Source: Lachnospiraceae bacterium P6A3
GTDB taxonomy: Bacteria; Bacillota; Clostridia; Lachnospirales; Lachnospiraceae
Length of the DNA stretch: 64,000 bases
Reading direction: 5' to 3'
NCBI GenBank assembly: GCA_000702085.1
Contig: JNKP01000001.1
Location: forward strand, 248,001 to 312,000
The first letter of the stretch is position 1. Each line of letters begins with the position of its first letter. The notes below the pieces were generated by a model. That model was not told the origin of the DNA and did no database searches. It was given only the letters and a program-made list of their open reading frames with translations. Position numbers and translations under genes: made by a program. Of this stretch, positions 1 to 64,000 are shown piece by piece.

Positions 1-564
1 GAATGGGAAAGTGATCTGGCAGAGATTCTTCAGATAAATACCCGAAAAGAAGAGATCAATATTGATACATCCATTCAGTACGGAAACAATACGCAGCAGC
101 AGATAGAATATACGGCGCTTCAAAAACTCGTGGCCTTTTTCACCTCAAGAACCGCTGACGTATTTATATCAAATACCCCTCTCTACGAAGAGTATTCACA
201 AAACGGTAATCTCTCCGACCTGAGAAATTTTTATACAGACGAAGAACTCGAAGCACTTTCCGATATTATCTACTACACAGATGGCGCCACCTTCTCGGAT
301 TATCAGGATATTTCAAATCTTGATGCCAAGGAAGACCAGGAAAAGTACACTATAGATCACAGAGATCCCGATTCGATGACAGATCCCATACCTACCGGTT
401 TTTATATCACGGATTCTTCACGCCTCGGCAAAACCGGCGTATATGCTTACCTGAGCGCATACGATAATTACCAGGGATACGAACAGGAGGCAATTATCGG
501 AATACCCGTTGTTGTAAACGATTATGAAGATGCAAAACTGGTCATTGATTACTTCCTGAACTGA
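1..564 (+). CDS. C-terminal part of an unknown, probably extracytoplasmic protein (5' truncated)
   Basis: The reading frame is open from the first base to the TGA at 562-564, so 187 residues of the C-terminus are visible and the true start lies outside the window. An internal GTG at 130 is not needed as a start because the upstream codons continue the same acidic, Tyr/Asn-rich composition. I do not recognise a catalytic motif. The pattern 'ADVFISNTPLYEEYSQNG..DL' resembles the part of membrane-anchored Lachnospiraceae proteins that imitates a solute-binding fold; that is a weak similarity and no function is assigned. It converges on the rubrerythrin gene, with a shared hairpin between them. 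Confidence 0.6.
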   Translation, partial: EWESDLAEILQINTRKEEINIDTSIQYGNNTQQQIEYTALQKLVAFFTSRTADVFISNTPLYEEYSQNGNLSDLRNFYTDEELEALSDIIYYTDGATFSDYQDISNLDAKEDQEKYTIDHRDPDSMTDPIPTGFYITDSSRLGKTGVYAYLSAYDNYQGYEQEAIIGIPVVVNDYEDAKLVIDYFLN

Positions 565-570
565 GATACA

Positions 571-612
571 CAAAAAGCCCGCTCTCACACAAACACGGTG
601 AAAGCGGGCTAA
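571..612 (-). terminator. Terminator between the converging partial CDS and rubrerythrin
   Basis: Stem AGCCCGCT (576-583) pairs with AGCGGGCT (603-610) and is extended by TCAC/GTGA. The five A residues at 572-576 give a U-run on the minus strand, so it mainly ends the rubrerythrin transcript. The AT-rich bases after 610 could also stop plus-strand transcription. Confidence 0.75.
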
Positions 613-638
613 TATTGCAATTTATAAACTCAGAAGTA

Positions 639-1301
639 TCAGAAATTATCTTCGTGTACTTCGAAGAAGCTCTGAGGATGCTTACATACGGGGCAAACCT
701 CGGGTGCTTCGGTTCCGACTACGATATGTCCGCAGTTTCGGCACTCCCAAACGGTAACGCCGGCCTTCTTGAACACTTCCATAGCCTTAACATTCTCAAG
801 AAGCTTACGATAACGCTCCTCATGCATCTTCTCGATGGCCGCAACGCCTCTGAACTGCTCTGCAAGTTCATGGAAGCCTTCCTCATCGGCTTCCTTAGCC
901 ATTCTTACATACATATCGGTCCACTCATGATTCTCGCCGGTAGCTGCTGCAAGAAGATTCTCTTCGGTGGTTCCCAGCTCACCGAGAGCCTTGAACCAGA
1001 GCTTAGCGTGCTCCTTCTCATTTTCAGCGGTCTTAAGGAAAAGAGCTGCGATCTGCTCATATCCGTTCTTTTTTGCAACTGATGCAAAATAGGTGTACTT
1101 ATTTCTGGCCTGAGACTCGCCTGCGAATGCTTCGCGAAGGTTCTGCTCGGTCTTGGTTCCTGCGTAAGGATTCTTGGATTCCTTCTCTATTTTCTCAAAA
1201 TCGGAAGCGGGATGGTTGCATCTGGGACAGGTGAAATCATCCGGAAGAGTCTCTCCTTCATATTCATATCCGCATACTTTACATTTCCAAACTGTAGCCA
1301 T
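639..1301 (-). CDS. rbr: Rubrerythrin with rubredoxin domains at both ends
   Basis: A non-haem iron peroxidase that reduces hydrogen peroxide in anaerobes, taking electrons through rubredoxin. Residues 7-28 form a rubredoxin-type iron site (CKVCGYEY...CPRC). Residues 50-170 are the ferritin-like di-iron four-helix domain with ExxARx[15 protein letters not shown]-type ligands. Residues 186-205 form a second rubredoxin-like site (CRNCGHIV...CPVC). Classical rubrerythrin carries only the C-terminal rubredoxin and reverse rubrerythrin only the N-terminal one; this 220-residue protein has both. The ATG has an excellent AAGGAGG site 5-6 bases upstream. It is a single gene with its own terminator, probably induced by oxidative stress, although no operator was identified. 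Confidence 0.95.
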
Positions 1302-1454
1302 AATTCCCTCCTTAAAGTTTATTTATCCTCTACACTTGATCTGTCGCCGGATGTGACAGTCACTTCTTTGATTATATCCGATAAACGATCGGTTTCCAAC
1401 AAAAACCGAAGGCTTAAGTCTAAAAATTCAATAAATCTTTGTCCGTTTCGGATT

Positions 1455-3731
1455 TTACGCTTTCAGAACGCTTTTCAAAGTGCAGATCAGATTCTTATAA
1501 TCCTCGGAGAGCTTTCCATGATGGCCGGATACAAATGACTCATCTCCGCCTTTGGAAGCTTTCTCAAGTTCAAGTGCAAGATCCGATAATTCACCTGCAC
1601 CGATAGTCTTTGAGGTGCTCTTGAGCGAATGAACAAGCGTCTCGTAGTCTTTCATGTTATGAGCTGCCAGAAATGCGTTTAAATCCGAAATCCTGGCTTC
1701 ATAAGACGATATATATTCCGTCAGCATCTCGATATAAAAATCCTTATCTCCGCCGCAATATCCGAGACCCGATTTTACATCTATTCCCTCAAGCGCAAGC
1801 TTAGCCAGTATAACATCATTGTTTTCACCGTCAGAGGTATTCACCGCTTTTTCCTCCGCGGGAGCAAATTCAAGTATTTCTTCTTCAGGCTTTTCCTGCG
1901 AATCGGAAGATCTCAGATGCGTAAGATTTTCCGGAAGATATTCCGAGAGCATGGATTCAAGATGCTCCGTCTCAATGGGTTTGGACAAATAATCGTCAAA
2001 TCCCGCTTCGAGATAAAACTCCTTTGCACCCACAACCGCATTTGCCGTCAATGCAATAACCGATGTTCCATCAGCGATAAGCTTCTTTTCCTTCAGGATC
2101 TTAAGAGTTTCAATACCATCCATTTTAGGCATCATATGATCCAGGAATACGATATGGTAAAATTTTACGCTAAGCTTGTCTATGCACTCCCGGCCGGAAA
2201 ATGCAAAGTCCGGAACGATACCGTTTTGCTTCAGAAGATTCCTTAAAACCTTGCAGTTCATCTCATTGTCGTCCACAACAAGAACCCTTGCGGAAGGCGC
2301 GTAAATATAATCGTGACTTACTTCCTGTCTTACGGTCTTTTCAAATCTCTCGGTATATTTTCCCACGGGAGCATCATTTACTATCTCCTGCTTTATCCTG
2401 AATGAGAAAGAGGATCCTTTTCCGTACTCGCTTTTTACATCAAGCCTGCTTCCCATCATCTCAAGAAGCTTGGTCACGATGGCAATGCCAAGTCCCGTAC
2501 CTTCTATGCCGCGGTTTCTTTTCTCATCCAGACGTCCGAAGGATTCGAAAAGCTTGGACATGTCCTCCTGCCTGATGCCTATGCCCGTATCTGATACATC
2601 AACATCAATATAAATCTCTTTTCCGCTTCTGGAGGCTTCACGTACCGTAAAAGAAACCGAGCCTTCTTCGGTATATTTGATGGCATTGGTAAGAAGATTC
2701 ATGATAACCTGCGAAAATCTCAGGTCATCTCCGAAAAGAGTGACGGGAAGTCCGGGATCGATGTCCACTTTAAGCTCCAGGTTCTTGCCCTTAGCCATAT
2801 CGGCTACCGAATTGATCAGATTGTTGAGCACGGAAGGAAAATCATATTCCGCAGGTTCGATCTCCATCTTTCCGTCTTCTATTTTGGAGAAATCAAGGAT
2901 GGTGTTGATGATCGAAAGAAGATTTTTACCTGCTATCTGTATATCATCCGCATAACCTCTCACGCTCGGATCGGTTGCTTCTCGAAGTATCATCTCGTTC
3001 ATACCCAAAACCGCATTGATGGGAGTTCTTATCTCATGAGACATCTGTGCAAGGAACCTGCTCTTTGCCTTGTCCGCGGCTATCGCATCATTCATTGCCT
3101 CCTGAAGCTTCTGTTCATACTCCATCTGGGTGACGGTGGAGATCTGATATGAACTCATGGTGATGAGCACAATAAATGCATCGATAAAATACAGAACAGG
3201 ATATCTGTTCATGAATGTATCGTTGTAATAGGGAGACATATATTCCCTTATAGGGGTATAGAAAAGTACGATAAAAAGAATCTCGTAATAAAACGACAGA
3301 ATGATTCCGTATTTGGCGCCTATAAGGAAGCACACGGCCATGGGAACCAAAAGTGTCCACAATATCGCAAATCCGTCGTTGGCACCCGTTACGGAATAAA
3401 AGGTAAAGATACCCAGGCCTATGAACATGACGCCATATACAACGCCTTTACGCCTGTTTCTGTATCTGATCTCAAATACCATGAAAAGACCGATCAGGGC
3501 AATAAGCGCTGTTGTAAGAGTAACCGGCCCTCTGTTGGAAAGGATATTAAATACAGTCATTACAATTCCACCGATAAAAACAGAAATACCAAGCGTCGTT
3601 GACGCCCTGATATTTCTGTCTCTGCGTGCTCCCACGAATATATCCGTGTTCATGTAACGATTATAATCTTTGGAGAATAAAGGTATGACTTTGTTGTTTT
3701 CTTTTATCTGTTCTGACATTCGTTTTTCCAA
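1455..3731 (-). CDS. Hybrid sensor histidine kinase (membrane sensor, HisKA, HATPase, receiver, Hpt)
   Basis: A 758-residue membrane phosphorelay protein. Residues about 45-200 hold six hydrophobic segments. HisKA follows with phospho-acceptor H232 in MSHEIRTPINAVLG. The ATPase domain shows the N-box NLLTNAIKY (345-353), G1 DTGIG (381-385) and G2 GTGLG (411-415). The receiver has the acidic pair VVDDNE (485-490) and phospho-acceptor D531. A C-terminal Hpt domain carries H701 in HSLKSTSKTIG. All four relay stations are therefore in one polypeptide, but no partner response regulator lies next door. The start overlaps the alanyl-tRNA-editing gene by 28 bases; a second ATG four codons in (3719) is an alternative. 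The signal sensed is unknown; the multi-pass sensor has no large extracytoplasmic loop. Confidence 0.9.
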   Translation of the reverse strand: MEKRMSEQIKENNKVIPLFSKDYNRYMNTDIFVGARRDRNIRASTTLGISVFIGGIVMTVFNILSNRGPVTLTTALIALIGLFMVFEIRYRNRRKGVVYGVMFIGLGIFTFYSVTGANDGFAILWTLLVPMAVCFLIGAKYGIILSFYYEILFIVLFYTPIREYMSPYYNDTFMNRYPVLYFIDAFIVLITMSSYQISTVTQMEYEQKLQEAMNDAIAADKAKSRFLAQMSHEIRTPINAVLGMNEMILREATDPSVRGYADDIQIAGKNLLSIINTILDFSKIEDGKMEIEPAEYDFPSVLNNLINSVADMAKGKNLELKVDIDPGLPVTLFGDDLRFSQVIMNLLTNAIKYTEEGSVSFTVREASRSGKEIYIDVDVSDTGIGIRQEDMSKLFESFGRLDEKRNRGIEGTGLGIAIVTKLLEMMGSRLDVKSEYGKGSSFSFRIKQEIVNDAPVGKYTERFEKTVRQEVSHDYIYAPSARVLVVDDNEMNCKVLRNLLKQNGIVPDFAFSGRECIDKLSVKFYHIVFLDHMMPKMDGIETLKILKEKKLIADGTSVIALTANAVVGAKEFYLEAGFDDYLSKPIETEHLESMLSEYLPENLTHLRSSDSQEKPEEEILEFAPAEEKAVNTSDGENNDVILAKLALEGIDVKSGLGYCGGDKDFYIEMLTEYISSYEARISDLNAFLAAHNMKDYETLVHSLKSTSKTIGAGELSDLALELEKASKGGDESFVSGHHGKLSEDYKNLICTLKSVLKA

Positions 3732-4906
3732 AATTCCATAATCCGGGCACAGGTTTCCGTAGTACGGCCCTGTATCATCTCGGAACTTCCTCCGCCTTTG
3801 GCGGACATTTTATCCCGCATGAGTTCCCCGAGTTTCCGGGCATCCAGATTTTTTCCGCCCGCATAATATACATACCCTTTTTCATCACTTCCCGAGAAGA
3901 CTCCGGTGTATCCGTCTGTCACCTCCGTAAGTTCATTGAATATGTTTTTCATATCGGCGGGTGACAGTTCAAGATCCGTTATCACCGGGCCTTCATGCTC
4001 ACCGCTTCTTACACTATCGAGTATGGTTTTTTGAAGAGATGATGATAATTTTTCCTTCAGTGATCTGTTTTCCTCGCGAAGTTTTTCCACAAGTTCCGGA
4101 ACATTTTCCTGATTGGTGGAAAAAGAATCCGCAAGATTTTTCAACAATTCAAGATTGTGATCGATGTATTCAAACGCTCTTCTTCCGCATAAAAAAGCGA
4201 GCTGAGTTCCGCCTTTTACGGATGCCGATGACAGAATCTTTATGATACCTATCATTCCCGTATAAGCCACATGAGGTGCACAGCATGCACACACATCCAA
4301 AGGCTCCGCTTCATCACCTATCGTGATAAGTCTTACCTGTCCCGCAATATCTATCTTGCTTCTGTATGAAAGATTCCCGAGTTCCTCTTTGGAAGGATAA
4401 GAATCGGTAATAGAGAGACTATCGCGGACGGCTTCGTTTGCTTTTCTTTCGAGAATACCGATCTGCTCCTTGGAAAGCTTGCCGTCACAGACCAGAGTAA
4501 CCGGTTCATCATCACTTAAGTGAAAACCGATATTGTTATATCCGAACATGTTATGGATAAGCCCGGACAGAATATGCTCGCCGCTGTGATTTTCCATACG
4601 ATCAAGACGCTTATCCCAGTCAAGGATACACTTTACTTCGGTACCGGGATCTACAGGGGAGTCAACCTCATATCTGATATCCGTTTCGCCCTCGGAAGCA
4701 TTACCTATCAGCTCACCGTTAATAACGCGGACGGACTTACCGGAAAATTCAAGACAGCCTGTATCCGCATACTGCCCTCCTTCTTCCGGAAAAAAAATGG
4801 TCTCTTTAAGTTTTACAAACTGCTTTCCGCCTTCAGAAAAGCTGTCCGTTACGGTGGTGGTAAGTTTTTTCTTAAAGCTGTTTTTTTCGTATATCTTTTC
4901 GGTCAT
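3704..4906 (-). CDS. Alanyl-tRNA editing protein, AlaX-L type with DHHA1 domain
   Basis: A free-standing relative of the AlaRS editing domain; it hydrolyses mischarged Ser- or Gly-tRNA(Ala) in the cytoplasm. The N-terminal threonyl/alanyl second-additional domain has the zinc motif HSGEH (H107, H111) and the second ligand pair in CACCAPH (C208 and H212). Residues about 250-310 look coiled, and a DHHA1 domain ends near GGGSSEMIQGR. The 400-residue length fits the long AlaX class. It starts one base after the prepilin stop and runs 28 bases into the histidine kinase, so the three are probably co-transcribed although their functions are unrelated. Confidence 0.9.
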   Translation of the reverse strand: MTEKIYEKNSFKKKLTTTVTDSFSEGGKQFVKLKETIFFPEEGGQYADTGCLEFSGKSVRVINGELIGNASEGETDIRYEVDSPVDPGTEVKCILDWDKRLDRMENHSGEHILSGLIHNMFGYNNIGFHLSDDEPVTLVCDGKLSKEQIGILERKANEAVRDSLSITDSYPSKEELGNLSYRSKIDIAGQVRLITIGDEAEPLDVCACCAPHVAYTGMIGIIKILSSASVKGGTQLAFLCGRRAFEYIDHNLELLKNLADSFSTNQENVPELVEKLREENRSLKEKLSSSLQKTILDSVRSGEHEGPVITDLELSPADMKNIFNELTEVTDGYTGVFSGSDEKGYVYYAGGKNLDARKLGELMRDKMSAKGGGSSEMIQGRTTETCARIMEFWKNECQNR

Positions 4907-4907
4907 G

Positions 4908-5582
4908 TTATTCCATTGCCTTAAGCCAGTCCCAGAACGCCTTTATGCTTACGGTTTTGTCCTGATAAGTGGGGTTGTGATTGGAGATCAGATAATACTG
5001 GATACGAATACCCGCATCCGGACCGCTGAGAACGATATTCTTATCACTGAAGTACAGGCTGGTATTATTAAGTCTGGGATTTGTTGTGGTCCATTCACCG
5101 TTGTAATAATACCAGGCTTTGGAATTGGCTGTTTCCATATATACCGCATAATAAACGGTATATTTATCGGCAGGAACGATCGTGCGGCTGTATCCCTGTA
5201 CGGGACCGTCAGCCTGAAGCATGCTTCCTACACCGACCATGAACAGATAGGGGCTGCCGTCGGGAACACCCGCAAGATTAAGAATATCGGCAGCAAACTG
5301 GGTAGTGGTTATATCCTGATCCTGATTTCCGGTTGCCACATCTCTGGCACCGGACACCACAGCATTTGTTATGGTCACACCGTCATTTCTGCCATACTGC
5401 TGTGAAAACATAGCCTGTGCCGCATCAAGGCAGGACTTTGCATTGGGCAGATATTTCTTGGCTCTTGCCTCTTCAATGTAGCCCATAAGCGTGGGAACCA
5501 AAAGGGCGGCGATGATGGCAAGAATGATCATAATAACAATAAGTTCGACAAGTGTAAAACCTTTGTTGGATGTTTTTTTCAT
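4908..5582 (-). CDS. Type IV prepilin-like (pseudopilin) protein
   Basis: The N-terminus MKKTSNKG-FTLVELIVIMI is a class III prepilin signal. Cleavage is expected after G8, the mature residue 1 is F9, and the conserved Glu5 is E13. The hydrophobic helix spans 9-30 and is followed by about 190 residues of soluble head. It is a substrate for prepilin peptidase and would assemble into a pilus or pseudopilus. No assembly ATPase, PilC or peptidase gene is in this window, so it is an orphan pilin that would need machinery encoded elsewhere. A GGGGAG site at about 5598-5604 lies 15 bases before the ATG, a rather long spacing. Confidence 0.85.
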   Translation of the reverse strand: MKKTSNKGFTLVELIVIMIILAIIAALLVPTLMGYIEEARAKKYLPNAKSCLDAAQAMFSQQYGRNDGVTITNAVVSGARDVATGNQDQDITTTQFAADILNLAGVPDGSPYLFMVGVGSMLQADGPVQGYSRTIVPADKYTVYYAVYMETANSKAWYYYNGEWTTTNPRLNNTSLYFSDKNIVLSGPDAGIRIQYYLISNHNPTYQDKTVSIKAFWDWLKAME

Positions 5583-5650
5583 TTATTCTTTTTATTCTCC
5601 CCTATTTTTATAAAAAAGCCTAAATCCTAATTATTGTAACACATGGTATA

Positions 5651-5685
5651 TAAAAAAAGAACCTTACGGCAAAGCGTAAGGTTCC
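5651..5685 (-). terminator. Rho-independent terminator after the sugar-binding lipoprotein
   Basis: GAACCTTACG (5659-5668) pairs with CGTAAGGTTC (5675-5684) around a six-base loop. Seven A residues (5652-5658) give the U-run on the minus strand, so this ends the chemoreceptor/binding-protein operon. Confidence 0.9.
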
Positions 5686-5751
5686 CTGTTAACGGTATTT
5701 CAATTTTCCGGTTCTATCACGGAAATATCCGCACGAGCATATTATGGTCCG

Positions 5752-6753
5752 TCATTTAAAGGAATTAACATTGTTTTTATCTACAGGCACATAAGGAACC
5801 CAGACATAGAGTCCGTCATCGCTAAGTCCCTCAACTCCTGAGGCGGATCCGTGTTTTGCAAGTGCGATTGATAATTCAATTGCCGCAGCACCCTGTCCTA
5901 CCGCAGACTGATAAACAGTAAACTGCATACCGCCTTCGCGTATGGAATCACATCCGGCATCCGTTGCATCGACTCCGACCACAGGAATCTTCGCAGTATC
6001 ATAGCCCTTTTCATTCATGGCACGCACTACGCCTATCGCCATGGAATCATTGTTACAGATAACGGCATCGAAAGGCTGATTCGTCTTAAGAAATATCAGG
6101 AACTCTTCATATGCCTTTTCCGTATCCCAATATGCGGTATCGTTGAAAACATAGGTAACATTTACGTTGTTTTGCTTAAAGTAGTCCCTGACGCCGGCAG
6201 TTCTCGCTATTGCTGCGGGATGTCCGGGCTGGCCTGAAAAAATTGCTATATTCATTGATGAGGGCTTTCCGAGATTATTCCACACATATTCTGCCTGGAA
6301 GTAAGCCGCATCACTTTCATTGCTGCCCACATACATGTATTTATCAGCTTCAAGCTTGTCCTCTTCAGGCTGAGAATTAATGAAAACAACAGGAAGATCC
6401 CCGGCTGCAACTTCAAGCTGAAGCACCGTCTCACTGTCAACGGGATTGCATATGATTATGTCATAGCCTGAGGAAGCGGCTTCGTGGATCTGTTTAACCT
6501 GTTCGTCCACGCTCGCACACTCTTCTCCGATCGTGACGGAAGCACCGGACTGAGATCCGGATTCTTTGATGGCATCCAATAACAATGCCTTAAAATCATC
6601 CAGAACAGGTGTTGTACAAAATATTTTTACACCTGATCCCGAACCTGCTCCTCCCGATGCGGAACCGCCCGAGCAGCCTGCCAAAGGCAATATTATAAGA
6701 GCACATGTCAGAACACTGATGATAAATCTTTTAATATTCGTATTCATGATCAT
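5752..6753 (-). CDS. Sugar-type periplasmic-binding lipoprotein (Peripla_BP_4 family)
   Basis: The chosen ATG at 6753 has a GAGGAGG site eight bases upstream; longer starts would run into the chemoreceptor gene. The lipoprotein signal MIMNTNIKRF...PLAGC places the lipid cysteine at C27. The remaining ~306 residues show the family I sugar-binding pattern: 'CTTPVLDDFKALLLDAIK' at the start, 'IICNPVDSETV', 'AVICNNDSMAIGVVRAMNEKG' and 'PVVGVDATDAG', as in RbsB-like proteins. No ABC permease or ATPase is nearby. The gene lies 13 bases after a dCache chemoreceptor, so a role as ligand-binding partner in taxis is a reasonable inference; an alternative is an orphan binding protein using a distant transporter. 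Confidence 0.88.
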   Translation of the reverse strand: MIMNTNIKRFIISVLTCALIILPLAGCSGGSASGGAGSGSGVKIFCTTPVLDDFKALLLDAIKESGSQSGASVTIGEECASVDEQVKQIHEAASSGYDIIICNPVDSETVLQLEVAAGDLPVVFINSQPEEDKLEADKYMYVGSNESDAAYFQAEYVWNNLGKPSSMNIAIFSGQPGHPAAIARTAGVRDYFKQNNVNVTYVFNDTAYWDTEKAYEEFLIFLKTNQPFDAVICNNDSMAIGVVRAMNEKGYDTAKIPVVGVDATDAGCDSIREGGMQFTVYQSAVGQGAAAIELSIALAKHGSASGVEGLSDDGLYVWVPYVPVDKNNVNSFK

Positions 6754-6766
6754 TTCACCGGCCTCC

Positions 6767-8746
6767 TCAAATCTTAAACTTCTGAACATAGGATGTAAGA
6801 GTCTGACTTGTCTGAGCCAGTTCATGGGAATTATCCGCAACATCCTGACTGCTCTTCGTTATGTTGTTAGCCATTTCAACCATGTTCTGAGAGGTTGCAA
6901 GAATCTCGTCCGCACTTGCCGCCTGTTCTTCGGATATAGCAGCAACGTTTGTCGAAACATCCTCAACCTTCTGAATATCGGTGATCATGGATTCGATAAG
7001 AACATTGCTGTCCTGAATATTTGAATAAATCTGGTCAAAAGTATTAACCGCAACGCCGATAAGCTCGCTGTTGTGCTTAATATTTTCGCTGCTTGCGTTT
7101 GCCTGATCTACAGCATCACCGATCAGTTTTCTGATTTCTTCTATCAGGTTGGAAATATTACCTGCGCTCTCCGATGAAGTCTGTGCCAGCTTGGCAATCT
7201 GCGTAGCAACAACGGCAAAGCCTCTTCCCGCTTCTCCTGCCCTTGCAGCCTCAATACTTGCATTAAGAGACAGGAGATTTGTCTCCTCTGCAATATCACT
7301 GATCATTCCAACTATCTTAGTAATCTCCTCCGAGGCAGTACCAACCTTCTTGATAGCTTCAACAAGTCTTTCGTTTGCGGATGATATTCCTCCCATTGCG
7401 ACACTGACCTGTTCCATATCTTCACGGCCTTTTTGAGATATTTCAACAGTTTCCCTCATGCTGTCGTGAGCCTTGTCGGAATTGTCTCTGGTTGCGGCAA
7501 CAACATTTGCGAGAACCGTTGCATTCTCGGCAATATCGTTAACGGCCAGTGCAAGCTGGTCTACAGTGTCATTAAGCTGCTGCATTGCATCTGCCTGAGA
7601 CTGTGATGCTTCGTACATGGTTTTGGATACTCTGTCCGAATTGTCGGATTCTTCTTTAAGCTTTTCGGATTCCGCACTGATGCTGGCCAGCATATTCTTC
7701 ATACTGGCAACAAATTCAGAAACCTTTGATCCCATAAGACCAATCTCATCGTTACTTGATGAATCCACTTCGATGGTGAAATCTCCATCCGACATAGCAG
7801 AAATATTCTCGGAAATATGAGTGAGAGGTGCAATCACGCGTCTTACTACCAAAAGGATCAAAACAATGATAAGTGCGATCGCAACTGCTCCTACAATAAA
7901 CAAAAGTATTCCCATCTGCGTAACAGACTTAAGAATAACGCTTTTGGGGATATAGGAAACAAGTACCCAGTCCGTACCGGATACTGCAGAAAAGGCTACC
8001 ATGTTACCGGCGATTTCCTTACTGGACAGATCATTATTCATGATCGAGCTTGCAGCGCCGGCGAGAAGTTCATCCGTTGACGAAACAGAAAGATTCGTGC
8101 CGATAAGGCTTACATCTCTGTGGGCAAGAATCCTGTAATCATTGGTATCTACAAGGAATGAACTTGCACCCTTCATTTCAACCGCAGAGTTTACGATAAT
8201 GCTGATCTTATCAAGGGTAACGTCTGCGCCCAGAACTTTTATGTTGTCACTTCCGTCAAGATAAATACCGGTAGCACTGATAACCGTTTGTCCGAGGTCG
8301 TTGGTATAAGCGGTACCGTAACCTATTCTGATGCGGGACAAACCCTGTTTGAACCACATGCTGTCCGTTACATTACCGGCACTCATACTTGATTCACTTG
8401 CCTTATAAAATTTTCCGTCGGAAGTACCGAGATAGAATCCTTCCGGAGAATTGGAGTTGAATCCGTAGAATGAATCAAGAAACGGAACTATCTCATCCTC
8501 GTCAGGATTCTGAGCCTCCATAGTATGTTTAACCGTATTAAAATACTCAAGATTCTCATCAAGCCATGCTTCAATATTGTCCGCCTGATTTGAAATGGAG
8601 GACTCGAGTGTTTCCGTTGCCATTTCGGTCATTCGTGTTTTGGAAATGGATGCTGCGATGGTAACAAGCGCAAAGACTGTAAGAACTACTACCGGAATAA
8701 TAAAGGTAAGCAGCTTGGAACTGATTTTTCTGGTCTTTCTCCTCAT
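6767..8746 (-). CDS. Methyl-accepting chemotaxis protein with dCache sensor
   Basis: A 659-residue transmembrane chemoreceptor. TM1 is at 11-33, an extracytoplasmic dCache-type sensor at about 35-270 (including '[17 protein letters not shown]' and '[16 protein letters not shown]'), TM2 at 274-300, HAMP at 300-350 and the long cytoplasmic coiled coil at 350-659. The hairpin tip that contacts CheA/CheW is intact at about 487-513 ([19 protein letters not shown]). No C-terminal CheR-tether pentapeptide is present. It is the first gene of a two-gene unit with the sugar-binding lipoprotein downstream. The start has an AGGGAGA site. Confidence 0.93.
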
Positions 8747-8850
8747 ATTTGTATCTCCCTGTCATAAATCAAAAAAACAGAACCATCTCTATTATAACCA
8801 CAATTATAAAACGTTGAATATAACAAGTTTTATGATTTCCGGATTGGTAA

Positions 8851-8884
8851 CAAAAAAACAGGGAGTCCGTAATGGACTCCCTGT
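8851..8884 (-). terminator. Rho-independent terminator after ppdK
   Basis: CAGGGAGTCC (8859-8868) pairs with GGACTCCCTG (8874-8883) around GTAAT. Seven A residues at 8852-8858 give the minus-strand U-run. Confidence 0.92.
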
Positions 8885-8902
8885 AAAACATATGACTTAT
8901 GA

Positions 8903-11551
8903 TTATCTGTCAGCGATAGCTGCCTGAGCTGCTGCAAGTCTCGCGATGGGTACGCGGAAAGGTGAGCAGGATACATAGTCAAGTCCGATCTTGTGGCAGA
9001 ACTCAACGGAAGAAGGATCCCCGCCGTGCTCACCGCAAATACCGTAGTGAATGTTCTTGTTAACAGGCTTGGAAAGGCTGATAGCAGTCTTCATAAGGCT
9101 ACCTACACCTACCTGGTCAAGCTTAACGAAGGGGTTAGCCTCGAGAATCTTGCGGTCGAAGTATGCAGGCATGAACTTAGATGCATCGTCTCTTGAGAAG
9201 CCGTAGGTCATCTGAGTAAGGTCGTTGGTACCGAAGCAGAAGAAATCAGCCTCGGAAGCGATCTCGTCAGCGGTAACTGCTGCTCTGGGGATCTCGATCA
9301 TGGTTCCAACCTTGTACTCAAGCTGAGCACCTGCTGCTGCGATCTCTTCGTCAGCGGTCTTAACTACGATGTCCTTAACGTACTTGAGCTCCTTAACTTC
9401 GCAGGTAAGAGGGATCATGATCTCAGGCATAACCTTCCAGCCGGGATGCTTCTTCTGAGTATTGATAGCTGCACGGATAACAGCCTTGGTCTGCATTCTT
9501 GCGATGCCGGGATAAGTAACATCAAGACGGCATCCTCTGTGACCCATCATAGGGTTGATCTCCTTAAGGCCGGAGATGATAGCCTTGATCTGCTGAACGG
9601 TCTTGCCCATTGCGTCTGCAACAGCCTTGATCTCTTCCTCAGTGTTGGGAACGAACTCGTGAAGAGGGGGATCAAGGAATCTGATGGTAACGGGATGTCC
9701 CTCAAGAGCATCGTAGAGATCCTCGAAATCCTGCTGCTGATAAGGAAGGATCTTAGCAAGAGCCTTCTCTCTCTCTTCATCGGTGTCGGAGCAGATCATC
9801 TCACGGAATGCCTCAATACGGCCTTCCTGGAAGAACATGTGCTCGGTACGGCAAAGTCCGATACCTTCTGCGCCAAGCTCGAATGCTCTTCTTGCATCCT
9901 CAGGGTTATCAGCGTTGGTACGAACCTTGAGCTTACGATACTTATCAGCCCAAGCCATAACTCTTCCGAACTCGCCTGCGATGGTAGCATCAACAGTGGG
10001 GATTTCTCCCTCGTATACATTACCGGTAGATCCGTCGATTGAAACCCAGTCTCCCTCTTTGAAGGTCTTTCCGCCGAGAGTGAACTGCTTGTTCTCTTCG
10101 TCCATAACGATGGCGCCGCATCCGGTTACGCAGCACTCACCCATTCCTCTTGCAACAACTGCTGCGTGAGAAGTCATACCGCCACGAACGGTGAGGATTC
10201 CTTCTGCAGCCTTCATTCCCATGATGTCCTCGGGTGAAGTCTCAAGTCTTACGAGAACGACCTTCTCGCCTTTCTCTGCCCATTCAACTGCATCGTCAGC
10301 GTTGAATACAACCTTACCTGCAGCAGCTCCGGGTGATGCTCCCATACCCTTTCCGAGAGGGGTAGCAGCCTTGAGTGCCTTAGCATCGAACTGAGGATGA
10401 AGAAGGGTGTCAAGGTTTCTGGGATCGATCATAGCAACAGCTTCCTGCTCGGTTCTCATGCCCTCATCAACGAGGTCACAAGCGATCTTAAGAGCAGCCT
10501 GTGCGGTTCTCTTTCCGTTTCTGGTCTGAAGCATATAGAGCTTGCCGTGCTCAACGGTGAACTCCATATCCTGCATGTCTCTGTAGTGCTTCTCGAGGGT
10601 AGCGCATACGTCCTTGAACTGCGCGAATGCCTCGGGGAATTTCTCTTCCATCTCGGAGATGTGCATAGGAGTTCTTACACCTGCAACAACGTCCTCGCCC
10701 TGTGCGTTGGTAAGGAACTCACCGAAGAGGCCCTTAGCGCCGGTAGCGGGATCACGGGTGAAAGCAACACCGGTACCACAATCGTCACCCATGTTACCGA
10801 ATGCCATGGACTGAACGTTTACAGCGGTTCCCCATGAATAAGGGATATCGTTGTCGCGGCGGTATACGTTTGCACGGGGGTTATCCCATGAACGGAATAC
10901 AGCCTTGATTGCGCCGTAGAGCTGCTCCTTGGGATCGGTGGGGAAATCCTTGCCGATCTTATTCTTGTACTCAGCCTTGAACTGATTTGCAAGGGACTTG
11001 AGATCGTCAGCATCAAGCTCAACGTCCTGGGTAACACCCTTCTCGTTCTTCATCTTGTCGATGAGCTCTTCGAAATACTTCTTGCCGACTTCCATAACAA
11101 CGTCGGAATACATCTGAATGAATCTTCTGTAGCAGTCCCAAGCCCAACGGGGATTTCCTGACTTGGTAGCGATGGTGTTAACAACGTCCTCATTGAGGCC
11201 GAGGTTAAGGATGGTGTCCATCATACCGGGCATGGAAGCTCTGGCGCCGGAACGAACGGAAACGAGGAGGGGATTCTCCTTGTCACCGAACTTCTTGCCG
11301 GTGATTCCCTCAAGCTTAACGATGTACTCTTCGATCTGGCCCATGATCTCATCATTGATCTCACGACCATCCTCATAGTACTGTGTGCAGGCTTCGGTGG
11401 TGATGGTAAAGCCCTGAGGAACGGGGAAAGACTCGCCTGATCCGTCAAGCTTGATGTTTGACATCTCAGCAAGGTTAGCTCCCTTTCCTCCGAGGAGTTC
11501 ACGCATGTTAGCGTTACCCTCTGTGAACAGATAGACCCATTTCTTACTCAT
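8903..11551 (-). CDS. ppdK: Pyruvate, phosphate dikinase
   Basis: Interconverts pyruvate + ATP + Pi and phosphoenolpyruvate + AMP + PPi in the cytoplasm. In anaerobes with a PPi-type phosphofructokinase it makes glycolysis partly PPi-driven. The 882-residue length is standard. The N-terminal ATP-grasp domain begins LFTEGNANMRELLGGKGANL. The swivelling phosphohistidine domain has GGMTSHAAVVARG with catalytic H462. The C-terminal PEP/pyruvate barrel ends with the catalytic C839 in GICGEHGGDPSSVEF. It is monocistronic with its own terminator. The pfp gene about 4 kb away fits the same PPi economy. Confidence 0.97.
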   Translation of the reverse strand: MSKKWVYLFTEGNANMRELLGGKGANLAEMSNIKLDGSGESFPVPQGFTITTEACTQYYEDGREINDEIMGQIEEYIVKLEGITGKKFGDKENPLLVSVRSGARASMPGMMDTILNLGLNEDVVNTIATKSGNPRWAWDCYRRFIQMYSDVVMEVGKKYFEELIDKMKNEKGVTQDVELDADDLKSLANQFKAEYKNKIGKDFPTDPKEQLYGAIKAVFRSWDNPRANVYRRDNDIPYSWGTAVNVQSMAFGNMGDDCGTGVAFTRDPATGAKGLFGEFLTNAQGEDVVAGVRTPMHISEMEEKFPEAFAQFKDVCATLEKHYRDMQDMEFTVEHGKLYMLQTRNGKRTAQAALKIACDLVDEGMRTEQEAVAMIDPRNLDTLLHPQFDAKALKAATPLGKGMGASPGAAAGKVVFNADDAVEWAEKGEKVVLVRLETSPEDIMGMKAAEGILTVRGGMTSHAAVVARGMGECCVTGCGAIVMDEENKQFTLGGKTFKEGDWVSIDGSTGNVYEGEIPTVDATIAGEFGRVMAWADKYRKLKVRTNADNPEDARRAFELGAEGIGLCRTEHMFFQEGRIEAFREMICSDTDEEREKALAKILPYQQQDFEDLYDALEGHPVTIRFLDPPLHEFVPNTEEEIKAVADAMGKTVQQIKAIISGLKEINPMMGHRGCRLDVTYPGIARMQTKAVIRAAINTQKKHPGWKVMPEIMIPLTCEVKELKYVKDIVVKTADEEIAAAGAQLEYKVGTMIEIPRAAVTADEIASEADFFCFGTNDLTQMTYGFSRDDASKFMPAYFDRKILEANPFVKLDQVGVGSLMKTAISLSKPVNKNIHYGICGEHGGDPSSVEFCHKIGLDYVSCSPFRVPIARLAAAQAAIADR

Positions 11552-11721
11552 GTTCTCTTCTTTCCTTTCTTCTACAAAAAACCTTAAAACTAATGATGCG
11601 TGTCAAATATTTAACCCGTCATCAAAATTTCCAAAAAGACAGCTTACATATTATAACAAAAGACTATTTCTATTGCACCTGTTTTTTTCAGAAAAGCAAA
11701 AAATTATTAAAAAACCGCAAT

Positions 11722-12315
11722 TTACCTATGCCAAAGCTTCTCATCCATGAACCTTGAAAGCCGTGACCTTCCGTCAATATGCACCGTTTTGCCGGCAAGC
11801 TGCATGTATCTGACCAGTTCGTTCCAGCCCCTGTACATATTGTCGTTGAACGACACTTTGGAATTATCACCGTAATATATGACCGCTTTGGAAAATTGCT
11901 CCGTGTGATATCTGGAATGAACGGTGAGTCCCGTTATGACTTCGCACTTATAAACCCGGTCCAGATTGACCGCTTCCTGAAAAATAAAGAAATTCCTGAT
12001 AACAATGCCCCTGCCCGAGATAACGATCTCTTTTCCGGCATTCCAGAATAATAGTACGATCCCGAAAAAGAATGTCAGAACCATAAAAACGGTAAATATA
12101 TATTTGGGAGTGGTATACCCTACCGCTTCAAGAGCATAGAGCATGGGCCAGGCAATATAATAGGCAACGGGAGGGATTATGAGGATAACAACATTTGCGA
12201 TCAGTCTCCAGGGAATGATCCTGACTCTGATCGCCGCATTTTTAATCTCCTCTTCGGCAAAAAAGTACGTATCGCCGTCCGGATGTAAATTATCTCCTCC
12301 CTCAAAACCGTCCAT
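11722..12315 (-). CDS. Two-helix membrane protein with C-terminal PH-like domain
   Basis: The start at 12315 is chosen because the ATG overlaps the stop of the upstream PHP gene (TAATG), which indicates translational coupling; this gives 197 residues. Two membrane segments (about 49-70 and 85-107) precede a soluble ~85-residue domain. The pattern 'KEIVISGRGIVIRNFFIFQEAVNLDRVYKCEV' resembles bacterial PH (bPH) domains. I do not recognise a precise family. It is the last gene of the ABC-F/PHP operon and its role is unknown. Confidence 0.7.
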   Translation of the reverse strand: MDGFEGGDNLHPDGDTYFFAEEEIKNAAIRVRIIPWRLIANVVILIIPPVAYYIAWPMLYALEAVGYTTPKYIFTVFMVLTFFFGIVLLFWNAGKEIVISGRGIVIRNFFIFQEAVNLDRVYKCEVITGLTVHSRYHTEQFSKAVIYYGDNSKVSFNDNMYRGWNELVRYMQLAGKTVHIDGRSRLSRFMDEKLWHR

Positions 12316-13175
12316 TATTTTGCCTTCTCCAGCGTGTACCACACTTCATCGGGAATATTAAGATTGCCGCATCCCGTTCCGAGCTCGATGCCCGGTTTGT
12401 TGCTTCCGTGGAAATCACTTCCCCCTGATATGAGAAGTCCCGTATCCGCGGCCAGATCCCTTACATATCTCTCATCCTCTTCGGAATGAGTGCTGTACAT
12501 GGCTTCAATGCCCACAAGTCCGGCTTCTTTCATCATGGCGATAAGTTCGCGCAATTTCCCGTCTCCGAATTTATAGATCATGGGATGTGCCAGAACAGGG
12601 ATTCCTCCGGCTTCAAGAGTCATCTCTACGGCCTGTACGGGGGTTATCTTTTCCCTGGGAACATAACAGGACGCATCGGGGCCAAGGTATCTTTCGAAAG
12701 CTTCGTGGGTACTCTTAACATATCCGTACTCATAGAGATATTTTGCAAAATGCGCTCTTGTAAGAACACAATCGGGGAACATCTTGCAAAGTCCTTCATA
12801 AGAGATACCGATTCCGATCTCTTTGAGCTTATCCGCCATCTTACGGTTTCTTCCCTCTCTGGAATCAAGAAAAGCATCCAGTCTGGCGACAAATGCGGAA
12901 TTGTTATGATCGATGGAAAGACCTACAACATGCACGTCTCTTCCGTTCCATTCGGTAGAAAACTCTATTCCGGGAATGATCTTCGGCGCTTTTACAGTCG
13001 AAGAAGGGTCCGTGTTTATCGCATGGGCCCTGTCTATCGCTTCCTGAATCCCCTCTATGGTATCGTGATCCGTTATGGCAAGGATGGATAATCCTTTTTC
13101 CGCGGCAAGATCGACGATCTGTGTGGGAGTCAGCGTTCCGTCTGATTTATTTGTATGTGAGTGAAGGTCGATCAA
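12315..13175 (-). CDS. PHP-domain metal-dependent phosphoesterase (RNase AM / YciV-like)
   Basis: 286 residues with the PHP metal motifs: MIDLHSHTNKSDG (H5, H7), ITDHDT (36-41 region), PGIEFS, HVVGL, ARAHFA and LAHPM, and the closing SGGSDFHG. Relatives hydrolyse 3',5'-nucleoside bisphosphates and 5' RNA/DNA ends in the cytoplasm. The start codon is TTG, read from the reverse strand at 13173-13175. It overlaps the ABC-F stop as TTGA, the TTG counterpart of the common ATGA coupling. No ATG fits upstream of the DLHSH motif. Substrate assignment within the family is inferred. Confidence 0.88.
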   Translation of the reverse strand: MIDLHSHTNKSDGTLTPTQIVDLAAEKGLSILAITDHDTIEGIQEAIDRAHAINTDPSSTVKAPKIIPGIEFSTEWNGRDVHVVGLSIDHNNSAFVARLDAFLDSREGRNRKMADKLKEIGIGISYEGLCKMFPDCVLTRAHFAKYLYEYGYVKSTHEAFERYLGPDASCYVPREKITPVQAVEMTLEAGGIPVLAHPMIYKFGDGKLRELIAMMKEAGLVGIEAMYSTHSEEDERYVRDLAADTGLLISGGSDFHGSNKPGIELGTGCGNLNIPDEVWYTLEKAK

Positions 13176-14809
13176 TCTTCGTCGTCTTCCTTATTAGCGG
13201 TAAATACTGTTCTCTTTCTTGCGTTCTCGTCATTAGCAAGATACTCATCGTAAGTAGTCATCTTATCGATGATATTTCCGTCGGGAAGTATCTCGATGAT
13301 CCTGTTTGCTGTAGTCTCGGTGAGCTGGTGGTCTCTGCATGAGAACAGGATAACTCCGGGGAACTTTACCATACCGGTGTTGAGTGCGGTGATGGATTCC
13401 ATGTCGAGATGGTTGGTGGGCTCATCGAAAACAAGACAGTTTGCACCGCTTATCATCATCTTGGAAAGAAGGCATCTTACCTTCTCGCCTCCGGACAGTA
13501 CCTTAACCTTCTTGACACCGTCCTCGCCGGGGAAGAGCATTCTTCCGAGATAGCCTCTTACATAGGTTGCATCCTTAACGGGTGAATAACCGGTAAGCCA
13601 GTCTGAAATGGTAAGGTCGTTGTCAAATTCTCTCGTATAATCTCTGGGGAAATAAGCCTGTGAAGTGGTAACGCCCCATTTGAAGGAACCGCTGTCGGGC
13701 TCAAGGTCTCCGATAAGTATTCTGAAAAGAGCGGTCTTGGCTTTCTCGCATCCGCCTACGAATGCAATCTTGTCACCGTGTCCCATGATGAATGAAACAT
13801 TATCAAGGAGCTTCTCTCCGTTTTCGGAATAGCAGATATTCTCAACGGAAAGCACTTCGTTACCGATCTCTCTTTCGGGCTTAAAGTCGATATAAGGATA
13901 CTTTCTTGATGAAGGCTTGATGGTATCAAGCTCGATCTTTTCAAGGGCTCTCTTTCTTGAGGTAGCCTGCTTGGACTTGGAAGCGTTAGCGGAGAATCTG
14001 GAAATGAATTCCTGCAATTCCTTGATCTTCTCTTCTTTCTTTTTATTAGCTTCCTTCATCTGGCGGATCATGAGCTGTGAAGACTCATACCAGAAATCGT
14101 AGTTACCTGCATAAAGCTGGATCTTGCCATAGTCGATATCCGCAATCTGGGTACAAACCTTATTAAGGAAATATCTGTCGTGGGATACGACGATAACGGT
14201 ATTGTTAAAGTCGATAAGGAACTCTTCAAGCCAGCCGATTGCCTCAAGGTCGAGGTGGTTGGTAGGCTCGTCGAGAAGAAGGATATCGGGATCTCCGAAA
14301 AGTGCCTTGGCAAGGAGAACCTTGACTTTCTTGGAACCGTCAAGATCGGCCATCTGTGCATAGTGGTCTTCGGTTCCGATTCCGAGACCGTTAAGGAGCA
14401 TAGCCGCATTTGACTCTGCTTCATATCCGTTCATCTCCGCAAATTCGGATTCAAGCTCTCCCGCTCTGATTCCGTCTTCATCGGAGAAATCCTCTTTCAT
14501 GTAGATGGCATCTTTTTCCTTCATGATGTCATAAAGGTGCTTGTTGCCCATGATAACGGTATCCATTACGGAATACTCGTCATATTTAAAGTGGTCCTGC
14601 TCAAGGACGGAAAGACGCTCGCCGGGAGTGATTACGATATCTCCCTTGGTGGTATCGAGCTCGCCCGACAGAATCTTAAGGAAGGTGGACTTTCCCGCTC
14701 CGTTTGCACCGATAAGGCCGTAGCAGTTGCCTTCCGTAAACTTAATGTTTACATCCTCAAAAAGGGCCTTTTTTCCAACTCTGTATGTTACGTTTACAGC
14801 TGAGATCAT
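13172..14809 (-). CDS. ABC-F family ribosome-associated ATPase (YbiT-like)
   Basis: A cytoplasmic protein of 545 residues with two ABC domains and no membrane domain, typical of translation-factor or antibiotic-protection ABC-F proteins. NBD1 has Walker A GANGAGKST (34-42), Walker B LLLDEPTNHLD and switch SHDR (209-212). The charged linker at 245-300 corresponds to the P-site tRNA interaction motif. NBD2 has signature LSGGEK (439-444) and DEPTNHLD. Its Walker A reads GGCEKAKTA (Ala for the conserved Gly) and its switch reads SCRDH (Arg for His). The NBD1 signature reads LDGSK instead of LSGGQ. These three deviations belong to the same composite ATP site. It is the first gene of a three-gene coupled operon. 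Confidence 0.92.
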   Translation of the reverse strand: MISAVNVTYRVGKKALFEDVNIKFTEGNCYGLIGANGAGKSTFLKILSGELDTTKGDIVITPGERLSVLEQDHFKYDEYSVMDTVIMGNKHLYDIMKEKDAIYMKEDFSDEDGIRAGELESEFAEMNGYEAESNAAMLLNGLGIGTEDHYAQMADLDGSKKVKVLLAKALFGDPDILLLDEPTNHLDLEAIGWLEEFLIDFNNTVIVVSHDRYFLNKVCTQIADIDYGKIQLYAGNYDFWYESSQLMIRQMKEANKKKEEKIKELQEFISRFSANASKSKQATSRKRALEKIELDTIKPSSRKYPYIDFKPEREIGNEVLSVENICYSENGEKLLDNVSFIMGHGDKIAFVGGCEKAKTALFRILIGDLEPDSGSFKWGVTTSQAYFPRDYTREFDNDLTISDWLTGYSPVKDATYVRGYLGRMLFPGEDGVKKVKVLSGGEKVRCLLSKMMISGANCLVFDEPTNHLDMESITALNTGMVKFPGVILFSCRDHQLTETTANRIIEILPDGNIIDKMTTYDEYLANDENARKRTVFTANKEDDED

Positions 14810-14903
14810 TTTCTTTCTCCATTAAAATAAAACACATATGCCTACAAAACCCTAATATTATAACTGTCGATATTGATTCGCGCAAGGGGATTGGAATACG
14901 GAT

Positions 14904-15215
14904 GGAACAGGGGGACGGTTCTGTCGTTCCACAAATATCTTAAATGCGAGGCATGAATATGCCTGATGTTTTATGCTCATGATCACTTCGTTAAGCTGTT
15001 CTAATGAGCACGTATATATCAATGTTCCATCCGGCGTCGCTCACATTCGACTTCCATGTCTCATGTTCGCTGATTTTTCCGTCCTGGAAAAATCCCGCCT
15101 GAATAATTATGTGCTCATAAGAACAGCTAAACTCGTTCAAATGTCGCATAAAACATCAGGCATATCCACACCTCGCAGCCGGAATATTAGCCGGAACGTC
15201 AGAACCGTCCCCCTG
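14904..15215. repeat. Large structured palindrome, copy 1 (REP/MITE-like or structured RNA)
   Basis: The outer arms are CAGGGGGACGGTTCTGTCGT (from 14909) and its near-perfect reverse complement ending CCGTCCCCCTG at 15214. A second helix joins 14945-15003 to 15119-15176 (shared CATCAGGC/GCCTGATG and AGCTGTTCT/AGAACAGCT). A third pairs ATGAGCAC (15004-15011) with GTGCTCAT (15111-15118). An inner hairpin pairs GATTTTTCC (15072-15080) with GGAAAAATC (15086-15094). The block CATGTCTCATG lies at 15055-15065. Copy 2 has the same layout on the opposite strand. Confidence 0.85.
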
Positions 15216-15490
15216 CCGACTAATCAGAAATGACGTCTGAAAGGCATGGACATATGTATTTTTTCGGGCGATTTTGAACAAGTTTAGCTGTTCTTAGGGA
15301 TGTATCCACGTAAGCACAATTTCACCCGGACGGTGAAATTAGCAGGCATGAGACATGGATGTCGAACGCCTGCGGTGCGGAGTCATCGGAGTATATACAT
15401 CCCTTAGAACAGCTTAACGAAGTGATCATGAGCCCGGAAAAATACATATGTCTATGCCTTCAGACGGGAGAGATATCAATCGGCAGGGGG
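15209..15490. repeat. Large structured palindrome, copy 2, opposite orientation
   Basis: The outer arms are CCCCTGCCGA / TCGGCAGGGG and GGCATGGACATATGTATTTT / its complement at 15427-15457. GGGATGTAT (15297-15305) pairs with ATACATCCC (15395-15403). AATTTCACC (15318-15326) and GGTGAAATT (15332-15340) form a hairpin with loop CGGAC. The block CATGAGACATG lies at 15347-15357. Helices occupy the same places as in copy 1 but with different bases, so pairing rather than sequence is conserved. Confidence 0.85.
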
Positions 15491-15505
15491 GTATTTGACC
15501 GGACA

Positions 15506-15538
15506 TAAAAAGGCCTCCGCATGATGCGGAGGCCTTTG
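15506..15538 (-). terminator. Rho-independent terminator after pfp
   Basis: AAAGGCCTCCGC (15509-15520) pairs with GCGGAGGCCTTT (15526-15537) around ATGAT, and the A-run at 15507-15511 gives U on the minus strand. Confidence 0.92.
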
Positions 15539-15554
15539 AGTGTTTGGTGTGGAA

Positions 15555-16814
15555 TTAAAGGAGTTCCTGGAAGCCCTTGACGTAAAGGTGTCTGGGAATA
15601 CCGTCTACCATGATGGGAGCAACATCACCCTGGATAAGAGGTCTTACATAGGTTACGAACTCGCTGGTAACATATGTGCCTTCCTTGGTGATCCACTCTC
15701 TGGGAACCAGTCTCTCGTCGTTAGCGATCTTGTGAACATCCTTAACCTCGGTACCTGCCTGATAAGGATCGTCGGAAAGTCTCTTGAAGACTACCATCTT
15801 TCCTGAATCGCCTTCGTCAGCTGCCTTCATTGCGGCACCGCCTACCTCGTAAGCTTCGAGGATATCGATTCTGGATGCGCAGTGTGAAGCTGCTCTCTGG
15901 AGAGTTGAAAGCTCAATGGCTCTGGTCTTACATCCGATTTCCTTAGCTACTACGTTAGCAAGATAGGTAGCGGTTCCGGTGAGCTGCTTGTGTCCGAATG
16001 CGTCAACATACTCAACACCGTCGGTCATCTCGGAAACATACTTGCCCTCTGCGGTGCGGATACCTTCGGATACGCACATAACGATGGAAGCTTTGGTCTT
16101 AAGAAGTTCCTTACATTTATCAACGAAAGCCTTAACATCGAAGGGAATCTCGGGAAGATAGATTGCATCGGGTCCGTCGCAGTCCTCGCTCTTGGCAAGA
16201 ACGGAAGCTCCGGTGAGCCATCCTGCGTTACGTCCCATGATCTCAACGATGACAACCTGACCGTGTGCGGTCTCAAGGCTCCAGCCGTCGCGGATGATCT
16301 CTTTTACGGAAGTACCGATATACTTCGCAGCTGAGCCGTAGCCGGGTGTGTGGTCGGTAAGAGCAAGGTCATTATCAATGGTCTTGGGGCATCCGACGAA
16401 ACGGATCTCGGAGCCTGAGATTATAGCGTAATCGGAAAGCTTCTTGATGGTATCCATCGAATCGTTTCCGCCGATGTAGATAAAGCAATCGATTTCAAGT
16501 TCATCGAGCATCTTGAAGATCTTCTCATAAAGCTCCCTGTCCTCATTAATGTTGGGAAGCTTATAACGACAAGAGCCGAGATATGCAGAAGGAGTTCTCT
16601 TTAAAAGTTCGGCATCAAGTCCGGTCTGGATGTGCTCTGAAAGGTCGACATATCTTCCTTCCATGAAGCCCTGAATACCGTGGATCATACCGTAAACCTT
16701 GGCATATCCTCTGTCCTTAGCGGTACGGAACACACCGGCAAGAGAGGAATTGATTGCGGCGGTAGGTCCGCCAGACTGACCGACAATAACATTTCGTTTC
16801 TTAGTTTTACCCAT
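15555..16814 (-). CDS. pfp: PPi-dependent 6-phosphofructokinase
   Basis: Phosphorylates fructose 6-phosphate reversibly with pyrophosphate in glycolysis. The start MGKTKKRN at 16814 is preferred over the ATG two codons upstream, because the AAAGGA site sits only one base from the upstream ATG but seven from this one. The P-loop-like start NVIVGQSGGPTAAINSS and the GGNDSMDT motif are diagnostic: Asp in GGNDS replaces the Gly of ATP-dependent enzymes and selects PPi. KTIDNDL and GRNAGW are also present. At ~419 residues it matches the clostridial PPi-PFK group. It pairs functionally with the PPi-linked ppdK. Confidence 0.95.
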   Translation of the reverse strand: MGKTKKRNVIVGQSGGPTAAINSSLAGVFRTAKDRGYAKVYGMIHGIQGFMEGRYVDLSEHIQTGLDAELLKRTPSAYLGSCRYKLPNINEDRELYEKIFKMLDELEIDCFIYIGGNDSMDTIKKLSDYAIISGSEIRFVGCPKTIDNDLALTDHTPGYGSAAKYIGTSVKEIIRDGWSLETAHGQVVIVEIMGRNAGWLTGASVLAKSEDCDGPDAIYLPEIPFDVKAFVDKCKELLKTKASIVMCVSEGIRTAEGKYVSEMTDGVEYVDAFGHKQLTGTATYLANVVAKEIGCKTRAIELSTLQRAASHCASRIDILEAYEVGGAAMKAADEGDSGKMVVFKRLSDDPYQAGTEVKDVHKIANDERLVPREWITKEGTYVTSEFVTYVRPLIQGDVAPIMVDGIPRHLYVKGFQELL

Positions 16815-16922
16815 TTTCATTTCCTTTCTGCGAACTTGATATTTTTGAGGAAATACACCCCATGTGCAACATTATACAGAATATGACCGCAAAAATCACG
16901 AAATATTCTGAATATTTCTGCA

Positions 16923-16960
16923 CAAAAAAAGAGGGCATTTTCCGTGCGAAAATGCCCTCA
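16923..16960 (-). terminator. Rho-independent terminator after the Q/Y/P-repeat membrane protein
   Basis: GAGGGCATTTTC (16931-16942) pairs with GAAAATGCCCTC (16948-16959), preceded by seven A residues that give the minus-strand U-run. Confidence 0.9.
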
Positions 16961-16985
16961 AAAACTCTGTTTAAATTTATTCGGA

Positions 16986-17342
16986 TCAGAACATGCTTCC
17001 GATAAGGCTTACTCCGGCAAAACCGAGAATAATAGCAATAATAAAAGAGATGATGATAAGGATAAGATAAGATCTTGCAAAGTTCTTAACATTCTTGTTG
17101 GAAGGTGCAAAAGAAAGAACGATTATCATGATAAATCCGATAACGGGAATACAGAAAAGAAGTGTGTACCCGAGGTATCCCCACATTGAGATAGGCTTGT
17201 ACTCATCGGGAATCATGGGTGTCTGATTATAGTTATTGTAAGCAGGCTGCTGGTAGGGCTGTTGCTGGTAAGGCTGCTGCTGATAGGGCTGCTGCTGGTA
17301 AGGCTGCTGATACTGCTGATTGTTCATGTTATTGGAATCCAT
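16986..17342 (-). CDS. Small membrane protein with PYQQQ repeats
   Basis: 118 residues. The N-terminal 40 residues are low-complexity with a PYQQQ unit repeated four times plus shorter QQ/YQ copies, encoded by near-identical 15-base repeats at about 17240-17315. Then come a PDEYKPISMWGYLGY motif, two hydrophobic helices (about 54-75 and 90-112) and a short linker with APSNKNVKNFARSYL. This arrangement (proline/glutamine-rich tail plus two helices) is common among uncharacterised Firmicutes membrane proteins. No function can be given. The repeats make length variation between strains likely. Confidence 0.75.
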   Translation of the reverse strand: MDSNNMNNQQYQQPYQQQPYQQQPYQQQPYQQPAYNNYNQTPMIPDEYKPISMWGYLGYTLLFCIPVIGFIMIIVLSFAPSNKNVKNFARSYLILIIISFIIAIILGFAGVSLIGSMF

Positions 17343-17443
17343 TTTCTTATTCTCCTCTCAAGAATCAAAATCGGGTCACCCCGTTACTGACTATATAATA
17401 ATGCGGTTCTCTAAAGTAAAGCAAATGCCAATATAGGCAAATA

Positions 17444-18280
17444 TCAAAGTTTTCCTCTGTAAGCAAAGATATACTGCTGCATTATCCCGTTGTAGGGATG
17501 ATATTTTTCAAGCGGGAACGAGCCGTCATAATACGTGTCCAGTGCTCTCTGTATCCATACATCGATTGGGAAAAGATCGAGTCTGTGGAAGCCGAAAAGT
17601 GCGGTGCAGTTTGCCACCTTCACGCCGACTCCCTTAAGAGTCATAAGCGTATTTATAAGCGTCTCATCATCAAGTCCGTTCAAATATCCGCTGTCAAACT
17701 CTCCTATTGCGAATCTTTCCGCGGTTTCGTGAATATACGGCGCCCTGTATCCGAGTCCGCACTCAGACAGTTCATCGGGAGAAAGATTCTTTAATTCACC
17801 GGGAGTGGGAAAATCATAAACCGCCGTTCCGGGAATCTTACGTCCCACGGTCTCGCAGATTCTTTCCACGCTTGTCTTGATTGCCGAAATACTTTTTCTC
17901 TGGGATATGATAAAAGTTATCAGAGTCTCGAAGGGCTCCTGATATATGATCCTTATTCCCTCTCCGCTTTCTGTAGCAGCCGAAAGAAATCCGTCCTTTT
18001 TATCGGGCATCCTGCGGATCTTGGAATAATCAAGCGCCGCATCAAAATATCTGCTCCAGATTGAGACTATATCATCTGCGTCTTTTTTCTTTTTCGAAGA
18101 TGAAATAATTTCCAGATCAATGCCGCCCTTGCTTTCCGTCACTTTAACAAGCATACCGAAAGCAGGGATCAGATAACCGTCACCGTCAGGGATCCATCTG
18201 AAGCACTGACCGGACTTTTCGGTTTTACCCAGATCTATACCGCCTTTTAATTCAATAAACAGTTTTTCACCGGATTTCAT
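17444..18280 (-). CDS. ogg: 8-oxoguanine DNA glycosylase/lyase, OGG family
   Basis: Removes oxidised guanine from DNA in base-excision repair. The N-terminal domain (1-100) has the OGG-type GQCFRWI entry. The helix-hairpin-helix GVD region reads LKGVGVKVANCTALFGF with catalytic lysine K221, followed by LFPIDVWIQRAL with the conserved acidic D240. The Lys identifies a bifunctional OGG-like glycosylase rather than AlkA, which lacks it. 278 residues is the usual bacterial size. It lies six bases after the lipase gene, so they are likely co-transcribed. Confidence 0.9.
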   Translation of the reverse strand: MKSGEKLFIELKGGIDLGKTEKSGQCFRWIPDGDGYLIPAFGMLVKVTESKGGIDLEIISSSKKKKDADDIVSIWSRYFDAALDYSKIRRMPDKKDGFLSAATESGEGIRIIYQEPFETLITFIISQRKSISAIKTSVERICETVGRKIPGTAVYDFPTPGELKNLSPDELSECGLGYRAPYIHETAERFAIGEFDSGYLNGLDDETLINTLMTLKGVGVKVANCTALFGFHRLDLFPIDVWIQRALDTYYDGSFPLEKYHPYNGIMQQYIFAYRGKL

Positions 18281-18285
18281 GTAGG

Positions 18286-19692
18286 TCAGAATCCTTTTCT
18301 CTTAAGATCTGCAACCAGCTGAACATAGAATTCCCTTACGTCATAACCGGGAATATTTTCACGATTAAGATCGATAACATCACCATGTGAGATTCCTCTT
18401 TTTCCGGGAGCGGTTATCAGATGAAAATCACTTCCCCATGGGAAAGATGCTTCTCCTACGAGACCGTCATTTCCTCCGTCAAAAGCATTTACCAGTCCGT
18501 ATGTGAGATTCAGCGGAAACTGTCCGCCGCGATGGTTCTTGAGTATCGAACCGTAGCTCTGGATATAAACACCTTCCGGATCTTTTACTTTCTCATTGAA
18601 CTGTGCACAGAATGAATGAGTTAGGTTCTGACAGGCAACTATAAAATCCGGATTGTAGTCTCCCAGCTTGGAAAGAGTTTTGTTGTATGCCTTGGCAACA
18701 ACCTGCTGAGTCTTCTCGGGAATCTTGCCCAGAAGATAGTCAGCAAACTCACAGCCTCTGTGAGGAGTGTTTATGGTGGTTAATGATGCAACTCTTCTTG
18801 CGATATCGGGATCCGTCATTGCACTTCTTGCATCAAGTCCGCCCTTTGAATGAGCAATGATATTTACCTTCCCGCATCCTGTGGTCTCGGTTATCTCTTT
18901 TATCTTACGGGCAACTTCCAAACCGCAGGATTCCACCGAGGCCGCAGACTGCTGTTCTCCGTAAAAGAACGTGCATCCGTTGGCAAAGAGCTCTCCGGGC
19001 ACGCGTCCCCAGTAATCGAAATATTTAAAATCCCTGAAAAAGACACCGTGCAATAAAAGAACCGGATATTTGGTAGCACAGATCTTATCCGCTTTTCTCT
19101 GTTCATTTAAAATGGCTTTGTCATTCTCAAACTTAACCTCTTCCAGAGTAGTCCGGATCATACTGCCGAGGACTATCAGGTTAACGGGAAAAATAAGACC
19201 GCAGAGAATACCGATGACTCTCATCTTGATTCCCAGCTGGACGCTGGTAAGATAAATCCTTATGATGCCGATCCAGAATGTGATCGATAAGAAAACAGTG
19301 GCAATTACCAAATGTGCCGCAAACTTCTCCCAGGGAATGCCGCCGAAATATCTGATGGATTCACCCTCTGCCGCAGGAACCCCCGCGATGACATTTTTGA
19401 ACACAAAAAGCTCGAGCACCGTATAGGTGATCGTAATAACAAGAGCTTCCAAAAATATTCTCAGCTGGATATTACCGAACCAGAGCTGTTTGACTCTTCC
19501 GAGTCTTACATCCTTTGTGCATGCGCCGGGCCATAGCCAGAAGAAAAAACACATGCACATTGAGATGATCATTACAATGGAATCATAAGCTCCGGAAGCA
19601 AGCAGAAACACAGAGTTTGTGGCAAGCAGCAGCACAAACAGGAATAATAGATGATATATGATCCTGATAATGGTATGAATCGGATTTTTCAC
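18286..19692 (-). CDS. Membrane-anchored alpha/beta-hydrolase, lipase-like
   Basis: 468 residues. The N-terminal half carries four or five hydrophobic segments (about 10-32, 36-56, 76-98, 124-146, 158-178). The C-terminal half is an alpha/beta-hydrolase: PVLLLHGVFFRD (210-221) supplies the oxyanion region, VNIIAHSKGGLDAR contains the nucleophile S282, and TINTPHRG follows as in triacylglycerol lipases (LipA/EstA type). The likely Asp and His lie in the 'NAFDGGNDGLV' and 'ISHGDVID' regions. The topology suggests a catalytic domain at the membrane surface; the substrate is unknown. It starts one base after the preceding small gene. Confidence 0.85.
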   Translation of the reverse strand: MKNPIHTIIRIIYHLLFLFVLLLATNSVFLLASGAYDSIVMIISMCMCFFFWLWPGACTKDVRLGRVKQLWFGNIQLRIFLEALVITITYTVLELFVFKNVIAGVPAAEGESIRYFGGIPWEKFAAHLVIATVFLSITFWIGIIRIYLTSVQLGIKMRVIGILCGLIFPVNLIVLGSMIRTTLEEVKFENDKAILNEQRKADKICATKYPVLLLHGVFFRDFKYFDYWGRVPGELFANGCTFFYGEQQSAASVESCGLEVARKIKEITETTGCGKVNIIAHSKGGLDARSAMTDPDIARRVASLTTINTPHRGCEFADYLLGKIPEKTQQVVAKAYNKTLSKLGDYNPDFIVACQNLTHSFCAQFNEKVKDPEGVYIQSYGSILKNHRGGQFPLNLTYGLVNAFDGGNDGLVGEASFPWGSDFHLITAPGKRGISHGDVIDLNRENIPGYDVREFYVQLVADLKRKGF

Positions 19693-19693
19693 T

Positions 19694-19984
19694 TTACTTT
19701 ACTTCTTCATAGCGCTTGAAAATCTTATCTTCACCGCAGACATGCTTGGTTCCGTCCGAATCAACGATGATATAATCTCCCTCGCTTATAAAAGTCTTTC
19801 CCCTTCTGTGAGATATATAAGGGCAAACAATGGAACCGTCGGGACGGGTAACCTGAACAAGGTTACTTGCTACGATCCAGGTCTTGGTGATGACGTCGCT
19901 GTAAAGCTCATATCCGTCTTCCAATCCCTTTCCCAACTCAAACTTAAAAACATCAGCTTCAAGAGGTACTCTTCTGCACTTCAT
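19694..19984 (-). CDS. Small hypothetical protein upstream of lipase
   Basis: 96 residues, no signal or membrane segment and no motif I recognise. The sequence is beta-rich ('GSIVCPYISHRRGKTFISEGDYIIVDSDGTKHVC') and could be a compact barrel or SH3-like fold, but this is only a guess from pattern. The ATG has a GAAAGGAG site. The stop is one base before the lipase start, so the two are translationally linked. It is probably the first gene of the lipase/ogg operon. Confidence 0.6.
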   Translation of the reverse strand: MKCRRVPLEADVFKFELGKGLEDGYELYSDVITKTWIVASNLVQVTRPDGSIVCPYISHRRGKTFISEGDYIIVDSDGTKHVCGEDKIFKRYEEVK

Positions 19985-20042
19985 GTTTTGCTCCTTTCAG
20001 AGTCTGTTTGCGGGGAACAAAGGCCTATGCATATTATAACAC

Positions 20043-20109
20043 AAGTGACAGCGGGGACGCTTCTATTTTGTCAGCTGATGACAAAACGGAAGCGTCCCCA
20101 CTGTCACTT
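20043..20109. repeat. REP-like long inverted repeat overlapping the esterase stop codon
   Basis: AAGTGACAG, GGGGACGCTT and TTTTGTCA (20043-20073) are mirrored by TGACAAAA, AAGCGTCCCC and CTGTCACTT (20079-20109). The right arm overlaps the TAA of the esterase (20108-20110). There is no U-run, so this is more like a mobile REP palindrome than a standard terminator. It shares the GGGACG(C/G)TTC core with other elements of the window. Confidence 0.85.
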
Positions 20110-21214
20110 AAAATAATACCTCGAAGAATTTTCCGACTTCTATCCAGGCTTTCTTTGATTCGGGAATGGCGGTATATGCCATCTGGAAAACATGGAACAT
20201 GCCTTCATACACGTGAAGTCTTACTCTTACGCCTTCATCACGCGCCTTCGCGGCAACAGATTCCGAGTCCGACAAAAGCATTTCATTTCCGCCAACCTGT
20301 ATGAGCATGGGGGGAAAATCTTTAAAGCTTCCGAAAAGCGGTGATATATAAGGATCCGTCTTGTCATGCTCTCCCGGATAAGCATTGATGTATATCAGAC
20401 TTTCTCTGGTTCCGCCAAACAACGGATCTTTATCGAAATTATCGTCATAGGATGCTCCGGATGCTGTCAGATCCGTCCAGGGGCTCATGGCTATAATGCC
20501 GCCGGGCATCGGAAGCGAGTTATCCCTTAAATACATGCAGAGCGCCATTGCAAGCCCGCCGCCGGCACTGTCTCCGGCCACCACGATGTTTTCCGCGGAA
20601 TACCCTCTTGTAAGAAGCCACTTGTATGAGGCTACCGCATCTTCCAAAGCAGCGGGATAAGGATTCTCGGGAGCAACCCTGTAATCGGGACAAAGTACGT
20701 TCATGCCCTTGCTTACTTCGTTGTAAAGTCCGGCAAATACATAATAAGCATTTCTTATGGCTCCCATGTATCCGCCGCCGTGAAGCTGTAATACAACATG
20801 ATCGAGATCCGGATTTTCTTTGGACGAAAGCATCTTCATGGAAAAACCGTCCATCTCAAAGCTGGTTACATTAAAAGGTTCTGGCACTGTCCATGCGGGC
20901 TCTTTCATCTTCTTTCTGAGTTCGCCCGTCTTAAGACTCTTGCCCATCTTCGACTCATTGGAGATGTAAGCGATCATCCTCGAGACAACCTTTCCGCGCT
21001 GAGATACGCCTGCTGCCTCACTTTCGCTTTCGTTCTCGCCATCATCTTCGGGCTCAGCCTCATCACTTAAGGATATAGAATCCTCGTCCTCGGGAGCTTC
21101 TTCAGGCATCAAAACATCGTCCGCACCCTCTTCGGTTTCGGACTCTTCTCCCAAAGGCAGTTCCCTGTATTGATGTTCAAATCTTTTTACCCAGTGATTC
21201 GAAAAAAGTGCCAT
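20108..21214 (-). CDS. HSL-type alpha/beta-hydrolase esterase
   Basis: 368 residues. Residues 20-75 are a strongly acidic, low-complexity linker. The catalytic domain shows the hormone-sensitive-lipase family oxyanion motif HGGG (145-148), the nucleophile motif GDSAGGG with S216, an Asp candidate in 'GGNEMLLSD' and a His in 'EGMFHVFQ'. It probably hydrolyses short acyl esters in the cytoplasm. Its ATG overlaps the upstream stop (TGATG). It closes a triad with the acyltransferase and the zinc-ribbon membrane protein, which suggests work on the same ester. The acidic linker is unusual for HSL esterases. Confidence 0.88.
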   Translation of the reverse strand: MALFSNHWVKRFEHQYRELPLGEESETEEGADDVLMPEEAPEDEDSISLSDEAEPEDDGENESESEAAGVSQRGKVVSRMIAYISNESKMGKSLKTGELRKKMKEPAWTVPEPFNVTSFEMDGFSMKMLSSKENPDLDHVVLQLHGGGYMGAIRNAYYVFAGLYNEVSKGMNVLCPDYRVAPENPYPAALEDAVASYKWLLTRGYSAENIVVAGDSAGGGLAMALCMYLRDNSLPMPGGIIAMSPWTDLTASGASYDDNFDKDPLFGGTRESLIYINAYPGEHDKTDPYISPLFGSFKDFPPMLIQVGGNEMLLSDSESVAAKARDEGVRVRLHVYEGMFHVFQMAYTAIPESKKAWIEVGKFFEVLF

Positions 21215-21879
21215 CAGATAAAGAATCTCCTCTTAAGCTCTTCGGATGCTCTTTTGCCGCCGAATATAACCGTTCCCGCAAAAACAACACCGGATGCCGC
21301 CATGGCGATAAGAACGAGAATGGGAACCCTGATGATATCCAGTCTCAGAAGAATGAACAGGACAATGCTCCAAGCAATGTTAAAAAGCTGAAGCGAAATA
21401 TAGCTCTGCCAGTTTCTGTGATTGATTATCATAAGTCCCACACAGCTTACATTCAGGAATATGACAGATGAAGGGAGCGTATAGTCAAGTGACCATCTGT
21501 TGTATCCGGTAAAGTAATCGATACCGATAAGAATCAGCACAACGGATATGGTCAAAAACAGAGTCTTGAACATGTAGCCTATCTTATCCGTAATGGACAT
21601 ATAAATCGTGACGTTCACATACAAAAGGATCAGCCCCACAACTATGGTCCAGTTAAAGATGTCTGCTCCCATATAAAGAGCTATCAGCATGCCGCCTATT
21701 GCACATATGGATAAAAAGAGAACGATCCTCCTTATGTTTCTCCATACCTTAACCGCAGCTTCAGGGTCGGGATACAGATTCTCGCCTTTTATTCCGTCAT
21801 CATCGAGTACACATCTGCAAAAAGGACATCTGTCGGTATCGTCCGTAATATGCACTCCGCATTTTTTACACTCAGCCAT
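21214..21879 (-). CDS. Zinc-ribbon, six-helix membrane protein (DUF6320-like)
   Basis: The start at 21879 gives MAECKKCGV with a CGGAG site seven bases upstream, and overlaps the acyltransferase by eight bases. The N-terminal zinc ribbon has CKKCGVHI and CPFCRC. Six hydrophobic helices follow, from about residue 50 to 205. The pattern matches proteins usually annotated DUF6320 next to condensation-like acyltransferases, recalled from general knowledge. The function is unknown; a membrane partner of the neighbouring acyltransferase and esterase is inferred from the overlapping gene order. Confidence 0.75.
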   Translation of the reverse strand: MAECKKCGVHITDDTDRCPFCRCVLDDDGIKGENLYPDPEAAVKVWRNIRRIVLFLSICAIGGMLIALYMGADIFNWTIVVGLILLYVNVTIYMSITDKIGYMFKTLFLTISVVLILIGIDYFTGYNRWSLDYTLPSSVIFLNVSCVGLMIINHRNWQSYISLQLFNIAWSIVLFILLRLDIIRVPILVLIAMAASGVVFAGTVIFGGKRASEELKRRFFI

Positions 21880-23137
21880 AAAATACTCCGTTCGTAGTAA
21901 CAGTAACTTTAATACCATCTTCGGTGAGCTGCTTTACCAGGCTTCTTTCGATGGATGTGTCTTCCAATATGGTAGAGAAGGTATAGACAAAATCATCACC
22001 GTAGGAAAGAACGGTTCCTTTTATCTCCTGTCCTATACTCATTGCTATATTGGCCGTAAATCCTTTGACATACTTTTTATATTCATCAAGGATCTTGATA
22101 TTACCTATATTGGTAACCGTTGTGGTATTAGCCGTAGCAGACTTGGTATATACGAATCTGATGGCCAGATTCTTTATCCCCAGAGGAACCGCCCTCAGGA
22201 AAGGATTCATCTGGTTTGATACCGAGTAGCTGAAGAGGTCTTCCAGGTGCTCCTTTGTAATCTGCTCTCTCAACGTGGTCTTGCATATATCAAGAACTTC
22301 GGCAAAGGTGTACTCTTTTTCGGTATCTGCGATCTCTGCGGATACAACCGCAAAGAAATTCTTGGTGGTATAGGAATCAAAGTAGGGTCTTAAGTTAACG
22401 GGAACCGCAACTCTGATGGGTCTTCCTTTGCTTCTGCCCCTGAAGCCGTTCTTATATATGCTGTAGGCGGTAAGACCTACCATATATTCGTTGATGGATA
22501 CTCCGTAAGCATGAGTAACCTTCTTAAGCTCCTGTACGGACATGGTAAGATGCATAAGTCCGAACTCACCGTCGGGGAGATGTTTTCCTTTTATGAGATA
22601 TGCCTTCTTGGCAACAAATCCGTTGGGCTTGGCAGACTTATAATTTCTTACAAAGCTGTCTTCCTTGTTGAGGGATGTATCGGAACTTAATCCGTCGCCT
22701 TTGAATTCATCGGGATGTGCAAGCCTCAGGTACTGATATGCAAGCTCTCTGATGAAATTGATACCTCCCATTCCGTCCGTAAGAGCATGAAATACTTCGA
22801 GATTGATCCTGCACTTATAATATGTGACTCTGAACAGATATGAATGATTTCTGTTGGGTCTTATAAATCTGCAGGGAAATCCCGCCTCCTCCACTACTCT
22901 CGGAGCAGGCTTTCCGTTCTCCTCAAAATAAAACCAAAAGAACCCCTTCCTGAGTCTAACGTTAAAAAGATCGATCTTGGGAAGAAGTATATCCAATGCC
23001 TTTTGAAGGGTGGCTTTATCTATTTCCTCCGACAGGATAATTGATATCCTGTAGGTGCTCGTCATGTTTTCTCCCGCTATCGAAGGAAAAAGATATCCCG
23101 TATTATCCAATCTGTCCCATCTGATGTGTTTTTCCAC
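21872..23137 (-). CDS. Condensation-domain-like acyltransferase (alcohol acetyltransferase family)
   Basis: The GTG at 23137 is chosen as start: AAGGA lies seven to eight bases upstream, and longer frames run into the preceding gene. This gives 421 residues. The N-terminal half contains HALTDGMGGINF, the HxxxDG acyltransfer motif of condensation, WS/DGAT and AATase-type enzymes. The C-terminal half has the typical 'VPVNLRPYFDSYTTKNFF' stretch. It would transfer an acyl group from CoA to an alcohol or amine. It is the first of three overlapping genes with the membrane protein and the HSL esterase. The acceptor is unknown. Confidence 0.83.
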   Translation of the reverse strand: MEKHIRWDRLDNTGYLFPSIAGENMTSTYRISIILSEEIDKATLQKALDILLPKIDLFNVRLRKGFFWFYFEENGKPAPRVVEEAGFPCRFIRPNRNHSYLFRVTYYKCRINLEVFHALTDGMGGINFIRELAYQYLRLAHPDEFKGDGLSSDTSLNKEDSFVRNYKSAKPNGFVAKKAYLIKGKHLPDGEFGLMHLTMSVQELKKVTHAYGVSINEYMVGLTAYSIYKNGFRGRSKGRPIRVAVPVNLRPYFDSYTTKNFFAVVSAEIADTEKEYTFAEVLDICKTTLREQITKEHLEDLFSYSVSNQMNPFLRAVPLGIKNLAIRFVYTKSATANTTTVTNIGNIKILDEYKKYVKGFTANIAMSIGQEIKGTVLSYGDDFVYTFSTILEDTSIERSLVKQLTEDGIKVTVTTNGVFYG

Positions 23138-23141
23138 GGTA

Positions 23142-23405
23142 TTATCCTTCCACGATGAGGTATCTTCCGTCTCCGATATCGAATACCTCATCTGCGCTTA
23201 ATATGTCACCGGCTTCGGGCGAGTCGAAATCGACGCCCTCTTCCTCGAAATACTCTTTTACTTCATCTGCGGAATTTACGACCTGTGCCATAAGTTCCTC
23301 AAGAAAATCTCTTGCCTCTTCCTTGGTGGAGGCGACTTCCTCATCAAACAGCTGCTTCTGATTCTTCAGAAAGCATTCCAGTACTTTGTCGTCATACATA
23401 TCCAT
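23142..23405 (-). CDS. Small acidic hypothetical protein
   Basis: 87 residues, very acidic, with a long predicted helix (residues 8-55) and a C-terminal 'DEVFDIGDGRYLIVEG' that looks like a beta hairpin. There is no membrane segment or cofactor motif. It sits between dus (15 bases) and the acyltransferase (4 bases) within the long leftward operon, so it is clearly translated as part of it. Family and function are not recognised. Confidence 0.65.
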   Translation of the reverse strand: MDMYDDKVLECFLKNQKQLFDEEVASTKEEARDFLEELMAQVVNSADEVKEYFEEEGVDFDSPEAGDILSADEVFDIGDGRYLIVEG

Positions 23406-23420
23406 AAAATTCTCCCCTCT

Positions 23421-24389
23421 TCAGAAAAGTTTGGAATTTCTTATAAACTGTCTCATACAGACTCTGTAGCTTTCCACCGAGTCCGCTTTATTCATATCTC
23501 TGCGTCCCTTGTCGTTTCCGGAAAAAGGCCGGTAAGAAAAGCTCCAGGTATCCTTCATCTTGGCAAGTACGAATTTCTCGACGCCTATCTGCTCCATGTA
23601 TCCGTCAAGGAGTGCTTCCATATAGCTTAAGTACTCCTCATTGTCGATGCATTTTCCGCCTTTTATCCTGCGTGCAAGGGAAGGATCTCTCAAAAGACCT
23701 CTTCCTATCATCACCGCATCAAGATCCGGGTACCTTTCCGCGATTCCTTCGAAATCTTCCGGCGTATTTATATCACCGTTATACACGACACCGATACCCG
23801 CGCCTTTAAGAGCATCATACATGTAAGAAAACGCATCGAGATTTGTCTGTCCCTCGTACATACGAACTCGGCTTCTGGGGTGTACGATCACCTGCTTTAC
23901 CGGATGAGCCAGAAATATATCCGTGATTTCTTTATGCTCGTCCTCGGAATAGAATCCGATTCTTGTTTTAATCGAGATATCCGGAACGGCTTTCTTATCC
24001 TGCTCATACAGCAGTGAAAAGAGTTCGTCCATGTACTCTTTAAGGAACCTTTTATCCTTAAGCATTCCGGATCCTTTGTTCTTGGAAACAACGGTACCGG
24101 AGGGACATCCCATATTAATGTTGATCTCTTTATATCCGTATTTTTCCGATATATCGAAAATATAACCGGCACTCTGCTCCGCGGAATTTGAGATTATCTG
24201 CGGAACAAGATTAAGGTCTTTATTACACTCGTGATCGATCTCCTTTTTCTCTTTCTGATTCAGGCTGTAATTTTCGTTGGTAGAGATAAAAGGAGTAAAG
24301 TATTTATCGCATCCGCCGAAAAACTCGTTATGCAGAGTTCTTAATAGGGGCGGTGTCATTCCTTCCATCGGGGCAAAAAATATATCCAT
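23421..24389 (-). CDS. dus: tRNA-dihydrouridine synthase
   Basis: A flavin enzyme that reduces uridine in tRNA D-loops. Residues 1-12 give the FMN-binding entry FFAPMEGMT. The catalytic cysteine is C95 in ININMGCPSGTVVSKNKGSG. The barrel continues through KTRIGFYSE, HPRSRVRMYEGQ and VVYNGDI, and AVMIGRGLL binds the phosphate. 322 residues is standard. Its ATG overlaps the maf stop by one base. Which U position it modifies cannot be told from sequence alone. Confidence 0.93.
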   Translation of the reverse strand: MDIFFAPMEGMTPPLLRTLHNEFFGGCDKYFTPFISTNENYSLNQKEKKEIDHECNKDLNLVPQIISNSAEQSAGYIFDISEKYGYKEININMGCPSGTVVSKNKGSGMLKDKRFLKEYMDELFSLLYEQDKKAVPDISIKTRIGFYSEDEHKEITDIFLAHPVKQVIVHPRSRVRMYEGQTNLDAFSYMYDALKGAGIGVVYNGDINTPEDFEGIAERYPDLDAVMIGRGLLRDPSLARRIKGGKCIDNEEYLSYMEALLDGYMEQIGVEKFVLAKMKDTWSFSYRPFSGNDKGRRDMNKADSVESYRVCMRQFIRNSKLF

Positions 24390-25003
24390 CAGACTATCCC
24401 CAGTGATTTTAATTCTTTATACAGGTGAGATGCGGGAAGTCCCACAACATTGAGATAGTCTCCTTCTATTCCGTCGATGTATCTCGCACAGAATCCCTGT
24501 ATTCCGTAAGCACCGGCTTTATCCATGGGATCGCCGGTTCTGATATATTCGAGTATCTCTTCATCGGTCATCTCGGAGAAGTGAACCGCGGTCCTTTCCC
24601 AGAAGCTTCTCTTCACGGGAGTTTTAAGACCGCTCACCAGTATGGTCACTCCGGAATACACCTCATGCACTCCTCCCTGAAGCGCAGACAGCATCTCAAA
24701 GGCTTCCGCCTCACTGCGGGGCTTACCAAGTATTCCGTTACCCTTCTCCTGATACACAAGGGTGTCGCACCCTATTACGCAAAAGCTCTCGGTCTCGGGG
24801 TCCGCATCCAGTCCGGACTTGCCGCTCTCCAGTGCCTTAAGCACAGCCATTGCCTTTCTCTCCGAAAGCATCATGACCAGCTTCTTCGGGTCCTTCTCTA
24901 TGGAGTGCTCGCCCACTTCGCTGACGCACACATCATATTTTATTCCGATCTGCTCAAGTATCTCCCTTCTTCTGGGAGAAGCAGACGCTAACACTATTCT
25001 CAT
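24389..25003 (-). CDS. maf: Maf-family nucleotide pyrophosphatase
   Basis: Hydrolyses dTTP/UTP or modified nucleoside triphosphates (house-cleaning). MRIVLASASPRRREIL is the family N-terminus with the Ser/Arg substrate loop. VIGCDTLV supplies the catalytic Asp, followed by LGKPRSEAEAFEML and GVTI. The closing DKAGAYGIQGFC is also typical. 204 residues. It is co-transcribed with ppk1 upstream and overlaps dus. Confidence 0.93.
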   Translation of the reverse strand: MRIVLASASPRRREILEQIGIKYDVCVSEVGEHSIEKDPKKLVMMLSERKAMAVLKALESGKSGLDADPETESFCVIGCDTLVYQEKGNGILGKPRSEAEAFEMLSALQGGVHEVYSGVTILVSGLKTPVKRSFWERTAVHFSEMTDEEILEYIRTGDPMDKAGAYGIQGFCARYIDGIEGDYLNVVGLPASHLYKELKSLGIV

Positions 25004-25035
25004 TTCAAAATCCTTCTGTCACGGCTCTGTACAGG

Positions 25036-27180
25036 CTACTTCGCGGGTTTGGTCTTAGGGATGAAGACGCGGCTTTCGGAAGTCTTCTTGGGTGTGGCGG
25101 CTTTGGCCATGTCGACGGCTTCCTTAACTGCGATAAGCTGTGAGTCAACGGCCTTCTTCTGACGTGCGCCTTCCTTTACATAGTCACATCCCAGAGGCTG
25201 CAGGATATTTGCCCTGCGGTTGTCCTTAAGCTCCGTGTCCAGAACGTGCCAAAGCCTTGCCTTAAGCGCTTCGTCCGTAATGGGGAAAACAATCTCTACA
25301 CGGCGGTCAAGATTTCTCGACATCCAGTCCGCACTTCCGCAGAACACCTCGGGATTCTCATCATTCTTAAACCAGAATATCCTCGCATGCTCAAGGAAAT
25401 TACCGGTGATCGATCTGACGGATATATTTTCGCTCACGCCCTTTATACCCGTTTTAAGGCAGCAGATACCTCTTACGATAAGCTGTATCTTTACGCCTGC
25501 TGCCGAAGCCTTGTAAAGTGCCTCAATAATGTCAGGATCGGAGAGCGAATTCATCTTGGCCACAATGCGGCCTTCTTTTCCGCTTCGAGCAATCTTTGCT
25601 TCACGGTCTATAAGATACAGGAATCTCTCCTTCAGCCATAAAGGTGCCAGGATAAGCCTGTTCCACGCCTTGGGTTCAGAGTATCCGCTGAGCATGTTAA
25701 AGACTGCGGTGGCATCTTCTCCGATCTGTTCGTTGCAGGTAAGAAGACCTACATCTGTATATATACGTGCTGTGGCATCATTGTAGTTACCCGTGCCCAG
25801 ATGTACATACCTTCTGATACCGTCGTTTTCGTGTCTTACCACAAGAGTTATCTTCGAGTGAGTCTTAAGGCCCACAAGACCGTAGATAACGTGGCATCCC
25901 GCTTTCTCAAGCATCTTTGCCCAGACGATATTGTGCTCTTCGTCAAAACGGGCTTTAAGCTCTACCAGAACCGTTACCTGCTTTCCGTTATCCGCAGCCT
26001 GTGCAAGAGCCGCTATTATGGGAGAATTTCCGCTGACTCTGTAAAGGGTCTGTTTGATTGCAAGTACGTCGGGATCCGTAGCGGCTTTCCTTACAAAATC
26101 CACAACAGGTTCAAAGGACTGATAAGGATGGAACAATAAAATGTCCTTTTTACGAATCTGTGAAAAGATATCGCATCCGACAGGAAGCTCGGGAACCGCC
26201 GCGGGATTAAATGGCGGATTCTTCAGGTTCTCAAATCCCGGAAGAGATATGATCTTAAAAAGAGCGGTAAGATCGAGAGGTCCGTCTATTCCGTATATTT
26301 CCGAATCGTCTATGCTCAGTTCCTTTTTCAGGAATGCAACAAGCCTTTTGTCCGCTCTGTGCTCGATCTCAAGACGGAGCGCCTGTCCTCTTTTACGTGC
26401 TTTGACTGATTTTTCGATCTCTTTTAACAGATCTTCCGCATCATCTTCGTCGATGGACATATCGCCGTTTCTCGTGATCCTGTAAGGATGAGAACATACG
26501 ATGTCATAGTTCAAAAACAGAGACTTCATGTTGCGCTCGATAATCTCTTCGAGAAGAATGACTCTCTTAAGATTCGAACTGCCGGGAAGAACCACAACCC
26601 TGGGAAGAACGGAAGGAACCTGAACGGTTGCAAATACCAGTTCCTTGCTGCCCTCTTTCTTTCTGACAAGTGCTCCGATATTCAGAGACTTATTAAGGAT
26701 CAGAGGGAAGGGTCTGGACGAGTCAACTGCCATGGGAGTAAGAACCGGATATACAAGAGTGCGGAAATATTCATCCGCAAATTTGCATTCCGCAGCCGTC
26801 ATATTCTCATGACCCTTTACAAGCTCGAGACCGTTTGACTTAAGCTCAGGCAAAAGCTTGGTGCGAAATGCTTTGTACTGGTCATAGACAAGTGCGTGGA
26901 TACTTGATGAGATAGCATCCAGCTGCATTGCAGGAGTCATTCCGGCGATGTCAGGCTTATCATATCCCGCCTGCTTCATATCATACAAAGAGCCGACTCT
27001 TACCATTACAAACTCATCAAGGTTTGATGAAACGATGGCAAGGAATTTGAGCCTCTCAAAAAGAGGAGTGGTATTATCCGTGGCTTCGGATAATATTCTT
27101 CTGTCGAATTCCACCCAGCTCAGTTCCCTGTTGGTGTAGTACTTAGGATCTCTGAAATTGATACTTTTTTTAGCCGCCAT
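25036..27180 (-). CDS. ppk1: Polyphosphate kinase 1
   Basis: Reversibly polymerises the terminal phosphate of ATP into polyphosphate at the membrane face. 714 residues with the N, H, C1 and C2 domains. The start matches family members (YYTNRELSWVEFDRRIL). The autophosphorylated histidine is expected at H441 in GLKTHSKITLVV. YVHLGTGNYNDATARIYTD (458-476) and DWMSRNLDRRVE also match. The C-terminal ~35 residues are Lys/Ala-rich and probably disordered. The ppx-type gene directly upstream makes this a polyP synthesis/degradation pair. Confidence 0.95.
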   Translation of the reverse strand: MAAKKSINFRDPKYYTNRELSWVEFDRRILSEATDNTTPLFERLKFLAIVSSNLDEFVMVRVGSLYDMKQAGYDKPDIAGMTPAMQLDAISSSIHALVYDQYKAFRTKLLPELKSNGLELVKGHENMTAAECKFADEYFRTLVYPVLTPMAVDSSRPFPLILNKSLNIGALVRKKEGSKELVFATVQVPSVLPRVVVLPGSSNLKRVILLEEIIERNMKSLFLNYDIVCSHPYRITRNGDMSIDEDDAEDLLKEIEKSVKARKRGQALRLEIEHRADKRLVAFLKKELSIDDSEIYGIDGPLDLTALFKIISLPGFENLKNPPFNPAAVPELPVGCDIFSQIRKKDILLFHPYQSFEPVVDFVRKAATDPDVLAIKQTLYRVSGNSPIIAALAQAADNGKQVTVLVELKARFDEEHNIVWAKMLEKAGCHVIYGLVGLKTHSKITLVVRHENDGIRRYVHLGTGNYNDATARIYTDVGLLTCNEQIGEDATAVFNMLSGYSEPKAWNRLILAPLWLKERFLYLIDREAKIARSGKEGRIVAKMNSLSDPDIIEALYKASAAGVKIQLIVRGICCLKTGIKGVSENISVRSITGNFLEHARIFWFKNDENPEVFCGSADWMSRNLDRRVEIVFPITDEALKARLWHVLDTELKDNRRANILQPLGCDYVKEGARQKKAVDSQLIAVKEAVDMAKAATPKKTSESRVFIPKTKPAK

Positions 27181-27190
27181 AATTATTCCT

Positions 27191-28720
27191 TTATTCTCTG
27201 ATAATCACGGGTCTTATGGAATATATCTCTTCAAAAAAGTCCGAAGCTTCAGGGAAGAATGCTTCCTCAAGAAGGAAAGTCTGGGGAGTTTTTACCCTGA
27301 GTGCAAGCTCTCCTTCCGACAGGACTGCCTTGACTTCCTTCATTCTCTGCTTGTGGCTTCTGTCAAGGCTGTTTGCAAGTCTCAGTATCGCAGTCAGCTT
27401 TGCGATCTTTATATAACCGTCTTTTCCGAGATCCGCATCAATACTATGTTCAAATACGGAATATGCAAAATCGGAATGATTGAATCTGACGATGTTTGCA
27501 ACGATCTCTCTTTCGTAATGTGAAAGACCTATGATCTCGGTTGCCATTACGATGTCGTAGGATCTTTCTCCTATATCCGTCATGGCTATGTATTTTCCGC
27601 AATCGTGAAGGATTGAGGCTATGTCCAGATACAGCTTGTCCCTTTTGCTGAGACCGCTGACCTTTTTGATGGAATCAAAGATCGTTGCGGATATCTGTCT
27701 CAAGGTCTCGGCTCTTGACTGGGAGCCCTTGTATCTTCTGCTTATGTTAAGAGCACAAGCGGTAATGTCTTTTTCAAAATCATGCTCGGGTTTGATGATC
27801 TTGTTTTCCTCGGCAAATTCATATGCGATACCGTCGGAAAGCGTAACTCCCGGAGCATATATGGTCTCACTCTTTAAGATGTTGCAAAGGCATTTGACCA
27901 GGAGTCCCGAGATTCTCATCAAAGGCACTTTCTCTTCGGGAACACCGAAGCTTTGCGCGGTTTCGAATGTGCCCCCGTTTGATAGTTCCTCCAGAAGCGC
28001 ATCGTATTCTTTTCTGGAAAGGACACCGTCATCATTCTTCCTGCTGCCTCTTCTGAAACAGTTGCTGATGTAATCGTCCATTACGATAAGGTTTTTGACG
28101 GTGCCTGTAAGGAACAGCTTTTTATATGTGTTGAGGGAAGCATCAATAAGCTCTTCTTCCAGAAGTCTCATTCTGTAAGGATCCGCCCCGAGGCTTTCCA
28201 CTCTTTCACGTATTCTCAAAACGCCAAGCTTCAGGTTCTGTGTACTTACAAGCGAGTCCTCATCGAAAAGAGAGATCTGTATACTTCCTCCGCCGATATC
28301 GAGAATGGCGGCGCTTCCCTGGATCGCGTTGTAGAAAATATCTCCCGCTCCCGCGATAGCTTTATAGTCAAGGAATCTCTGCTCCGAATTGGAAAGCGTG
28401 TCGATCCTGATTCCCGTTCTTGTCTCGATAAGATCTAAGAGTATGTCGGAGTTTACGGTTTCTCTTATGGCACTGGTTCCGTACGCTTTATAGCTTTCGA
28501 CTTTGTAAGAACGCATTACGGATGAAAAATGCTGAAGAACTCTGCAAAGCTCGTCCACTTTTTCCTGAGAGATCTTGCCGGTGGCATACGTATCCGCACC
28601 GAGAGAAAGACCGGTAACAAGACAGTCGATCTCTTTCATGGGCTTTTTTCCGCCGTATTCGAAGATCTTCATTGTAAGCTCAAAGCTTCCCACATCTATG
28701 GCAGCAAAAGTGTGTACCAT
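27191..28720 (-). CDS. ppx: Ppx/GppA phosphatase with HD domain
   Basis: The start is set at 28720 (MVHTFAAIDVGSFELTMK) because GGAGG lies five bases upstream; the longer frame would overlap pheA. Residues 1-300 form the actin-like exopolyphosphatase fold with the phosphate loops AAIDVGSFE and AILDIGGGSIQIS. The C-terminal half is an HD-type domain with SILHDCGKY and MATEIIGLSHYERE. It degrades polyphosphate or pppGpp. The gap to ppk1 is ten bases, so they form a polyP module. The HD part makes it longer (509 residues) than GppA-only proteins and similar to E. coli Ppx. Confidence 0.92.
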   Translation of the reverse strand: MVHTFAAIDVGSFELTMKIFEYGGKKPMKEIDCLVTGLSLGADTYATGKISQEKVDELCRVLQHFSSVMRSYKVESYKAYGTSAIRETVNSDILLDLIETRTGIRIDTLSNSEQRFLDYKAIAGAGDIFYNAIQGSAAILDIGGGSIQISLFDEDSLVSTQNLKLGVLRIRERVESLGADPYRMRLLEEELIDASLNTYKKLFLTGTVKNLIVMDDYISNCFRRGSRKNDDGVLSRKEYDALLEELSNGGTFETAQSFGVPEEKVPLMRISGLLVKCLCNILKSETIYAPGVTLSDGIAYEFAEENKIIKPEHDFEKDITACALNISRRYKGSQSRAETLRQISATIFDSIKKVSGLSKRDKLYLDIASILHDCGKYIAMTDIGERSYDIVMATEIIGLSHYEREIVANIVRFNHSDFAYSVFEHSIDADLGKDGYIKIAKLTAILRLANSLDRSHKQRMKEVKAVLSEGELALRVKTPQTFLLEEAFFPEASDFFEEIYSIRPVIIRE

Positions 28721-28740
28721 AATACCCTCCGAAAGGTGTA

Positions 28741-29865
28741 TCAATAATTACCGAGTACTCTCAGATACTTTGCTTCTTCGCGCAGTCCCGTAAGTGCGCA
28801 TCTGACGGCGGGATCCGAAAGATTTCCGTCGAAGTCCAGGAAGAATCTGTACTCCCAGGTGCGTCCTTCTATGGGACGTGATTCGATCTTGGTAATGTTA
28901 AGTCCGTTAAAAATAAAATGACCGAGGCAGTTATAAAGTGATCCGCTCTCATGGGTCACTTCAAAGCAGATGCTTATCTTGCCCGCATTTTCCCTGTATA
29001 CCTTCTGGCCCGTGACGATGATAAATCTGGTGGAATTGTTCTCTGCGGAATTCACTCCCTTTTCAAGAATGTCCAGTCCGTAAATCTGAGCCGCAAGTTC
29101 ACTGGCAATGGCCGCCTGGCTCTTATCGCCTTCTTTTGAAACCTTGTTTGCGGCAAATGCGTTATTGGGCATGGATATCTGTTTCCAGTCATGTTCGTCA
29201 AGATATCTTGCGGACTGCATAAGGGACTGGGGATGTGAAAAAACGGTCTTTATGTCTTCAAGCTTTGCCCCCTTAACACCCATAAGGCAATGCTCTATCC
29301 TGAGAACCTGCTCACCGACAATGTAATTCTCATACTCGGCAAGAAGGTCGTATATCTCGCTTACGATACCTGCGGTGGAATTTTCGATAGGAAGAACGGC
29401 GTAATCGGCACTGCCCTCCGCAATGGCACACATAGCCGCACGGAATGTGGGTACGTGTATGGAATCCACATCGTCACCGAAGAATTTCTTCATGGCAAGC
29501 TGAGAATATGCTCCCTCATCTCCCTGGAATACGACTCTGGGTGATCCTTCCCTTATATCGCCCACCGGGATGAAAGGGATATTGATATGTCTTCCGCTTT
29601 CCAGAAGTTTTTTATACTGGAGCTTTCTGCTCATGCTCATAAGGAGCTTGAACATCTCACGCGCTCCGCCTTCGAATTCTTTATTTTCAACGGAGGCGGC
29701 AACGGACGCGAGTTTTGCTTTCTCTCTGTCCTTATCGAGAACGGCTTTTCCGGATTCAAGCTTGGTCTTGGCAACCTCTTCCGCCAGTTTCATTCTATGC
29801 TCATAGAGTGCAACAAGCTCCTTGTCGCATTCATCAAGTTGTAATCTGATTTCTGACAAATCCAT
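28741..29865 (-). CDS. pheA: Bifunctional chorismate mutase / prephenate dehydratase
   Basis: Makes phenylpyruvate from chorismate for phenylalanine synthesis. The ATG at 29865 has AGGAG eight bases upstream, while the ATG nine codons earlier has none, so 374 residues are annotated. Residues 1-85 are an AroQ-type mutase helix bundle (LDECDKELVALYEHRMKLAEEVAKTK). Residues 110-290 are the dehydratase with FQGDEGAYSQ, LPIENSTAG, SHPQSLMQ and the catalytic NSTRFIIV. The ACT regulatory domain has ESRPIEGRTWEYRFF, the Phe-binding ESRP motif, so feedback inhibition is expected. First gene of a long operon. Confidence 0.95.
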   Translation of the reverse strand: MDLSEIRLQLDECDKELVALYEHRMKLAEEVAKTKLESGKAVLDKDREKAKLASVAASVENKEFEGGAREMFKLLMSMSRKLQYKKLLESGRHINIPFIPVGDIREGSPRVVFQGDEGAYSQLAMKKFFGDDVDSIHVPTFRAAMCAIAEGSADYAVLPIENSTAGIVSEIYDLLAEYENYIVGEQVLRIEHCLMGVKGAKLEDIKTVFSHPQSLMQSARYLDEHDWKQISMPNNAFAANKVSKEGDKSQAAIASELAAQIYGLDILEKGVNSAENNSTRFIIVTGQKVYRENAGKISICFEVTHESGSLYNCLGHFIFNGLNITKIESRPIEGRTWEYRFFLDFDGNLSDPAVRCALTGLREEAKYLRVLGNY

Positions 29866-29944
29866 TTCGGGTACTCCTAAATTTTTTCTCATATATCGGC
29901 GGGTAAGAAAAAAACACTTAACCCGATGATACCTTAACTAAAAT

Positions 29945-29973
29945 ATTTTACTCCGAAACTGCGGATTTTACAA
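29945..29973 (-). promoter_or_regulatory. Sigma-A-type promoter for pheA operon
   Basis: On the minus strand TTGTAA (29973-29968) is followed after 17 bases by TAAAAT (29950-29945). It lies about 80 bases before the pheA start, in the divergent gap with the DUF5050-like gene. Confidence 0.5.
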
Positions 29974-29995
29974 TGTTTTGAGGGGATTAGCACCC

Positions 29996-30025
29996 TTGAT
30001 TTAAAGTACCGTGCGGAGGTAAAAT
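29996..30025 (+). promoter_or_regulatory. Possible promoter for the DUF5050-like gene
   Basis: TTGATT (29996-30001), an 18-base spacer and TAAAAT (30020-30025), 36 bases before the ATG. Consensus fit is moderate. Confidence 0.4.
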
Positions 30026-30061
30026 ATTTGTATAAAAAGACGTATTCCGAAGGGAGTCAAA

Positions 30062-31135
30062 ATGGCGAAGAAACTCAAGAAAAAAGAGAAGAAAAATCTT
30101 ATAATCGCCTCCTCCGTTATAGTATCGATGATAGTACTTCTCACAGTGGTGGCCGTCTTTTCCAGAAGAGGCGAAAGGGTTCCCTCAAATCCCGAAGGAA
30201 CCATAGGCAATCTTCCGGGAAACCTCAATGCAGGCGGAGTTGTCTGCGAATCGGACGGTAAGATCTATTTTTCAAACCCCTATGACGGCGGTTCGCTGTA
30301 TGTAATGAATTCGGACGAAACCGACTGTAAGAAACTCTCCACAGCCGTCGCAACGTCCATCAACGTAACCGGCGACTATATCTATTATTTCCAGTCCGGA
30401 AGTTCGGGTGCCGCGGGACTGGGCGGAGTAAGGATCCCTCTTTCGTATATCAGAATGCATACCGACGGAAAAAGAGGATATACGATGACCAGAAGCGTCA
30501 TTGTCAGAGCCCAGGTCATCGGAGACTGGGTATACATGGAAGGCACGGCGGACAAAGAACACAATGCCCCCTATCTGATCAGGATGGATACCAACGCGGA
30601 AACCACCGAAACCGTTGCCAATTTTGCAATCAACCCCTCATGTGCGGTGGGAAATCTGATCTACTACAACAACACTCTGGAAAACCATTATCTGATGGCA
30701 TACGATACCAATACGGGAAGAACTTCGGTTGTTCTCGAAGGAAATATCTGGAATCCGGTATATGACGGAGGATACATCTATTACATGGCCCCCGCCGATT
30801 CCTATCAGCTGAGAAGGTATTCCCTTTCGGACGGAAACATAGAAGTACTTACCGACGAAAAGGTTGAAAGCTTCAATGTTTACAGGGGATATATCTACTA
30901 TCAGACCATGGGAGATACCGCTCACCTTGCGTTCATGAACACCGACGGAAGTGGCAAAGAAATCCTGGCAAACGGTAATTACAATTCGATCTCAATGACA
31001 AGTAATTTCGTATATTTCAAAGATTACTGGAACGAAACATCGCTCTACCATACAAACTACGGAAGCTCATATTACGAGCCTGTAAATGCTGCACTGGAAG
31101 CAGCGGTCAGCGAAATCGAAAAACAGAACAAATAA
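30062..31135 (+). CDS. Membrane-anchored beta-propeller-like protein (DUF5050-like)
   Basis: 357 residues. A Lys-rich N-terminus and a single TM helix (about 13-34) anchor an extracytoplasmic domain. This domain is made of repeats carrying the pattern [Y]IYY near each blade: 'GDYIYYFQSG', 'VGNLIYYNNTLEN', 'GGYIYYMAPAD', 'RGYIYYQTMGD' and 'SNFVYFKDYWN'. That is the signature of DUF5050 propellers common in Clostridia surface proteins. GGGAG four to five bases before the ATG supports the start. It stands alone between divergent pheA and convergent arsR. Ligand and role are unknown. Confidence 0.8.
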   Translation: MAKKLKKKEKKNLIIASSVIVSMIVLLTVVAVFSRRGERVPSNPEGTIGNLPGNLNAGGVVCESDGKIYFSNPYDGGSLYVMNSDETDCKKLSTAVATSINVTGDYIYYFQSGSSGAAGLGGVRIPLSYIRMHTDGKRGYTMTRSVIVRAQVIGDWVYMEGTADKEHNAPYLIRMDTNAETTETVANFAINPSCAVGNLIYYNNTLENHYLMAYDTNTGRTSVVLEGNIWNPVYDGGYIYYMAPADSYQLRRYSLSDGNIEVLTDEKVESFNVYRGYIYYQTMGDTAHLAFMNTDGSGKEILANGNYNSISMTSNFVYFKDYWNETSLYHTNYGSSYYEPVNAALEAAVSEIEKQNK

Positions 31136-31138
31136 AAA

Positions 31139-31178
31139 CAAAAATCGGGGCGGCACCTGAAGCCGTCCCGATTTTTTT
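31139..31178. terminator. Bidirectional terminator between DUF5050-like gene and arsR
   Basis: AAATCGGG-CGGC pairs with GCCG-CCCGATTT around ACCTGAA. The T-run after 31171 serves the plus strand, and the A-run at 31139-31144 serves the minus strand. Confidence 0.88.
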
Positions 31179-31497
31179 ACTCTTCTATATGGTCTATTCC
31201 GGTTGAAAGAATGGTTGCGATGTGGTCATCCGCAAGGGAATAAAAAATTGTCTTTCCGTCTCTTCTTGCTTTAACAAGATCCTGCTGTTTCAGTACTTTA
31301 AGCTGATGCGATATGGCCGACTGGGTCATGGAAAGAGCCTCAGCTATATCCATTACGCAGAGCTCGCTTTGCTGAAGCGCAAGCATGATCTTAAGTCTTG
31401 TTATATCCCCGAACATCTTGAAGAAATCAGCAACGGAATCAAGTTCCTCATCGGGCGGTGTCGCATCGGATATCTTTTTAAGAATAGTCTTGTCCAT
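31177..31497 (-). CDS. ArsR/SmtB-family zinc-type repressor
   Basis: A 106-residue winged-helix regulator (AISHQLKVLKQQDLVKARRDGKT is the recognition helix-wing region). The last helix carries D90-x-H92-x10-H103-xx-E106, exactly the spacing of the alpha-5 zinc site of SmtB/CzrA. The alpha-3 motif reads ELCVMD with C47. Zinc-responsive repression is therefore likely. It is the second gene after apbE, 11 bases downstream with its own AAGGGG site. No metal transporter is adjacent, so its target may be the apbE operon itself or a distant zinc gene. Confidence 0.88.
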   Translation of the reverse strand: MDKTILKKISDATPPDEELDSVADFFKMFGDITRLKIMLALQQSELCVMDIAEALSMTQSAISHQLKVLKQQDLVKARRDGKTIFYSLADDHIATILSTGIDHIEE

Positions 31498-31508
31498 TAA
31501 AATTCCCC

Positions 31509-32576
31509 TTACTTAAGCCTGAAGATCAATCTGTCCTCATCAGATGCTATTATACCATCCGAAGTGATATACGTGCCATCATTCATGATATAAATAACCT
31601 CCGCTCCGAACTTTTTCGCATATTCCAAGCCCACACCCGGTTCAAGTACAAAGCACGCGGTGGAAAGTGCATCGGATAAGAAACCCTCATCCGCTATTAC
31701 GGTTACGGATACAGGGTATACATCCTTGTAGGGATAAGGGGAAGACAAAAAAACAGCAGGTATGGTCTGTCTGCGCTCTATATCTTCGGGAGTCCATGCA
31801 GGATAGCCCGTGTAAGGGTCAAGAATATGATGATACCTTACGCCGCCGGATTCAAAATACCGTTCGTAACTTCCGGAGGTTGAAACAAAATGACAGGCAT
31901 TTAATTCGATCACTCCGAAAGGAGCATCCGAGGTTCCGAAAGGATCTTTTATTCCGACTTTGAAAGGTGAGCCGTCATCCTTAATTCCATATACGAGAAT
32001 ACTTCCGCCGGCACTTATAACTGCTCCGCTCACTCCTTTGTCATCAAGGATCTCTTTTACCAGATCCAGATAAATACCCTTTCCGACGCTTCCGAGATCG
32101 GTTACGGAGTTATCTTCCATAGCTTCTGCAATAAAGCTTTCGGAGGGAACTGCAAATTCGCTTTCTCCCTTAACCGCGCCTTCTATATTCCAAAGATCGC
32201 ACAGTGCACCTATATGAACATCAAAGGCTCCGAAAGACGAATCACGCATTTCATCGCATCTGTCCAAATAGGTATCCAAATCTACGGTATGACCTTCTAT
32301 TTCGTATTTAAGGTCCCCGTGATTTCCGGACATATAGGAACATAACAGAGACTGCCCGGAAAAACGGGAAAGAACATTTTCATCCAAAGACGCTCCGGCA
32401 TCCAAAAGATCCGTGGGAGTCACTTCATCTCCATATACGGTCACGGTAAAAACAGTATCCATAACCAGTCCTGAGCAGGTCATGGCAGTATTTTTCCCGC
32501 AGCCTGAAATCATGCCGGTCATCAGGATACCGGTCAGAAACGTCGAAATATATTTTTTTGATCTGCTGAAAAGCAC
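31509..32576 (-). CDS. apbE: FAD:protein FMN transferase lipoprotein
   Basis: Attaches FMN covalently to threonine of extracytoplasmic flavoproteins. The lipoprotein signal ends ISGC with lipid C26, placing it outside the membrane. Family motifs seen are DTVFTVTVYGD, LGSVGKGIYLDLV, AVISAGGSILVYG, VSTSGSYERYF and the metal/flavin motif HHILDPYTGYPA. 355 residues. It is divergent from an EetA/EetB-like pair, so the three probably serve one flavin-dependent electron-transfer route. No FMN-binding-domain substrate protein is encoded in the window. Confidence 0.93.
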   Translation of the reverse strand: MLFSRSKKYISTFLTGILMTGMISGCGKNTAMTCSGLVMDTVFTVTVYGDEVTPTDLLDAGASLDENVLSRFSGQSLLCSYMSGNHGDLKYEIEGHTVDLDTYLDRCDEMRDSSFGAFDVHIGALCDLWNIEGAVKGESEFAVPSESFIAEAMEDNSVTDLGSVGKGIYLDLVKEILDDKGVSGAVISAGGSILVYGIKDDGSPFKVGIKDPFGTSDAPFGVIELNACHFVSTSGSYERYFESGGVRYHHILDPYTGYPAWTPEDIERRQTIPAVFLSSPYPYKDVYPVSVTVIADEGFLSDALSTACFVLEPGVGLEYAKKFGAEVIYIMNDGTYITSDGIIASDEDRLIFRLK

Positions 32577-32614
32577 AGAATGTATCCTTTCTTTAAACGT
32601 GATAAAATGCCATT

Positions 32615-33058
32615 ATGTCGATAAAGAAATCAAAACAAAATACCGCACCCTTTATCATGACGGTGATATTGCTGATTCTTGCTGCCCTATCCGTGCTTTG
32701 GATCTTTATGCCCAAAAACGGTAAAGGCGAAAAGGTAGAAATCGTATCAAACGGTGTATGCGTATGGACGGGTAACCTTTCGGGAATAAACGGAGAAATA
32801 TTACTTACCGTGATAAACGATCCCGCGGACGAAAACTCTCCCTATATCCTCGAGGGAAACATCCCTTCCGGAAGTCATTACAATGTCATCCGTATAACAA
32901 GTGAAGGCGCATGTATCGTAGATTCCGACTGTGCAACTCACATCTGCATTCACGAAGGCATCACGGATTCACCGGCAAAGCCTCTGGTATGTCTTCCCAA
33001 CAAGCTGCTCATAACCGTATCCGGTGAAAGCTCCGATACCGACGCCATAACTTATTGA
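32615..33058 (+). CDS. NusG-domain-II membrane protein (DUF1312; EetA-like)
   Basis: 147 residues: one N-terminal TM helix (about 13-30) and an extracytoplasmic NusG-II-type beta domain. Its closing motif DSDCATHICIHEG...LVCLPNKLLI shows the three conserved cysteines of the family. Proteins of this type are encoded with Gx/HepSI-like membrane proteins and ApbE in flavin-based extracellular electron transfer loci (EetA of Listeria), a link taken from established knowledge. The next gene starts two bases after its stop. Confidence 0.82.
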   Translation: MSIKKSKQNTAPFIMTVILLILAALSVLWIFMPKNGKGEKVEIVSNGVCVWTGNLSGINGEILLTVINDPADENSPYILEGNIPSGSHYNVIRITSEGACIVDSDCATHICIHEGITDSPAKPLVCLPNKLLITVSGESSDTDAITY

Positions 33059-33060
33059 TC

Positions 33061-33561
33061 ATGAAAAAAGATATCCGAAAAATCGTAATAACGGGACTTC
33101 TCGCAGCGCTCTCACTTGCAATTTATGCATTGGAGAGCATGCTTCCCCCTTTACTTCCCATTCCGGGAATTAAGCCGGGATTGTCCAACATAATCATCCT
33201 CTATACTCTTAAGAGATTCGGAAAAAAAGAAGCAGGATCAGTCCTGCTTGTGCGTCTTCTTCTGTCCGCTTTCCTTTTCGGGAATGCGATATCTTTACTT
33301 TATTCCGCAGCCGGCGGTTTCCTGGCTCTTCTTATTGAGATCGTCTGCGATAAGATCCTGTCCGGTAAAAACCTGCAGATCACCGGAGCATTCGGCGGTC
33401 TGTTTCATAACATCTCACAGCTTCTTACAGCCATGATGATCATGCAGACTGTTGCAGTCATCTCCTATGCTCCGTATCTGTTCATAGCAGGTATGGTTAC
33501 GGGACTCTTCACCGGATATGCTTCTCATTTTATGCTTAAGATAAAGATTCCCGAAACCTGA
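33061..33561 (+). CDS. Gx transporter / HepSI-like membrane protein (EetB-like)
   Basis: About 166 residues with five or six hydrophobic segments. It contains the family motif PGIKPGLSNIIILYTL near residue 40, which is shared by ECF S-component-like 'Gx transporter' proteins (also called heptaprenyl diphosphate synthase component I). The ATG at 33061 is preferred over a TTG two codons upstream; neither has a strong ribosome site, so coupling to the upstream gene is likely. In known loci this protein works with the NusG-II protein in extracellular electron transfer; that role is inferred here. Confidence 0.8.
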   Translation: MKKDIRKIVITGLLAALSLAIYALESMLPPLLPIPGIKPGLSNIIILYTLKRFGKKEAGSVLLVRLLLSAFLFGNAISLLYSAAGGFLALLIEIVCDKILSGKNLQITGAFGGLFHNISQLLTAMMIMQTVAVISYAPYLFIAGMVTGLFTGYASHFMLKIKIPET

Positions 33562-34413
33562 TCAGTTTTCTTTTTCCCTTAATTCGTTCAAAAGCTGCAA
33601 AACCGTTCTGTTAAAAACCGGATGTCTGTAACCCGGTTCTATTTCGCATACGGGCTCCAATACAAAAAATCTGTTCTGCATGTCCGTGTGAGGAATCTGA
33701 AGCGAAGAATCGCCGTATACCAGATCGTCATAGAAAATGATGTCTATGTCGAGAGTTCTGGGTCCCCAGTGAATATCACGGACTCTGTTATGTTTTGCTT
33801 CGATCCCCTGTGTGAAAACAAGAAGATCCTTAGGCTCAAGTATGGTATTGACGGTAACGGCACAGTTAATGAATTTATCCTGATCCGTATATCCGTAAGG
33901 CTCGGTTTCAAGCATACCCGATACTTTGATAACGTTCGTCGCGGGATCCTCATCAAGCTCCGCAATGGCATCCCTCACGTGCTTTTCCCTGTCTTCCATA
34001 TTTGATCCCAGGCTGAGAACCGCTTTATGTCTGCTCATCTTACGGACGACGGAAACATATTCAAGTTCGTGTGCAATGGGAGCTTCGGGCTTTTTGATCT
34101 CGACAACGACCGAAGTCAAAAGAGAATATTTCAGAAGAATGCTTTTGCTCAGTTCTTCGGCAGCAGTCTCTATGAGCTTATAAGTGTTTTCCGTAAGAAA
34201 TTTAACTATATGATCGCACAGATCGGCATAGTTGGTTGTGAGCATCAGTTCATCCATACTTGCCGCAGAAGATATATTCTGATAAGCGTCAACGCACACA
34301 TAGAAGTTCTGACCCTTTAAGGTCTCTTCTTCGAATACTCCGTGGTGTGCGAACACCTTCAGATCTTTGATCCTTATGAGAGAATAGTCTCTGTCATTTA
34401 TCTCCTGTGCCAT
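33562..34413 (-). CDS. folK: FolB-FolK fusion: dihydroneopterin aldolase + HPPK
   Basis: Two successive folate enzymes in one chain. Residues 10-125 are dihydroneopterin aldolase (IRIKDLKVFAHHGVFEEE...GQNFYV...TTNYADL). Residues 130-283 are 6-hydroxymethyl-dihydropterin pyrophosphokinase (VLSLGSNMEDRE, ETEPYG, NCAVTVNT, RVRDIHWGPRTLDIDIIFY, PHTDMQNRFFVLEP). It makes the substrate of the neighbouring FolP. The start overlaps folP by 20 bases. It converges on the EetB-like gene with no gap (33561/33562), leaving no room for a separate terminator. Confidence 0.94.
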   Translation of the reverse strand: MAQEINDRDYSLIRIKDLKVFAHHGVFEEETLKGQNFYVCVDAYQNISSAASMDELMLTTNYADLCDHIVKFLTENTYKLIETAAEELSKSILLKYSLLTSVVVEIKKPEAPIAHELEYVSVVRKMSRHKAVLSLGSNMEDREKHVRDAIAELDEDPATNVIKVSGMLETEPYGYTDQDKFINCAVTVNTILEPKDLLVFTQGIEAKHNRVRDIHWGPRTLDIDIIFYDDLVYGDSSLQIPHTDMQNRFFVLEPVCEIEPGYRHPVFNRTVLQLLNELREKEN

Positions 34414-35206
34414 ACATGATTCCTTCCGTCATACGAATGGCCATGGCATTCATTTTGACATTATGGACTCTTACGAATCTTGCACCTGCCTGTGCTGACA
34501 TTACGGAAATCGCACAGGTTGCGGGATCTCCTTCGGCAGGTTTTATTCCGAGAGTCTTAAAGATAACGGATTTTCTGCTGGCACCAACCAGAATGGGATA
34601 ACCCATATTGGTGAAATCCGAAAGATGTCTTATCACTTCAAGATTCTGCTCGTAGGTCTTACCGAAACCGATACCGGGATCGAGAATTATACGGTCGCGT
34701 CTTACACCGGCTTCAAGAGCGATCCTTACGGATTCTCCAAGCTCTCTTGCCACATCAGTGATAAGATCGTCGTAATATGTATCGTCACTGTTGTGCATAA
34801 GCACACAAAGCGCTCCGTACTCTGCGGCAACCTTTGCCATTCTGGGATCCTGTCTGAATCCCCAGATATCGTTTATGATATCCGCACCCGCATCCAGGGC
34901 TTTCTTTGCTACGGATGATTTATAAGTATCTACGGAAATGGGGATATTGAGATATTTTCTGATCTCCTTTACAACGGGAACAACCCTGTCGGCTTCTTCA
35001 TCCGCATCCACGGGAGTATATCCGGGTCTTGTGGATTCACCGCCGATATCGATGATATCAACTCCTTCGGAAACCATCTCCTCGGCTCTTCTTAAAGCAC
35101 TGCTAAGGTCCGTATAGCTGCCTCCGTCGGAAAAAGAATCCGGGGTGACATTGAGAATTCCCATTATATATGTTTTATGGGGATCGCCGAAATTTGAAAT
35201 ATCCAT
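34394..35206 (-). CDS. folP: Dihydropteroate synthase
   Basis: Condenses pterin pyrophosphate with p-aminobenzoate; the target of sulfonamides. 270 residues with YIMGILNVTPDSFSDGGSY, IDIGGESTRPGYT, INDIWGF, LDPGIGFGKT and ILVGASRKS, all in the usual order of the TIM barrel. It lies three bases after folE and overlaps folBK. No substitution in the pABA loops could be judged by eye. Confidence 0.95.
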   Translation of the reverse strand: MDISNFGDPHKTYIMGILNVTPDSFSDGGSYTDLSSALRRAEEMVSEGVDIIDIGGESTRPGYTPVDADEEADRVVPVVKEIRKYLNIPISVDTYKSSVAKKALDAGADIINDIWGFRQDPRMAKVAAEYGALCVLMHNSDDTYYDDLITDVARELGESVRIALEAGVRRDRIILDPGIGFGKTYEQNLEVIRHLSDFTNMGYPILVGASRKSVIFKTLGIKPAEGDPATCAISVMSAQAGARFVRVHNVKMNAMAIRMTEGIMYGTGDK

Positions 35207-35209
35207 CTG

Positions 35210-35776
35210 TTAATTACCGCCCTGTGTCATTAATGCAAGATATCTGTCCGTCAAAGCACTGTCCTGAGCAAACACTCCGCGTGTTGCAAGGGTGATTGTG
35301 CGGCTGCCGGGCTTTTTGATTCCTCTCATGGTCATGCAGGTATGTTCCGCATCGAGCACTACAAGAACGCCCTTGGGATCCAGTGCCTTCTCAATGGCAT
35401 CGGCAATCTGCATTGTCATATGCTCCTGAATCTGAAGACGCCTTGCATAGATCTCAACGCATCTTGCAAGTTTGCTTATACCTACAACTTTTCCGTTGGG
35501 AATGTATGCGATATGAGCCTTACCGAAGAAGGGAAGCATGTGATGTTCGCACATGGAATAAAAGGTTATGTCTTTTTCGATAACCGGAGAATCTTCCTCA
35601 ACGGTGAAAAATGTATTCAGAACATCTTCCGGCTTCGCTGAATAGCCTGCCATTATCTCTTCATACATACGTCCGATCCTGTCGGGAGTTGCCTGAAGGC
35701 CTTCTCTGTCCGGATCTTCACCGATAGCTTCTATGATAAGCTTTGCAGCCTGTTTTATTTTTTCCTGATCGATCAT
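35210..35776 (-). CDS. folE: GTP cyclohydrolase I
   Basis: First committed step of pterin and folate synthesis, GTP to dihydroneopterin triphosphate. 188 residues. The zinc ligands lie in [20 protein letters not shown] and [15 protein letters not shown], and [21 protein letters not shown] completes the active site. It belongs to the zinc-dependent type IA class. The operon order is PH protein, folE, folP, folBK. Confidence 0.95.
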
Positions 35777-35790
35777 TTTTCTAAACGGGA

Positions 35791-36189
35791 TTACTGAAGA
35801 TCAATATCGTTAACATCGCCGAGATCGCCTGAGCCGATGTCGAGCATGTTGACGGTACGTCTCTTGATCCTTGCCTCCTCGGAAGTCTTAAGGAGGTAAT
35901 TTTTTATCTCCTCGGAATTTTTAATGTGCTTTAAGATAAGCTCCTTGTCGGTAGTATCACCGGTATAGCAGGTGATGGTGCCGAGTCCGCAGAGTCTCTC
36001 CATAAAGGTCTGGGTAAGCTTAACGTCAACGATCTTGTACATATAGCAATCGTCCTGAACAAGCTTAAAGAATCCGCTCTTAACGTTGAGCATATCTTCC
36101 TTCATGCGGTAAACGGTAAATGTCCAGGGAAGTCCGAGGAGCAAAAGGCGCTTTCTCTCTACGTGATCATAACCTTCAGTCTGTTTCAT
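35791..36189 (-). CDS. Small PH-domain (bPH/YdbT-like) protein
   Basis: 132 residues. [27 protein letters not shown]...[33 protein letters not shown] is the pattern of bacterial PH domains, with the RKLFGLGTI-like stretch near residue 68. The C-terminal 40 residues are polar. There is no membrane segment, unlike YdbT proteins. It stands 14 bases upstream of folE as the first gene of the folate operon. A link to folate is not evident. Confidence 0.75.
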
Positions 36190-36373
36190 AATTATCCTCC
36201 ATACCGTGAAAATAATACGTACCGATATATTTTATCATCTTACACAACCGTTTTCCAATTTTTTATACGCCATATCCCTGCAGGTCTCTGAGGCAGAGCG
36301 GAAGTTGCGTATGAGTCACTATGCAGATTGAGGAAATAGGAGTAAAATTGAAGGGTCGGAGGCAAAAAGAACC

Positions 36374-37297
36374 ATGATACATGTAATCATTAATTCTTCA
36401 TCGGGCTCTGAGAAAGGTTCGGTGATTGAAAAAGTCGTAAAGCCCTATCTTTCACAGTCAGGTGAGAAATTCGAGATTCACTATTCCGAAAAGCCCGGCG
36501 ATATCGCAAGGATCGGTGCCGAGATCACAAAGGGAGCCGGGTCCAAAGTCAGGATTCTCCTCATCGGAGGCGACGGTTCCATTAACGAACTCCTTTCGGG
36601 CGTCGAAGATACATCAAATATCATCTTAAGTATCATTCCCACGGGATCCGGCAATGATTTTGCAAGATCCGTAGGAATCCCCTCAGATATAAGACTCGCA
36701 CTTGATATTGCCGTAAAAAGAGGACGCACAAGCATCATAGACCTTGGTGAAGTCCGCTATAACGACGGTACCTCCAGAAAATTCATCATAAGCGCAGGTA
36801 TAGGCTTTGACGCAGCAGTATGCGAAGAGGCTATGCATTCAAAGCTTAAGAAAGCACTCAATAAATTCGGCCTCGGAAAGCTCTCCTACGGCCTTATTGC
36901 CATAAAACAGATCTTCGGTGCCACAAAGCCCGACGGAACGGTTTCTTTTGACGGAGGCGAAGAAATACCCGTTAAAAAGATCCTGTTCTCCGCGTTCATG
37001 AATGAGCCCTTTGAAGGCGGCGGATTTAAATTCGCTCCAAAGGCATCACATAAGGACGGAAAACTCGATATATGCACCGCAAACGATATATCCTGCGCCA
37101 AGGTTTTCCTCGTTCTTCCCTTCGCTCTGTCAGGAAAGCATCTGATGTTCAAAGAGATCCACGGCGAGAAGGCTTCGAAGATTCATATAAAGCTCTCTTC
37201 CCCCGTATGGGTTCATACCGACGGCGAAGTAACAAGACAGGCCGACGAGCTTACGGTCAGAGTTTTAAGATCCGCCATAAATATCACTCTGCCTTAA
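36374..37297 (+). CDS. Diacylglycerol-kinase-family lipid kinase (YegS/DgkB-like)
   Basis: 307 residues. ILLIGGDGSINELLSG (GGDGS, 65-69) is the nucleotide loop, IIPTGSGNDFARS (91-97) the second motif, and GIGFDAAVCEEA the third. GGGFKFAPKASHKDGKLD is typical of DgkB/YegS lipid kinases. It phosphorylates diacylglycerol or sphingoid-like lipids at the membrane. The downstream gene is a PAP2 phosphatase family member, giving a lipid kinase and lipid phosphatase side by side. GGAGG lies 11 bases before the ATG, a long spacing. Confidence 0.9.
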   Translation: MIHVIINSSSGSEKGSVIEKVVKPYLSQSGEKFEIHYSEKPGDIARIGAEITKGAGSKVRILLIGGDGSINELLSGVEDTSNIILSIIPTGSGNDFARSVGIPSDIRLALDIAVKRGRTSIIDLGEVRYNDGTSRKFIISAGIGFDAAVCEEAMHSKLKKALNKFGLGKLSYGLIAIKQIFGATKPDGTVSFDGGEEIPVKKILFSAFMNEPFEGGGFKFAPKASHKDGKLDICTANDISCAKVFLVLPFALSGKHLMFKEIHGEKASKIHIKLSSPVWVHTDGEVTRQADELTVRVLRSAINITLP

Positions 37298-37358
37298 CCT
37301 TAAGCATTCTTAACAGACCTTAATACATTTCTTAAAGAAAAAATAATGAATCTGCCTA

Positions 37359-37386
37359 TTGAAGTTTGTAACTATTACGTTATACT
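37359..37386 (+). promoter_or_regulatory. Promoter for the PAP2 gene
   Basis: TTGAAG (37359-37364), a 16-base spacer and TATACT (37381-37386). The PAP2 start is 54 bases downstream. Confidence 0.55.
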
Positions 37387-37417
37387 AAACAGAGTCGGCT
37401 GTGTGGGGGTAAAAACA

Positions 37418-37453
37418 ATGCAGCCCAAAGGGCAGATTAATGAACACTCTTAA
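37418..37453 (+). CDS. Possible 11-codon leader peptide overlapping the PAP2 start
   Basis: ATG at 37418 follows a GGGGG ribosome-like site (eight-base spacing) and encodes MQPKGQINEHS before TAA at 37451-37453. It is out of frame with, and overlaps, the PAP2 ATG at 37440; the PAP2 ribosome site AAAGGG lies inside it. This may couple or attenuate PAP2 translation. It could also be chance. Confidence 0.35.
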   Translation: MQPKGQINEHS

Positions 37454-38153
37454 GAACCTTTATCATAAAGTCAATGATTTCGTACATGCACACAAGGAAG
37501 GTGTCCCTTTTCTTGTGTACACGGTCTTTTATCTTACATGGTTTTCGATACTCGAAAACAACGTCGTGGTTCCCAAGTATCTGATACATATCGAAGCCGA
37601 TAACCACATTCCTTTCTTACCGGCCTTCATCATCCCTTACGAGATCTGGTTTGTATATGTACTCGGAACCATCCTCTTTTTCTTATTCACCTCCAAGAAT
37701 GATTACTGGAAACTCTTCATATTCCTGGTAACGGGAATGACACTCTTCCTTATCATCTCAACCATCTGGCCCAACGGTCAGGACTTAAGACCTAACCTGA
37801 GAGGTACCGAAGGATTTTTCGAAAGATGGGTAATGCATCTGTATCGGACGGATACGCCCACCAACATCTGTCCCAGCATCCACGTATATAATTCACTCGG
37901 TGTTGAATTTGCCATCGCAAGAAGCGAAAAGCTCAGAAAGTATAAATCCATACAGATCATAAGCTTCATCCTCTGTGTATCGATCATACTTTCAACCGTA
38001 TTCCTTAAGCAGCACTCAGTATTCGATGTGGCAACCGCTCTGGTGCTTTCGGTCCTTATGTACTACCTGATCTACTATCTGGATATCATTCAGGCCTTCA
38101 GGGAATCAAGAGCGAAAAGACACGCGGAAAAAGAATACGTCAGGAAAAACTGA
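37440..38153 (+). CDS. PAP2-superfamily membrane phosphatase
   Basis: 237 residues and about six membrane helices. The PAP2 motifs are NICPSIHVYNSL (S146, H148) and STVFLKQHSVFDVATA (H192, D196). The third motif has Thr in place of the usual Arg after the Ser, a form common in clostridial inositol-phosphorylceramide-synthase-like members. The first motif (KxxxxxxRP) is not clearly present. It likely dephosphorylates or transfers a lipid phosphate at the outer membrane face. Its gene follows the lipid kinase gene but has its own promoter. Confidence 0.85.
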   Translation: MNTLKNLYHKVNDFVHAHKEGVPFLVYTVFYLTWFSILENNVVVPKYLIHIEADNHIPFLPAFIIPYEIWFVYVLGTILFFLFTSKNDYWKLFIFLVTGMTLFLIISTIWPNGQDLRPNLRGTEGFFERWVMHLYRTDTPTNICPSIHVYNSLGVEFAIARSEKLRKYKSIQIISFILCVSIILSTVFLKQHSVFDVATALVLSVLMYYLIYYLDIIQAFRESRAKRHAEKEYVRKN

Positions 38154-38157
38154 AAAT

Positions 38158-38197
38158 AAAAAAGATGCTTTCCTCTTTCGGAAAGCATCTTTTCTTT
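38158..38197. terminator. Bidirectional terminator between PAP2 gene and Bat-operon TPR gene
   Basis: AAGATGCTTTCC pairs with GGAAAGCATCTT around TCTTTC. A T-rich tract follows on the plus strand and an A-run precedes it for the minus strand. Confidence 0.88.
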
Positions 38198-39070
38198 TTA
38201 CCATATTTCTCCGTTATTATCTTCGGATCCGCCTCCGCCGCCTTCTTCGTTTCCGCCGTCTTCGTCTTCATCTCCGAAGCCGTAATAATTCTCGTAGAAC
38301 TGCTGATCCTCGGCTCTTTCTTCCTGAGCCTCTTCTTTCTGATCCTGAAGATGCTGCATTATCTCATCTTCTCTTGATGAGGATCCATCTTCGCCGTCTT
38401 CTTCATCGTCGTCATCTCCGCCTTCATCGTCCTGATCGTCGTCCTCATCATCGTCTTCATCGTCATCTTCATCATCCGATTCGTCGAATTCCAGAAGTTC
38501 ATCGATCTCGTCCTTGAGAGTCTGAGCCTCTTCGTTATGACCGTCTTCGTCATCCTCGTGGGCACATCCGTCCTCGATAAGGATCGATCTTGCGGTTACA
38601 AGAGTTTTCTCGACCTTTCTTGCCTCGACATTCATCTGATCCGGGCTTTCACATTCAAGGAACTCATCCCATTCTTCCTCGGATAACTGTTCGATCATCG
38701 CAAGTGCAAGATTTACTTTGACGGGACATTCTTTTTCATAAGGAATCCCGCATTCTATCGCTCTGTAATAATCGGCCTCGGCTTCTTCGTAATCACCGTT
38801 TTGATAGTGATAATTTCCCAGGTTGTACCAAACGATATATCCGTCGGGGAAATTAAGAGCGGTCAGCATTTCCGCTATCTCTTCATGATATCTTCCGTGC
38901 TTTGCTTCGGCCACATAATAAGCGTTCAAAGACCATCTCAGTATCAGAAACATCGCACATGCAAACGCGATAACAGCTGATATGAGAAGGGTATACCAGA
39001 GCGGTCTTGATATATTCGGTCTGGGGTGTTTTTTTGTATTATTTTTCGGTTTTTTGGGTTTTTTTGCCAT
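38198..39070 (-). CDS. TPR membrane protein with long Asp/Glu tract (BatC/BatE-like)
   Basis: 290 residues. A Lys/Pro-rich cytoplasmic N-terminus is followed by one TM helix (about 25-47). A TPR unit at about 80-110 reads 'VWYNLGNYHYQNGDYEEAEADYYRAIECG'. The second half (170-290) is extremely acidic, with runs of Asp/Glu and a Gly/Glu-rich end. As the last gene of the MoxR-DUF58-vWA cluster it takes the place of the TPR component of Bat operons. The acidic tract is much longer than I would expect; calcium or MIDAS-metal interaction is speculation. Confidence 0.82.
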   Translation of the reverse strand: MAKKPKKPKNNTKKHPRPNISRPLWYTLLISAVIAFACAMFLILRWSLNAYYVAEAKHGRYHEEIAEMLTALNFPDGYIVWYNLGNYHYQNGDYEEAEADYYRAIECGIPYEKECPVKVNLALAMIEQLSEEEWDEFLECESPDQMNVEARKVEKTLVTARSILIEDGCAHEDDEDGHNEEAQTLKDEIDELLEFDESDDEDDDEDDDEDDDQDDEGGDDDDEEDGEDGSSSREDEIMQHLQDQKEEAQEERAEDQQFYENYYGFGDEDEDGGNEEGGGGGSEDNNGEIW

Positions 39071-40040
39071 TTTTACTGCGTACTTTTACCGTTTCTCTAA
39101 TGTCGATTATCAGTTCCAGAACAAGAAGTCCCGCAAGATAAGGAACATATTTAAAATGTGTGTCGTGATAAGTTATATAATCGTCTCTCTGCTCGGTTAT
39201 GGTTCCGCTTGATGCCTTTATCTGGGTGATAAGCGGAGTGAGGATGGTATTCTTTTTTCTGTGGATATATTCGATACCGAGACCTTCGGCCATTTCCTCA
39301 AGTCCGTCCTCGTCGATATATGATATCGCCTTTTCATAAGTCTGAGTATTATAGACGACACCGAATTCATCCTTTATTATTCCGCCTTCATCGGTTCCGT
39401 ATCCGATAACGGCGCCGCCGTCAACCAGCTCGGCAAGGCTCTCGTAATCGAAGGGTGTGTCTGTGGGCTTGGTAACTTCTCCGTCGGAGAAAAAGAAAAC
39501 GATGGTCTGTCTGTTTTCTTTTCTGTCGGATGATATCAGCATGCTCTCGATATCGTAATAAGGAGTATCCATACTGCTTCCCTTAAGGTAGTATCTGTCG
39601 GGAACCTGAATGGATCTGAGGAGCCCCAGCACCGTATCTTCGTCCTGAGTAAAAGGAGCAAGGACGGTTGACCTGTTCTGGAAAGTTATAAGTGCAAAAT
39701 TCGCACCGGTAAGACCGTCCATGATCTCTTCGATGTCTTCCTGAGCAGCTTCGAATCTGGTGCCGTGGGGACCGTCATCTGCCCACATGCTGAGAGTTGA
39801 ATCCAGTACAAAGAGAACATCCAGATTGCTGAGCTGTACTTCCGCACCGTACTCTTCTCTCATGGGTCTTAAGGAGATGATAAATGCAAGAGAAGCTATG
39901 GCGACTCTTATCAGGAATATAATCGTGCTTTTTATTCTGCTTTCCCTGCTCAGGATCCAAGTGACAAGCATTATTAGAAATGCAATGGCAAATATCGTGA
40001 TGAGAGCAGGTACCGGTAAGATCGGATTTAAATTTCTCAT
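39039..40040 (-). CDS. batB: vWA membrane protein (BatB-like)
   Basis: 333 residues. Two N-terminal TM helices (about 10-30 and 40-60) and one near the C-terminus (about 305-320) enclose a von Willebrand A domain. The MIDAS motif is FVLDSTLSMWADD (DxxxS form), with FALITFQNRS as the second strand and VVFFFSDGEVTKPTD as the third metal region. It is expected to act with BatA in an envelope stress or chaperone-like complex powered by the MoxR ATPase. It overlaps the TPR gene by 32 bases and follows BatA after one base. Confidence 0.87.
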   Translation of the reverse strand: MRNLNPILPVPALITIFAIAFLIMLVTWILSRESRIKSTIIFLIRVAIASLAFIISLRPMREEYGAEVQLSNLDVLFVLDSTLSMWADDGPHGTRFEAAQEDIEEIMDGLTGANFALITFQNRSTVLAPFTQDEDTVLGLLRSIQVPDRYYLKGSSMDTPYYDIESMLISSDRKENRQTIVFFFSDGEVTKPTDTPFDYESLAELVDGGAVIGYGTDEGGIIKDEFGVVYNTQTYEKAISYIDEDGLEEMAEGLGIEYIHRKKNTILTPLITQIKASSGTITEQRDDYITYHDTHFKYVPYLAGLLVLELIIDIRETVKVRSKNGKKTQKTEK

Positions 40041-40041
40041 C

Positions 40042-41154
40042 TTATTTTCCCTTTAAAAATGCAAAGCTGATTACGCATCCCGCAAGGCTTATGAGTAAAA
40101 CAATGATACCGGGGACGGGCATATCGGTCTTCTGCTCCGTAACAATATCATCTACGGACATAGCTTCGTGGGATCTGATTTCCTCAACTATGGATGAAAC
40201 GGTATCATCCTCGCTCTGCACATAAAATTCTCCGCCGGTAACTTCAACGGCATCTCGGAGTTCCTGTTCAAATCCCGCATAGTCGTCGTCATTGTAGTAG
40301 TAATAATGAGCATCTTCGGAGGGGAATATCGCAAATACGGTGACCTCGTTTTTCTTGCAAAGCTCGACCGCTTCTCCCAGATCCGGCATTTCTTTTACGA
40401 AAGCACTGTCCGCATTATCGGTTGCGAAAATAATGACTCTTGTTCTGGAAGAATCCCCGATGGAAGGAAAACTGTAGAGGCAAGATCCCAGTCCCTCACC
40501 TATAAGCGAGCTTCCTCTGTAACTGTTGTTGACAAGAGTTCCGGCTTCTATGTAACCGAGTCTTGCCGTCAGATCGTAATACTTGTCCCAATCCTCATCG
40601 TTATCGAAGCTTATATAATCATCTTCTCCGACCAGGTCATAGTATTCTTTTTGCAGAGTGAAATATTCCTTGAGCTCTTCCAGTCTCATGACCACATAAT
40701 CATAGTCATCGGTCATGGGAACAAATACCACGGATGAAGTATTGAATATCGTAATACCGAATCTGTCTCCTTTAAGCTCGGTTACAACCTGCTCGAGATA
40801 ATCGGTAAGTTCGTAATTGAGTTCATAGAGAGAGTACGATACGTCCATGCACAGGAATATATCTCTCTTCTGCACTCCGGTCTTTATTGTCTGGACTTTA
40901 TAAGGCCTGGAGATAAGGAAAAGGGAAGCGATGATGGCAGCTATGATAAATACCTCATTAACAAGTGCCAGGATCCTGCTGCGGACATAAATCTTACGGT
41001 AGATGGGAAGAGATTTGACAAGGGATGCTGCGCCTGTCCTTATTCCGCCCATGTAGTCGTCTTTTCCGCGGGAGGGAATGACATGAAGAATAACCACTGC
41101 CAGAATAAGCAGCGGTATCCCTATCTTAATGACATTAGGATACATTAACTCCAT
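40042..41154 (-). CDS. batA: vWA membrane protein (BatA-like)
   Basis: About 370 residues, starting MELMYPNVIKIG at 41154; an in-frame ATG five codons earlier (41169) is possible. TM helices lie at about 10-27 and 52-72, with a C-terminal anchor in the last 20 residues. The MIDAS reads FLCMDVSYSLYEL (DxSxS, with Tyr between the serines), then GITIFNTSSVVFVPM and VIIFATDNADSAF. It pairs with the BatB-like protein downstream. Confidence 0.87.
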   Translation of the reverse strand: MELMYPNVIKIGIPLLILAVVILHVIPSRGKDDYMGGIRTGAASLVKSLPIYRKIYVRSRILALVNEVFIIAAIIASLFLISRPYKVQTIKTGVQKRDIFLCMDVSYSLYELNYELTDYLEQVVTELKGDRFGITIFNTSSVVFVPMTDDYDYVVMRLEELKEYFTLQKEYYDLVGEDDYISFDNDEDWDKYYDLTARLGYIEAGTLVNNSYRGSSLIGEGLGSCLYSFPSIGDSSRTRVIIFATDNADSAFVKEMPDLGEAVELCKKNEVTVFAIFPSEDAHYYYYNDDDYAGFEQELRDAVEVTGGEFYVQSEDDTVSSIVEEIRSHEAMSVDDIVTEQKTDMPVPGIIVLLISLAGCVISFAFLKGK

Positions 41155-41618
41155 GTTTTCACCATCCATTTAGCTTTATCGGAATCGAACTTAAAATCCG
41201 CCTGTGACTTAAGCGCAAATTCGGGAGCATAACAGTTTTCAATAAGTCCCGCCAAAGATCCGAGCCCCATATTCTTAAGCTCGGTAAGAGTAAGTGAGGT
41301 AAAATTCCTTCCGGTCATTTCGGAAACAAAAGACCTCATGATCATACTGAGTCTTTGATAGCTTTCTCTTGTATCAATGTTGGAATGCGAAAGATCAAAT
41401 GCGACTTTGTCTATAGAGATCAGGGCCTTTTGCCTGATATAGAATGACTCGGGTCTGCTTACGGGTTTTTCAGCCTTTTGTCTGGGCTTTTTGGGTGCCT
41501 TCTTGAAAACGCAGATAACCGTAAACAAGCCTGCAGCGACCAGGAGTACAACGACTCCCAGGATCAGCCACGCAACGCTCATCATAAGTTCTGGCTGTAA
41601 ATCAACCGAAAATTCCAC
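41145..41618 (-). CDS. Small single-pass protein of the Bat operon (DUF4381-like)
   Basis: The start is a GTG at 41618 with GAGGGG five bases upstream; longer frames lie inside DUF58. 157 residues: one TM helix (about 15-37), a basic linker (KKAPKKPRQKAEKP) and a helical cytoplasmic domain with SNIDTRESYQRLSMIMRSFVSEMTGRNFTSLT. This resembles the DUF4381 component found between DUF58 and vWA genes. It overlaps DUF58 by 17 bases and BatA by about 10. Confidence 0.75.
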   Translation of the reverse strand: MEFSVDLQPELMMSVAWLILGVVVLLVAAGLFTVICVFKKAPKKPRQKAEKPVSRPESFYIRQKALISIDKVAFDLSHSNIDTRESYQRLSMIMRSFVSEMTGRNFTSLTLTELKNMGLGSLAGLIENCYAPEFALKSQADFKFDSDKAKWMVKTWS

Positions 41619-42486
41619 TGTGTCCCCTCTCAAACATATTGAGCACCATATCAACGACACCGGGTGCGGTTTGGATTCTTTCCATAACAACACGGTTTCT
41701 CAGTGCATCAACCTTAAAACGATTAATAATATTATTTCTTTCGGCTTCCTCTGCTTTTTGGAGCGAGCGGCTTCCCGCGAGGAATCTGTCGACATAGCTC
41801 TCACCGATCCTGTCATATACTCTTCTGCCGGTGGCTGTCGCATCATCTATGCAGATGAAATAAACATCATTTCTCTCAGTCATTCTGGAAAGAGTCTCGT
41901 TTGTCACCGACTTAAGACCGAGCAGATCGGTTATTACAAAAATGATCATGCGGCGCATGGGAAACGAACGAAGAACATTCATGATAAGAGTGTTCATGTC
42001 GGACGGTGAATCTTCAAGGATCGTCGATCCGTATGTGCGAAGAAGTTCTTCGACACATATTCCTCCGGATTTAAACGGGGTATTTATCATTCCGCTTTTT
42101 CCGGAACAGGCAAAGCCCACATCGGCTCCCTGTCTTCCGAGAAGATAGCCGATGACGCCCATTGACATCAGTGCGATATCCGCCTTGTAATCTCCTGTCG
42201 GAGTATCGGCATCCATTTTAATGCCGGTATCTCCAAGGATCAGCACGCTGTGTTTTTTTTCTGCAATATATCTTCTGACCAGCAGTCTGTCGGTTCTGGA
42301 AGAGGATTTCCAGTCGATTGAGGTGATATCGTCTCCCTGGGAATATTCCTTGATATCGTGAAATTCAAGGCTCTTCCCGAGGTAAACCGAATTATACCCC
42401 CCGTCAAGTATATTGGTAGTCTTGCGAGAGGTATAAAGCACTGCGTCTTTACTTATCCTGGCCAGATATTCGTAATCAAGTTCCAT
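41602..42486 (-). CDS. DUF58-domain protein
   Basis: 294 residues without the usual N-terminal TM pair. The DUF58 core reads KSLEFHDIKEYSQGDDITSIDWKSSSRTDRLLVRRYIAEK. A vWA-like fold follows with degenerate MIDAS (LILGDTGIKMD) and IFVITDLLGL. DUF58 proteins lie directly after MoxR ATPases and are thought to be their partners. The gap to MoxR is one base. Confidence 0.9.
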   Translation of the reverse strand: MELDYEYLARISKDAVLYTSRKTTNILDGGYNSVYLGKSLEFHDIKEYSQGDDITSIDWKSSSRTDRLLVRRYIAEKKHSVLILGDTGIKMDADTPTGDYKADIALMSMGVIGYLLGRQGADVGFACSGKSGMINTPFKSGGICVEELLRTYGSTILEDSPSDMNTLIMNVLRSFPMRRMIIFVITDLLGLKSVTNETLSRMTERNDVYFICIDDATATGRRVYDRIGESYVDRFLAGSRSLQKAEEAERNNIINRFKVDALRNRVVMERIQTAPGVVDMVLNMFERGHSGIFG

Positions 42487-42487
42487 A

Positions 42488-43489
42488 TCAGGGTGTCTTT
42501 AATGTTGCTGTAATAGCATCAATGATGTTTTCCACGTTAACTCTGTCTGCGACTGCGGAATAGTTGAGTGCTACACGGTGACGAAGAACAAGATGAGCCA
42601 TCTGCTTGACATCATCGGGTACAACATAGGTTCTTCCGTTAAGAAGTGCGGTTGCCTTGGCGGTACGCATAAATGCGATTGATGCTCTGGGGCTCGCTCC
42701 CATTTTTACATATGAAGCCATCTGAGGTCCGAGAAGTCTCTGGGGATCTCTGGTTGCGGTAACGATGGCGGAAATATACCACTTAATGCTCTCGTCCACG
42801 TAAACCTTCTCAGTGATCTCCTGAAGCTTATCCACGTCCTTGATGGTCATTACGGGAGGCTTCTTCTCAAAAGCGTGATTCTCGATTCTGTTAAGAACCT
42901 CGACTTCCTCTGCCGCGATAGGATAAGAGATAACCTCTTTGATCATGAATCTGTCGGTCTGTGCTTCGGAAAGAGGATATGTTCCTTCCTGCTCGATAGG
43001 GTTCTGTGTAGCGATTACTATGAAGACATCCTCGGGCATGTTGTAAGACTTGGTACCGATTGTAACCTGATGCTCCTGCATGGCTTCAAGCATTGCAGAC
43101 TGAGTCTTTGCCGAAGATCTGTTGACCTCGTCCAGAAGTACGAAATTGGCAAAAACAGGTCCGAAGACAGTATCGAATGTGGATGTCTGTCTGTTATAGA
43201 TCTGTGTTCCGATAATATCGCTGGGAAGAAGGTCGGGAGTGCACTGGATTCTCGAAAATTTTCCGTCCACCGCTTCTGAAATAGCCTTTGCGGCCGTGGT
43301 CTTTGCAAGACCGGGAACGGATTCGATAAGAATATGGCCGTCAGCTAAAATGGCCGTAAGAAGTGATGTCTCGAGGCTTTTCTGTCCTACAACCACGCTT
43401 TCGAAATAACCGGAAAGTTTGGCAATCATATCGCGGCTGTACTGAAACTCTTCCTGAGTCACCTTGGACTGATTTGTATCGTAAGGCAT
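42488..43489 (-). CDS. MoxR-family AAA+ ATPase
   Basis: 333 residues. Walker A is ESVPGLAKTTAAK (56-68), Walker B is FVLLDEVNR, and sensor 1 lies in FIVIATQNPIEQEGTYPL. The C-terminal lid has GASPRASIAFMRTAKATALLNGR. MoxR ATPases act as chaperones that activate vWA proteins. First gene of a six-gene coupled operon: MoxR, DUF58, small membrane protein, BatA, BatB, TPR. Confidence 0.94.
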   Translation of the reverse strand: MPYDTNQSKVTQEEFQYSRDMIAKLSGYFESVVVGQKSLETSLLTAILADGHILIESVPGLAKTTAAKAISEAVDGKFSRIQCTPDLLPSDIIGTQIYNRQTSTFDTVFGPVFANFVLLDEVNRSSAKTQSAMLEAMQEHQVTIGTKSYNMPEDVFIVIATQNPIEQEGTYPLSEAQTDRFMIKEVISYPIAAEEVEVLNRIENHAFEKKPPVMTIKDVDKLQEITEKVYVDESIKWYISAIVTATRDPQRLLGPQMASYVKMGASPRASIAFMRTAKATALLNGRTYVVPDDVKQMAHLVLRHRVALNYSAVADRVNVENIIDAITATLKTP

Positions 43490-43567
43490 TTTATTTTCCC
43501 CTTCAAAAAAATATTAACAAGAGTTATTTTACTATAAATCGGCTCATTCTTCAAAATAAATGAAAAA

Positions 43568-43620
43568 GGGACGTTTCCCCGGTCACCATCCTACAAAAAT
43601 GATGACGGAAGAAACGTCCC
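43568..43620. repeat. REP-like inverted repeat
   Basis: GGGACGTTTC (43568-43577) and GAAACGTCCC (43611-43620) form the outer stem, and GTCACCAT/ATGATGAC the inner part. It lies between the ABC permease gene and the MoxR operon. The GGGACG.TTC core is shared with the 20.0-kb, 50.7-kb and 14.9-kb elements. Confidence 0.75.
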
Positions 43621-43634
43621 GTTCGTCACGAATA

Positions 43635-44300
43635 TCAGAACTCCTTTTTCTGCATTATCCTGATGCTGCACACCATTGAAACGGATAAAATCACCACACT
43701 GAGTGCATATAGTACAAAGATCACGGTCAGCGGAGCTATTCCGGCAGCTTTAGCGGCAAGGGCTTCAAAATCAACCCCCAAAGCATTGCTTAAATATTCC
43801 GCCGCTCCCTTTCCGGCAATCAGGATAAGGATTATGATTCCGCATATAACGAAAAGCACGATCTTGCTTTTCTCCGAAGAATATTTAAATTCCATCGGTA
43901 CCATGACAGACAGGATCAGGAAAAAAATGGGAAGGATCATGAAATCTTCCATGAACAACTCGGAGGGAGTAAAGGGCGTCTTCTGGATGAAAAGCGAGAT
44001 AAACTGCATAACCACTGCAAATGCCCAGGTTAAGAAAAGTCCCGTCACTGCGAATATGTATTTGGCAACGGCATATTCTCCGGGGCGGACGGGCATGGTC
44101 ATAAGAAATCCCATTCCGTTCTCGTGATTGTCATATGAGATGGTCGAAATGATCAGCATCAGTCCGATCATCGGAAAATAAGACACTATAAAACTCGTGT
44201 CCATAGCATAACTGAGCATGATCGACACAAAAAAGTACAGGATAAGAAGCTTTTTTTGTACCATTATGACTCTGAAATCTTTTACCAATAAACCTTTCAT
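43635..44300 (-). CDS. ABC-2-type permease subunit
   Basis: 221 residues with six membrane helices. The DHENGMGFLMTMPVRPGEYAVAKY loop after the second helix is characteristic of ABC2_membrane_5 permeases of GntR(YtrA)-controlled transporters. It follows the ATPase gene with a four-base overlap. Substrate is unknown; relatives act in cell-envelope stress or peptide resistance. Confidence 0.85.
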   Translation of the reverse strand: MKGLLVKDFRVIMVQKKLLILYFFVSIMLSYAMDTSFIVSYFPMIGLMLIISTISYDNHENGMGFLMTMPVRPGEYAVAKYIFAVTGLFLTWAFAVVMQFISLFIQKTPFTPSELFMEDFMILPIFFLILSVMVPMEFKYSSEKSKIVLFVICGIIILILIAGKGAAEYLSNALGVDFEALAAKAAGIAPLTVIFVLYALSVVILSVSMVCSIRIMQKKEF

Positions 44301-45148
44301 TTATTATTTCCTCCCAGCATCAGGACGATAATGTCGTCAATATGAGCATTCTCAACAACAGCCTTCGGATAGTTCTCCGCATAGAACTGCTTCTCCGAAG
44401 TAAGGCAGGTATAGCTGTAGCTGTCTTTTTGCGAAGCGATGATGTATTTCTTATCGAGAGATTCGTAGTCATCTTCTCCGACTTTGACAAGACCGTACTT
44501 TCCCAGAAGCACATCCGTATCTTCGTGGAGTATTATCCTGCCGTTATCGATCATGTAAATATCATCGCAAAGCCCTTCGAGGTCGGATGAAATGTGGGAA
44601 CTGATGATAACGCTTCTTGTCTGGTCTTCTCCCAGATAGTCCCTGATCATCTGAAGAACATCATTTCTTGCAATAACATCCAGTCCGGCAGTAGGCTCAT
44701 CCAGTATCAGGATCGAAGCTTTGTGACTCATTGCGGTAAGGACTCTCAGTTTTGCTTTCATGCCGCTTGAGAAATCCTTTAGAGGCTTGTCCAAAGGAAG
44801 ACTCTGGGCCTTACACTTATCCTTAAAATCAGTCTCATCAAAGTCCTCGTAAAAGCTTCCAAGAATACTGATGACATCTTTAACGGTAAGGACCGAGCAA
44901 AAGCCGGTATCGGAAAGAGCTACACCGATTTTCTTTTTATCCTCTCCGGTAAAATCACCGGGATTTTTTCCGAATACTTCTATCTCTCCTCCGTCGGTCC
45001 TTATAAGACCGAGGATTGCTTTTATCGTGGTGGTCTTGCCGGCTCCGTTTTTACCGATTATTCCGGTAACCCTTCCCTCCGGCACTTCCATTGAAACGTC
45101 TAATTTAAAATCCTTATAATCTTTTTGAAGATTCTTTAATCTGATCAT
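44297..45148 (-). CDS. ABC transporter ATPase (YtrB-like)
   Basis: The start at 45148 (MIRLKNLQKDYKDF) has AAGGTGA upstream; longer frames overlap the regulator. 283 residues: Walker A GKNGAGKTTT, Q-loop, signature FSSGMKAKL, Walker B ILILDEPTAGLD and switch ISSHISSDLE. The C-terminal ~60 residues are an accessory domain. It pairs with the permease downstream and the GntR regulator upstream. Confidence 0.92.
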   Translation of the reverse strand: MIRLKNLQKDYKDFKLDVSMEVPEGRVTGIIGKNGAGKTTTIKAILGLIRTDGGEIEVFGKNPGDFTGEDKKKIGVALSDTGFCSVLTVKDVISILGSFYEDFDETDFKDKCKAQSLPLDKPLKDFSSGMKAKLRVLTAMSHKASILILDEPTAGLDVIARNDVLQMIRDYLGEDQTRSVIISSHISSDLEGLCDDIYMIDNGRIILHEDTDVLLGKYGLVKVGEDDYESLDKKYIIASQKDSYSYTCLTSEKQFYAENYPKAVVENAHIDDIIVLMLGGNNK

Positions 45149-45191
45149 TATGATCACCTTTCTGCCATACGGCATCAGCTTTAAAATATGG

Positions 45192-45569
45192 TCACTGAGG
45201 ATCTTCAAGTATGATCTCGATCATTTCCCTGATCTCATCATCGGAAAGACCTACGGATCTTGCTTTACTTACGGAAGCGGCAAAATCGTCCTCAACAGCT
45301 TTCTTTCTGGCCTCGATTGCAAGCTGCCTGTCGGTTTCCGCCACATAGCTTCCTTTTCCGTGGACCGTTACAGTGAACCCTTCCTCTTCAAGTTTGTCAT
45401 ATGCCTTCTTGACTGTCAGGGCACTGATCTTTAATTCTCCGGCAAGGTTTCTTACCGAGGGGAGCGCTTCCCCCTCCTTAAGACTGCCGTCTATGATCTC
45501 CTGCTTGATCTGATCCATGAGCTGCTCGTAAACAGGGACCATTGAAGTGTTGTTAATGATGATCTTCAT
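45192..45569 (-). CDS. GntR-family regulator, YtrA subgroup
   Basis: 125 residues. The winged helix-turn-helix reads PVYEQLMDQIKQEIIDGSLKEGEALPSVRNLA...ISALTVKKAYDKLEEEGF. The short C-terminal helical domain of about 45 residues is diagnostic of YtrA regulators, which repress their own ABC-transporter operon. A palindromic operator sits just upstream. Confidence 0.92.
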   Translation of the reverse strand: MKIIINNTSMVPVYEQLMDQIKQEIIDGSLKEGEALPSVRNLAGELKISALTVKKAYDKLEEEGFTVTVHGKGSYVAETDRQLAIEARKKAVEDDFAASVSKARSVGLSDDEIREMIEIILEDPQ

Positions 45570-45589
45570 TATATTTCTCCTTCACAATA

Positions 45590-45626
45590 AACAGTGTATA
45601 ACAGTTTATAACTGTTGTCAACTGTT
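45590..45626. promoter_or_regulatory. Palindromic operator for the YtrA-type regulator
   Basis: AACAGTTTATAACTGTT (from 45600) is a near-perfect palindrome, flanked by further AACAGT (45590) and AACTGTT (45620) half-sites. Thus four half-sites lie within 37 bases, 21 bases upstream of the regulator start. YtrA regulators bind such tandem dyads; autoregulation is inferred. Confidence 0.7.
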
Positions 45627-45642
45627 ATATGGTGTTTATTTG

Positions 45643-45686
45643 CAAAAAAAAATGACACCGGAGTGGCTATGTAACTCCGGTGTCAT
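45643..45686 (-). terminator. Rho-independent terminator after the TetR operon
   Basis: ATGACACCGGAGT (45652-45664) pairs with ACTCCGGTGTCAT (45674-45686), and an A-run at 45644-45652 supplies the minus-strand U-run. Confidence 0.92.
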
Positions 45687-45695
45687 GTATCGGAT

Positions 45696-46289
45696 CTATT
45701 TGGTTTTTATGCCGAGTTTACCAAGGAGCAGTTCTCCCATGTTGTACATCATCTTGTACGCCTTATCCTTGGATAATTTGTTTTTATCGGTCATCATCAT
45801 AATCGCAAGACCGTGGGTATAGATTACCGTATCCCTTACGGCTTCTCCCAAAAGTTTCGGAGAAACATCGTATTCTTTTGACAGAAGATCGAATGCATGC
45901 CTGTCAAATTGAAATTCAAATATACTCCTGCCCTCATAGGGATCTTCTCCGATTGTTTCCATGGGATCGTCCACACATAAAAATCTGAATACGTGGGGAT
46001 GATCGCATGCAGCTGACAGATAGATCTTGCCGGAAATAAAGAAGGCTTCAATCGCGCCTTTACCTTTCATTGCTTCTTCCATGGGACCGAAAAGCTTGTT
46101 TCCGGCATATGCCATAAGTTCCTTCTTCAGATCCGTCATGCTGCCGAATTGCCAGGAAACAGGCTGGGTTGAACAACCGAGTGATGCGGCTATGGGCTTG
46201 ATACCCACAGCACCTATTCCCGATTTATCCAGAAGCTCATATGCCGCTTCCAATATCATCTCTCTTGTAATTTGAGTTTTTCTTCCCAT
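45696..46289 (-). CDS. TetR/AcrR-family regulator
   Basis: 197 residues. The N-terminal HTH reads TREMILEAAYELLDKSGIGAVGIKPIAASLGCSTQPVSWQFGSMTDLKKEL. The recognition helix is atypical: 'CSTQPVSWQFGSM' instead of '..ALYHHF..'. It is the third gene of an operon with two flavoproteins and probably represses the shared promoter at about 47.5 kb, where two overlapping palindromes overlap the -10 box. The ligand is unknown. Confidence 0.88.
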   Translation of the reverse strand: MGRKTQITREMILEAAYELLDKSGIGAVGIKPIAASLGCSTQPVSWQFGSMTDLKKELMAYAGNKLFGPMEEAMKGKGAIEAFFISGKIYLSAACDHPHVFRFLCVDDPMETIGEDPYEGRSIFEFQFDRHAFDLLSKEYDVSPKLLGEAVRDTVIYTHGLAIMMMTDKNKLSKDKAYKMMYNMGELLLGKLGIKTK

Positions 46290-46300
46290 GTATTAAATCC

Positions 46301-46951
46301 TTAAGCATAAGGTTTGTAATCAAGAGGCTCCTTGCATCCGAGACTCTCTCCGTCTCTGATGAAGCTTTTTCTGACCACAGTCTTAAAAAAGAAACCGACT
46401 AAAACTCTCACGGGTGTGGGGAAAATCTCGGGACCGGTAAACGCCTTGCACTTATCGGAATTAAAATTCCCGCATGAAGCGAATTCTCTTCCCATCTCGG
46501 CGTACGGGCTCGTTGCCTTAACCCTGTTCTCGTCATTTAAAAATCTTATCTCAAAATTACCGCCCTTGCAAAGAGTTCCTCCGTATTCACATCCGAGGTA
46601 CCCTGCAAGTTTTTCAAGATAAGCCTCGCCGCATCTTAGCTGCACCCCTTCCGCAAATCCGCTCTGGAGTATGAAAGACATCTTTGCGTTACCTGTTTTG
46701 GGAGTTAAGGTTTCCAGAAATTCCATCAGAAGTCCGGGAATGCATTCCACATAAAGAGGAATTGCAATCAGTATATTATCGCTTTCATCATAGGACTTTC
46801 GTATCGCATCCCATGAAGCTTTATCCGATATCTCATATCTGTCGCAGGTATTGCCTCCCTCGCACATACCCTTTGTAAATTCATCAAGTATTTTATCCGT
46901 ATTACTGAACTTCTTGATTCTGGGGCTTCCGTTTATTATCAGTGCATGCAT
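46301..46951 (-). CDS. Flavodoxin-fold NAD(P)H-dependent oxidoreductase
   Basis: 216 residues. The flavodoxin-like start ALIINGSPRIKKFSNTDKIL binds FMN phosphate, and NILIAIPLYVECIPGLLMEFLE is the second family motif. Later cysteines (RCGEAYLEK, GCEYGGTLCKG) may be structural. It overlaps the upstream gene by 13 bases. It probably acts as a cytoplasmic FMN reductase for quinones, nitro-compounds or similar; substrate unknown. Confidence 0.8.
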   Translation of the reverse strand: MHALIINGSPRIKKFSNTDKILDEFTKGMCEGGNTCDRYEISDKASWDAIRKSYDESDNILIAIPLYVECIPGLLMEFLETLTPKTGNAKMSFILQSGFAEGVQLRCGEAYLEKLAGYLGCEYGGTLCKGGNFEIRFLNDENRVKATSPYAEMGREFASCGNFNSDKCKAFTGPEIFPTPVRVLVGFFFKTVVRKSFIRDGESLGCKEPLDYKPYA

Positions 46952-47445
46952 GATACCGCCTCCTTTATCTCTTTTTCATCGAATACTCCCAGTGATTTGC
47001 TCTCAAGATTGAGGGCTGCTCTCTCCACCCATCTTTCCAGATATTCTTTGTCGGCATCCCCCTTGATGATCAATCCCACATCGGCATTCTTTCCGTATCT
47101 GGAGATATGATTCATCTGTCCTTTATAAAAATGGAGATTCATGGTCAGGATAGGAAGTATTCTGTCAAAAACGTTCTTTCCTTTATGGTCGATATAACCC
47201 AGCGCAGTATCAGATATTACCCAGTACTGATCCGCATGAATAAGTTTCTTCAAGATAATCTCATAATCATCTTTGATGGAACATTCACCGGGTGTTTTGA
47301 GCCAGCAATAATTACATCCGATGCAATGACCGATATTGAGAGAGCCCGCTTCGACGATATCAATTTCTGTATTTGACGATTCAGCCTGTTTACGTAATCC
47401 TTCGGTGATCGAAGTATCCGAAGTCGTATTGACTATAAGGATCAT
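46939..47445 (-). CDS. FMN-dependent reductase with CxxCxxC motif
   Basis: 168 residues with a flavodoxin-like fold. GHCIGCNYCWLKTPGECSIKDD provides C41-C44-C47 and C55, the pattern of iron-sulfur flavoproteins and related NADPH-dependent FMN reductases. YWVISDTALGYIDHKGKNVFDR replaces the usual 'SPVYFGxxSxxxKxxxDR' loop. First gene of the TetR operon, with GGAGGAA before the ATG. Cluster binding would require anaerobic conditions; the exact cofactor is uncertain. Confidence 0.8.
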   Translation of the reverse strand: MILIVNTTSDTSITEGLRKQAESSNTEIDIVEAGSLNIGHCIGCNYCWLKTPGECSIKDDYEIILKKLIHADQYWVISDTALGYIDHKGKNVFDRILPILTMNLHFYKGQMNHISRYGKNADVGLIIKGDADKEYLERWVERAALNLESKSLGVFDEKEIKEAVSCMH

Positions 47446-47474
47446 GATATTCCTCCTACGATTAAATGAAATAA

Positions 47475-47504
47475 TATAAACCCGTTTATATAAACACGTT
47501 TATA
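47475..47504. promoter_or_regulatory. Two overlapping palindromic operators for the TetR regulator
   Basis: TATAAACCCGTTTATA (47475-47490) and TATAAACACGTTTATA (47489-47504) are consecutive 16-bp dyads offset by 14 bp and sharing TA. The second overlaps the -10 box. Dimer pairs of a TetR protein would occlude the promoter. Confidence 0.8.
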
Positions 47505-47530
47505 TTATTCCGATTTTATGTATATGTCAA
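47502..47530 (-). promoter_or_regulatory. Sigma-A promoter of the flavoprotein/TetR operon
   Basis: On the minus strand a perfect TTGACA (47530-47525) is followed by a 17-base spacer and TAATAT (47507-47502). The start codon of the first gene lies about 57 bases downstream. Confidence 0.8.
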
Positions 47531-47550
47531 TAGTAACCGTCCCACATATT

Positions 47551-47583
47551 CAAAAAAAATTTGGGACGCACCGGCGTCCCAAA
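47551..47583 (-). terminator. Rho-independent terminator after the PurA-like gene
   Basis: TTTGGGACGC (47560-47569) pairs with GCGTCCCAAA (47574-47583) around ACCG, with eight A residues at 47552-47559 giving the U-run. Confidence 0.92.
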
Positions 47584-47588
47584 ATCTT

Positions 47589-48788
47589 TCAGCTCTCACT
47601 TTGATACGAGTAATAAAAATGTCTAAACACATCGTTAAATTCGTGCCTTACGGGCAATTCATCCGCATCAATATCCCCATCTGCCATCTTCATCCTGTTA
47701 TCCGTTTCGTTCAGATGAGTAATGAAAAGTGATACTTTTAAATCCTTTAATCCGTTTTCTTCAAGGTCCTTTTTTACGGGAGCCAGAAACTCATAGGTGC
47801 TGCCGTGTCTTGCATATCTGATGCTGCCCTGCCATGGATTATCTTCATTGGTCATATCATGTTCGATATTTCCGAGTGCTTCTTTGTCACATTCGTAAGG
47901 AAGCGGACCGGCACCGTGCCTTGTTACATAGGATCTGGTTACATACACGGCCTCATGAAGCTTAAGACCTGCTTCACCCAGGATCGTAAGCGGATTATAA
48001 AGTCCGGTTCTTGATGCCGTTACGTGAGGAGAAAACGGCGATATCTCGGGATCCAGCAAAAGCCCCTGGCCCGATTCAAAAATAATATCGTCATAACCCA
48101 TGAAAAAGTCCCGGGTATCATCTGTGATCTTCACGTACTTAAGGGCGTTATTCTTCATTTCGGAGGCGGCATTTTCAATCACTGCAGGATCCTTAAGCAT
48201 ATCGATCATGCCGGAGATCTCTTCATTTTCGGTGCCGCCGATTTCTTTACGGATTTCTTCAAGTCTTGGGATGCAGTATTTTTTTCTGATATCAAGAATT
48301 GATTTAACTGTTGCGGTTATATCCTGCCGGATAATATTATCTACCGTAATCCCATATCCTGCCTTTGTTCTGAGGTCGCATTCATTTATGCCCATTCCGC
48401 AGCTTCCGTGCCTGCCCTCTCCCCGCATGGTCTCTGCGATCATGTTGATCAGGATATCATCGATTATAGTAACGCAGGTTTCCGGGTGGCAATAAATCTT
48501 CGGGCATCTTCCTCCCGCCCTTTTAAATTCCGTTACCTCTTCATCAAGTTTGTACAGATCCGGGTAGTAAGTCCGGGCCCAGTATGTATCCGCATTACGA
48601 AAAGAGCCCGCCGACAACTGATGAAAAACAAACCTTTTTCCGTTTGTTTCAACAGTATGTCCCGCCTGGGCTCCACCGTTATGCTTTATTACAAGGGGAT
48701 TTCCGGACTTGCTGCAGAAAACATCCGTAGCAAGTCCCTTTCCCTCATCTCCGAATCCTTTTCCTATCACCGCCCGGATCTTTGGCAT
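47589..48788 (-). CDS. Divergent adenylosuccinate-synthetase-family (PurA-like) ligase
   Basis: PurA enzymes join aspartate to a purine nucleotide using GTP. The core motifs are kept: GFGDEGKG (11-18, catalytic D14), HNGGAQAGHTVE (catalytic H44), the GQGLLLDPE region, VTASRTGLYN and YVTRHGAGPLP. Deviations from normal PurA are clear: GKGFGDEGKGLATD replaces xQWGDEGKGKIVD, GAQAGHT replaces xHNAGHT, and the chain is about 30 residues shorter (399). D14 argues against a PurZ-type phage enzyme. It is the last gene of an operon with a vWA protein (two bases upstream) and a pseudokinase-like protein, so it is more likely a specialised paralog than the housekeeping purA. Confidence 0.82.
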   Translation of the reverse strand: MPKIRAVIGKGFGDEGKGLATDVFCSKSGNPLVIKHNGGAQAGHTVETNGKRFVFHQLSAGSFRNADTYWARTYYPDLYKLDEEVTEFKRAGGRCPKIYCHPETCVTIIDDILINMIAETMRGEGRHGSCGMGINECDLRTKAGYGITVDNIIRQDITATVKSILDIRKKYCIPRLEEIRKEIGGTENEEISGMIDMLKDPAVIENAASEMKNNALKYVKITDDTRDFFMGYDDIIFESGQGLLLDPEISPFSPHVTASRTGLYNPLTILGEAGLKLHEAVYVTRSYVTRHGAGPLPYECDKEALGNIEHDMTNEDNPWQGSIRYARHGSTYEFLAPVKKDLEENGLKDLKVSLFITHLNETDNRMKMADGDIDADELPVRHEFNDVFRHFYYSYQSES

Positions 48789-48790
48789 AT

Positions 48791-49693
48791 TTAAAAGAAA
48801 AGTCCTTTCTTTTTGGTTTTGACAGTAAGTTCACTGAGAGCTCTCTTAACTACGGGAAGCTTTGCATCAGGCCACTGTTTAAGAGTATCCTCAAGTGACA
48901 TTCCCTCATTCATCTGAATGGTGCTGATAACTATCTCGGGAATGCAATCGATCTCATCGGTTCTGATAACCATAGTGTGTCCGGGAAGAAAACTTACAAT
49001 GTTTTTGGCCTTTTTAAAATCGTTGTCAAGGAAGAGATGGAAAAGATTAAACTTCTCCTCGGCACCCTTTACAATATCTCCGACTTTAAGGTCCACTTTC
49101 TCGCCGAATACTCTTTCATACAAAACGGGAAGGTTGCCGGGCTCTCCTTCTTTTCTGCAATCCGCAGAATCACCGATTGTGAAAATATACCCTTTCTTCT
49201 TTCTCTTTTCATAACTGTCAAGAGTTGTATGCTTAGCGGCAAAATACCAGAGAAGGTTGGGAACAACTCTTCCGCTGCCCGCATTTTCCAGCCACAGATC
49301 AAGGAGCTGCTCGGCAATTCTGATGTCGGATTCAAACTGGGTTACCTGAAGAGGTGATATGTCATCAACATCTCCGTACGCCGCAAACATCAGAGCGGGG
49401 TCTTTGACCGCATTGGTGGAATACAGCTTCATCATGGTCTCATTAAGAGATTCCTGTGCAACCATCTTTGCGAGATATCCCATTGAACCGGTGACATCAA
49501 GGCCGAGGATAATGGGTAATGATTCGGGATGATCTTCGGAGTCTCTTGCTTCTCTTGTCTGAATAAACCTGGGATCGAATCTCTGATCGCAGGAAGTGCT
49601 CTTGAAAATCTCCGTTTCGCTTGCCGCCTGTGCGATATTTCTGCTGTTTCTGAGTTTGTTCCAATCAGCTGCGGTATAACTTCCTCTGCCCAT
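48791..49693 (-). CDS. von Willebrand A domain protein (soluble, MGRGSYTAADW family)
   Basis: 300 residues without a signal or TM helix. The N-terminus MGRGSYTAADWNKLRNSRNI is a conserved module in this vWA family. The vWA MIDAS is LDVTGSMG (D66, S70), with AAYGDVDD and TIGDSADC as later metal-site regions. The 'WYFAAKHTTLDSYEKRKKKGYIFTIGDS' stretch matches TerY-like vWA proteins. The start has a perfect AAGGAGG. It is flanked by the pseudokinase-like protein and the PurA-like ligase in one operon, suggesting a complex. Function unknown. Confidence 0.85.
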   Translation of the reverse strand: MGRGSYTAADWNKLRNSRNIAQAASETEIFKSTSCDQRFDPRFIQTREARDSEDHPESLPIILGLDVTGSMGYLAKMVAQESLNETMMKLYSTNAVKDPALMFAAYGDVDDISPLQVTQFESDIRIAEQLLDLWLENAGSGRVVPNLLWYFAAKHTTLDSYEKRKKKGYIFTIGDSADCRKEGEPGNLPVLYERVFGEKVDLKVGDIVKGAEEKFNLFHLFLDNDFKKAKNIVSFLPGHTMVIRTDEIDCIPEIVISTIQMNEGMSLEDTLKQWPDAKLPVVKRALSELTVKTKKKGLFF

Positions 49694-49712
49694 CTTGTCC
49701 TCCTTAAATCAA

Positions 49713-50627
49713 TCAAAAATTCACATTCATCTGTGCAAAACGTCTTCCGCCGAACCCGTTCTCGATTACCTTGTCCCATTTTTCAAAATCCGCAAAAGCG
49801 TCGGGAGAAGGCTTCTCTTCCAGGAATTTTATCATTTCCTTCGGCACTTCATCTTTATGAATACCAAGGATCTTTACTGCCGTCTGTCTGAGTCCTTTAA
49901 GATCCGGATTACAGAAAGCCGTATTTCCGAAACCGCTCTTCGATGCAGTCCACCAATGTCCCATAAGCACCGCATGATGATTAAACGGGTTTATCCATAT
50001 GGTCTCTTCCGATATTCCTCCGTGTATCATATTGCTGTAATTCAAAACGCAGCAGATATTTTCCAGTCTTGAGATTATCCATGCCACATGCTCCGGCTTA
50101 AGGCTTCCGAACATGGGAAGAGGAAAGAGATTATCGGTCCTTGCGAAAGCAATCATTATTCCGCCGTCCTTCAGCTCGTAGGTGCCATTCGATCTCGGGA
50201 AGCACTCATTAAGCCCCTTAACATCCGCAGGCGGAAAAGAAAGCATACCGATTCCCGCAAGCATTCTGTCTGCCAAAGCACGTTCTCCCGCGCCGAAAAC
50301 ATAAAGAGCATTATTCTTGGTCAGGTATACTTTTGCTCCGCCGTCATCAAGCGAATACAGATATCTGACGGTGACGGTCTCGCCGTCAGCGGTTTCAAAC
50401 CGGGTTTCCTCGGCATTATCCCAGAGATAATCTTCAGTCTTCTTACCTTCGGCTTTTTCATCATGAATTCCGCGAAGATAATTCAGCATCTGTTTCCTGA
50501 ATTCTCTGTATCCGTAGAGCTCTTTGTCTTCAAAAAAAGACTTTCCGCCACAGTATTCGCAGACAAGCGCTCCGCTGCTGTCAACGGACATCTCACCGCC
50601 ACAGTTTTTGCATTTGAAACTGATCAT
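49713..50627 (-). CDS. Zinc-ribbon protein with degenerate protein-kinase-like domain
   Basis: The start at 50627 (MISFKCKNCGGEM) has GGAGG nine bases upstream. 304 residues. The N-terminal zinc ribbon has C6-x2-C9 and C23-x2-C26. The C-terminal part resembles a kinase C-lobe: LENICCVLNYSNMIHGGISEETIWINP keeps the spacing of 'HxDIxxxNI', but the catalytic Asp position is Gly (IHGG, 201-204), and the DFG-like position reads LMGHWW (221-226). It therefore looks like a pseudokinase; the similarity is by pattern only. First gene of the vWA/PurA-like operon. An adaptor or nucleotide-sensing role is conjecture. Confidence 0.68.
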   Translation of the reverse strand: MISFKCKNCGGEMSVDSSGALVCEYCGGKSFFEDKELYGYREFRKQMLNYLRGIHDEKAEGKKTEDYLWDNAEETRFETADGETVTVRYLYSLDDGGAKVYLTKNNALYVFGAGERALADRMLAGIGMLSFPPADVKGLNECFPRSNGTYELKDGGIMIAFARTDNLFPLPMFGSLKPEHVAWIISRLENICCVLNYSNMIHGGISEETIWINPFNHHAVLMGHWWTASKSGFGNTAFCNPDLKGLRQTAVKILGIHKDEVPKEMIKFLEEKPSPDAFADFEKWDKVIENGFGGRRFAQMNVNF

Positions 50628-50667
50628 GATATTATGCCTCCATACATAAAAGATTATATCATGATGA

Positions 50668-50697
50668 CAGGAGGGACGCTTCATTTTTGTCACCGGA
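50668..50697. repeat. Single arm of a REP-like GGGACGCTTC element
   Basis: GACAGGAGGGACGCTTCATT followed by TTTGTCACC closely matches the left arm of the palindrome at 20043-20073, but the second arm is missing. It lies between the pseudokinase start and the next terminator. Confidence 0.55.
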
Positions 50698-50700
50698 ACA

Positions 50701-50748
50701 ATAAAAAGGGTTCCTGCATTCCACGGGGTGACGTGGAACGCAGGAACC
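50701..50748 (-). terminator. Rho-independent terminator after the YD-repeat lipoprotein
   Basis: GGTTCCTGC.TTCCACG (from 50709) pairs with CGTGGAA.GCAGGAACC (to 50748), with AAAAA at 50703-50707 as the minus-strand U-run. Confidence 0.85.
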
Positions 50749-50763
50749 TCATCCGCTATCCGC

Positions 50764-51912
50764 TTAATAGACTATATATGCTCTTTCATCCAGCTTGCGG
50801 TCTTCTCTGTAATCAAGCTCTCTGCCCTTGTACTTGGCCGGATTAATATATACAAACTCCCAAACAGAGTAAGATGTAAGCCTGCCGGCCTGATAATGCT
50901 CGCACCTGACCTTATCCCCGTCCTCGTCGTAGAAATATACTGTCATGCACTCGGTGAGAACGGCATCAGAACCGTCTCCGTATGCTTGCTGAGAAATATA
51001 CTTTTCCGTGATTTCGGTTTTTTTGTATAGATAACCTTCATCCGCATATTCATATAAAATCTCGGTAGAATCCATGAAATCATAAATCTCATGGATCACA
51101 CGTCCTTCTTCATCGTAAACATATTCTTCATGGGACAGTAGCCTGTCATCGTCATAAGATACATATGTTGTCGTGCTGAGAAGATTACCGTTATCGTCAT
51201 AATCTTCTTCGGTCCGATACAGCTGTTCCCCGTCTTTGCCGATTTCAATAACCGTGCGGTGATTTCCGTCGGTCTCAATCACCATCTGCCTCGCAACGTA
51301 AGAAGTGCTGTCAGCAGCGTAAGAAGTGCCGTTAGCTTCGGTAATAATCCGGTTTATTGTATTCCCTTCGGAATCGATCGTATCTTCATATGAAAACTCT
51401 ATATTATCGTTTTCATCATAATCTTCTTCGTACCTTTTGCTCAGGTTTCCTTCGTCATCATATTCATATCTGATGATATAGTGGGAATACGAAAAAGATT
51501 CTTTGTATATAATATTTCCGTCTTTGTTGTATTCGCAGTATGTGTCTACATCGCCCTTGTAATTGTAAGTTGTTTCTTTAGTAAGATTTCCTTCTTCATC
51601 GAACTCTCTGTATGTCTGAAGCTTGTCTCCGCGTCCGTAAACGGATTCGTCCGCTATGATACCCGAACTGCTGTAAGTTCTTTCGGTTGTTTCATAGAGG
51701 TTTCCGCATGAATAGTAACACTCTTTGACAATATTCCCCGACTTGTCGAACTCATAATAATATTCACCGTAAGCACTCAGACCACCGTCGGAATAATACT
51801 GGAGAAATACGGAAGGCAATTTAACATCCCCTGCCGATGATCCGGAAGACCCGCAGGCGGTGAGACTTACCGTTAAAAGTGCCGTCATTAATGCAGATAT
51901 TATCTTTTTCAT
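50764..51912 (-). CDS. Lipoprotein with YD/RHS-like repeats
   Basis: 382 residues. The lipoprotein signal ends SLTAC with lipid C20, followed by a Ser/Gly linker. The rest is built of 20-25-residue repeats with a consensus like Y-x-(Y/F)-D-x-x-G-N-(L/I)-x-x-x: 'EFDEEGNLTKET', 'EYNKDGNIIYKES', 'EYDDEGNLSKRY', 'DYDDNGNLLSTT' and 'YFYDEDGDKVR', at least eight copies. This matches the YD repeats of RHS/teneurin barrels, here in a small surface-anchored form with no toxin domain. Function unknown; a carbohydrate or surface-binding role is possible. Confidence 0.8.
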   Translation of the reverse strand: MKKIISALMTALLTVSLTACGSSGSSAGDVKLPSVFLQYYSDGGLSAYGEYYYEFDKSGNIVKECYYSCGNLYETTERTYSSSGIIADESVYGRGDKLQTYREFDEEGNLTKETTYNYKGDVDTYCEYNKDGNIIYKESFSYSHYIIRYEYDDEGNLSKRYEEDYDENDNIEFSYEDTIDSEGNTINRIITEANGTSYAADSTSYVARQMVIETDGNHRTVIEIGKDGEQLYRTEEDYDDNGNLLSTTTYVSYDDDRLLSHEEYVYDEEGRVIHEIYDFMDSTEILYEYADEGYLYKKTEITEKYISQQAYGDGSDAVLTECMTVYFYDEDGDKVRCEHYQAGRLTSYSVWEFVYINPAKYKGRELDYREDRKLDERAYIVY

Positions 51913-52060
51913 AATTCACCCCTTTTAAAACCATAACAGCCTGTACATCTGTATAGACGGAATATTTGTCCGAAGGGTCACAGTAAAAAGCCATGTCAAA
52001 GACGGACTTCGGGGCTGCAGCCACCTCCTGAAAGAACCGTCATCACAGGTCCCGCTGTCA

Positions 52061-52091
52061 TCAAAAAAGGACGACTCAAAAGAGCCGTCCC
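52061..52091 (-). terminator. Terminator after the glycosyltransferase gene
   Basis: GGACG-CTC (from 52069) pairs with GAG-CGTCC (to 52090) around AAAA, with an A-run at 52063-52068. Confidence 0.75.
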
Positions 52092-52098
52092 TCACGCC

Positions 52099-53127
52099 TT
52101 AGTTGAATTTGAAAATTTTCTGCGCTATCTTGTAGCACTCAACGGAGACCTTGCGTCCGCCCTTGCCGGGAAGATTCATGGCATTTCCGGGAAGACCGCC
52201 TCTTAAGTATGCCCACAGATGCTTATCTCGTCCCTTGATATATGTCCACAGCTTCTGCTTTTCCAGAAGACTGTCATCGGTATTTTTCTTGATGAGAAGT
52301 ATGGATGAGATCGTGGTGATGATCTCAAGATAATTTCTCATATATTTATATCTCTTCTTGTCCTTGAGAGCCCTTGCCTTGTTATCAACCAGATAGTCGA
52401 TCATCAGGTAATTAACCCTGAGCTGCTGATCGATCCTGGAGATCATGATTTCTTCGTTTACGGACTGGTCGTCGCGGCCGATGTAGTATCTGTAAAAATT
52501 AACATCCAGATAATACATCTTCTCAACATGAAGAAGAGGCTGATATACATAAAGATTATCCACATAGAAGGTGTGCTCCGGAAGCACCATTCCCGAGTCT
52601 CTGAGAATCTGGGTCCTGTATATTGCGGAGTGCATCAGGATATAATGACCCTTCGAAAAATGATGGCAATCACTCCATGTAAAGATCTGATCCTGGGGGA
52701 ACATTCTGCGGAAATGAATTACTTTCTTTCTCTTCTCTCCGTCCTTCTCATATACATAATTGCTGATGAGAAGGTCAAGCTTTTCTCCGCACATGACAAG
52801 CTCTTTGAGCTTTCCGAGTATCTTGGCATAGGCACTGTTTTTTACCCAGTCATCGGAATCCACGACCTTAAAAAAGAGTCCCGTCGCATTCTGTATTCCG
52901 GTATTGACCGCACCGCCATGTCCCTTGTTGGGCTGATCGATGGCACGGACTATTCCGGGGTACTTTGCCTCGTATTCCCTGGCTATTTCAAGTGTGTTGT
53001 CCTTGGTTGATCCGTCATTAACAACCAGGATCTCGACATCATCCCCGCCGGGCAAAAGCGACTCAATCGCTTTTCTCATATAAGCCGCAGAATTGTAGCA
53101 GGGAATGGTGATCGTTAAAAGCTTCAT
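52099..53127 (-). CDS. Family 2 glycosyltransferase
   Basis: About 342 residues from ATG 53127 (MKLLTITIPCYNSAAYM). A GTG six codons earlier (53145) with a slightly better ribosome site is an alternative. The GT-A domain shows TITIPCYNS, ILVVNDGSTKDNT, PNKGHGGAVNTG and the metal-binding VVDSDDWV. The C-terminal 130 residues are basic and helical. It transfers a sugar to an envelope or lipid-linked acceptor; donor and acceptor are not predictable. It stands as a single gene with its own terminator. Confidence 0.88.
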   Translation of the reverse strand: MKLLTITIPCYNSAAYMRKAIESLLPGGDDVEILVVNDGSTKDNTLEIAREYEAKYPGIVRAIDQPNKGHGGAVNTGIQNATGLFFKVVDSDDWVKNSAYAKILGKLKELVMCGEKLDLLISNYVYEKDGEKRKKVIHFRRMFPQDQIFTWSDCHHFSKGHYILMHSAIYRTQILRDSGMVLPEHTFYVDNLYVYQPLLHVEKMYYLDVNFYRYYIGRDDQSVNEEIMISRIDQQLRVNYLMIDYLVDNKARALKDKKRYKYMRNYLEIITTISSILLIKKNTDDSLLEKQKLWTYIKGRDKHLWAYLRGGLPGNAMNLPGKGGRKVSVECYKIAQKIFKFN

Positions 53128-53232
53128 AAATTCATCCCGGTCCACAAAAGGACCTTCTCCTTAGTATTGATCTTGCAACGATGATTTTAAATCTTTATCC
53201 GGTAAATGTACAGAAAAAGCGTCCCCGGAACG

Positions 53233-54144
53233 CTAACCGTCTGCCCCTAATTTCCCGCCTTTATAAGGAACTCTGGCGGAAGGCACTTCTTCTGATGCGG
53301 GATCGGTATGAACCGACTGATCGTCAAAGAAGATCTGTGCACCGAATGCCTTGAGGATTTCTTTTTTCTCGACTCCTCCGAGGAAAAATGCCTCGTCAAG
53401 TCTGACATTCCAGCTTCTGAGCGTTTTGATGACTCTTTCATGCGCAGGCGCGCTTCTGGCTGTAACAAGAGCGGTACGGATAGGGCATTCTTCACCGTAT
53501 TTATTACGGATCTGGGTAAGCTTCTTCAAAAAGCTTGCAAAGGGTCCTTCATTGAGAGGATTATCCGCATTGATCTCTTCGTTTTCTTCGAAGGCTTTAA
53601 GGCCCTTCTCTTTATAGATCACCTCGGATGCATCATCGAATAAAACCGCATCTCCGTCAAATGCGATCCTTATGGAACCGTCGGTCGCACCGGGATATGT
53701 ATGATCTGTAATGATCATGCCGGCTGCTATCCCGCTGTTTATCGCATTCTGGACATCATCCTCGTACGCCGAAAGGAACAGATCGGTTTTAAAGGCTTTC
53801 AGATACGGTGAAAGCGACGATCCGCTGACAAGCACGGCGCGGGTTATCTTAAGTCCGTAATGTTTGATGGAATTGAAAACCCTGAGAGATGTATTGGTGG
53901 AATTCCTCGACATGATGATAACCTCGACGAGGGGGTTATCGGGATCCCTGTCATTAAGTGAAAGAAGGCTCTTGATCAGTGAAAAACCGGGTCCGGGTTC
54001 AAGAATGTCTTTCTCGTGCTCGAACTGATATGACTGGTATGCATCAAGTCCTTCTTTTTCGAATATTTCGTTTTCTCTTGTAAGGTCAAAAAGAGCTCTC
54101 GATGAAACTCCTATGACCATTTTATCTTCAAGTGCGTATGCCAT
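53233..54144 (-). CDS. Cytosolic 5'-nucleotidase (NT5C1/SNT family)
   Basis: The start at 54144 (MAYALEDKMVIGVSSRALFD) has AAGGAGG four to five bases upstream. 303 residues. Family motifs: VIGVSSRALFDLTREN at the start, VEVIIMSRNSTNTSLRVFNSI, IAFDGDAVLFDDASE (nucleophile Asp), AFFLGGVEKKEIL and IFFDDQSVH. It dephosphorylates nucleoside monophosphates, as in pfam NT5C1 proteins. It follows the DUF1653 gene by 29 bases. Confidence 0.88.
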   Translation of the reverse strand: MAYALEDKMVIGVSSRALFDLTRENEIFEKEGLDAYQSYQFEHEKDILEPGPGFSLIKSLLSLNDRDPDNPLVEVIIMSRNSTNTSLRVFNSIKHYGLKITRAVLVSGSSLSPYLKAFKTDLFLSAYEDDVQNAINSGIAAGMIITDHTYPGATDGSIRIAFDGDAVLFDDASEVIYKEKGLKAFEENEEINADNPLNEGPFASFLKKLTQIRNKYGEECPIRTALVTARSAPAHERVIKTLRSWNVRLDEAFFLGGVEKKEILKAFGAQIFFDDQSVHTDPASEEVPSARVPYKGGKLGADG

Positions 54145-54173
54145 AAGCCCTCCTTGGGGCCGTACAGTGTTCG

Positions 54174-54707
54174 TCACTTTCTGAGTCGTTCACCTTCATA
54201 TTTACCGAGTATGAGAAGTGATTCTCGAAGAGACAGATACTTGGTACGTACATCTCCCTCGGGAAGCTCCACATCACATGCGGTAGCCATCGTGATAAGC
54301 ATTTCATCCGTAAGTCTGTGATTAAGAGATGCAAGTATATGGAGCCTGTCCGCGGAACTCTTCGCATCCAGGAAATCTTCAACTTCGGGATCCAGTCCCT
54401 CCGTTCCGGTTCTCTCAGCCGCCTTTGCGGGAGCTGCAGCCTGAGGCTGAGCGGGCTGAACGGTCTTATTACCCTGACCGGGTTCTACTTTTTCGAATCT
54501 CATATCCTGAACGGCATCGGGATATTTAACCTTATCCACGGGGGAGAGGAAATTGACCACGGGTCTGGCCCATACCTTGGACGGATCCTCTTCGGATCTG
54601 TAGATCACAAGTCCCTCTGAAGTTTCGGTATGCTGTGCTATGGTGACGATCCTGTACAAACCGCCTTTAAAATGTCTGTAAAGTTCTCCTTCAACGGGCT
54701 GAGCCAT
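54174..54707 (-). CDS. DUF1653-domain protein
   Basis: 177 residues. The N-terminal ~70 residues are a clear DUF1653 domain (GELYRHFKGGLYRIVTIAQHTETSEGLVIYRS...WARPVVNFL). A Pro/Ala/Gln-rich linker (about 80-105) leads to a helical C-terminal domain of 65 residues. DUF1653 often appears alone or next to nucleotide enzymes; its function is unknown. AAGGAG supports the ATG. It is first of a two-gene unit with the 5'-nucleotidase. Confidence 0.85.
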   Translation of the reverse strand: MAQPVEGELYRHFKGGLYRIVTIAQHTETSEGLVIYRSEEDPSKVWARPVVNFLSPVDKVKYPDAVQDMRFEKVEPGQGNKTVQPAQPQAAAPAKAAERTGTEGLDPEVEDFLDAKSSADRLHILASLNHRLTDEMLITMATACDVELPEGDVRTKYLSLRESLLILGKYEGERLRK

Positions 54708-54785
54708 ATTGTCTCCTTATACATGTTTCTTATTTGGATTGTCTGCAAAACAGACACTAACAGTATAACCCATCCGCCGCTAAAT

Positions 54786-55175
54786 TTAAATAATCTTGAT
54801 AGCTGTGGTGCATCTCGGATCCGTAAAAGAAAGCCCCTCAAGTGCTACGGTAATCTCCTCCTTTCTCTCATCGGATGCATATTCGAATCTGCTGTTATGA
54901 ACGCTGAGAGTATAGGATCTCATTCCGTTTTCATCGGTCGTGTGATTGAGCATGACTCCCGAATTCACATAGCCCTCTTCGTTCAGATATGCCCTTGCGC
55001 TGCTTACATATTCATCCTCAAGATCACGGAAATATTCGTTCAGCGCCTCACTGTCATTCTGCTCAAGGCCTTTTACCGTTATCGAGAAAAAAAAGAACGC
55101 ACCCGCTATGAGAAGTACAGTCAGTATTCCTAGATAGAGATAATCTTTTTTGAAAATGTTTTTTAATGTACTCAT
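54786..55175 (-). CDS. Small signal-anchored protein
   Basis: 129 residues with one N-terminal TM helix (about 12-33). The rest is an acidic extracytoplasmic domain rich in charged residues, ending 'FTDPRCTTAIKII'. No family is recognised. It lies alone between the DUF1653 gene and the diguanylate cyclase. AGGAAGG lies seven bases before the ATG. Confidence 0.6.
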   Translation of the reverse strand: MSTLKNIFKKDYLYLGILTVLLIAGAFFFFSITVKGLEQNDSEALNEYFRDLEDEYVSSARAYLNEEGYVNSGVMLNHTTDENGMRSYTLSVHNSRFEYASDERKEEITVALEGLSFTDPRCTTAIKII

Positions 55176-55252
55176 AAGAACCTTCCTTTCAAACCGGGCA
55201 CCCCGCCCTTACAAGACAGATTGTATATGATGTAATGTGTAAAATTTTCCAC

Positions 55253-55291
55253 ATAAAAAACTCCCGGTGCAATGAAACACTGCATCGGGAG
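55253..55291 (-). terminator. Rho-independent terminator after the diguanylate cyclase
   Basis: CTCCCGGTGCA (55261-55271) pairs with TGCATCGGGAG (55281-55291), preceded by six A residues. Confidence 0.85.
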
Positions 55292-55315
55292 ATCCGTACT
55301 GTTTTAACTAATATT

Positions 55316-56422
55316 TTATGCCTGCTGTTCTTTAACGGGCTCGGGCATCAGATAAGCGGTTACCTGGTTCCTGCCGTTTTCCTTGGATGCATATACACCT
55401 GCATCGGCATATTTAAACGCATCCGAGAATGTGGTGGGGAATGTGGAGCTTACGATACCGCAGCTGAATGTGACATTCCTCTCGGTAAACTTGTAATGAA
55501 TCTTTCCGAATTTCTCTCTGAGATCATCCATATATTCGATATGGTCATGGAAGTCTCCGCCGTCAAACACAAAGATGAATTCCTCTCCGCCGTATCTTCC
55601 GACGACCAGGTTGTCCTTCATGTTCTTGTTGACCGTATCACCGAATTTCCAGAGTACAACGTCACCGTTTTTGTGACCGTATGTATCGTTGATGCTCTTG
55701 AAGAAGTCAAGGTCTACAACCGCCAGCGAAACGGGATGCTCGGGCGATGCGTTGAGAAGGAAAATATCCGCCTTCTCCTGGGCGTAAGGCCTTGTGTGGA
55801 GATAAGTGAGCTGGTCTATCTCAAGACGCTGTCTGTAGCTCTCCTGCTTTTCGTTAGCCGCATAGACGATATTCTGCATCTCCTTGTTATAAAGGATGAT
55901 CGTTCTCGAAACTATGGCACCGCAGGTAAGAACAAACATAACAACCAGCATGCTCTGCAGGAAATAGTTATATTCTTCGGGATGCATGAGCATCTGGAAG
56001 AACGCACTCATCGCAACCAGGATTATGGAGTAAACGGTTACGCTGAAAAGCAGATGCATATCGTGGAATACGCTGCAGAAAATTACGGCAAGGATCGGAA
56101 GACTCCAGAGAACCACATAATAACCGTTCCAGAATGATAAGCTTCCGCCTATGGTGGCAAAAGCAAACGAGCAAACGAAACACTTCATGGAATTATCGAA
56201 TTTTTCCGAAGCATTTACGTATAATGCGACAAATGAAGCAATGACATTAATGACCGTCGGAATGATTATCCTGGTTATCAGGTATATATGCTTGGCATCA
56301 TCAATAAAATGGAACAGAGTGCCCGCAAGAAATACAAGCAGACTGATTCCGAATCCGATTCCTGTAAGCTGGAAAAATACAATTATGATCTTTTGTCTGG
56401 CAATTGTTTCAGCTTTATTCAT
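55316..56422 (-). CDS. Membrane diguanylate cyclase (GGDEF)
   Basis: About 368 residues from ATG 56422; an ATG four codons earlier is possible and neither has a good ribosome site. Six hydrophobic helices fill residues 15-185. The GGDEF domain has DQLTYLHTR, VVDLDFFKSINDTYGHKNGD and the active-site GRYGGEEF (GGEEF at about 278-282), an active variant. No RxxD inhibitory site is seen at the expected position before it. It would make c-di-GMP, affecting motility or surface behaviour together with the chemoreceptors in the region. Confidence 0.9.
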   Translation of the reverse strand: MNKAETIARQKIIIVFFQLTGIGFGISLLVFLAGTLFHFIDDAKHIYLITRIIIPTVINVIASFVALYVNASEKFDNSMKCFVCSFAFATIGGSLSFWNGYYVVLWSLPILAVIFCSVFHDMHLLFSVTVYSIILVAMSAFFQMLMHPEEYNYFLQSMLVVMFVLTCGAIVSRTIILYNKEMQNIVYAANEKQESYRQRLEIDQLTYLHTRPYAQEKADIFLLNASPEHPVSLAVVDLDFFKSINDTYGHKNGDVVLWKFGDTVNKNMKDNLVVGRYGGEEFIFVFDGGDFHDHIEYMDDLREKFGKIHYKFTERNVTFSCGIVSSTFPTTFSDAFKYADAGVYASKENGRNQVTAYLMPEPVKEQQA

Positions 56423-56494
56423 AATTACATACAATTTTAATATCAGGATATCAAAATATCAACCGATAATAGGAAAATACCAAAACAGGCATTT

Positions 56495-56530
56495 AAAAAA
56501 TCAATGGGGGACGCTTTCGCGTCCCCCATT
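56495..56530 (-). terminator. Rho-independent terminator after the second chemoreceptor
   Basis: AATGGGGGACGC (56503-56514) pairs perfectly with GCGTCCCCCATT (56519-56530) around TTTC, and six A residues at 56495-56500 give the U-run. Confidence 0.93.
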
Positions 56531-56543
56531 AAAGGAAAACCTG

Positions 56544-58586
56544 TTATGAAAGCTTGAAATAATCGATGGCAACGCCCATGTCCTGGTTGACGTCACGCAT
56601 CTTGACAGTGGAATCAAGAGTATCGGTACATGCGCTTGTAACGGTCTGGCAGGATGCGGCAACTTCTTCTGCAGAAGCTCCGAGTTCCTCTGAGATCGCA
56701 CCGAGCTCCGTGGTCGAATTGGTAAGATCGGCCTTGATCTTATCAAGCTGTGCGGTAATATCTTTGATCGTATCGATCTCGGTAATGGAAGCTGCTACGG
56801 AATCGGAAAGAACATTGAACTTCTCCTGAGCCTGTTCAATATCTTCACGCTCCTTGCTGATGACTTCATATACTCTGTTACTGATGTCAACGGTTCCGTT
56901 AGACATAACAATGACATTCTCGATGATCTGCTTGATCTCTTTTGCAGATTCTGCGGAAGAATCCGCAAGGGATCTGATCTCATCCGCAACAACCGCAAAT
57001 CCGCGGCCTGCCTCTCCGGCACGTGCGGCTTCGATTGATGCATTGAGTGAAAGCAGGTTAGTCTGAGCTGCAATCGACTCGATAGCCTGAATAGCGGTTT
57101 CGATATTTCCGATGGCGGTATTGGTCTCGGCAATCTTATCATTAATGTTCTTCATCGCTTCAACGGATTCGTTTGCACCGGAGTAAACCGACTTCATGCA
57201 GTTCGTAGCTTCACTGTTGGCCTCACGTATTGTCTGTGATTCGTCATAAAGTCTGCGGACATTATCATTGAGGTTTTCAACATCACAGCCAAGCTCAACA
57301 GCCTTCTCTGCCATGATCTGAGCATTTTCTGCAACGCTCTGTGAAGTGGAAGCAACTTCTCCGATGGCGGTGTTGATCTGGGAGATGGACTCAACATTGT
57401 TGCTGGTCATTTCATCAACATTGACGATTGCTTCATTGAGAACATTTGCGGAATCCTTGACCGATCTCATGGAATCGTTAAGAGATGTTCTGAGTGATTT
57501 AAACGAATCGATAATTTGTATGGTTTCATCAATGATGGAGTGAGCATCACAGTCAACCGTAACATCTCCGGTTCCGAGTACCGAAATAGCTGCTGCTGTC
57601 TTTTTCAGAGGCTTTGAAATAATATTTGCTACAACGATTGCAAGGGCGGTAAACAGCACTATGCTTATGACACATATAACGACTGTCCACTTCTTCGTGG
57701 AATTTACACCCGACAAAATATCATCTTCATCGGCAGTAAGTACTGCTATATATGCATTGTCTGCGCCAATATAATATGCAGCGTACTTTGTCTTGCCTTT
57801 ATATTCATAGGTAATGCAGTCAGGTTCGGGAGTCCTTCCTGCTTCAAGCTCTGCAACAAGTGATTTTACCGCTGCGTTCTCAACAGGATTACCTATCTTG
57901 GTCTCGTCGGGGTGATAAAGCATGGTTCCCTGATTATCAACAAAATAGATATATGCACTTTCGTGATTAAGCGAAGATACATCGGAAATCTTGGAAGCAA
58001 CATTGTTGACCAGAGTTCCTGCTCCTACAAAACCGATGGGAGTTCCGTTATCCATTATGGGATAATACAGCGACATAACAAGCTGTCCGGATGCGGGGGA
58101 GGTAATGATACCCGTGTTGTAAACACCATCCGCTCCGAGAATACTGGAACGAAGTGCCGCAAGAGAATCGCCTTCTCTCAGGATCATTCCCACAGCGCCC
58201 TGATTGGGGTGAGTCATGACCTTGGTATCCCAATCCGCCAAATACAAGCCTTCCCAGCCGTCAAGGGATGCATAAAAGTCCAGTGTATACTGTTCAGCTT
58301 CAGCCGCAATCTCGGGATCATCCGGATTTTTCAGATATTCCTTTAAGATAGGAGCCGATGCAAACGCCTGGAGCGTTCTTACATTGGTATCGGTAGCAGT
58401 ATCAAACGAAGTTCCGGTCTCCATGATTACCTGAAGAAGCGAACTGTTCGTCCAGTTCTTCATCTCTCTGCTGCTTACCGTGATCAGGCATATGCTCAGT
58501 ATAAGCGATGCGCTGATAAGAGGAATAAGTGCGTACAGGATAAGCGTACTCCTCATGTTAAGTTTTGCCGAACTCTTTTGTTTCAT
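56544..58586 (-). CDS. Methyl-accepting chemotaxis protein with dCache sensor
   Basis: 680 residues. TM1 is at about 13-36, the dCache sensor at 40-300 ([24 protein letters not shown] and [21 protein letters not shown]), TM2 at about 302-328, HAMP next, then the signalling coiled coil with the conserved tip [21 protein letters not shown]-like stretch (here QTNLLSL). The sensor pattern '[14 protein letters not shown]' is typical of amino-acid-type or carboxylate dCache receptors, but the ligand is not predictable. GGGAGG lies eight bases before the ATG. Monocistronic. Confidence 0.93.
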
Positions 58587-58703
58587 ACAAAAATCCTCCC
58601 GCTAAGTTTTTCTTAAAGGGAACGAACCCTTTGTTAACGAATATTATAAAACTTTTTTAACTTTTTTTTCAGATTATTTTCAAATCTGTTAGAATTTTTT
58701 TGT

Positions 58704-60032
58704 ATGAAAGATCTCACCAAAGGAAAACCTCTCAGAATAATATGTCTCTTTTCCCTTCCAATCTTACTCGGAAGGCTCTTTAATCTTGCATATTCGCTTG
58801 CAGACATGAAAATCCTGGGATATTTCCTCGGAAAAGACGCCATAGCGGCCGCAGGATCCGTATCTTCCCTGTATGATCTGACAAATTCATTTATAATCGG
58901 TCTCACAAACGGATTCGGCGTCATTACCGCAATGCATTACGGCTCCGGAAACATGGCGAAAACAAAACGCTCCGTATCAACCTCCGTTTTCCTGGCTCTG
59001 ACATGTGCGGTTCTGATTATCGTCATATGCTTTTCGCTTTTTGATCCCATTTTGAATATCCTGAACGTGCCTTCTACCGTAAGAAGCGGTGCATCGGATT
59101 ATATCGGCATAATGCTTACCGGTCTTATTTTTGCCGCATTTTACAACTGCCTTGCCGCATCGCTCCGCGCCGTGGGAGATGCATATACTCCTCTCATTTT
59201 CCTGATCCTTTCAACGGTTCTGAACATCGTACTTGATATATTTTTCGTTGGAAATCTTGCCCTTGGGACCAAAGGCGCCGCCATGGCAACCGTGGCAAGT
59301 CAGATCATCTGCTCCGTTCTGTGCTACATTTACACTTACATCAGATATAAGGAACTCCGGTTCGGAATAAAGGACCTTATCCCGTCCGAAAAAACAGGCA
59401 TTCGTACTCTTTTATCATCAGGAATGTCCATGGCTCTTATGAGCTCCATGGTGGCATTCGGAACCCTTTCGCTTCAATCGGCCATCAACTCCCTTGGAGA
59501 CAACATAGTCGTTGCGCACGCCGCGACCAGAAAGCTTTCGGGCATCTACATGCTGCCTTTCGGAGTCTTCGGAACCGCAATGGCAACTTACAGCGGACAA
59601 AACTACGGTGCGGGACGTATTGACAGGATTAAAGAAGGCATCAAAGTCACGGTTCTCATCTCCTGCATTTATTCCGCGCTGTGCGTTCTCGTAAGCTACA
59701 CAATCTGCCCGAAGATCATCGAAGCACTCACCAGCACGAGCGAACCGGAGATCATTTTAAACGCGGTAAATTATCAGAAATTCGACACTCTGTTTTATTT
59801 TGTCACCGCTTATATATGTGTGTACAGAAATGCTCTTCAGGGAATGGGTGAGCACAGACTCCCCGTCATATCAAGCTTTGCAGAGCTTCTGGGAAAGCTT
59901 CTCATTGCGGTCTTCCTGACACCGGTCCTTAAATACACCGGCATAATCATCGCGGAACCCGCAGTTTGGATAATCATGATCATCCCGCTTATATACGGAA
60001 TGCATAAGAAAATGAAGGAAGAAACTATATGA
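58704..60032 (+). CDS. MATE-family multidrug/cation exporter
   Basis: 442 residues with twelve membrane helices in two homologous halves. The N-terminal half begins GKPLRIICLFSLPILLGRLFNLAYSLADMKILGYFLGKDAIAAAG and has NGFGVITAMHYGSGN, typical of the MepA/NorM-like group. The second half starts near 'IRTLLSSGMSMALMSSMVAFG'. Uses Na+ or H+ to expel drugs or metabolites. It overlaps the next gene by four bases (ATGA). No regulator is adjacent. Confidence 0.9.
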   Translation: MKDLTKGKPLRIICLFSLPILLGRLFNLAYSLADMKILGYFLGKDAIAAAGSVSSLYDLTNSFIIGLTNGFGVITAMHYGSGNMAKTKRSVSTSVFLALTCAVLIIVICFSLFDPILNILNVPSTVRSGASDYIGIMLTGLIFAAFYNCLAASLRAVGDAYTPLIFLILSTVLNIVLDIFFVGNLALGTKGAAMATVASQIICSVLCYIYTYIRYKELRFGIKDLIPSEKTGIRTLLSSGMSMALMSSMVAFGTLSLQSAINSLGDNIVVAHAATRKLSGIYMLPFGVFGTAMATYSGQNYGAGRIDRIKEGIKVTVLISCIYSALCVLVSYTICPKIIEALTSTSEPEIILNAVNYQKFDTLFYFVTAYICVYRNALQGMGEHRLPVISSFAELLGKLLIAVFLTPVLKYTGIIIAEPAVWIIMIIPLIYGMHKKMKEETI

Positions 60033-61006
60033 CGCCAAACCTCGACGAGCCAAAAACCATAGAAGAACTGAGAAGCTGGTTTAAGGAACGCGGATACGAA
60101 CCCGCACAGACCAGATTCTTTGTCGGAGTCGACTTCAGGGCTCCGAAAGCATTCGGAATCTATCTGGATGAGTTCGGAGAATACGTGGTTTATAAAAACA
60201 AAGCTGACGGCACAAGGGTCATCAGATATCAGGGCTATGACCAGGAATATGCCGTCCACGAATTATATCAAAGATTTCAACAGGAGATCATCAATCAGCA
60301 GACAAGATGGGCTGCGGACAGGCAGGCAAGACAGGCTGCAGGAAACAGGCAGACGGGTTATTCCGTTTTCGACGCCTATGAAAGAAAACAGCTGCTTAAC
60401 AACAGGGGCCGCAAACTGCCGATAATCGTATTGCTGGTATTTTTATCCTTTGTTATTTCGGTCGTAATAATGCGGGATATGCAGAAAAAACTGGGCTGGG
60501 ATTTCGGACTTCTTATGGGATTCATTCCTCTTGTCATAATGGGAGTCGTAATGCTCCTCTCTTACGTATGGCTGAACGGAATGAAACTCAGTGAATATCT
60601 CCGTACAGTCTCACCGTCTCTAAAGGCCACAGTCGTAATGCTGGTAGTTTTTTATACGTTAATATTCTCAATGCAGATTTGGGGAATCAGAGGAAGCGGT
60701 TATTACTCCTTAAACAACCATCTGTATTACAGAGCCGGAAACGCCTGGTATCAATACGATGATTCCCGAAATATCTGGGTATGCACATCCAATGTACCCA
60801 ATCAGTTCGATTCCGGTTCCTGGAAGGATTATAACAATACAGATTCACATTACGGCTATTTTAAATTATTCGAAACCACATCATACTACGAAGACTGGCA
60901 GGAGGAACAACGCAGCTATGAGGAAAGCCATCACAGCGACAGCGATTACAGCTGGAGCAGCAACGACTGGGACAGCGGATACACCGACTGGGACAGCGAT
61001 TGGTGA
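60029..61006 (+). CDS. Membrane protein with Ser/Asp/Trp-rich tail
   Basis: 325 residues, start ATG overlapping the MATE stop. Residues 1-100 are a soluble domain (TIEELRSWFKERGYEPAQTRFFVGVDFRAPKAFGIY) with a long charged helix. Three TM helices lie at about 129-147, 160-181 and 198-218. The remainder is an extracytoplasmic region with 'NHLYYRAGNAWYQYDDSRNIWV', and a closing 40 residues rich in Ser, Asp, Tyr and Trp (SDYSWSSNDWDSGYTDWDSDW-type repeats). No family recognised. Coupling to the exporter may be functional or just positional. Confidence 0.7.
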   Translation: MTPNLDEPKTIEELRSWFKERGYEPAQTRFFVGVDFRAPKAFGIYLDEFGEYVVYKNKADGTRVIRYQGYDQEYAVHELYQRFQQEIINQQTRWAADRQARQAAGNRQTGYSVFDAYERKQLLNNRGRKLPIIVLLVFLSFVISVVIMRDMQKKLGWDFGLLMGFIPLVIMGVVMLLSYVWLNGMKLSEYLRTVSPSLKATVVMLVVFYTLIFSMQIWGIRGSGYYSLNNHLYYRAGNAWYQYDDSRNIWVCTSNVPNQFDSGSWKDYNNTDSHYGYFKLFETTSYYEDWQEEQRSYEESHHSDSDYSWSSNDWDSGYTDWDSDW

Positions 61007-61026
61007 TATGCAAATCACCCTCGGCA

Positions 61027-61429
61027 GGCTAATAATTCCTCAGAAACCAATATTTTATTAGCACAAAAGCAGGCTTTTCAGCCTGCTTTTTTCTTTGAAA
61101 GCTAAAAATTTTCCCTATTCATGTGAATTATTAGCCCTAACCCCCTGATGTCAGGTTGTTTTATTTGAATAAGGCTAATAAATCATTCAAATCAAGCGAT
61201 TTATTAGCTCCGGCATCCGATTATTGACCTGATTTCTTCGAAAAAGGCTAAAAAATCCGCCTAATCAGGCATTCTATTAGCCGTGCTTGCATGAGAAGGA
61301 GCTTCAAAATCACAGAAAGGCTATAATTTCTTTGGAGACAGGCAATATTATAGCCCAATTGATCGAATACAAGCATCATTCCAGGGATAAAGGCTATAAT
61401 TTCCTCAGAAACCGGGAAAAATTATAGCC
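61027..61429. repeat. Array of six palindromic hairpins with a ~73-bp period
   Basis: Copies are at 61027-61063, 61101-61136, 61173-61208, 61246-61282, 61319-61355 and 61392-61429. Start-to-start distances are 74, 72, 73, 73 and 73. Each 36-38-base copy begins (G/A)GCTA and ends TAGC(C), with inverted arms such as GGCTAATAAATC/GATTTATTAGC or GGCTATAATT/AATTATAGCC. The interiors differ, except that copies 1 and 6 share TTCCTCAGAAACC. The ~36-base spacers are unique and mostly end A-rich. 73 is not a multiple of three, so this is not a coding repeat. Confidence 0.85.
61065..61094 (+). terminator. Terminator of the MATE operon, inside the first array spacer
   Basis: AAAAGCAGGCT pairs with AGCCTGCTTTT around TTTC and is followed by TTCTTT. 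It fills the spacer between hairpin copies 1 and 2. Confidence 0.88.
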
Positions 61430-61470
61430 CGCATTACAGGTCTGAACAGAACCCCAAAAAATTAAACGCA

Positions 61471-61509
61471 AAAAAAGAACCTTCATCATTCGATGAAGGT
61501 TCTTTTTTT
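61471..61509. terminator. Bidirectional terminator next to the tRNA
   Basis: AAAAAAGAACCTTCATC (61471-61487) pairs perfectly with GATGAAGGTTCTTTTTT (61492-61508), giving T- and A-runs in both directions. It ends the minus-strand tRNA transcript. Confidence 0.93.
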
Positions 61510-61510
61510 A

Positions 61511-61585
61511 TCGGAGTGGCGGGATTCGAACTCGCGACCTCCGCCTCCCTAAGACGGCGCTCTAACCAAGCTGAGCCACACCCCG
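61511..61585 (-). tRNA. tRNA-Pro, anticodon AGG
   Basis: Read on the minus strand from 61585. The acceptor stem CGGGGTG pairs with CACTCCG (7 bp, including one G-U). The D arm is GCTC...GAGC and the T arm GCGAG-TTCGAAT-CCCGC (one mismatch). The anticodon stem CCGTC/GGCGG has loop TTAGGGA, so positions 34-36 are A-G-G and read CCU. The C1-G72 start and overall sequence match tRNA-Pro. CCA is not encoded: the discriminator A is followed by TAAA. An A at position 34 is unusual for bacterial tRNA-Pro. Confidence 0.93.
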
Positions 61586-61683
61586 TTTTTCAAACAGCTT
61601 GATAATAATATCATAGGTATATGACAAATGCAAGCAGATTTTGAAAAGATTTTTTTGTATTTTTGAATCCCCGGAAAACGGCT
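61586..61683. other. Short gap upstream of the tRNA
   Basis: 98 bases of AT-rich sequence between the tRNA and the LRR gene stop, expected to hold the tRNA promoter. No clear box pair was singled out. Confidence 0.4.
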
Positions 61684-63294
61684 TTAATACGGGTGATTTC
61701 GGGCTTCTTCCGACTCATCGTCACGCAGTCCGAGTTCAACTGCCAGCAGATCGTACTTATAAAATTCGTCGCCGTAATAATTGTTAAACCACATGTCCAT
61801 CATCTGGGCATATCTTGCAGAGCCGTCTCGCCATCCCTGGTCGACGGAGGGTCTTCCTCTTACCACTCGTACAACCTTGGCATTGGGATATGTTGCTTCC
61901 AGAAGATCAAAATCCTCGGAGGATACCGAAGTGCTCTCAAGCCATATTCTCTCCATCATGGGCGAATAAAGAAGCGGTGTGATATCCGACAGACGCCTGT
62001 TGTAGCTGATGTTTACATCCACCAGTTCATGGAGGTTTGCAAGAGGTGAAATATCCGTAAGGTTATTTACAAACAGCTCCAGATAATGAAGATGCTTGCA
62101 CTTTGCCAGAGGAGTCAGATCGTTGATCCAGTTGTCTGCCATGATCAGCAGTCTGAGCTCGGGAAGATAATCGCCTATTACCGAAATATCAACTATGGAC
62201 TGATGTCCGAGATCCAGACATCTTAAGTCTGTACAATACTTCAGAACCTGAATATCCTTGGATCTGAGTCTTTCATAATCATAAGTATATATGAGAACCG
62301 AGAACGTAACCTGATCCGTTCTGAGGCTCCATTTGCCCATACGGATGCGCCAGACGAGATTAACGGTGGGAATCTCTTTTCTGAACTCTCCCAGTACTTC
62401 GTTTTCAAGTCCGCAGTCACATACGATAAGCTTCTGAAGATCCCTTATCTGCTCCGTAAGCTCCTTAAGCACGACAAGATCGTCTTCCGATAATCTCTTT
62501 CTGGTAAGATCAATCTCAAGAGTATCGAATGAATCATAGACATTATCGTTATATTCAACTTCCCATCCGAAATTCACTCCGGGGTATTTGCGCGCCAGAT
62601 CCACTCTTTCTTCCCAGGACAGATCCTGACCGCGCAGGTCCACCTTCTCCAGTTCCGGAAAAAGAGAGAGATTGTCATAAAGCTCTTCTTTCATCGGATT
62701 TGTAACGATGATCCTGGAACGGCTCAGGTCGATGCTGGTGGCATCCGCAGGATATACCTGTCCGCATATGTCATACAGCTCAACAACAATGAAATCCACA
62801 GCCGGGAACAGATACTTAAGACGAGCTTTATCGGCTGCGGTTATATGATTTTCCCCGAAGGATACTTCCGTCAGGGAATTAAGATAAGACAGCTTGGTAA
62901 TAAGCGATTCGATATCGGAGTAGCCGTGATCCGTTAGACTGACTTTATCCGCATCTATAGGATAATCTTCACCCTCAATGTTGATCCATGTATCATAGGT
63001 AAAAGCCACTCCGGGAAAAAGACTCTGGAGCATCGGGATGTCCTCGACATAAAGTCTGTAGGAACCTAAGTTTACGCTCTTCAGATTACCGAATTTGGCA
63101 AGTCCCTTTTCAAGACTGTCCAGATCCGTGATCTCGCTTCCCTCAAAGCAGATATTTTCCATGTAAATATCACAGGGATGGCCGAATATCTCAAAACGGG
63201 TATTGACCAGATAGTAATACGCACCTTCCGCCAATAACACCGTAATTCCCGTGATTATGAGAAAGACAGCTAAAAACTTCCTAAGGCCCTTCAT
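61684..63294 (-). CDS. Signal-anchored leucine-rich-repeat protein
   Basis: 536 residues. An N-terminal TM helix (about 7-27) is followed by an extracytoplasmic domain. Residues 50-330 hold three long degenerate units, each with a strand (SVNLGSYRLYVEDIP, EVSFGENHITAAD, KVDLRGQDLSWEE) followed by 'LFPGVAFTYD / LFPAVDFIVV / KYPGVNFGWE'. Residues 355-460 are canonical 22-residue internalin-like LRRs (LRCLDLGHQSIVDISVIGDY, LRLLIMADNWINDLTPLAKC, LHYLELFVNNLTDISPLANL). Binding partner unknown. A surface recognition role is likely. Confidence 0.85.
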   Translation of the reverse strand: MKGLRKFLAVFLIITGITVLLAEGAYYYLVNTRFEIFGHPCDIYMENICFEGSEITDLDSLEKGLAKFGNLKSVNLGSYRLYVEDIPMLQSLFPGVAFTYDTWINIEGEDYPIDADKVSLTDHGYSDIESLITKLSYLNSLTEVSFGENHITAADKARLKYLFPAVDFIVVELYDICGQVYPADATSIDLSRSRIIVTNPMKEELYDNLSLFPELEKVDLRGQDLSWEERVDLARKYPGVNFGWEVEYNDNVYDSFDTLEIDLTRKRLSEDDLVVLKELTEQIRDLQKLIVCDCGLENEVLGEFRKEIPTVNLVWRIRMGKWSLRTDQVTFSVLIYTYDYERLRSKDIQVLKYCTDLRCLDLGHQSIVDISVIGDYLPELRLLIMADNWINDLTPLAKCKHLHYLELFVNNLTDISPLANLHELVDVNISYNRRLSDITPLLYSPMMERIWLESTSVSSEDFDLLEATYPNAKVVRVVRGRPSVDQGWRDGSARYAQMMDMWFNNYYGDEFYKYDLLAVELGLRDDESEEARNHPY

Positions 63295-63424
63295 TTCTTC
63301 AAATCCTTTTTCCTTCTCCTCATAAGGCGTTTACGCCCAAACAGCAAATAATTATAACACATTGTATAGGGTTATTAAATATTCTAATAATCTTTTGTCA
63401 TCCGCGTTAATCAAATAAATATAT

Positions 63425-63452
63425 TTGTAGTAAAAATAACGTGTAGTATAAT
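63425..63452 (+). promoter_or_regulatory. Promoter for the DUF3089-like hydrolase gene
   Basis: TTGTAG (63425-63430), a 16-base spacer and a perfect TATAAT (63447-63452), 40 bases before the ATG. Confidence 0.7.
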
Positions 63453-63492
63453 AACTATGCTGATATTTCTTATGGGGTAAGAAAATTTCATA

Positions 63493-64000
63493 ATGTTCAA
63501 GAAAAATAAAAACAACAGGATAATCGCGGATGTTATCATCCTTGCGGTTTTCATACTGACGGTAGTTACCGCCTTTCTATTGATAAACAAAGCCCGGATA
63601 GAACGCGTCCCGGATTATTCTTCGCGCGATTCATGGGCTTATTTTTCTATAGGTGACGACAAAGACGTCGATCTCTTTCTCATAGCACCGACCGTTTATA
63701 CAGGCAACAGGGACAATATGTCCTTAGGTGAAAATAAATCACTTGCCAAATTCACCGCAGCTCTCAATATGGAACGCGGCATTTACGAAGATGAATGCAG
63801 AATGTATGCCCCCTTCTACAGACAGGCTACAATGAGCACGTACAGCCTTAATTCCATCGACAGAGAACAATATCTGGAAATCGCATACGAAGATATCTCG
63901 CAGGCTTTTAAATGGTATCTTGAAAATGAAAACAACGGACGTCCCATAATCCTGGCAGGTTTTTCGCAGGGTGCGGATATGTGCCTGAGACTCGTAAAGG
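63493..64000 (+). CDS. Signal-anchored DUF3089-like alpha/beta-hydrolase (3' truncated)
   Basis: ATG at 63493; the frame is open to the window edge (169 codons seen). One TM helix (about 11-31) anchors the protein outside. The domain shows VDLFLIAPTVYTG, ARFYAPFYRQ-type 'MYAPFYRQATMSTY', and ILAGFSQGADMCLRL, whose GFSQG is the nucleophile elbow (Ser about residue 160). This arrangement is the DUF3089 family. Substrate unknown. The catalytic Asp and His lie beyond the window. Confidence 0.8.
   Translation, partial: MFKKNKNNRIIADVIILAVFILTVVTAFLLINKARIERVPDYSSRDSWAYFSIGDDKDVDLFLIAPTVYTGNRDNMSLGENKSLAKFTAALNMERGIYEDECRMYAPFYRQATMSTYSLNSIDREQYLEIAYEDISQAFKWYLENENNGRPIILAGFSQGADMCLRLVK

Follow-up and report, generated by a model that had tools for sequence, protein, structure and literature searches.

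A conserved gene module encoding a vWA protein, a divergent PurA-like ligase and a pseudokinase-fold protein in phages and bacteria

Related systems and the organization of the trio

RADAR and Cad1 are reported to make inosine-type deaminated purine nucleotides. In Kongming, according to the parts of the reports that cover this step, dAMP is converted to dITP, and NAD depletion follows (PMC12948488, PMC12774641). Among systems that include vWA proteins, the TerY-P triad, as outlined in PMC11090510, consists of a vWA protein, a PP2C phosphatase and a kinase with a C-terminal zinc ribbon, whereas the ARG-centred systems combine an NrtR-like Nudix regulator and a vWA chaperone in one neighbourhood with an ADP-ribosylglycohydrolase core, section 3.8 of PMC9503650 describing no PurA-like ligase. 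In the subcluster C1 mycobacteriophages, genes labelled 'kinase', 'HNH endonuclease' and 'PurA-like' follow each other in the same order as in the locus studied here, with one small gene between (the module genes are gp250, gp251 and gp253 in Cane17). The relevant part of PMC9476963 lists these genes as conserved throughout C1 and restricted to it, and does not describe them as a module.

The trio analysed here lies on the minus strand of the window, that is, the whole 64,000-nucleotide stretch from Lachnospiraceae bacterium P6A3. It comprises three ORFs with intergenic gaps of 19 and 2 nt, in agreement with the original prediction: P0003, a zinc-ribbon and pseudokinase protein of 304 aa (49713..50627; an in-frame GTG at 50693 is a possible alternative start), P0002, a vWA protein of 300 aa (48791..49693), and P0001, a PurA-like ligase of 399 aa (47589..48788). 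Two intrinsic-terminator-like hairpins on the same strand flank these genes, one immediately before the trio, where it would end the preceding gene (50709..50748; 17 pairs, tail CTTTTTATTG) and one directly past the P0001 stop codon (47560..47583; 10 pairs, tail TTTTTTTTGA, with eight T). Because the region contains four terminator-like sites where 3.6 are expected, the case for both hairpins is made by stem length and position; with the hairpins on either side, the trio looks like a single transcription unit. The downstream neighbours of the trio are the same in all six genus regions, with the upstream neighbours common to four of the six only; given the constant downstream context, we rejected the possibility that the trio in the window is a prophage or mobile island.

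As in TerY-P, known here by its description in PMC11090510, a vWA gene adjoins that of a zinc-ribbon, kinase-fold protein, which would fit a variant of the triad with the PurA-like ligase in place of the phosphatase. However, no PP2C was detected in the 10 scanned window neighbours or noticed on visual inspection of the list of 18 recurrent families, the third gene encodes a ligase, the ribbon is N-terminal, the kinase is mostly degenerate, and most viral copies carry a J-domain instead of a ribbon. Such a variant is therefore highly improbable, and the label 'TerY-like', which had been proposed for the vWA protein, is not supported by comparison with TerY-P as described. Unlike MoxR-vWA systems, the trio has no adjacent MoxR AAA+ partner among the 10 scanned neighbours (43638-54707), which also include no NrtR or NAMPT gene; a MoxR-like gene, recognised by eye, is located about 4 kb downstream (42488-43489) and is found in four of the six genus regions but missing from the remaining two.

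Kept and lost residues in the PurA-like ligase

P0001 belongs to the PurA fold family (113 bits against PF00709; 1.2e-47 against phrog_1211) but falls far under the NCBIfam equivalog cut-offs for PurA (92.9 vs 402 bits for PRK01117.1; 73.7 vs 395.55 for TIGR00184) and below that for PurZ, the phage 2-aminoadenylosuccinate synthase (NF038379; 38.6 vs 300 bits). It has the catalytic Asp13, His41 and Lys16 of PurA. The original prediction that D14 and H44 are kept thus stands, whereas the 'altered P-loop' was an overstatement: the GDEGKG core is intact, and the changes sit in the nucleotide and amino-acid pocket, where all six PurA residues compared differ (N38→Q, T129→C, R143→G, V273→H, T301→Q, R303→S).

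The same pattern extends across the family, as seen in 126 members (residue tables were built from length-filtered sets dereplicated at 70% identity, and protein trees from length-filtered sets). As in PurA, D13 and H41 are present in 125 members (one row is gapped), Q224 in all 126, R305 in 124 and T239 in 116, and K16 is kept as well. Unlike in PurA, His at 273 and Gln at 301 are invariant (126/126), N38 is replaced by Gln in 121 and T129 by Cys in 111, and Arg persists at position 143 in a single member and at position 303 in 10. In PurA, R303 contacts the O2' of IMP and aspartate, and in PurZ a Val near C2' bears on the choice of sugar, according to PMC8342488. The family shares with PurZ the status of a phage PurA paralogue and the replacement of R303; at positions 13, 273 and 301, however, PurZ of phiVC8 has Ser, Val and Arg, where the family here has Asp, His and Gln.

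The common superfamily (PF00709) and the retained D13, H41 and K16 would suit a plain, feedback-insensitive PurA that raises the supply of AMP, with the vWA and kinase-like genes present incidentally. This explanation is very doubtful: the pocket residues for the IMP phosphate, ribose and aspartate are altered family-wide, the equivalog score is far too low, the pairing with vWA is near-invariable, and the host already has a purA. Indeed, the genome encodes a second, full-length purA (G000:C2:420014-421270; 544 bits), so P0001 is not its only PurA, and a host-type PurA is the sole PF00709 match in six genus members in which no vWA gene was detected (G003, G009, G011, G013, G014 and G018).

The vWA protein and the pseudokinase-fold protein

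The vWA fold of P0002 was settled by fold comparison, given that no Pfam family matched and that a P0002 profile produced only insignificant matches to PDB chains; no vWA or Ter family from Pfam, NCBIfam or PADLOC was matched either. The MIDAS residues (D66, T68, S70 and D175), including the DVTGSMG motif noted earlier as intact, are in place and are invariant across the vWA relatives. A scan of viral contigs with the single P0002 sequence gave zero matches, such patterns being too strict, whereas an alignment-based scan found 395 stretches. In the C1 mycobacteriophages, the annotation of the vWA gene is either hypothetical or HNH endonuclease; our description of this protein as 'intein-like' relies on the residues at the borders and on a LAGxxDGEG-like stretch identified by eye, there being no Pfam match at 0.001.

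The AlphaFold2 model of P0003 (pLDDT 91.5) contains a kinase fold over residues 72-304, in line with the expectation from the sequence. The anticipated motifs are all present: an N-terminal zinc ribbon (CxxC..CxxC; Cys 6, 9, 23 and 26), HGG in place of HxD and MGHW in place of DFG, so that Gly and His occupy the positions of the catalytic aspartates. Among 78 kinase-like proteins, 50 have neither catalytic Asp; seven retain both, so some of these proteins may be active. P0003 carries the ribbon and no J-domain, whereas in 34 of the 40 viral kinase-like copies an HPD (J-domain) N-terminus replaces the ribbon; among the few homologues tested, the viral protein L103 matched PF00226 at 3.3e-6, just below the cut-off. 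The kinase of the C1 mycobacteriophages differs from P0003 in both respects, keeping the DFG Asp and having the HPD N-terminus.

A machine for protein assembly or remodelling, with the vWA and J-domain/pseudokinase proteins as chaperones and the PurA-like protein as a non-metabolic NTPase, would accommodate these parts, PurA having an NTP-using, P-loop-like fold. Pairs of MoxR and vWA proteins work as chaperones in other systems of phages and bacteria, as far as PMC7159879 and PMC7824862 describe them. Nevertheless, this interpretation appears quite unlikely, in view of the retention of D13, H41 and Q224, residues of purine-O6 chemistry that would be superfluous for an NTPase motor.

Distribution, genomic surroundings and proposed role

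Relatives of the vWA protein were found in at least 444 bacterial stretches, 395 viral-contig stretches and 206 GenBank phage records, and the gene order is common to phages, plasmids and bacteria. In the 80 bacterial and 80 viral loci fetched by vWA similarity, a PurA-like gene is located downstream of the vWA gene on the same strand in 77 and 76 cases, respectively, and a kinase-like gene upstream in 72 and 40; the neighbourhoods thus hold together in relatives, phages included, and the kinase-like gene is not essential to the module, being missing from half of the viral loci. These loci were taken from the top scores of larger sets, so the frequencies describe close relatives, and several viral ones are near-duplicates; furthermore, the query profile A1 was seeded with vWA proteins already adjoining PurA-like genes, and the genus, class and plasmid sets share organisms with the bacterial set. 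In the four phage loci, the PurA-like gene is present in all four by construction, these loci having been chosen by their PurA-like match. The distance matrices of the vWA and PurA-like proteins are correlated (r=0.845 over 148 loci; none of 500 permutations as high), and this correlation, together with the order kept across phages, plasmids and bacteria, indicates linkage beyond chance. The vWA and PurA-like ORFs overlap by 4 nt in 38 of 77 bacterial loci, counting from the first possible start codons.

The links of the module to NrtR and NAMPT genes are patchy across loci. Of 21 plasmid records, five loci were opened, and an NrtR-type gene adjoins the module in all five, as it does in a single Lachnospiraceae locus; these regulators were detected by profile and Pfam, a Nudix-box regular expression having found few because their boxes are degenerate. 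NMNAT-Nudix genes occur nearby, and a NAMPT family gene is located within 5 kb in 7 of the 15 NAMPT-carrying viral records, compared with 1.04 expected by a statistic that ignores virus relatedness. The NAMPT and PF00206 scans covered 50 of the 80 viral records, mostly the longer ones, and the terminase test covered 30, 17 of which contain PF03237. No PurB-superfamily lyase (PF00206) was found in these 50 records, many of them fragmentary, so the usual second step would need a host enzyme or does not occur.

Carriage by phages, the proximity of NAMPT, NMNAT-Nudix and NrtR-type genes, and the loss of R303, reminiscent of PurZ, which is described as taking a deoxynucleotide, are consistent with a counter-measure or guard in NAD- or nucleotide-based immunity. 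The ligase would remove or convert candidate deaminated (inosine-type) nucleotides, of the kind produced by RADAR, Cad1 or Kongming, or NAD-derived ones, and the chaperone parts would aid its target. We regard this as unlikely, considering the constant downstream neighbours of the trio in the genus, the lack of the PF00206 lyase in the viral records, and the lack of a recurrent defence gene adjoining the bacterial copies: the 34 PADLOC families with matches among 100 of 372 bacterial neighbour proteins each occur in at most two proteins (a count without a control set). In the same 100 proteins, the 25 Pfam families listed of 114 are mainly those of general metabolism, transport and RNA modification. 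We accordingly rejected a defence-island setting for the bacterial copies. Taken together, the observations behind the original prediction were borne out, as were the kinase fold, the second purA and the kept neighbourhoods, so that none of the three refuting conditions set for it applied. Its interpretation is supported in part: the TerY-like and, for bacterial copies, defence assignments found no support.

The reading that we prefer, with about an even chance of being correct, is that the trio is one conserved enzyme-plus-adaptor module, with a vWA and PurA-like core, ligase chemistry and a pseudokinase-fold adaptor. From the gene order, folds, kept and lost residues and distribution, we infer that the proteins may form a complex, with the following putative chemistry, substrate, product and physiological role. 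The core would be the vWA protein and the ligase, whose translation is probably coupled in many bacteria. PurA-type chemistry is most likely, in which a 6-oxopurine nucleotide would be phosphorylated at O6 by an NTP and the phosphate then displaced by an amine such as aspartate or one of its relatives, with substrates that probably differ from the IMP and Asp used by PurA. The most likely role of the vWA protein is to bind a peptide or an acidic group at its metal site and thereby to hold or regulate the enzyme or the enzyme's target. The third protein, with its pseudokinase fold, would serve as an adaptor: in phages it would recruit Hsp70 by means of the J-domain, in place of which the bacterial versions seen here carry the zinc ribbon. 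An unusual purine nucleotide is probably what the module makes or handles, and the earlier proposal that it 'makes or senses' a modified one is a reasonable inference as a putative role.

A more specific version is possible but doubtful: a new nucleotide-ligase machine of large phages and bacteria, in which a rewired adenylosuccinate synthetase would make a novel N6-amino-acyl purine (deoxy)nucleotide or reverse deamination, and the metal-dependent vWA protein and the J-domain/zinc-ribbon pseudokinase would bring it to a target (via Hsp70 in the phage case), where it would act as a signal or counteract nucleotide- and NAD-based immunity. Should the ligase prove to make or erase a purine nucleotide outside the standard set, a chemistry beside that of PurZ would be added to phage nucleotide biology, and pseudokinases and vWA proteins would gain a part in nucleotide chemistry. 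The isolated phages Cane17, Va1 and RHph_TM30 make the module testable.

The annotated records that we opened label these genes 'hypothetical protein', 'kinase' or 'adenylosuccinate synthetase'; the residue signature TRHG together with Q at 301 allows annotators to tell the family from PurA.

Gene order and distribution of the module

In the 2.98 Mb Lachnospiraceae bacterium P6A3 genome (the window is G000:C1:248001-312000), the genes for the zinc-ribbon pseudokinase (50627-49713), the vWA protein (49693-48791) and the PurA-like ligase (48788-47589) occupy 50627-47589 of the minus strand, separated by only 19 and 2 nt, in the operon-like arrangement described in the original prediction. Intrinsic-terminator-like hairpins flank the trio on both sides (n = 2), and a promoter search there yielded 7 candidates, indistinguishable from the 6.6 expected by chance. 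The trio is followed by the same genes in all six regions compared within the genus, and the upstream neighbors are common to four. A 5'-nucleotidase gene (53233-54177; PF06189, 440.8 bits) lies upstream, at a distance of some 2.6 kb from the trio, and is present in four of the six regions. A cluster of MoxR-like, DUF58-like and vWA-type membrane proteins (39039-43489, corresponding to L197 40-4490; families assigned by eye) lies downstream, its end roughly 4 kb from the trio, and is likewise found in four regions, being absent from L194 and L195.

Stretches encoding a relative of the vWA protein number at least 444 in genome_contigs and 395 in viral_contigs; the best 80 of each, fetched by vWA similarity, were analyzed. 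The vWA and PurA-like genes stay together in these neighborhoods, including those of phages, as had been predicted: the PurA-like gene lies downstream of the vWA gene on the same strand in 77 of the 80 bacterial and 76 of the 80 viral loci, as well as in 14 of 15 loci from the genus (window counted) and 8 of 9 from the class. Three loci (L039, L102 and L106) contain no PurA-like gene within the available stretch; that of L126 stops 2.0 kb downstream of the vWA gene, and its near-duplicates L127 and L129 carry the PurA-like gene at 1.85 kb; in L087, L098, L016, L191 and L177, where no PurA-like gene was counted, the stretch stops less than 1.5 kb from the vWA gene. Between the two genes, the median gap is -4 nt for 69 bacterial loci and 25 nt for 73 viral ones, with an exact 4-nt overlap in 38 of 77 bacterial loci (judged from the first possible start codons). 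The vWA and PurA-like distances are correlated (r = 0.845 for 148 loci; 0.663 for the bacterial and 0.840 for the viral ones), and no permutation out of 500 attained these values.

The kinase-like gene precedes the vWA gene in 72 of the 80 bacterial loci (71 of 73 when only loci with 900 nt or more of upstream sequence are counted) and in 40 of the 80 viral loci. In 14 viral and 2 phage loci, a profile shows that it is replaced by a methionine-rich protein, exemplified in phages lacking the kinase-like gene by L018 4252-4965 and L019 3717-4544 (family unassigned, no Pfam match) and L020 4495-5103 (by eye). Neighbor clustering revealed no further family approaching the frequency of the trio, the next being NAMPT-like, in 9 loci. 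Among the 12 to 20 top-ranked papers of each literature search on the module or its components, we found no description of a vWA-PurA module; the 2012 TerY paper might mention it.

The vWA protein has matches in 15 of 97 genomes, namely, its own and 14 of 30 from the same genus, with none in the other 66. With the own genome counted, 8 of 391 genomes in the class and 17 of 392 in the order match; in the phylum, the only match among 398 genomes is the window genome itself. The vWA protein is present in 206 GenBank phage records, the PurA-like protein in 224, and the vWA protein in 21 plasmid records (Rhodococcus, Agrobacterium/Allorhizobium, Acetobacter, Tsukamurella and others). The viruses are genuine; terminase PF03237 was detected in 17 of 30 tested viral records (16 above cut-off). 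In a tree that includes 31 canonical sequences, the PurA-like family forms a monophyletic group (0.986); within this virus-rich tree, a single clade (0.987) unites the 70 bacterial copies with that of the window and the virus-labelled L108. Bacterial sampling is narrow, and transfer between viruses and bacteria may have run in either direction. L108, an IMG/VR contig of 150,486 bases, carries a zinc-ribbon type trio, and no terminase PF03237 was found in it.

The PurA-like ligase and its altered pocket

The genome encodes a second, canonical PurA, as anticipated: PF00709 matches the genome twice, and the other copy is full length (544 bits), of a type found throughout the taxonomic family and the sole PF00709 match in six members of the genus without a vWA match (G003, G009, G011, G013, G014 and G018). 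This housekeeping PurA (G000:C2:420014-421270, L001) and L261-L283 (541-553 bits) all carry Leu in place of Q224, Ala in place of the TRVG Arg and Val in place of K331 (24/24 each; two extra ORF rows, gapped there, were left out). Six same-order copies (605-620 bits) do not share this pattern.

The PurA-like protein of the window scores 113 bits against PF00709 and falls below the NCBIfam cut-offs for PurA (92.9 vs 402 bits) and PurZ (38.6 vs 300 bits); phrog_1211 is the better match (1.2e-47). We compared 30 canonical PurA sequences and phiVC8 PurZ with 126 relatives (61 bacterial, 60 viral, 4 phage isolates and the window). The chemistry residues are conserved: 125 relatives have D13 and H41 (the remaining one is gapped), all 126 have Q224, 124 have R305 and 116 have T239 (Ser in the other 10). 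The pocket is altered, with V273→H and T301→Q in all 126, N38→Q in 121 (N in 4) and T129→C in 111 (T in 4); Arg remains at position 143 in a single relative and at position 303 in 10. At D333, N predominates in bacteria and D in viruses. According to PMC8342488, R303 of PurA contacts the 2'-oxygen of IMP and aspartate, and the sugar choice of PurZ is influenced by a valine near C2'. Given these roles and the altered pocket residues, it is plausible that ligases of this type use a different sugar or amino-acid partner than PurA. In L004-L007, identity to the window is 86-93% for the vWA protein and only 59-76% for the PurA-like protein (for L005, over a fragment of 190 residues), so the ligase evolves or recombines faster.

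The kinase-like protein and a possible mechanism

Among 40 viral kinase-like proteins, 34 have an N-terminal HPD, the motif of J-domains, 1 a ribbon and 5 neither; among 96 others (some genomes occur in two sets), the ribbon is present in 91 and HPD in 2, and 3 lack both. The Pfam DnaJ match is just under the cut-off in L103 (3.3e-6, 27.6 vs 27.8 bits), weak in phage Cane17 (0.012), where the kinase domain is above cut-off (36.6 bits), and absent from L128 up to E 1. The Cane17 gene order is kinase, vWA, small gene, PurA-like; PMC9476963 lists the kinase, vWA and PurA-like genes as conserved within subcluster C1 and confined to it. The Cane17 vWA gene (gp251, L021 3906-5723), of a type called HNH endonuclease in some records, is interrupted at its conserved IFTIGD motif by an intein-like insert with a LAGxxDGEG-like stretch (by eye) and gave no Pfam match.

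The analysis shows the folds, the gene order, the conserved chemistry residues and the altered pocket, and a mechanism can be proposed. The PurA-like ligase would activate the O6 of a purine nucleotide, to which an amine would then be added; the MIDAS of the vWA partner may bind an acidic group or peptide; and the pseudokinase could serve as an adaptor, bringing Hsp70 in phages and, via the zinc ribbon, another partner in bacteria. The PF00206 lyase was found in none of 50 viral records.

Neighboring genes that hint at NAD or ADP-ribose

In the five plasmid records examined (of 21), the kinase-like and vWA genes are always present and the PurA-like gene in four, the Rhodovulum record lacking it in the available stretch. 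An NrtR-type gene (Nudix plus winged helix) adjoins the module in all five: PF21906 is above cut-off in L248 (4148-4873) and L252 (4101-5231) and below it in L250 (8345-8992) and L251 (8272-8904), and in L249, broken pieces of it were matched by a purpose-built profile. In L040 (Lachnospiraceae), a Nudix gene directly after the trio (5233-6123) matches the NrtR-type profile and the PHROG Nudix family. NAMPT-family genes occur in 15 of 50 viral records, in 7 of these less than 5 kb from the vWA gene, against 1.04 expected at random placement (relatedness uncorrected). The NrtR-type and NAMPT neighbors hint at NAD or ADP-ribose; no genes of this kind were found among the scanned neighbors in the window.

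An NMNAT-Nudix protein is encoded at L137 2396-3499 (Pfam), and Nudix-containing proteins of 345-390 aa occur in this locus and, by profile, in L113, L116, L150, L163, L173, L178 and L180; some of these viral loci also have NAMPT genes near the module. Finally, proteins near the module at L018 9384-10892 and in five other loci, which we take to be TROVE/Ro60-like, form a cluster from four viral, one phage and one bacterial locus.
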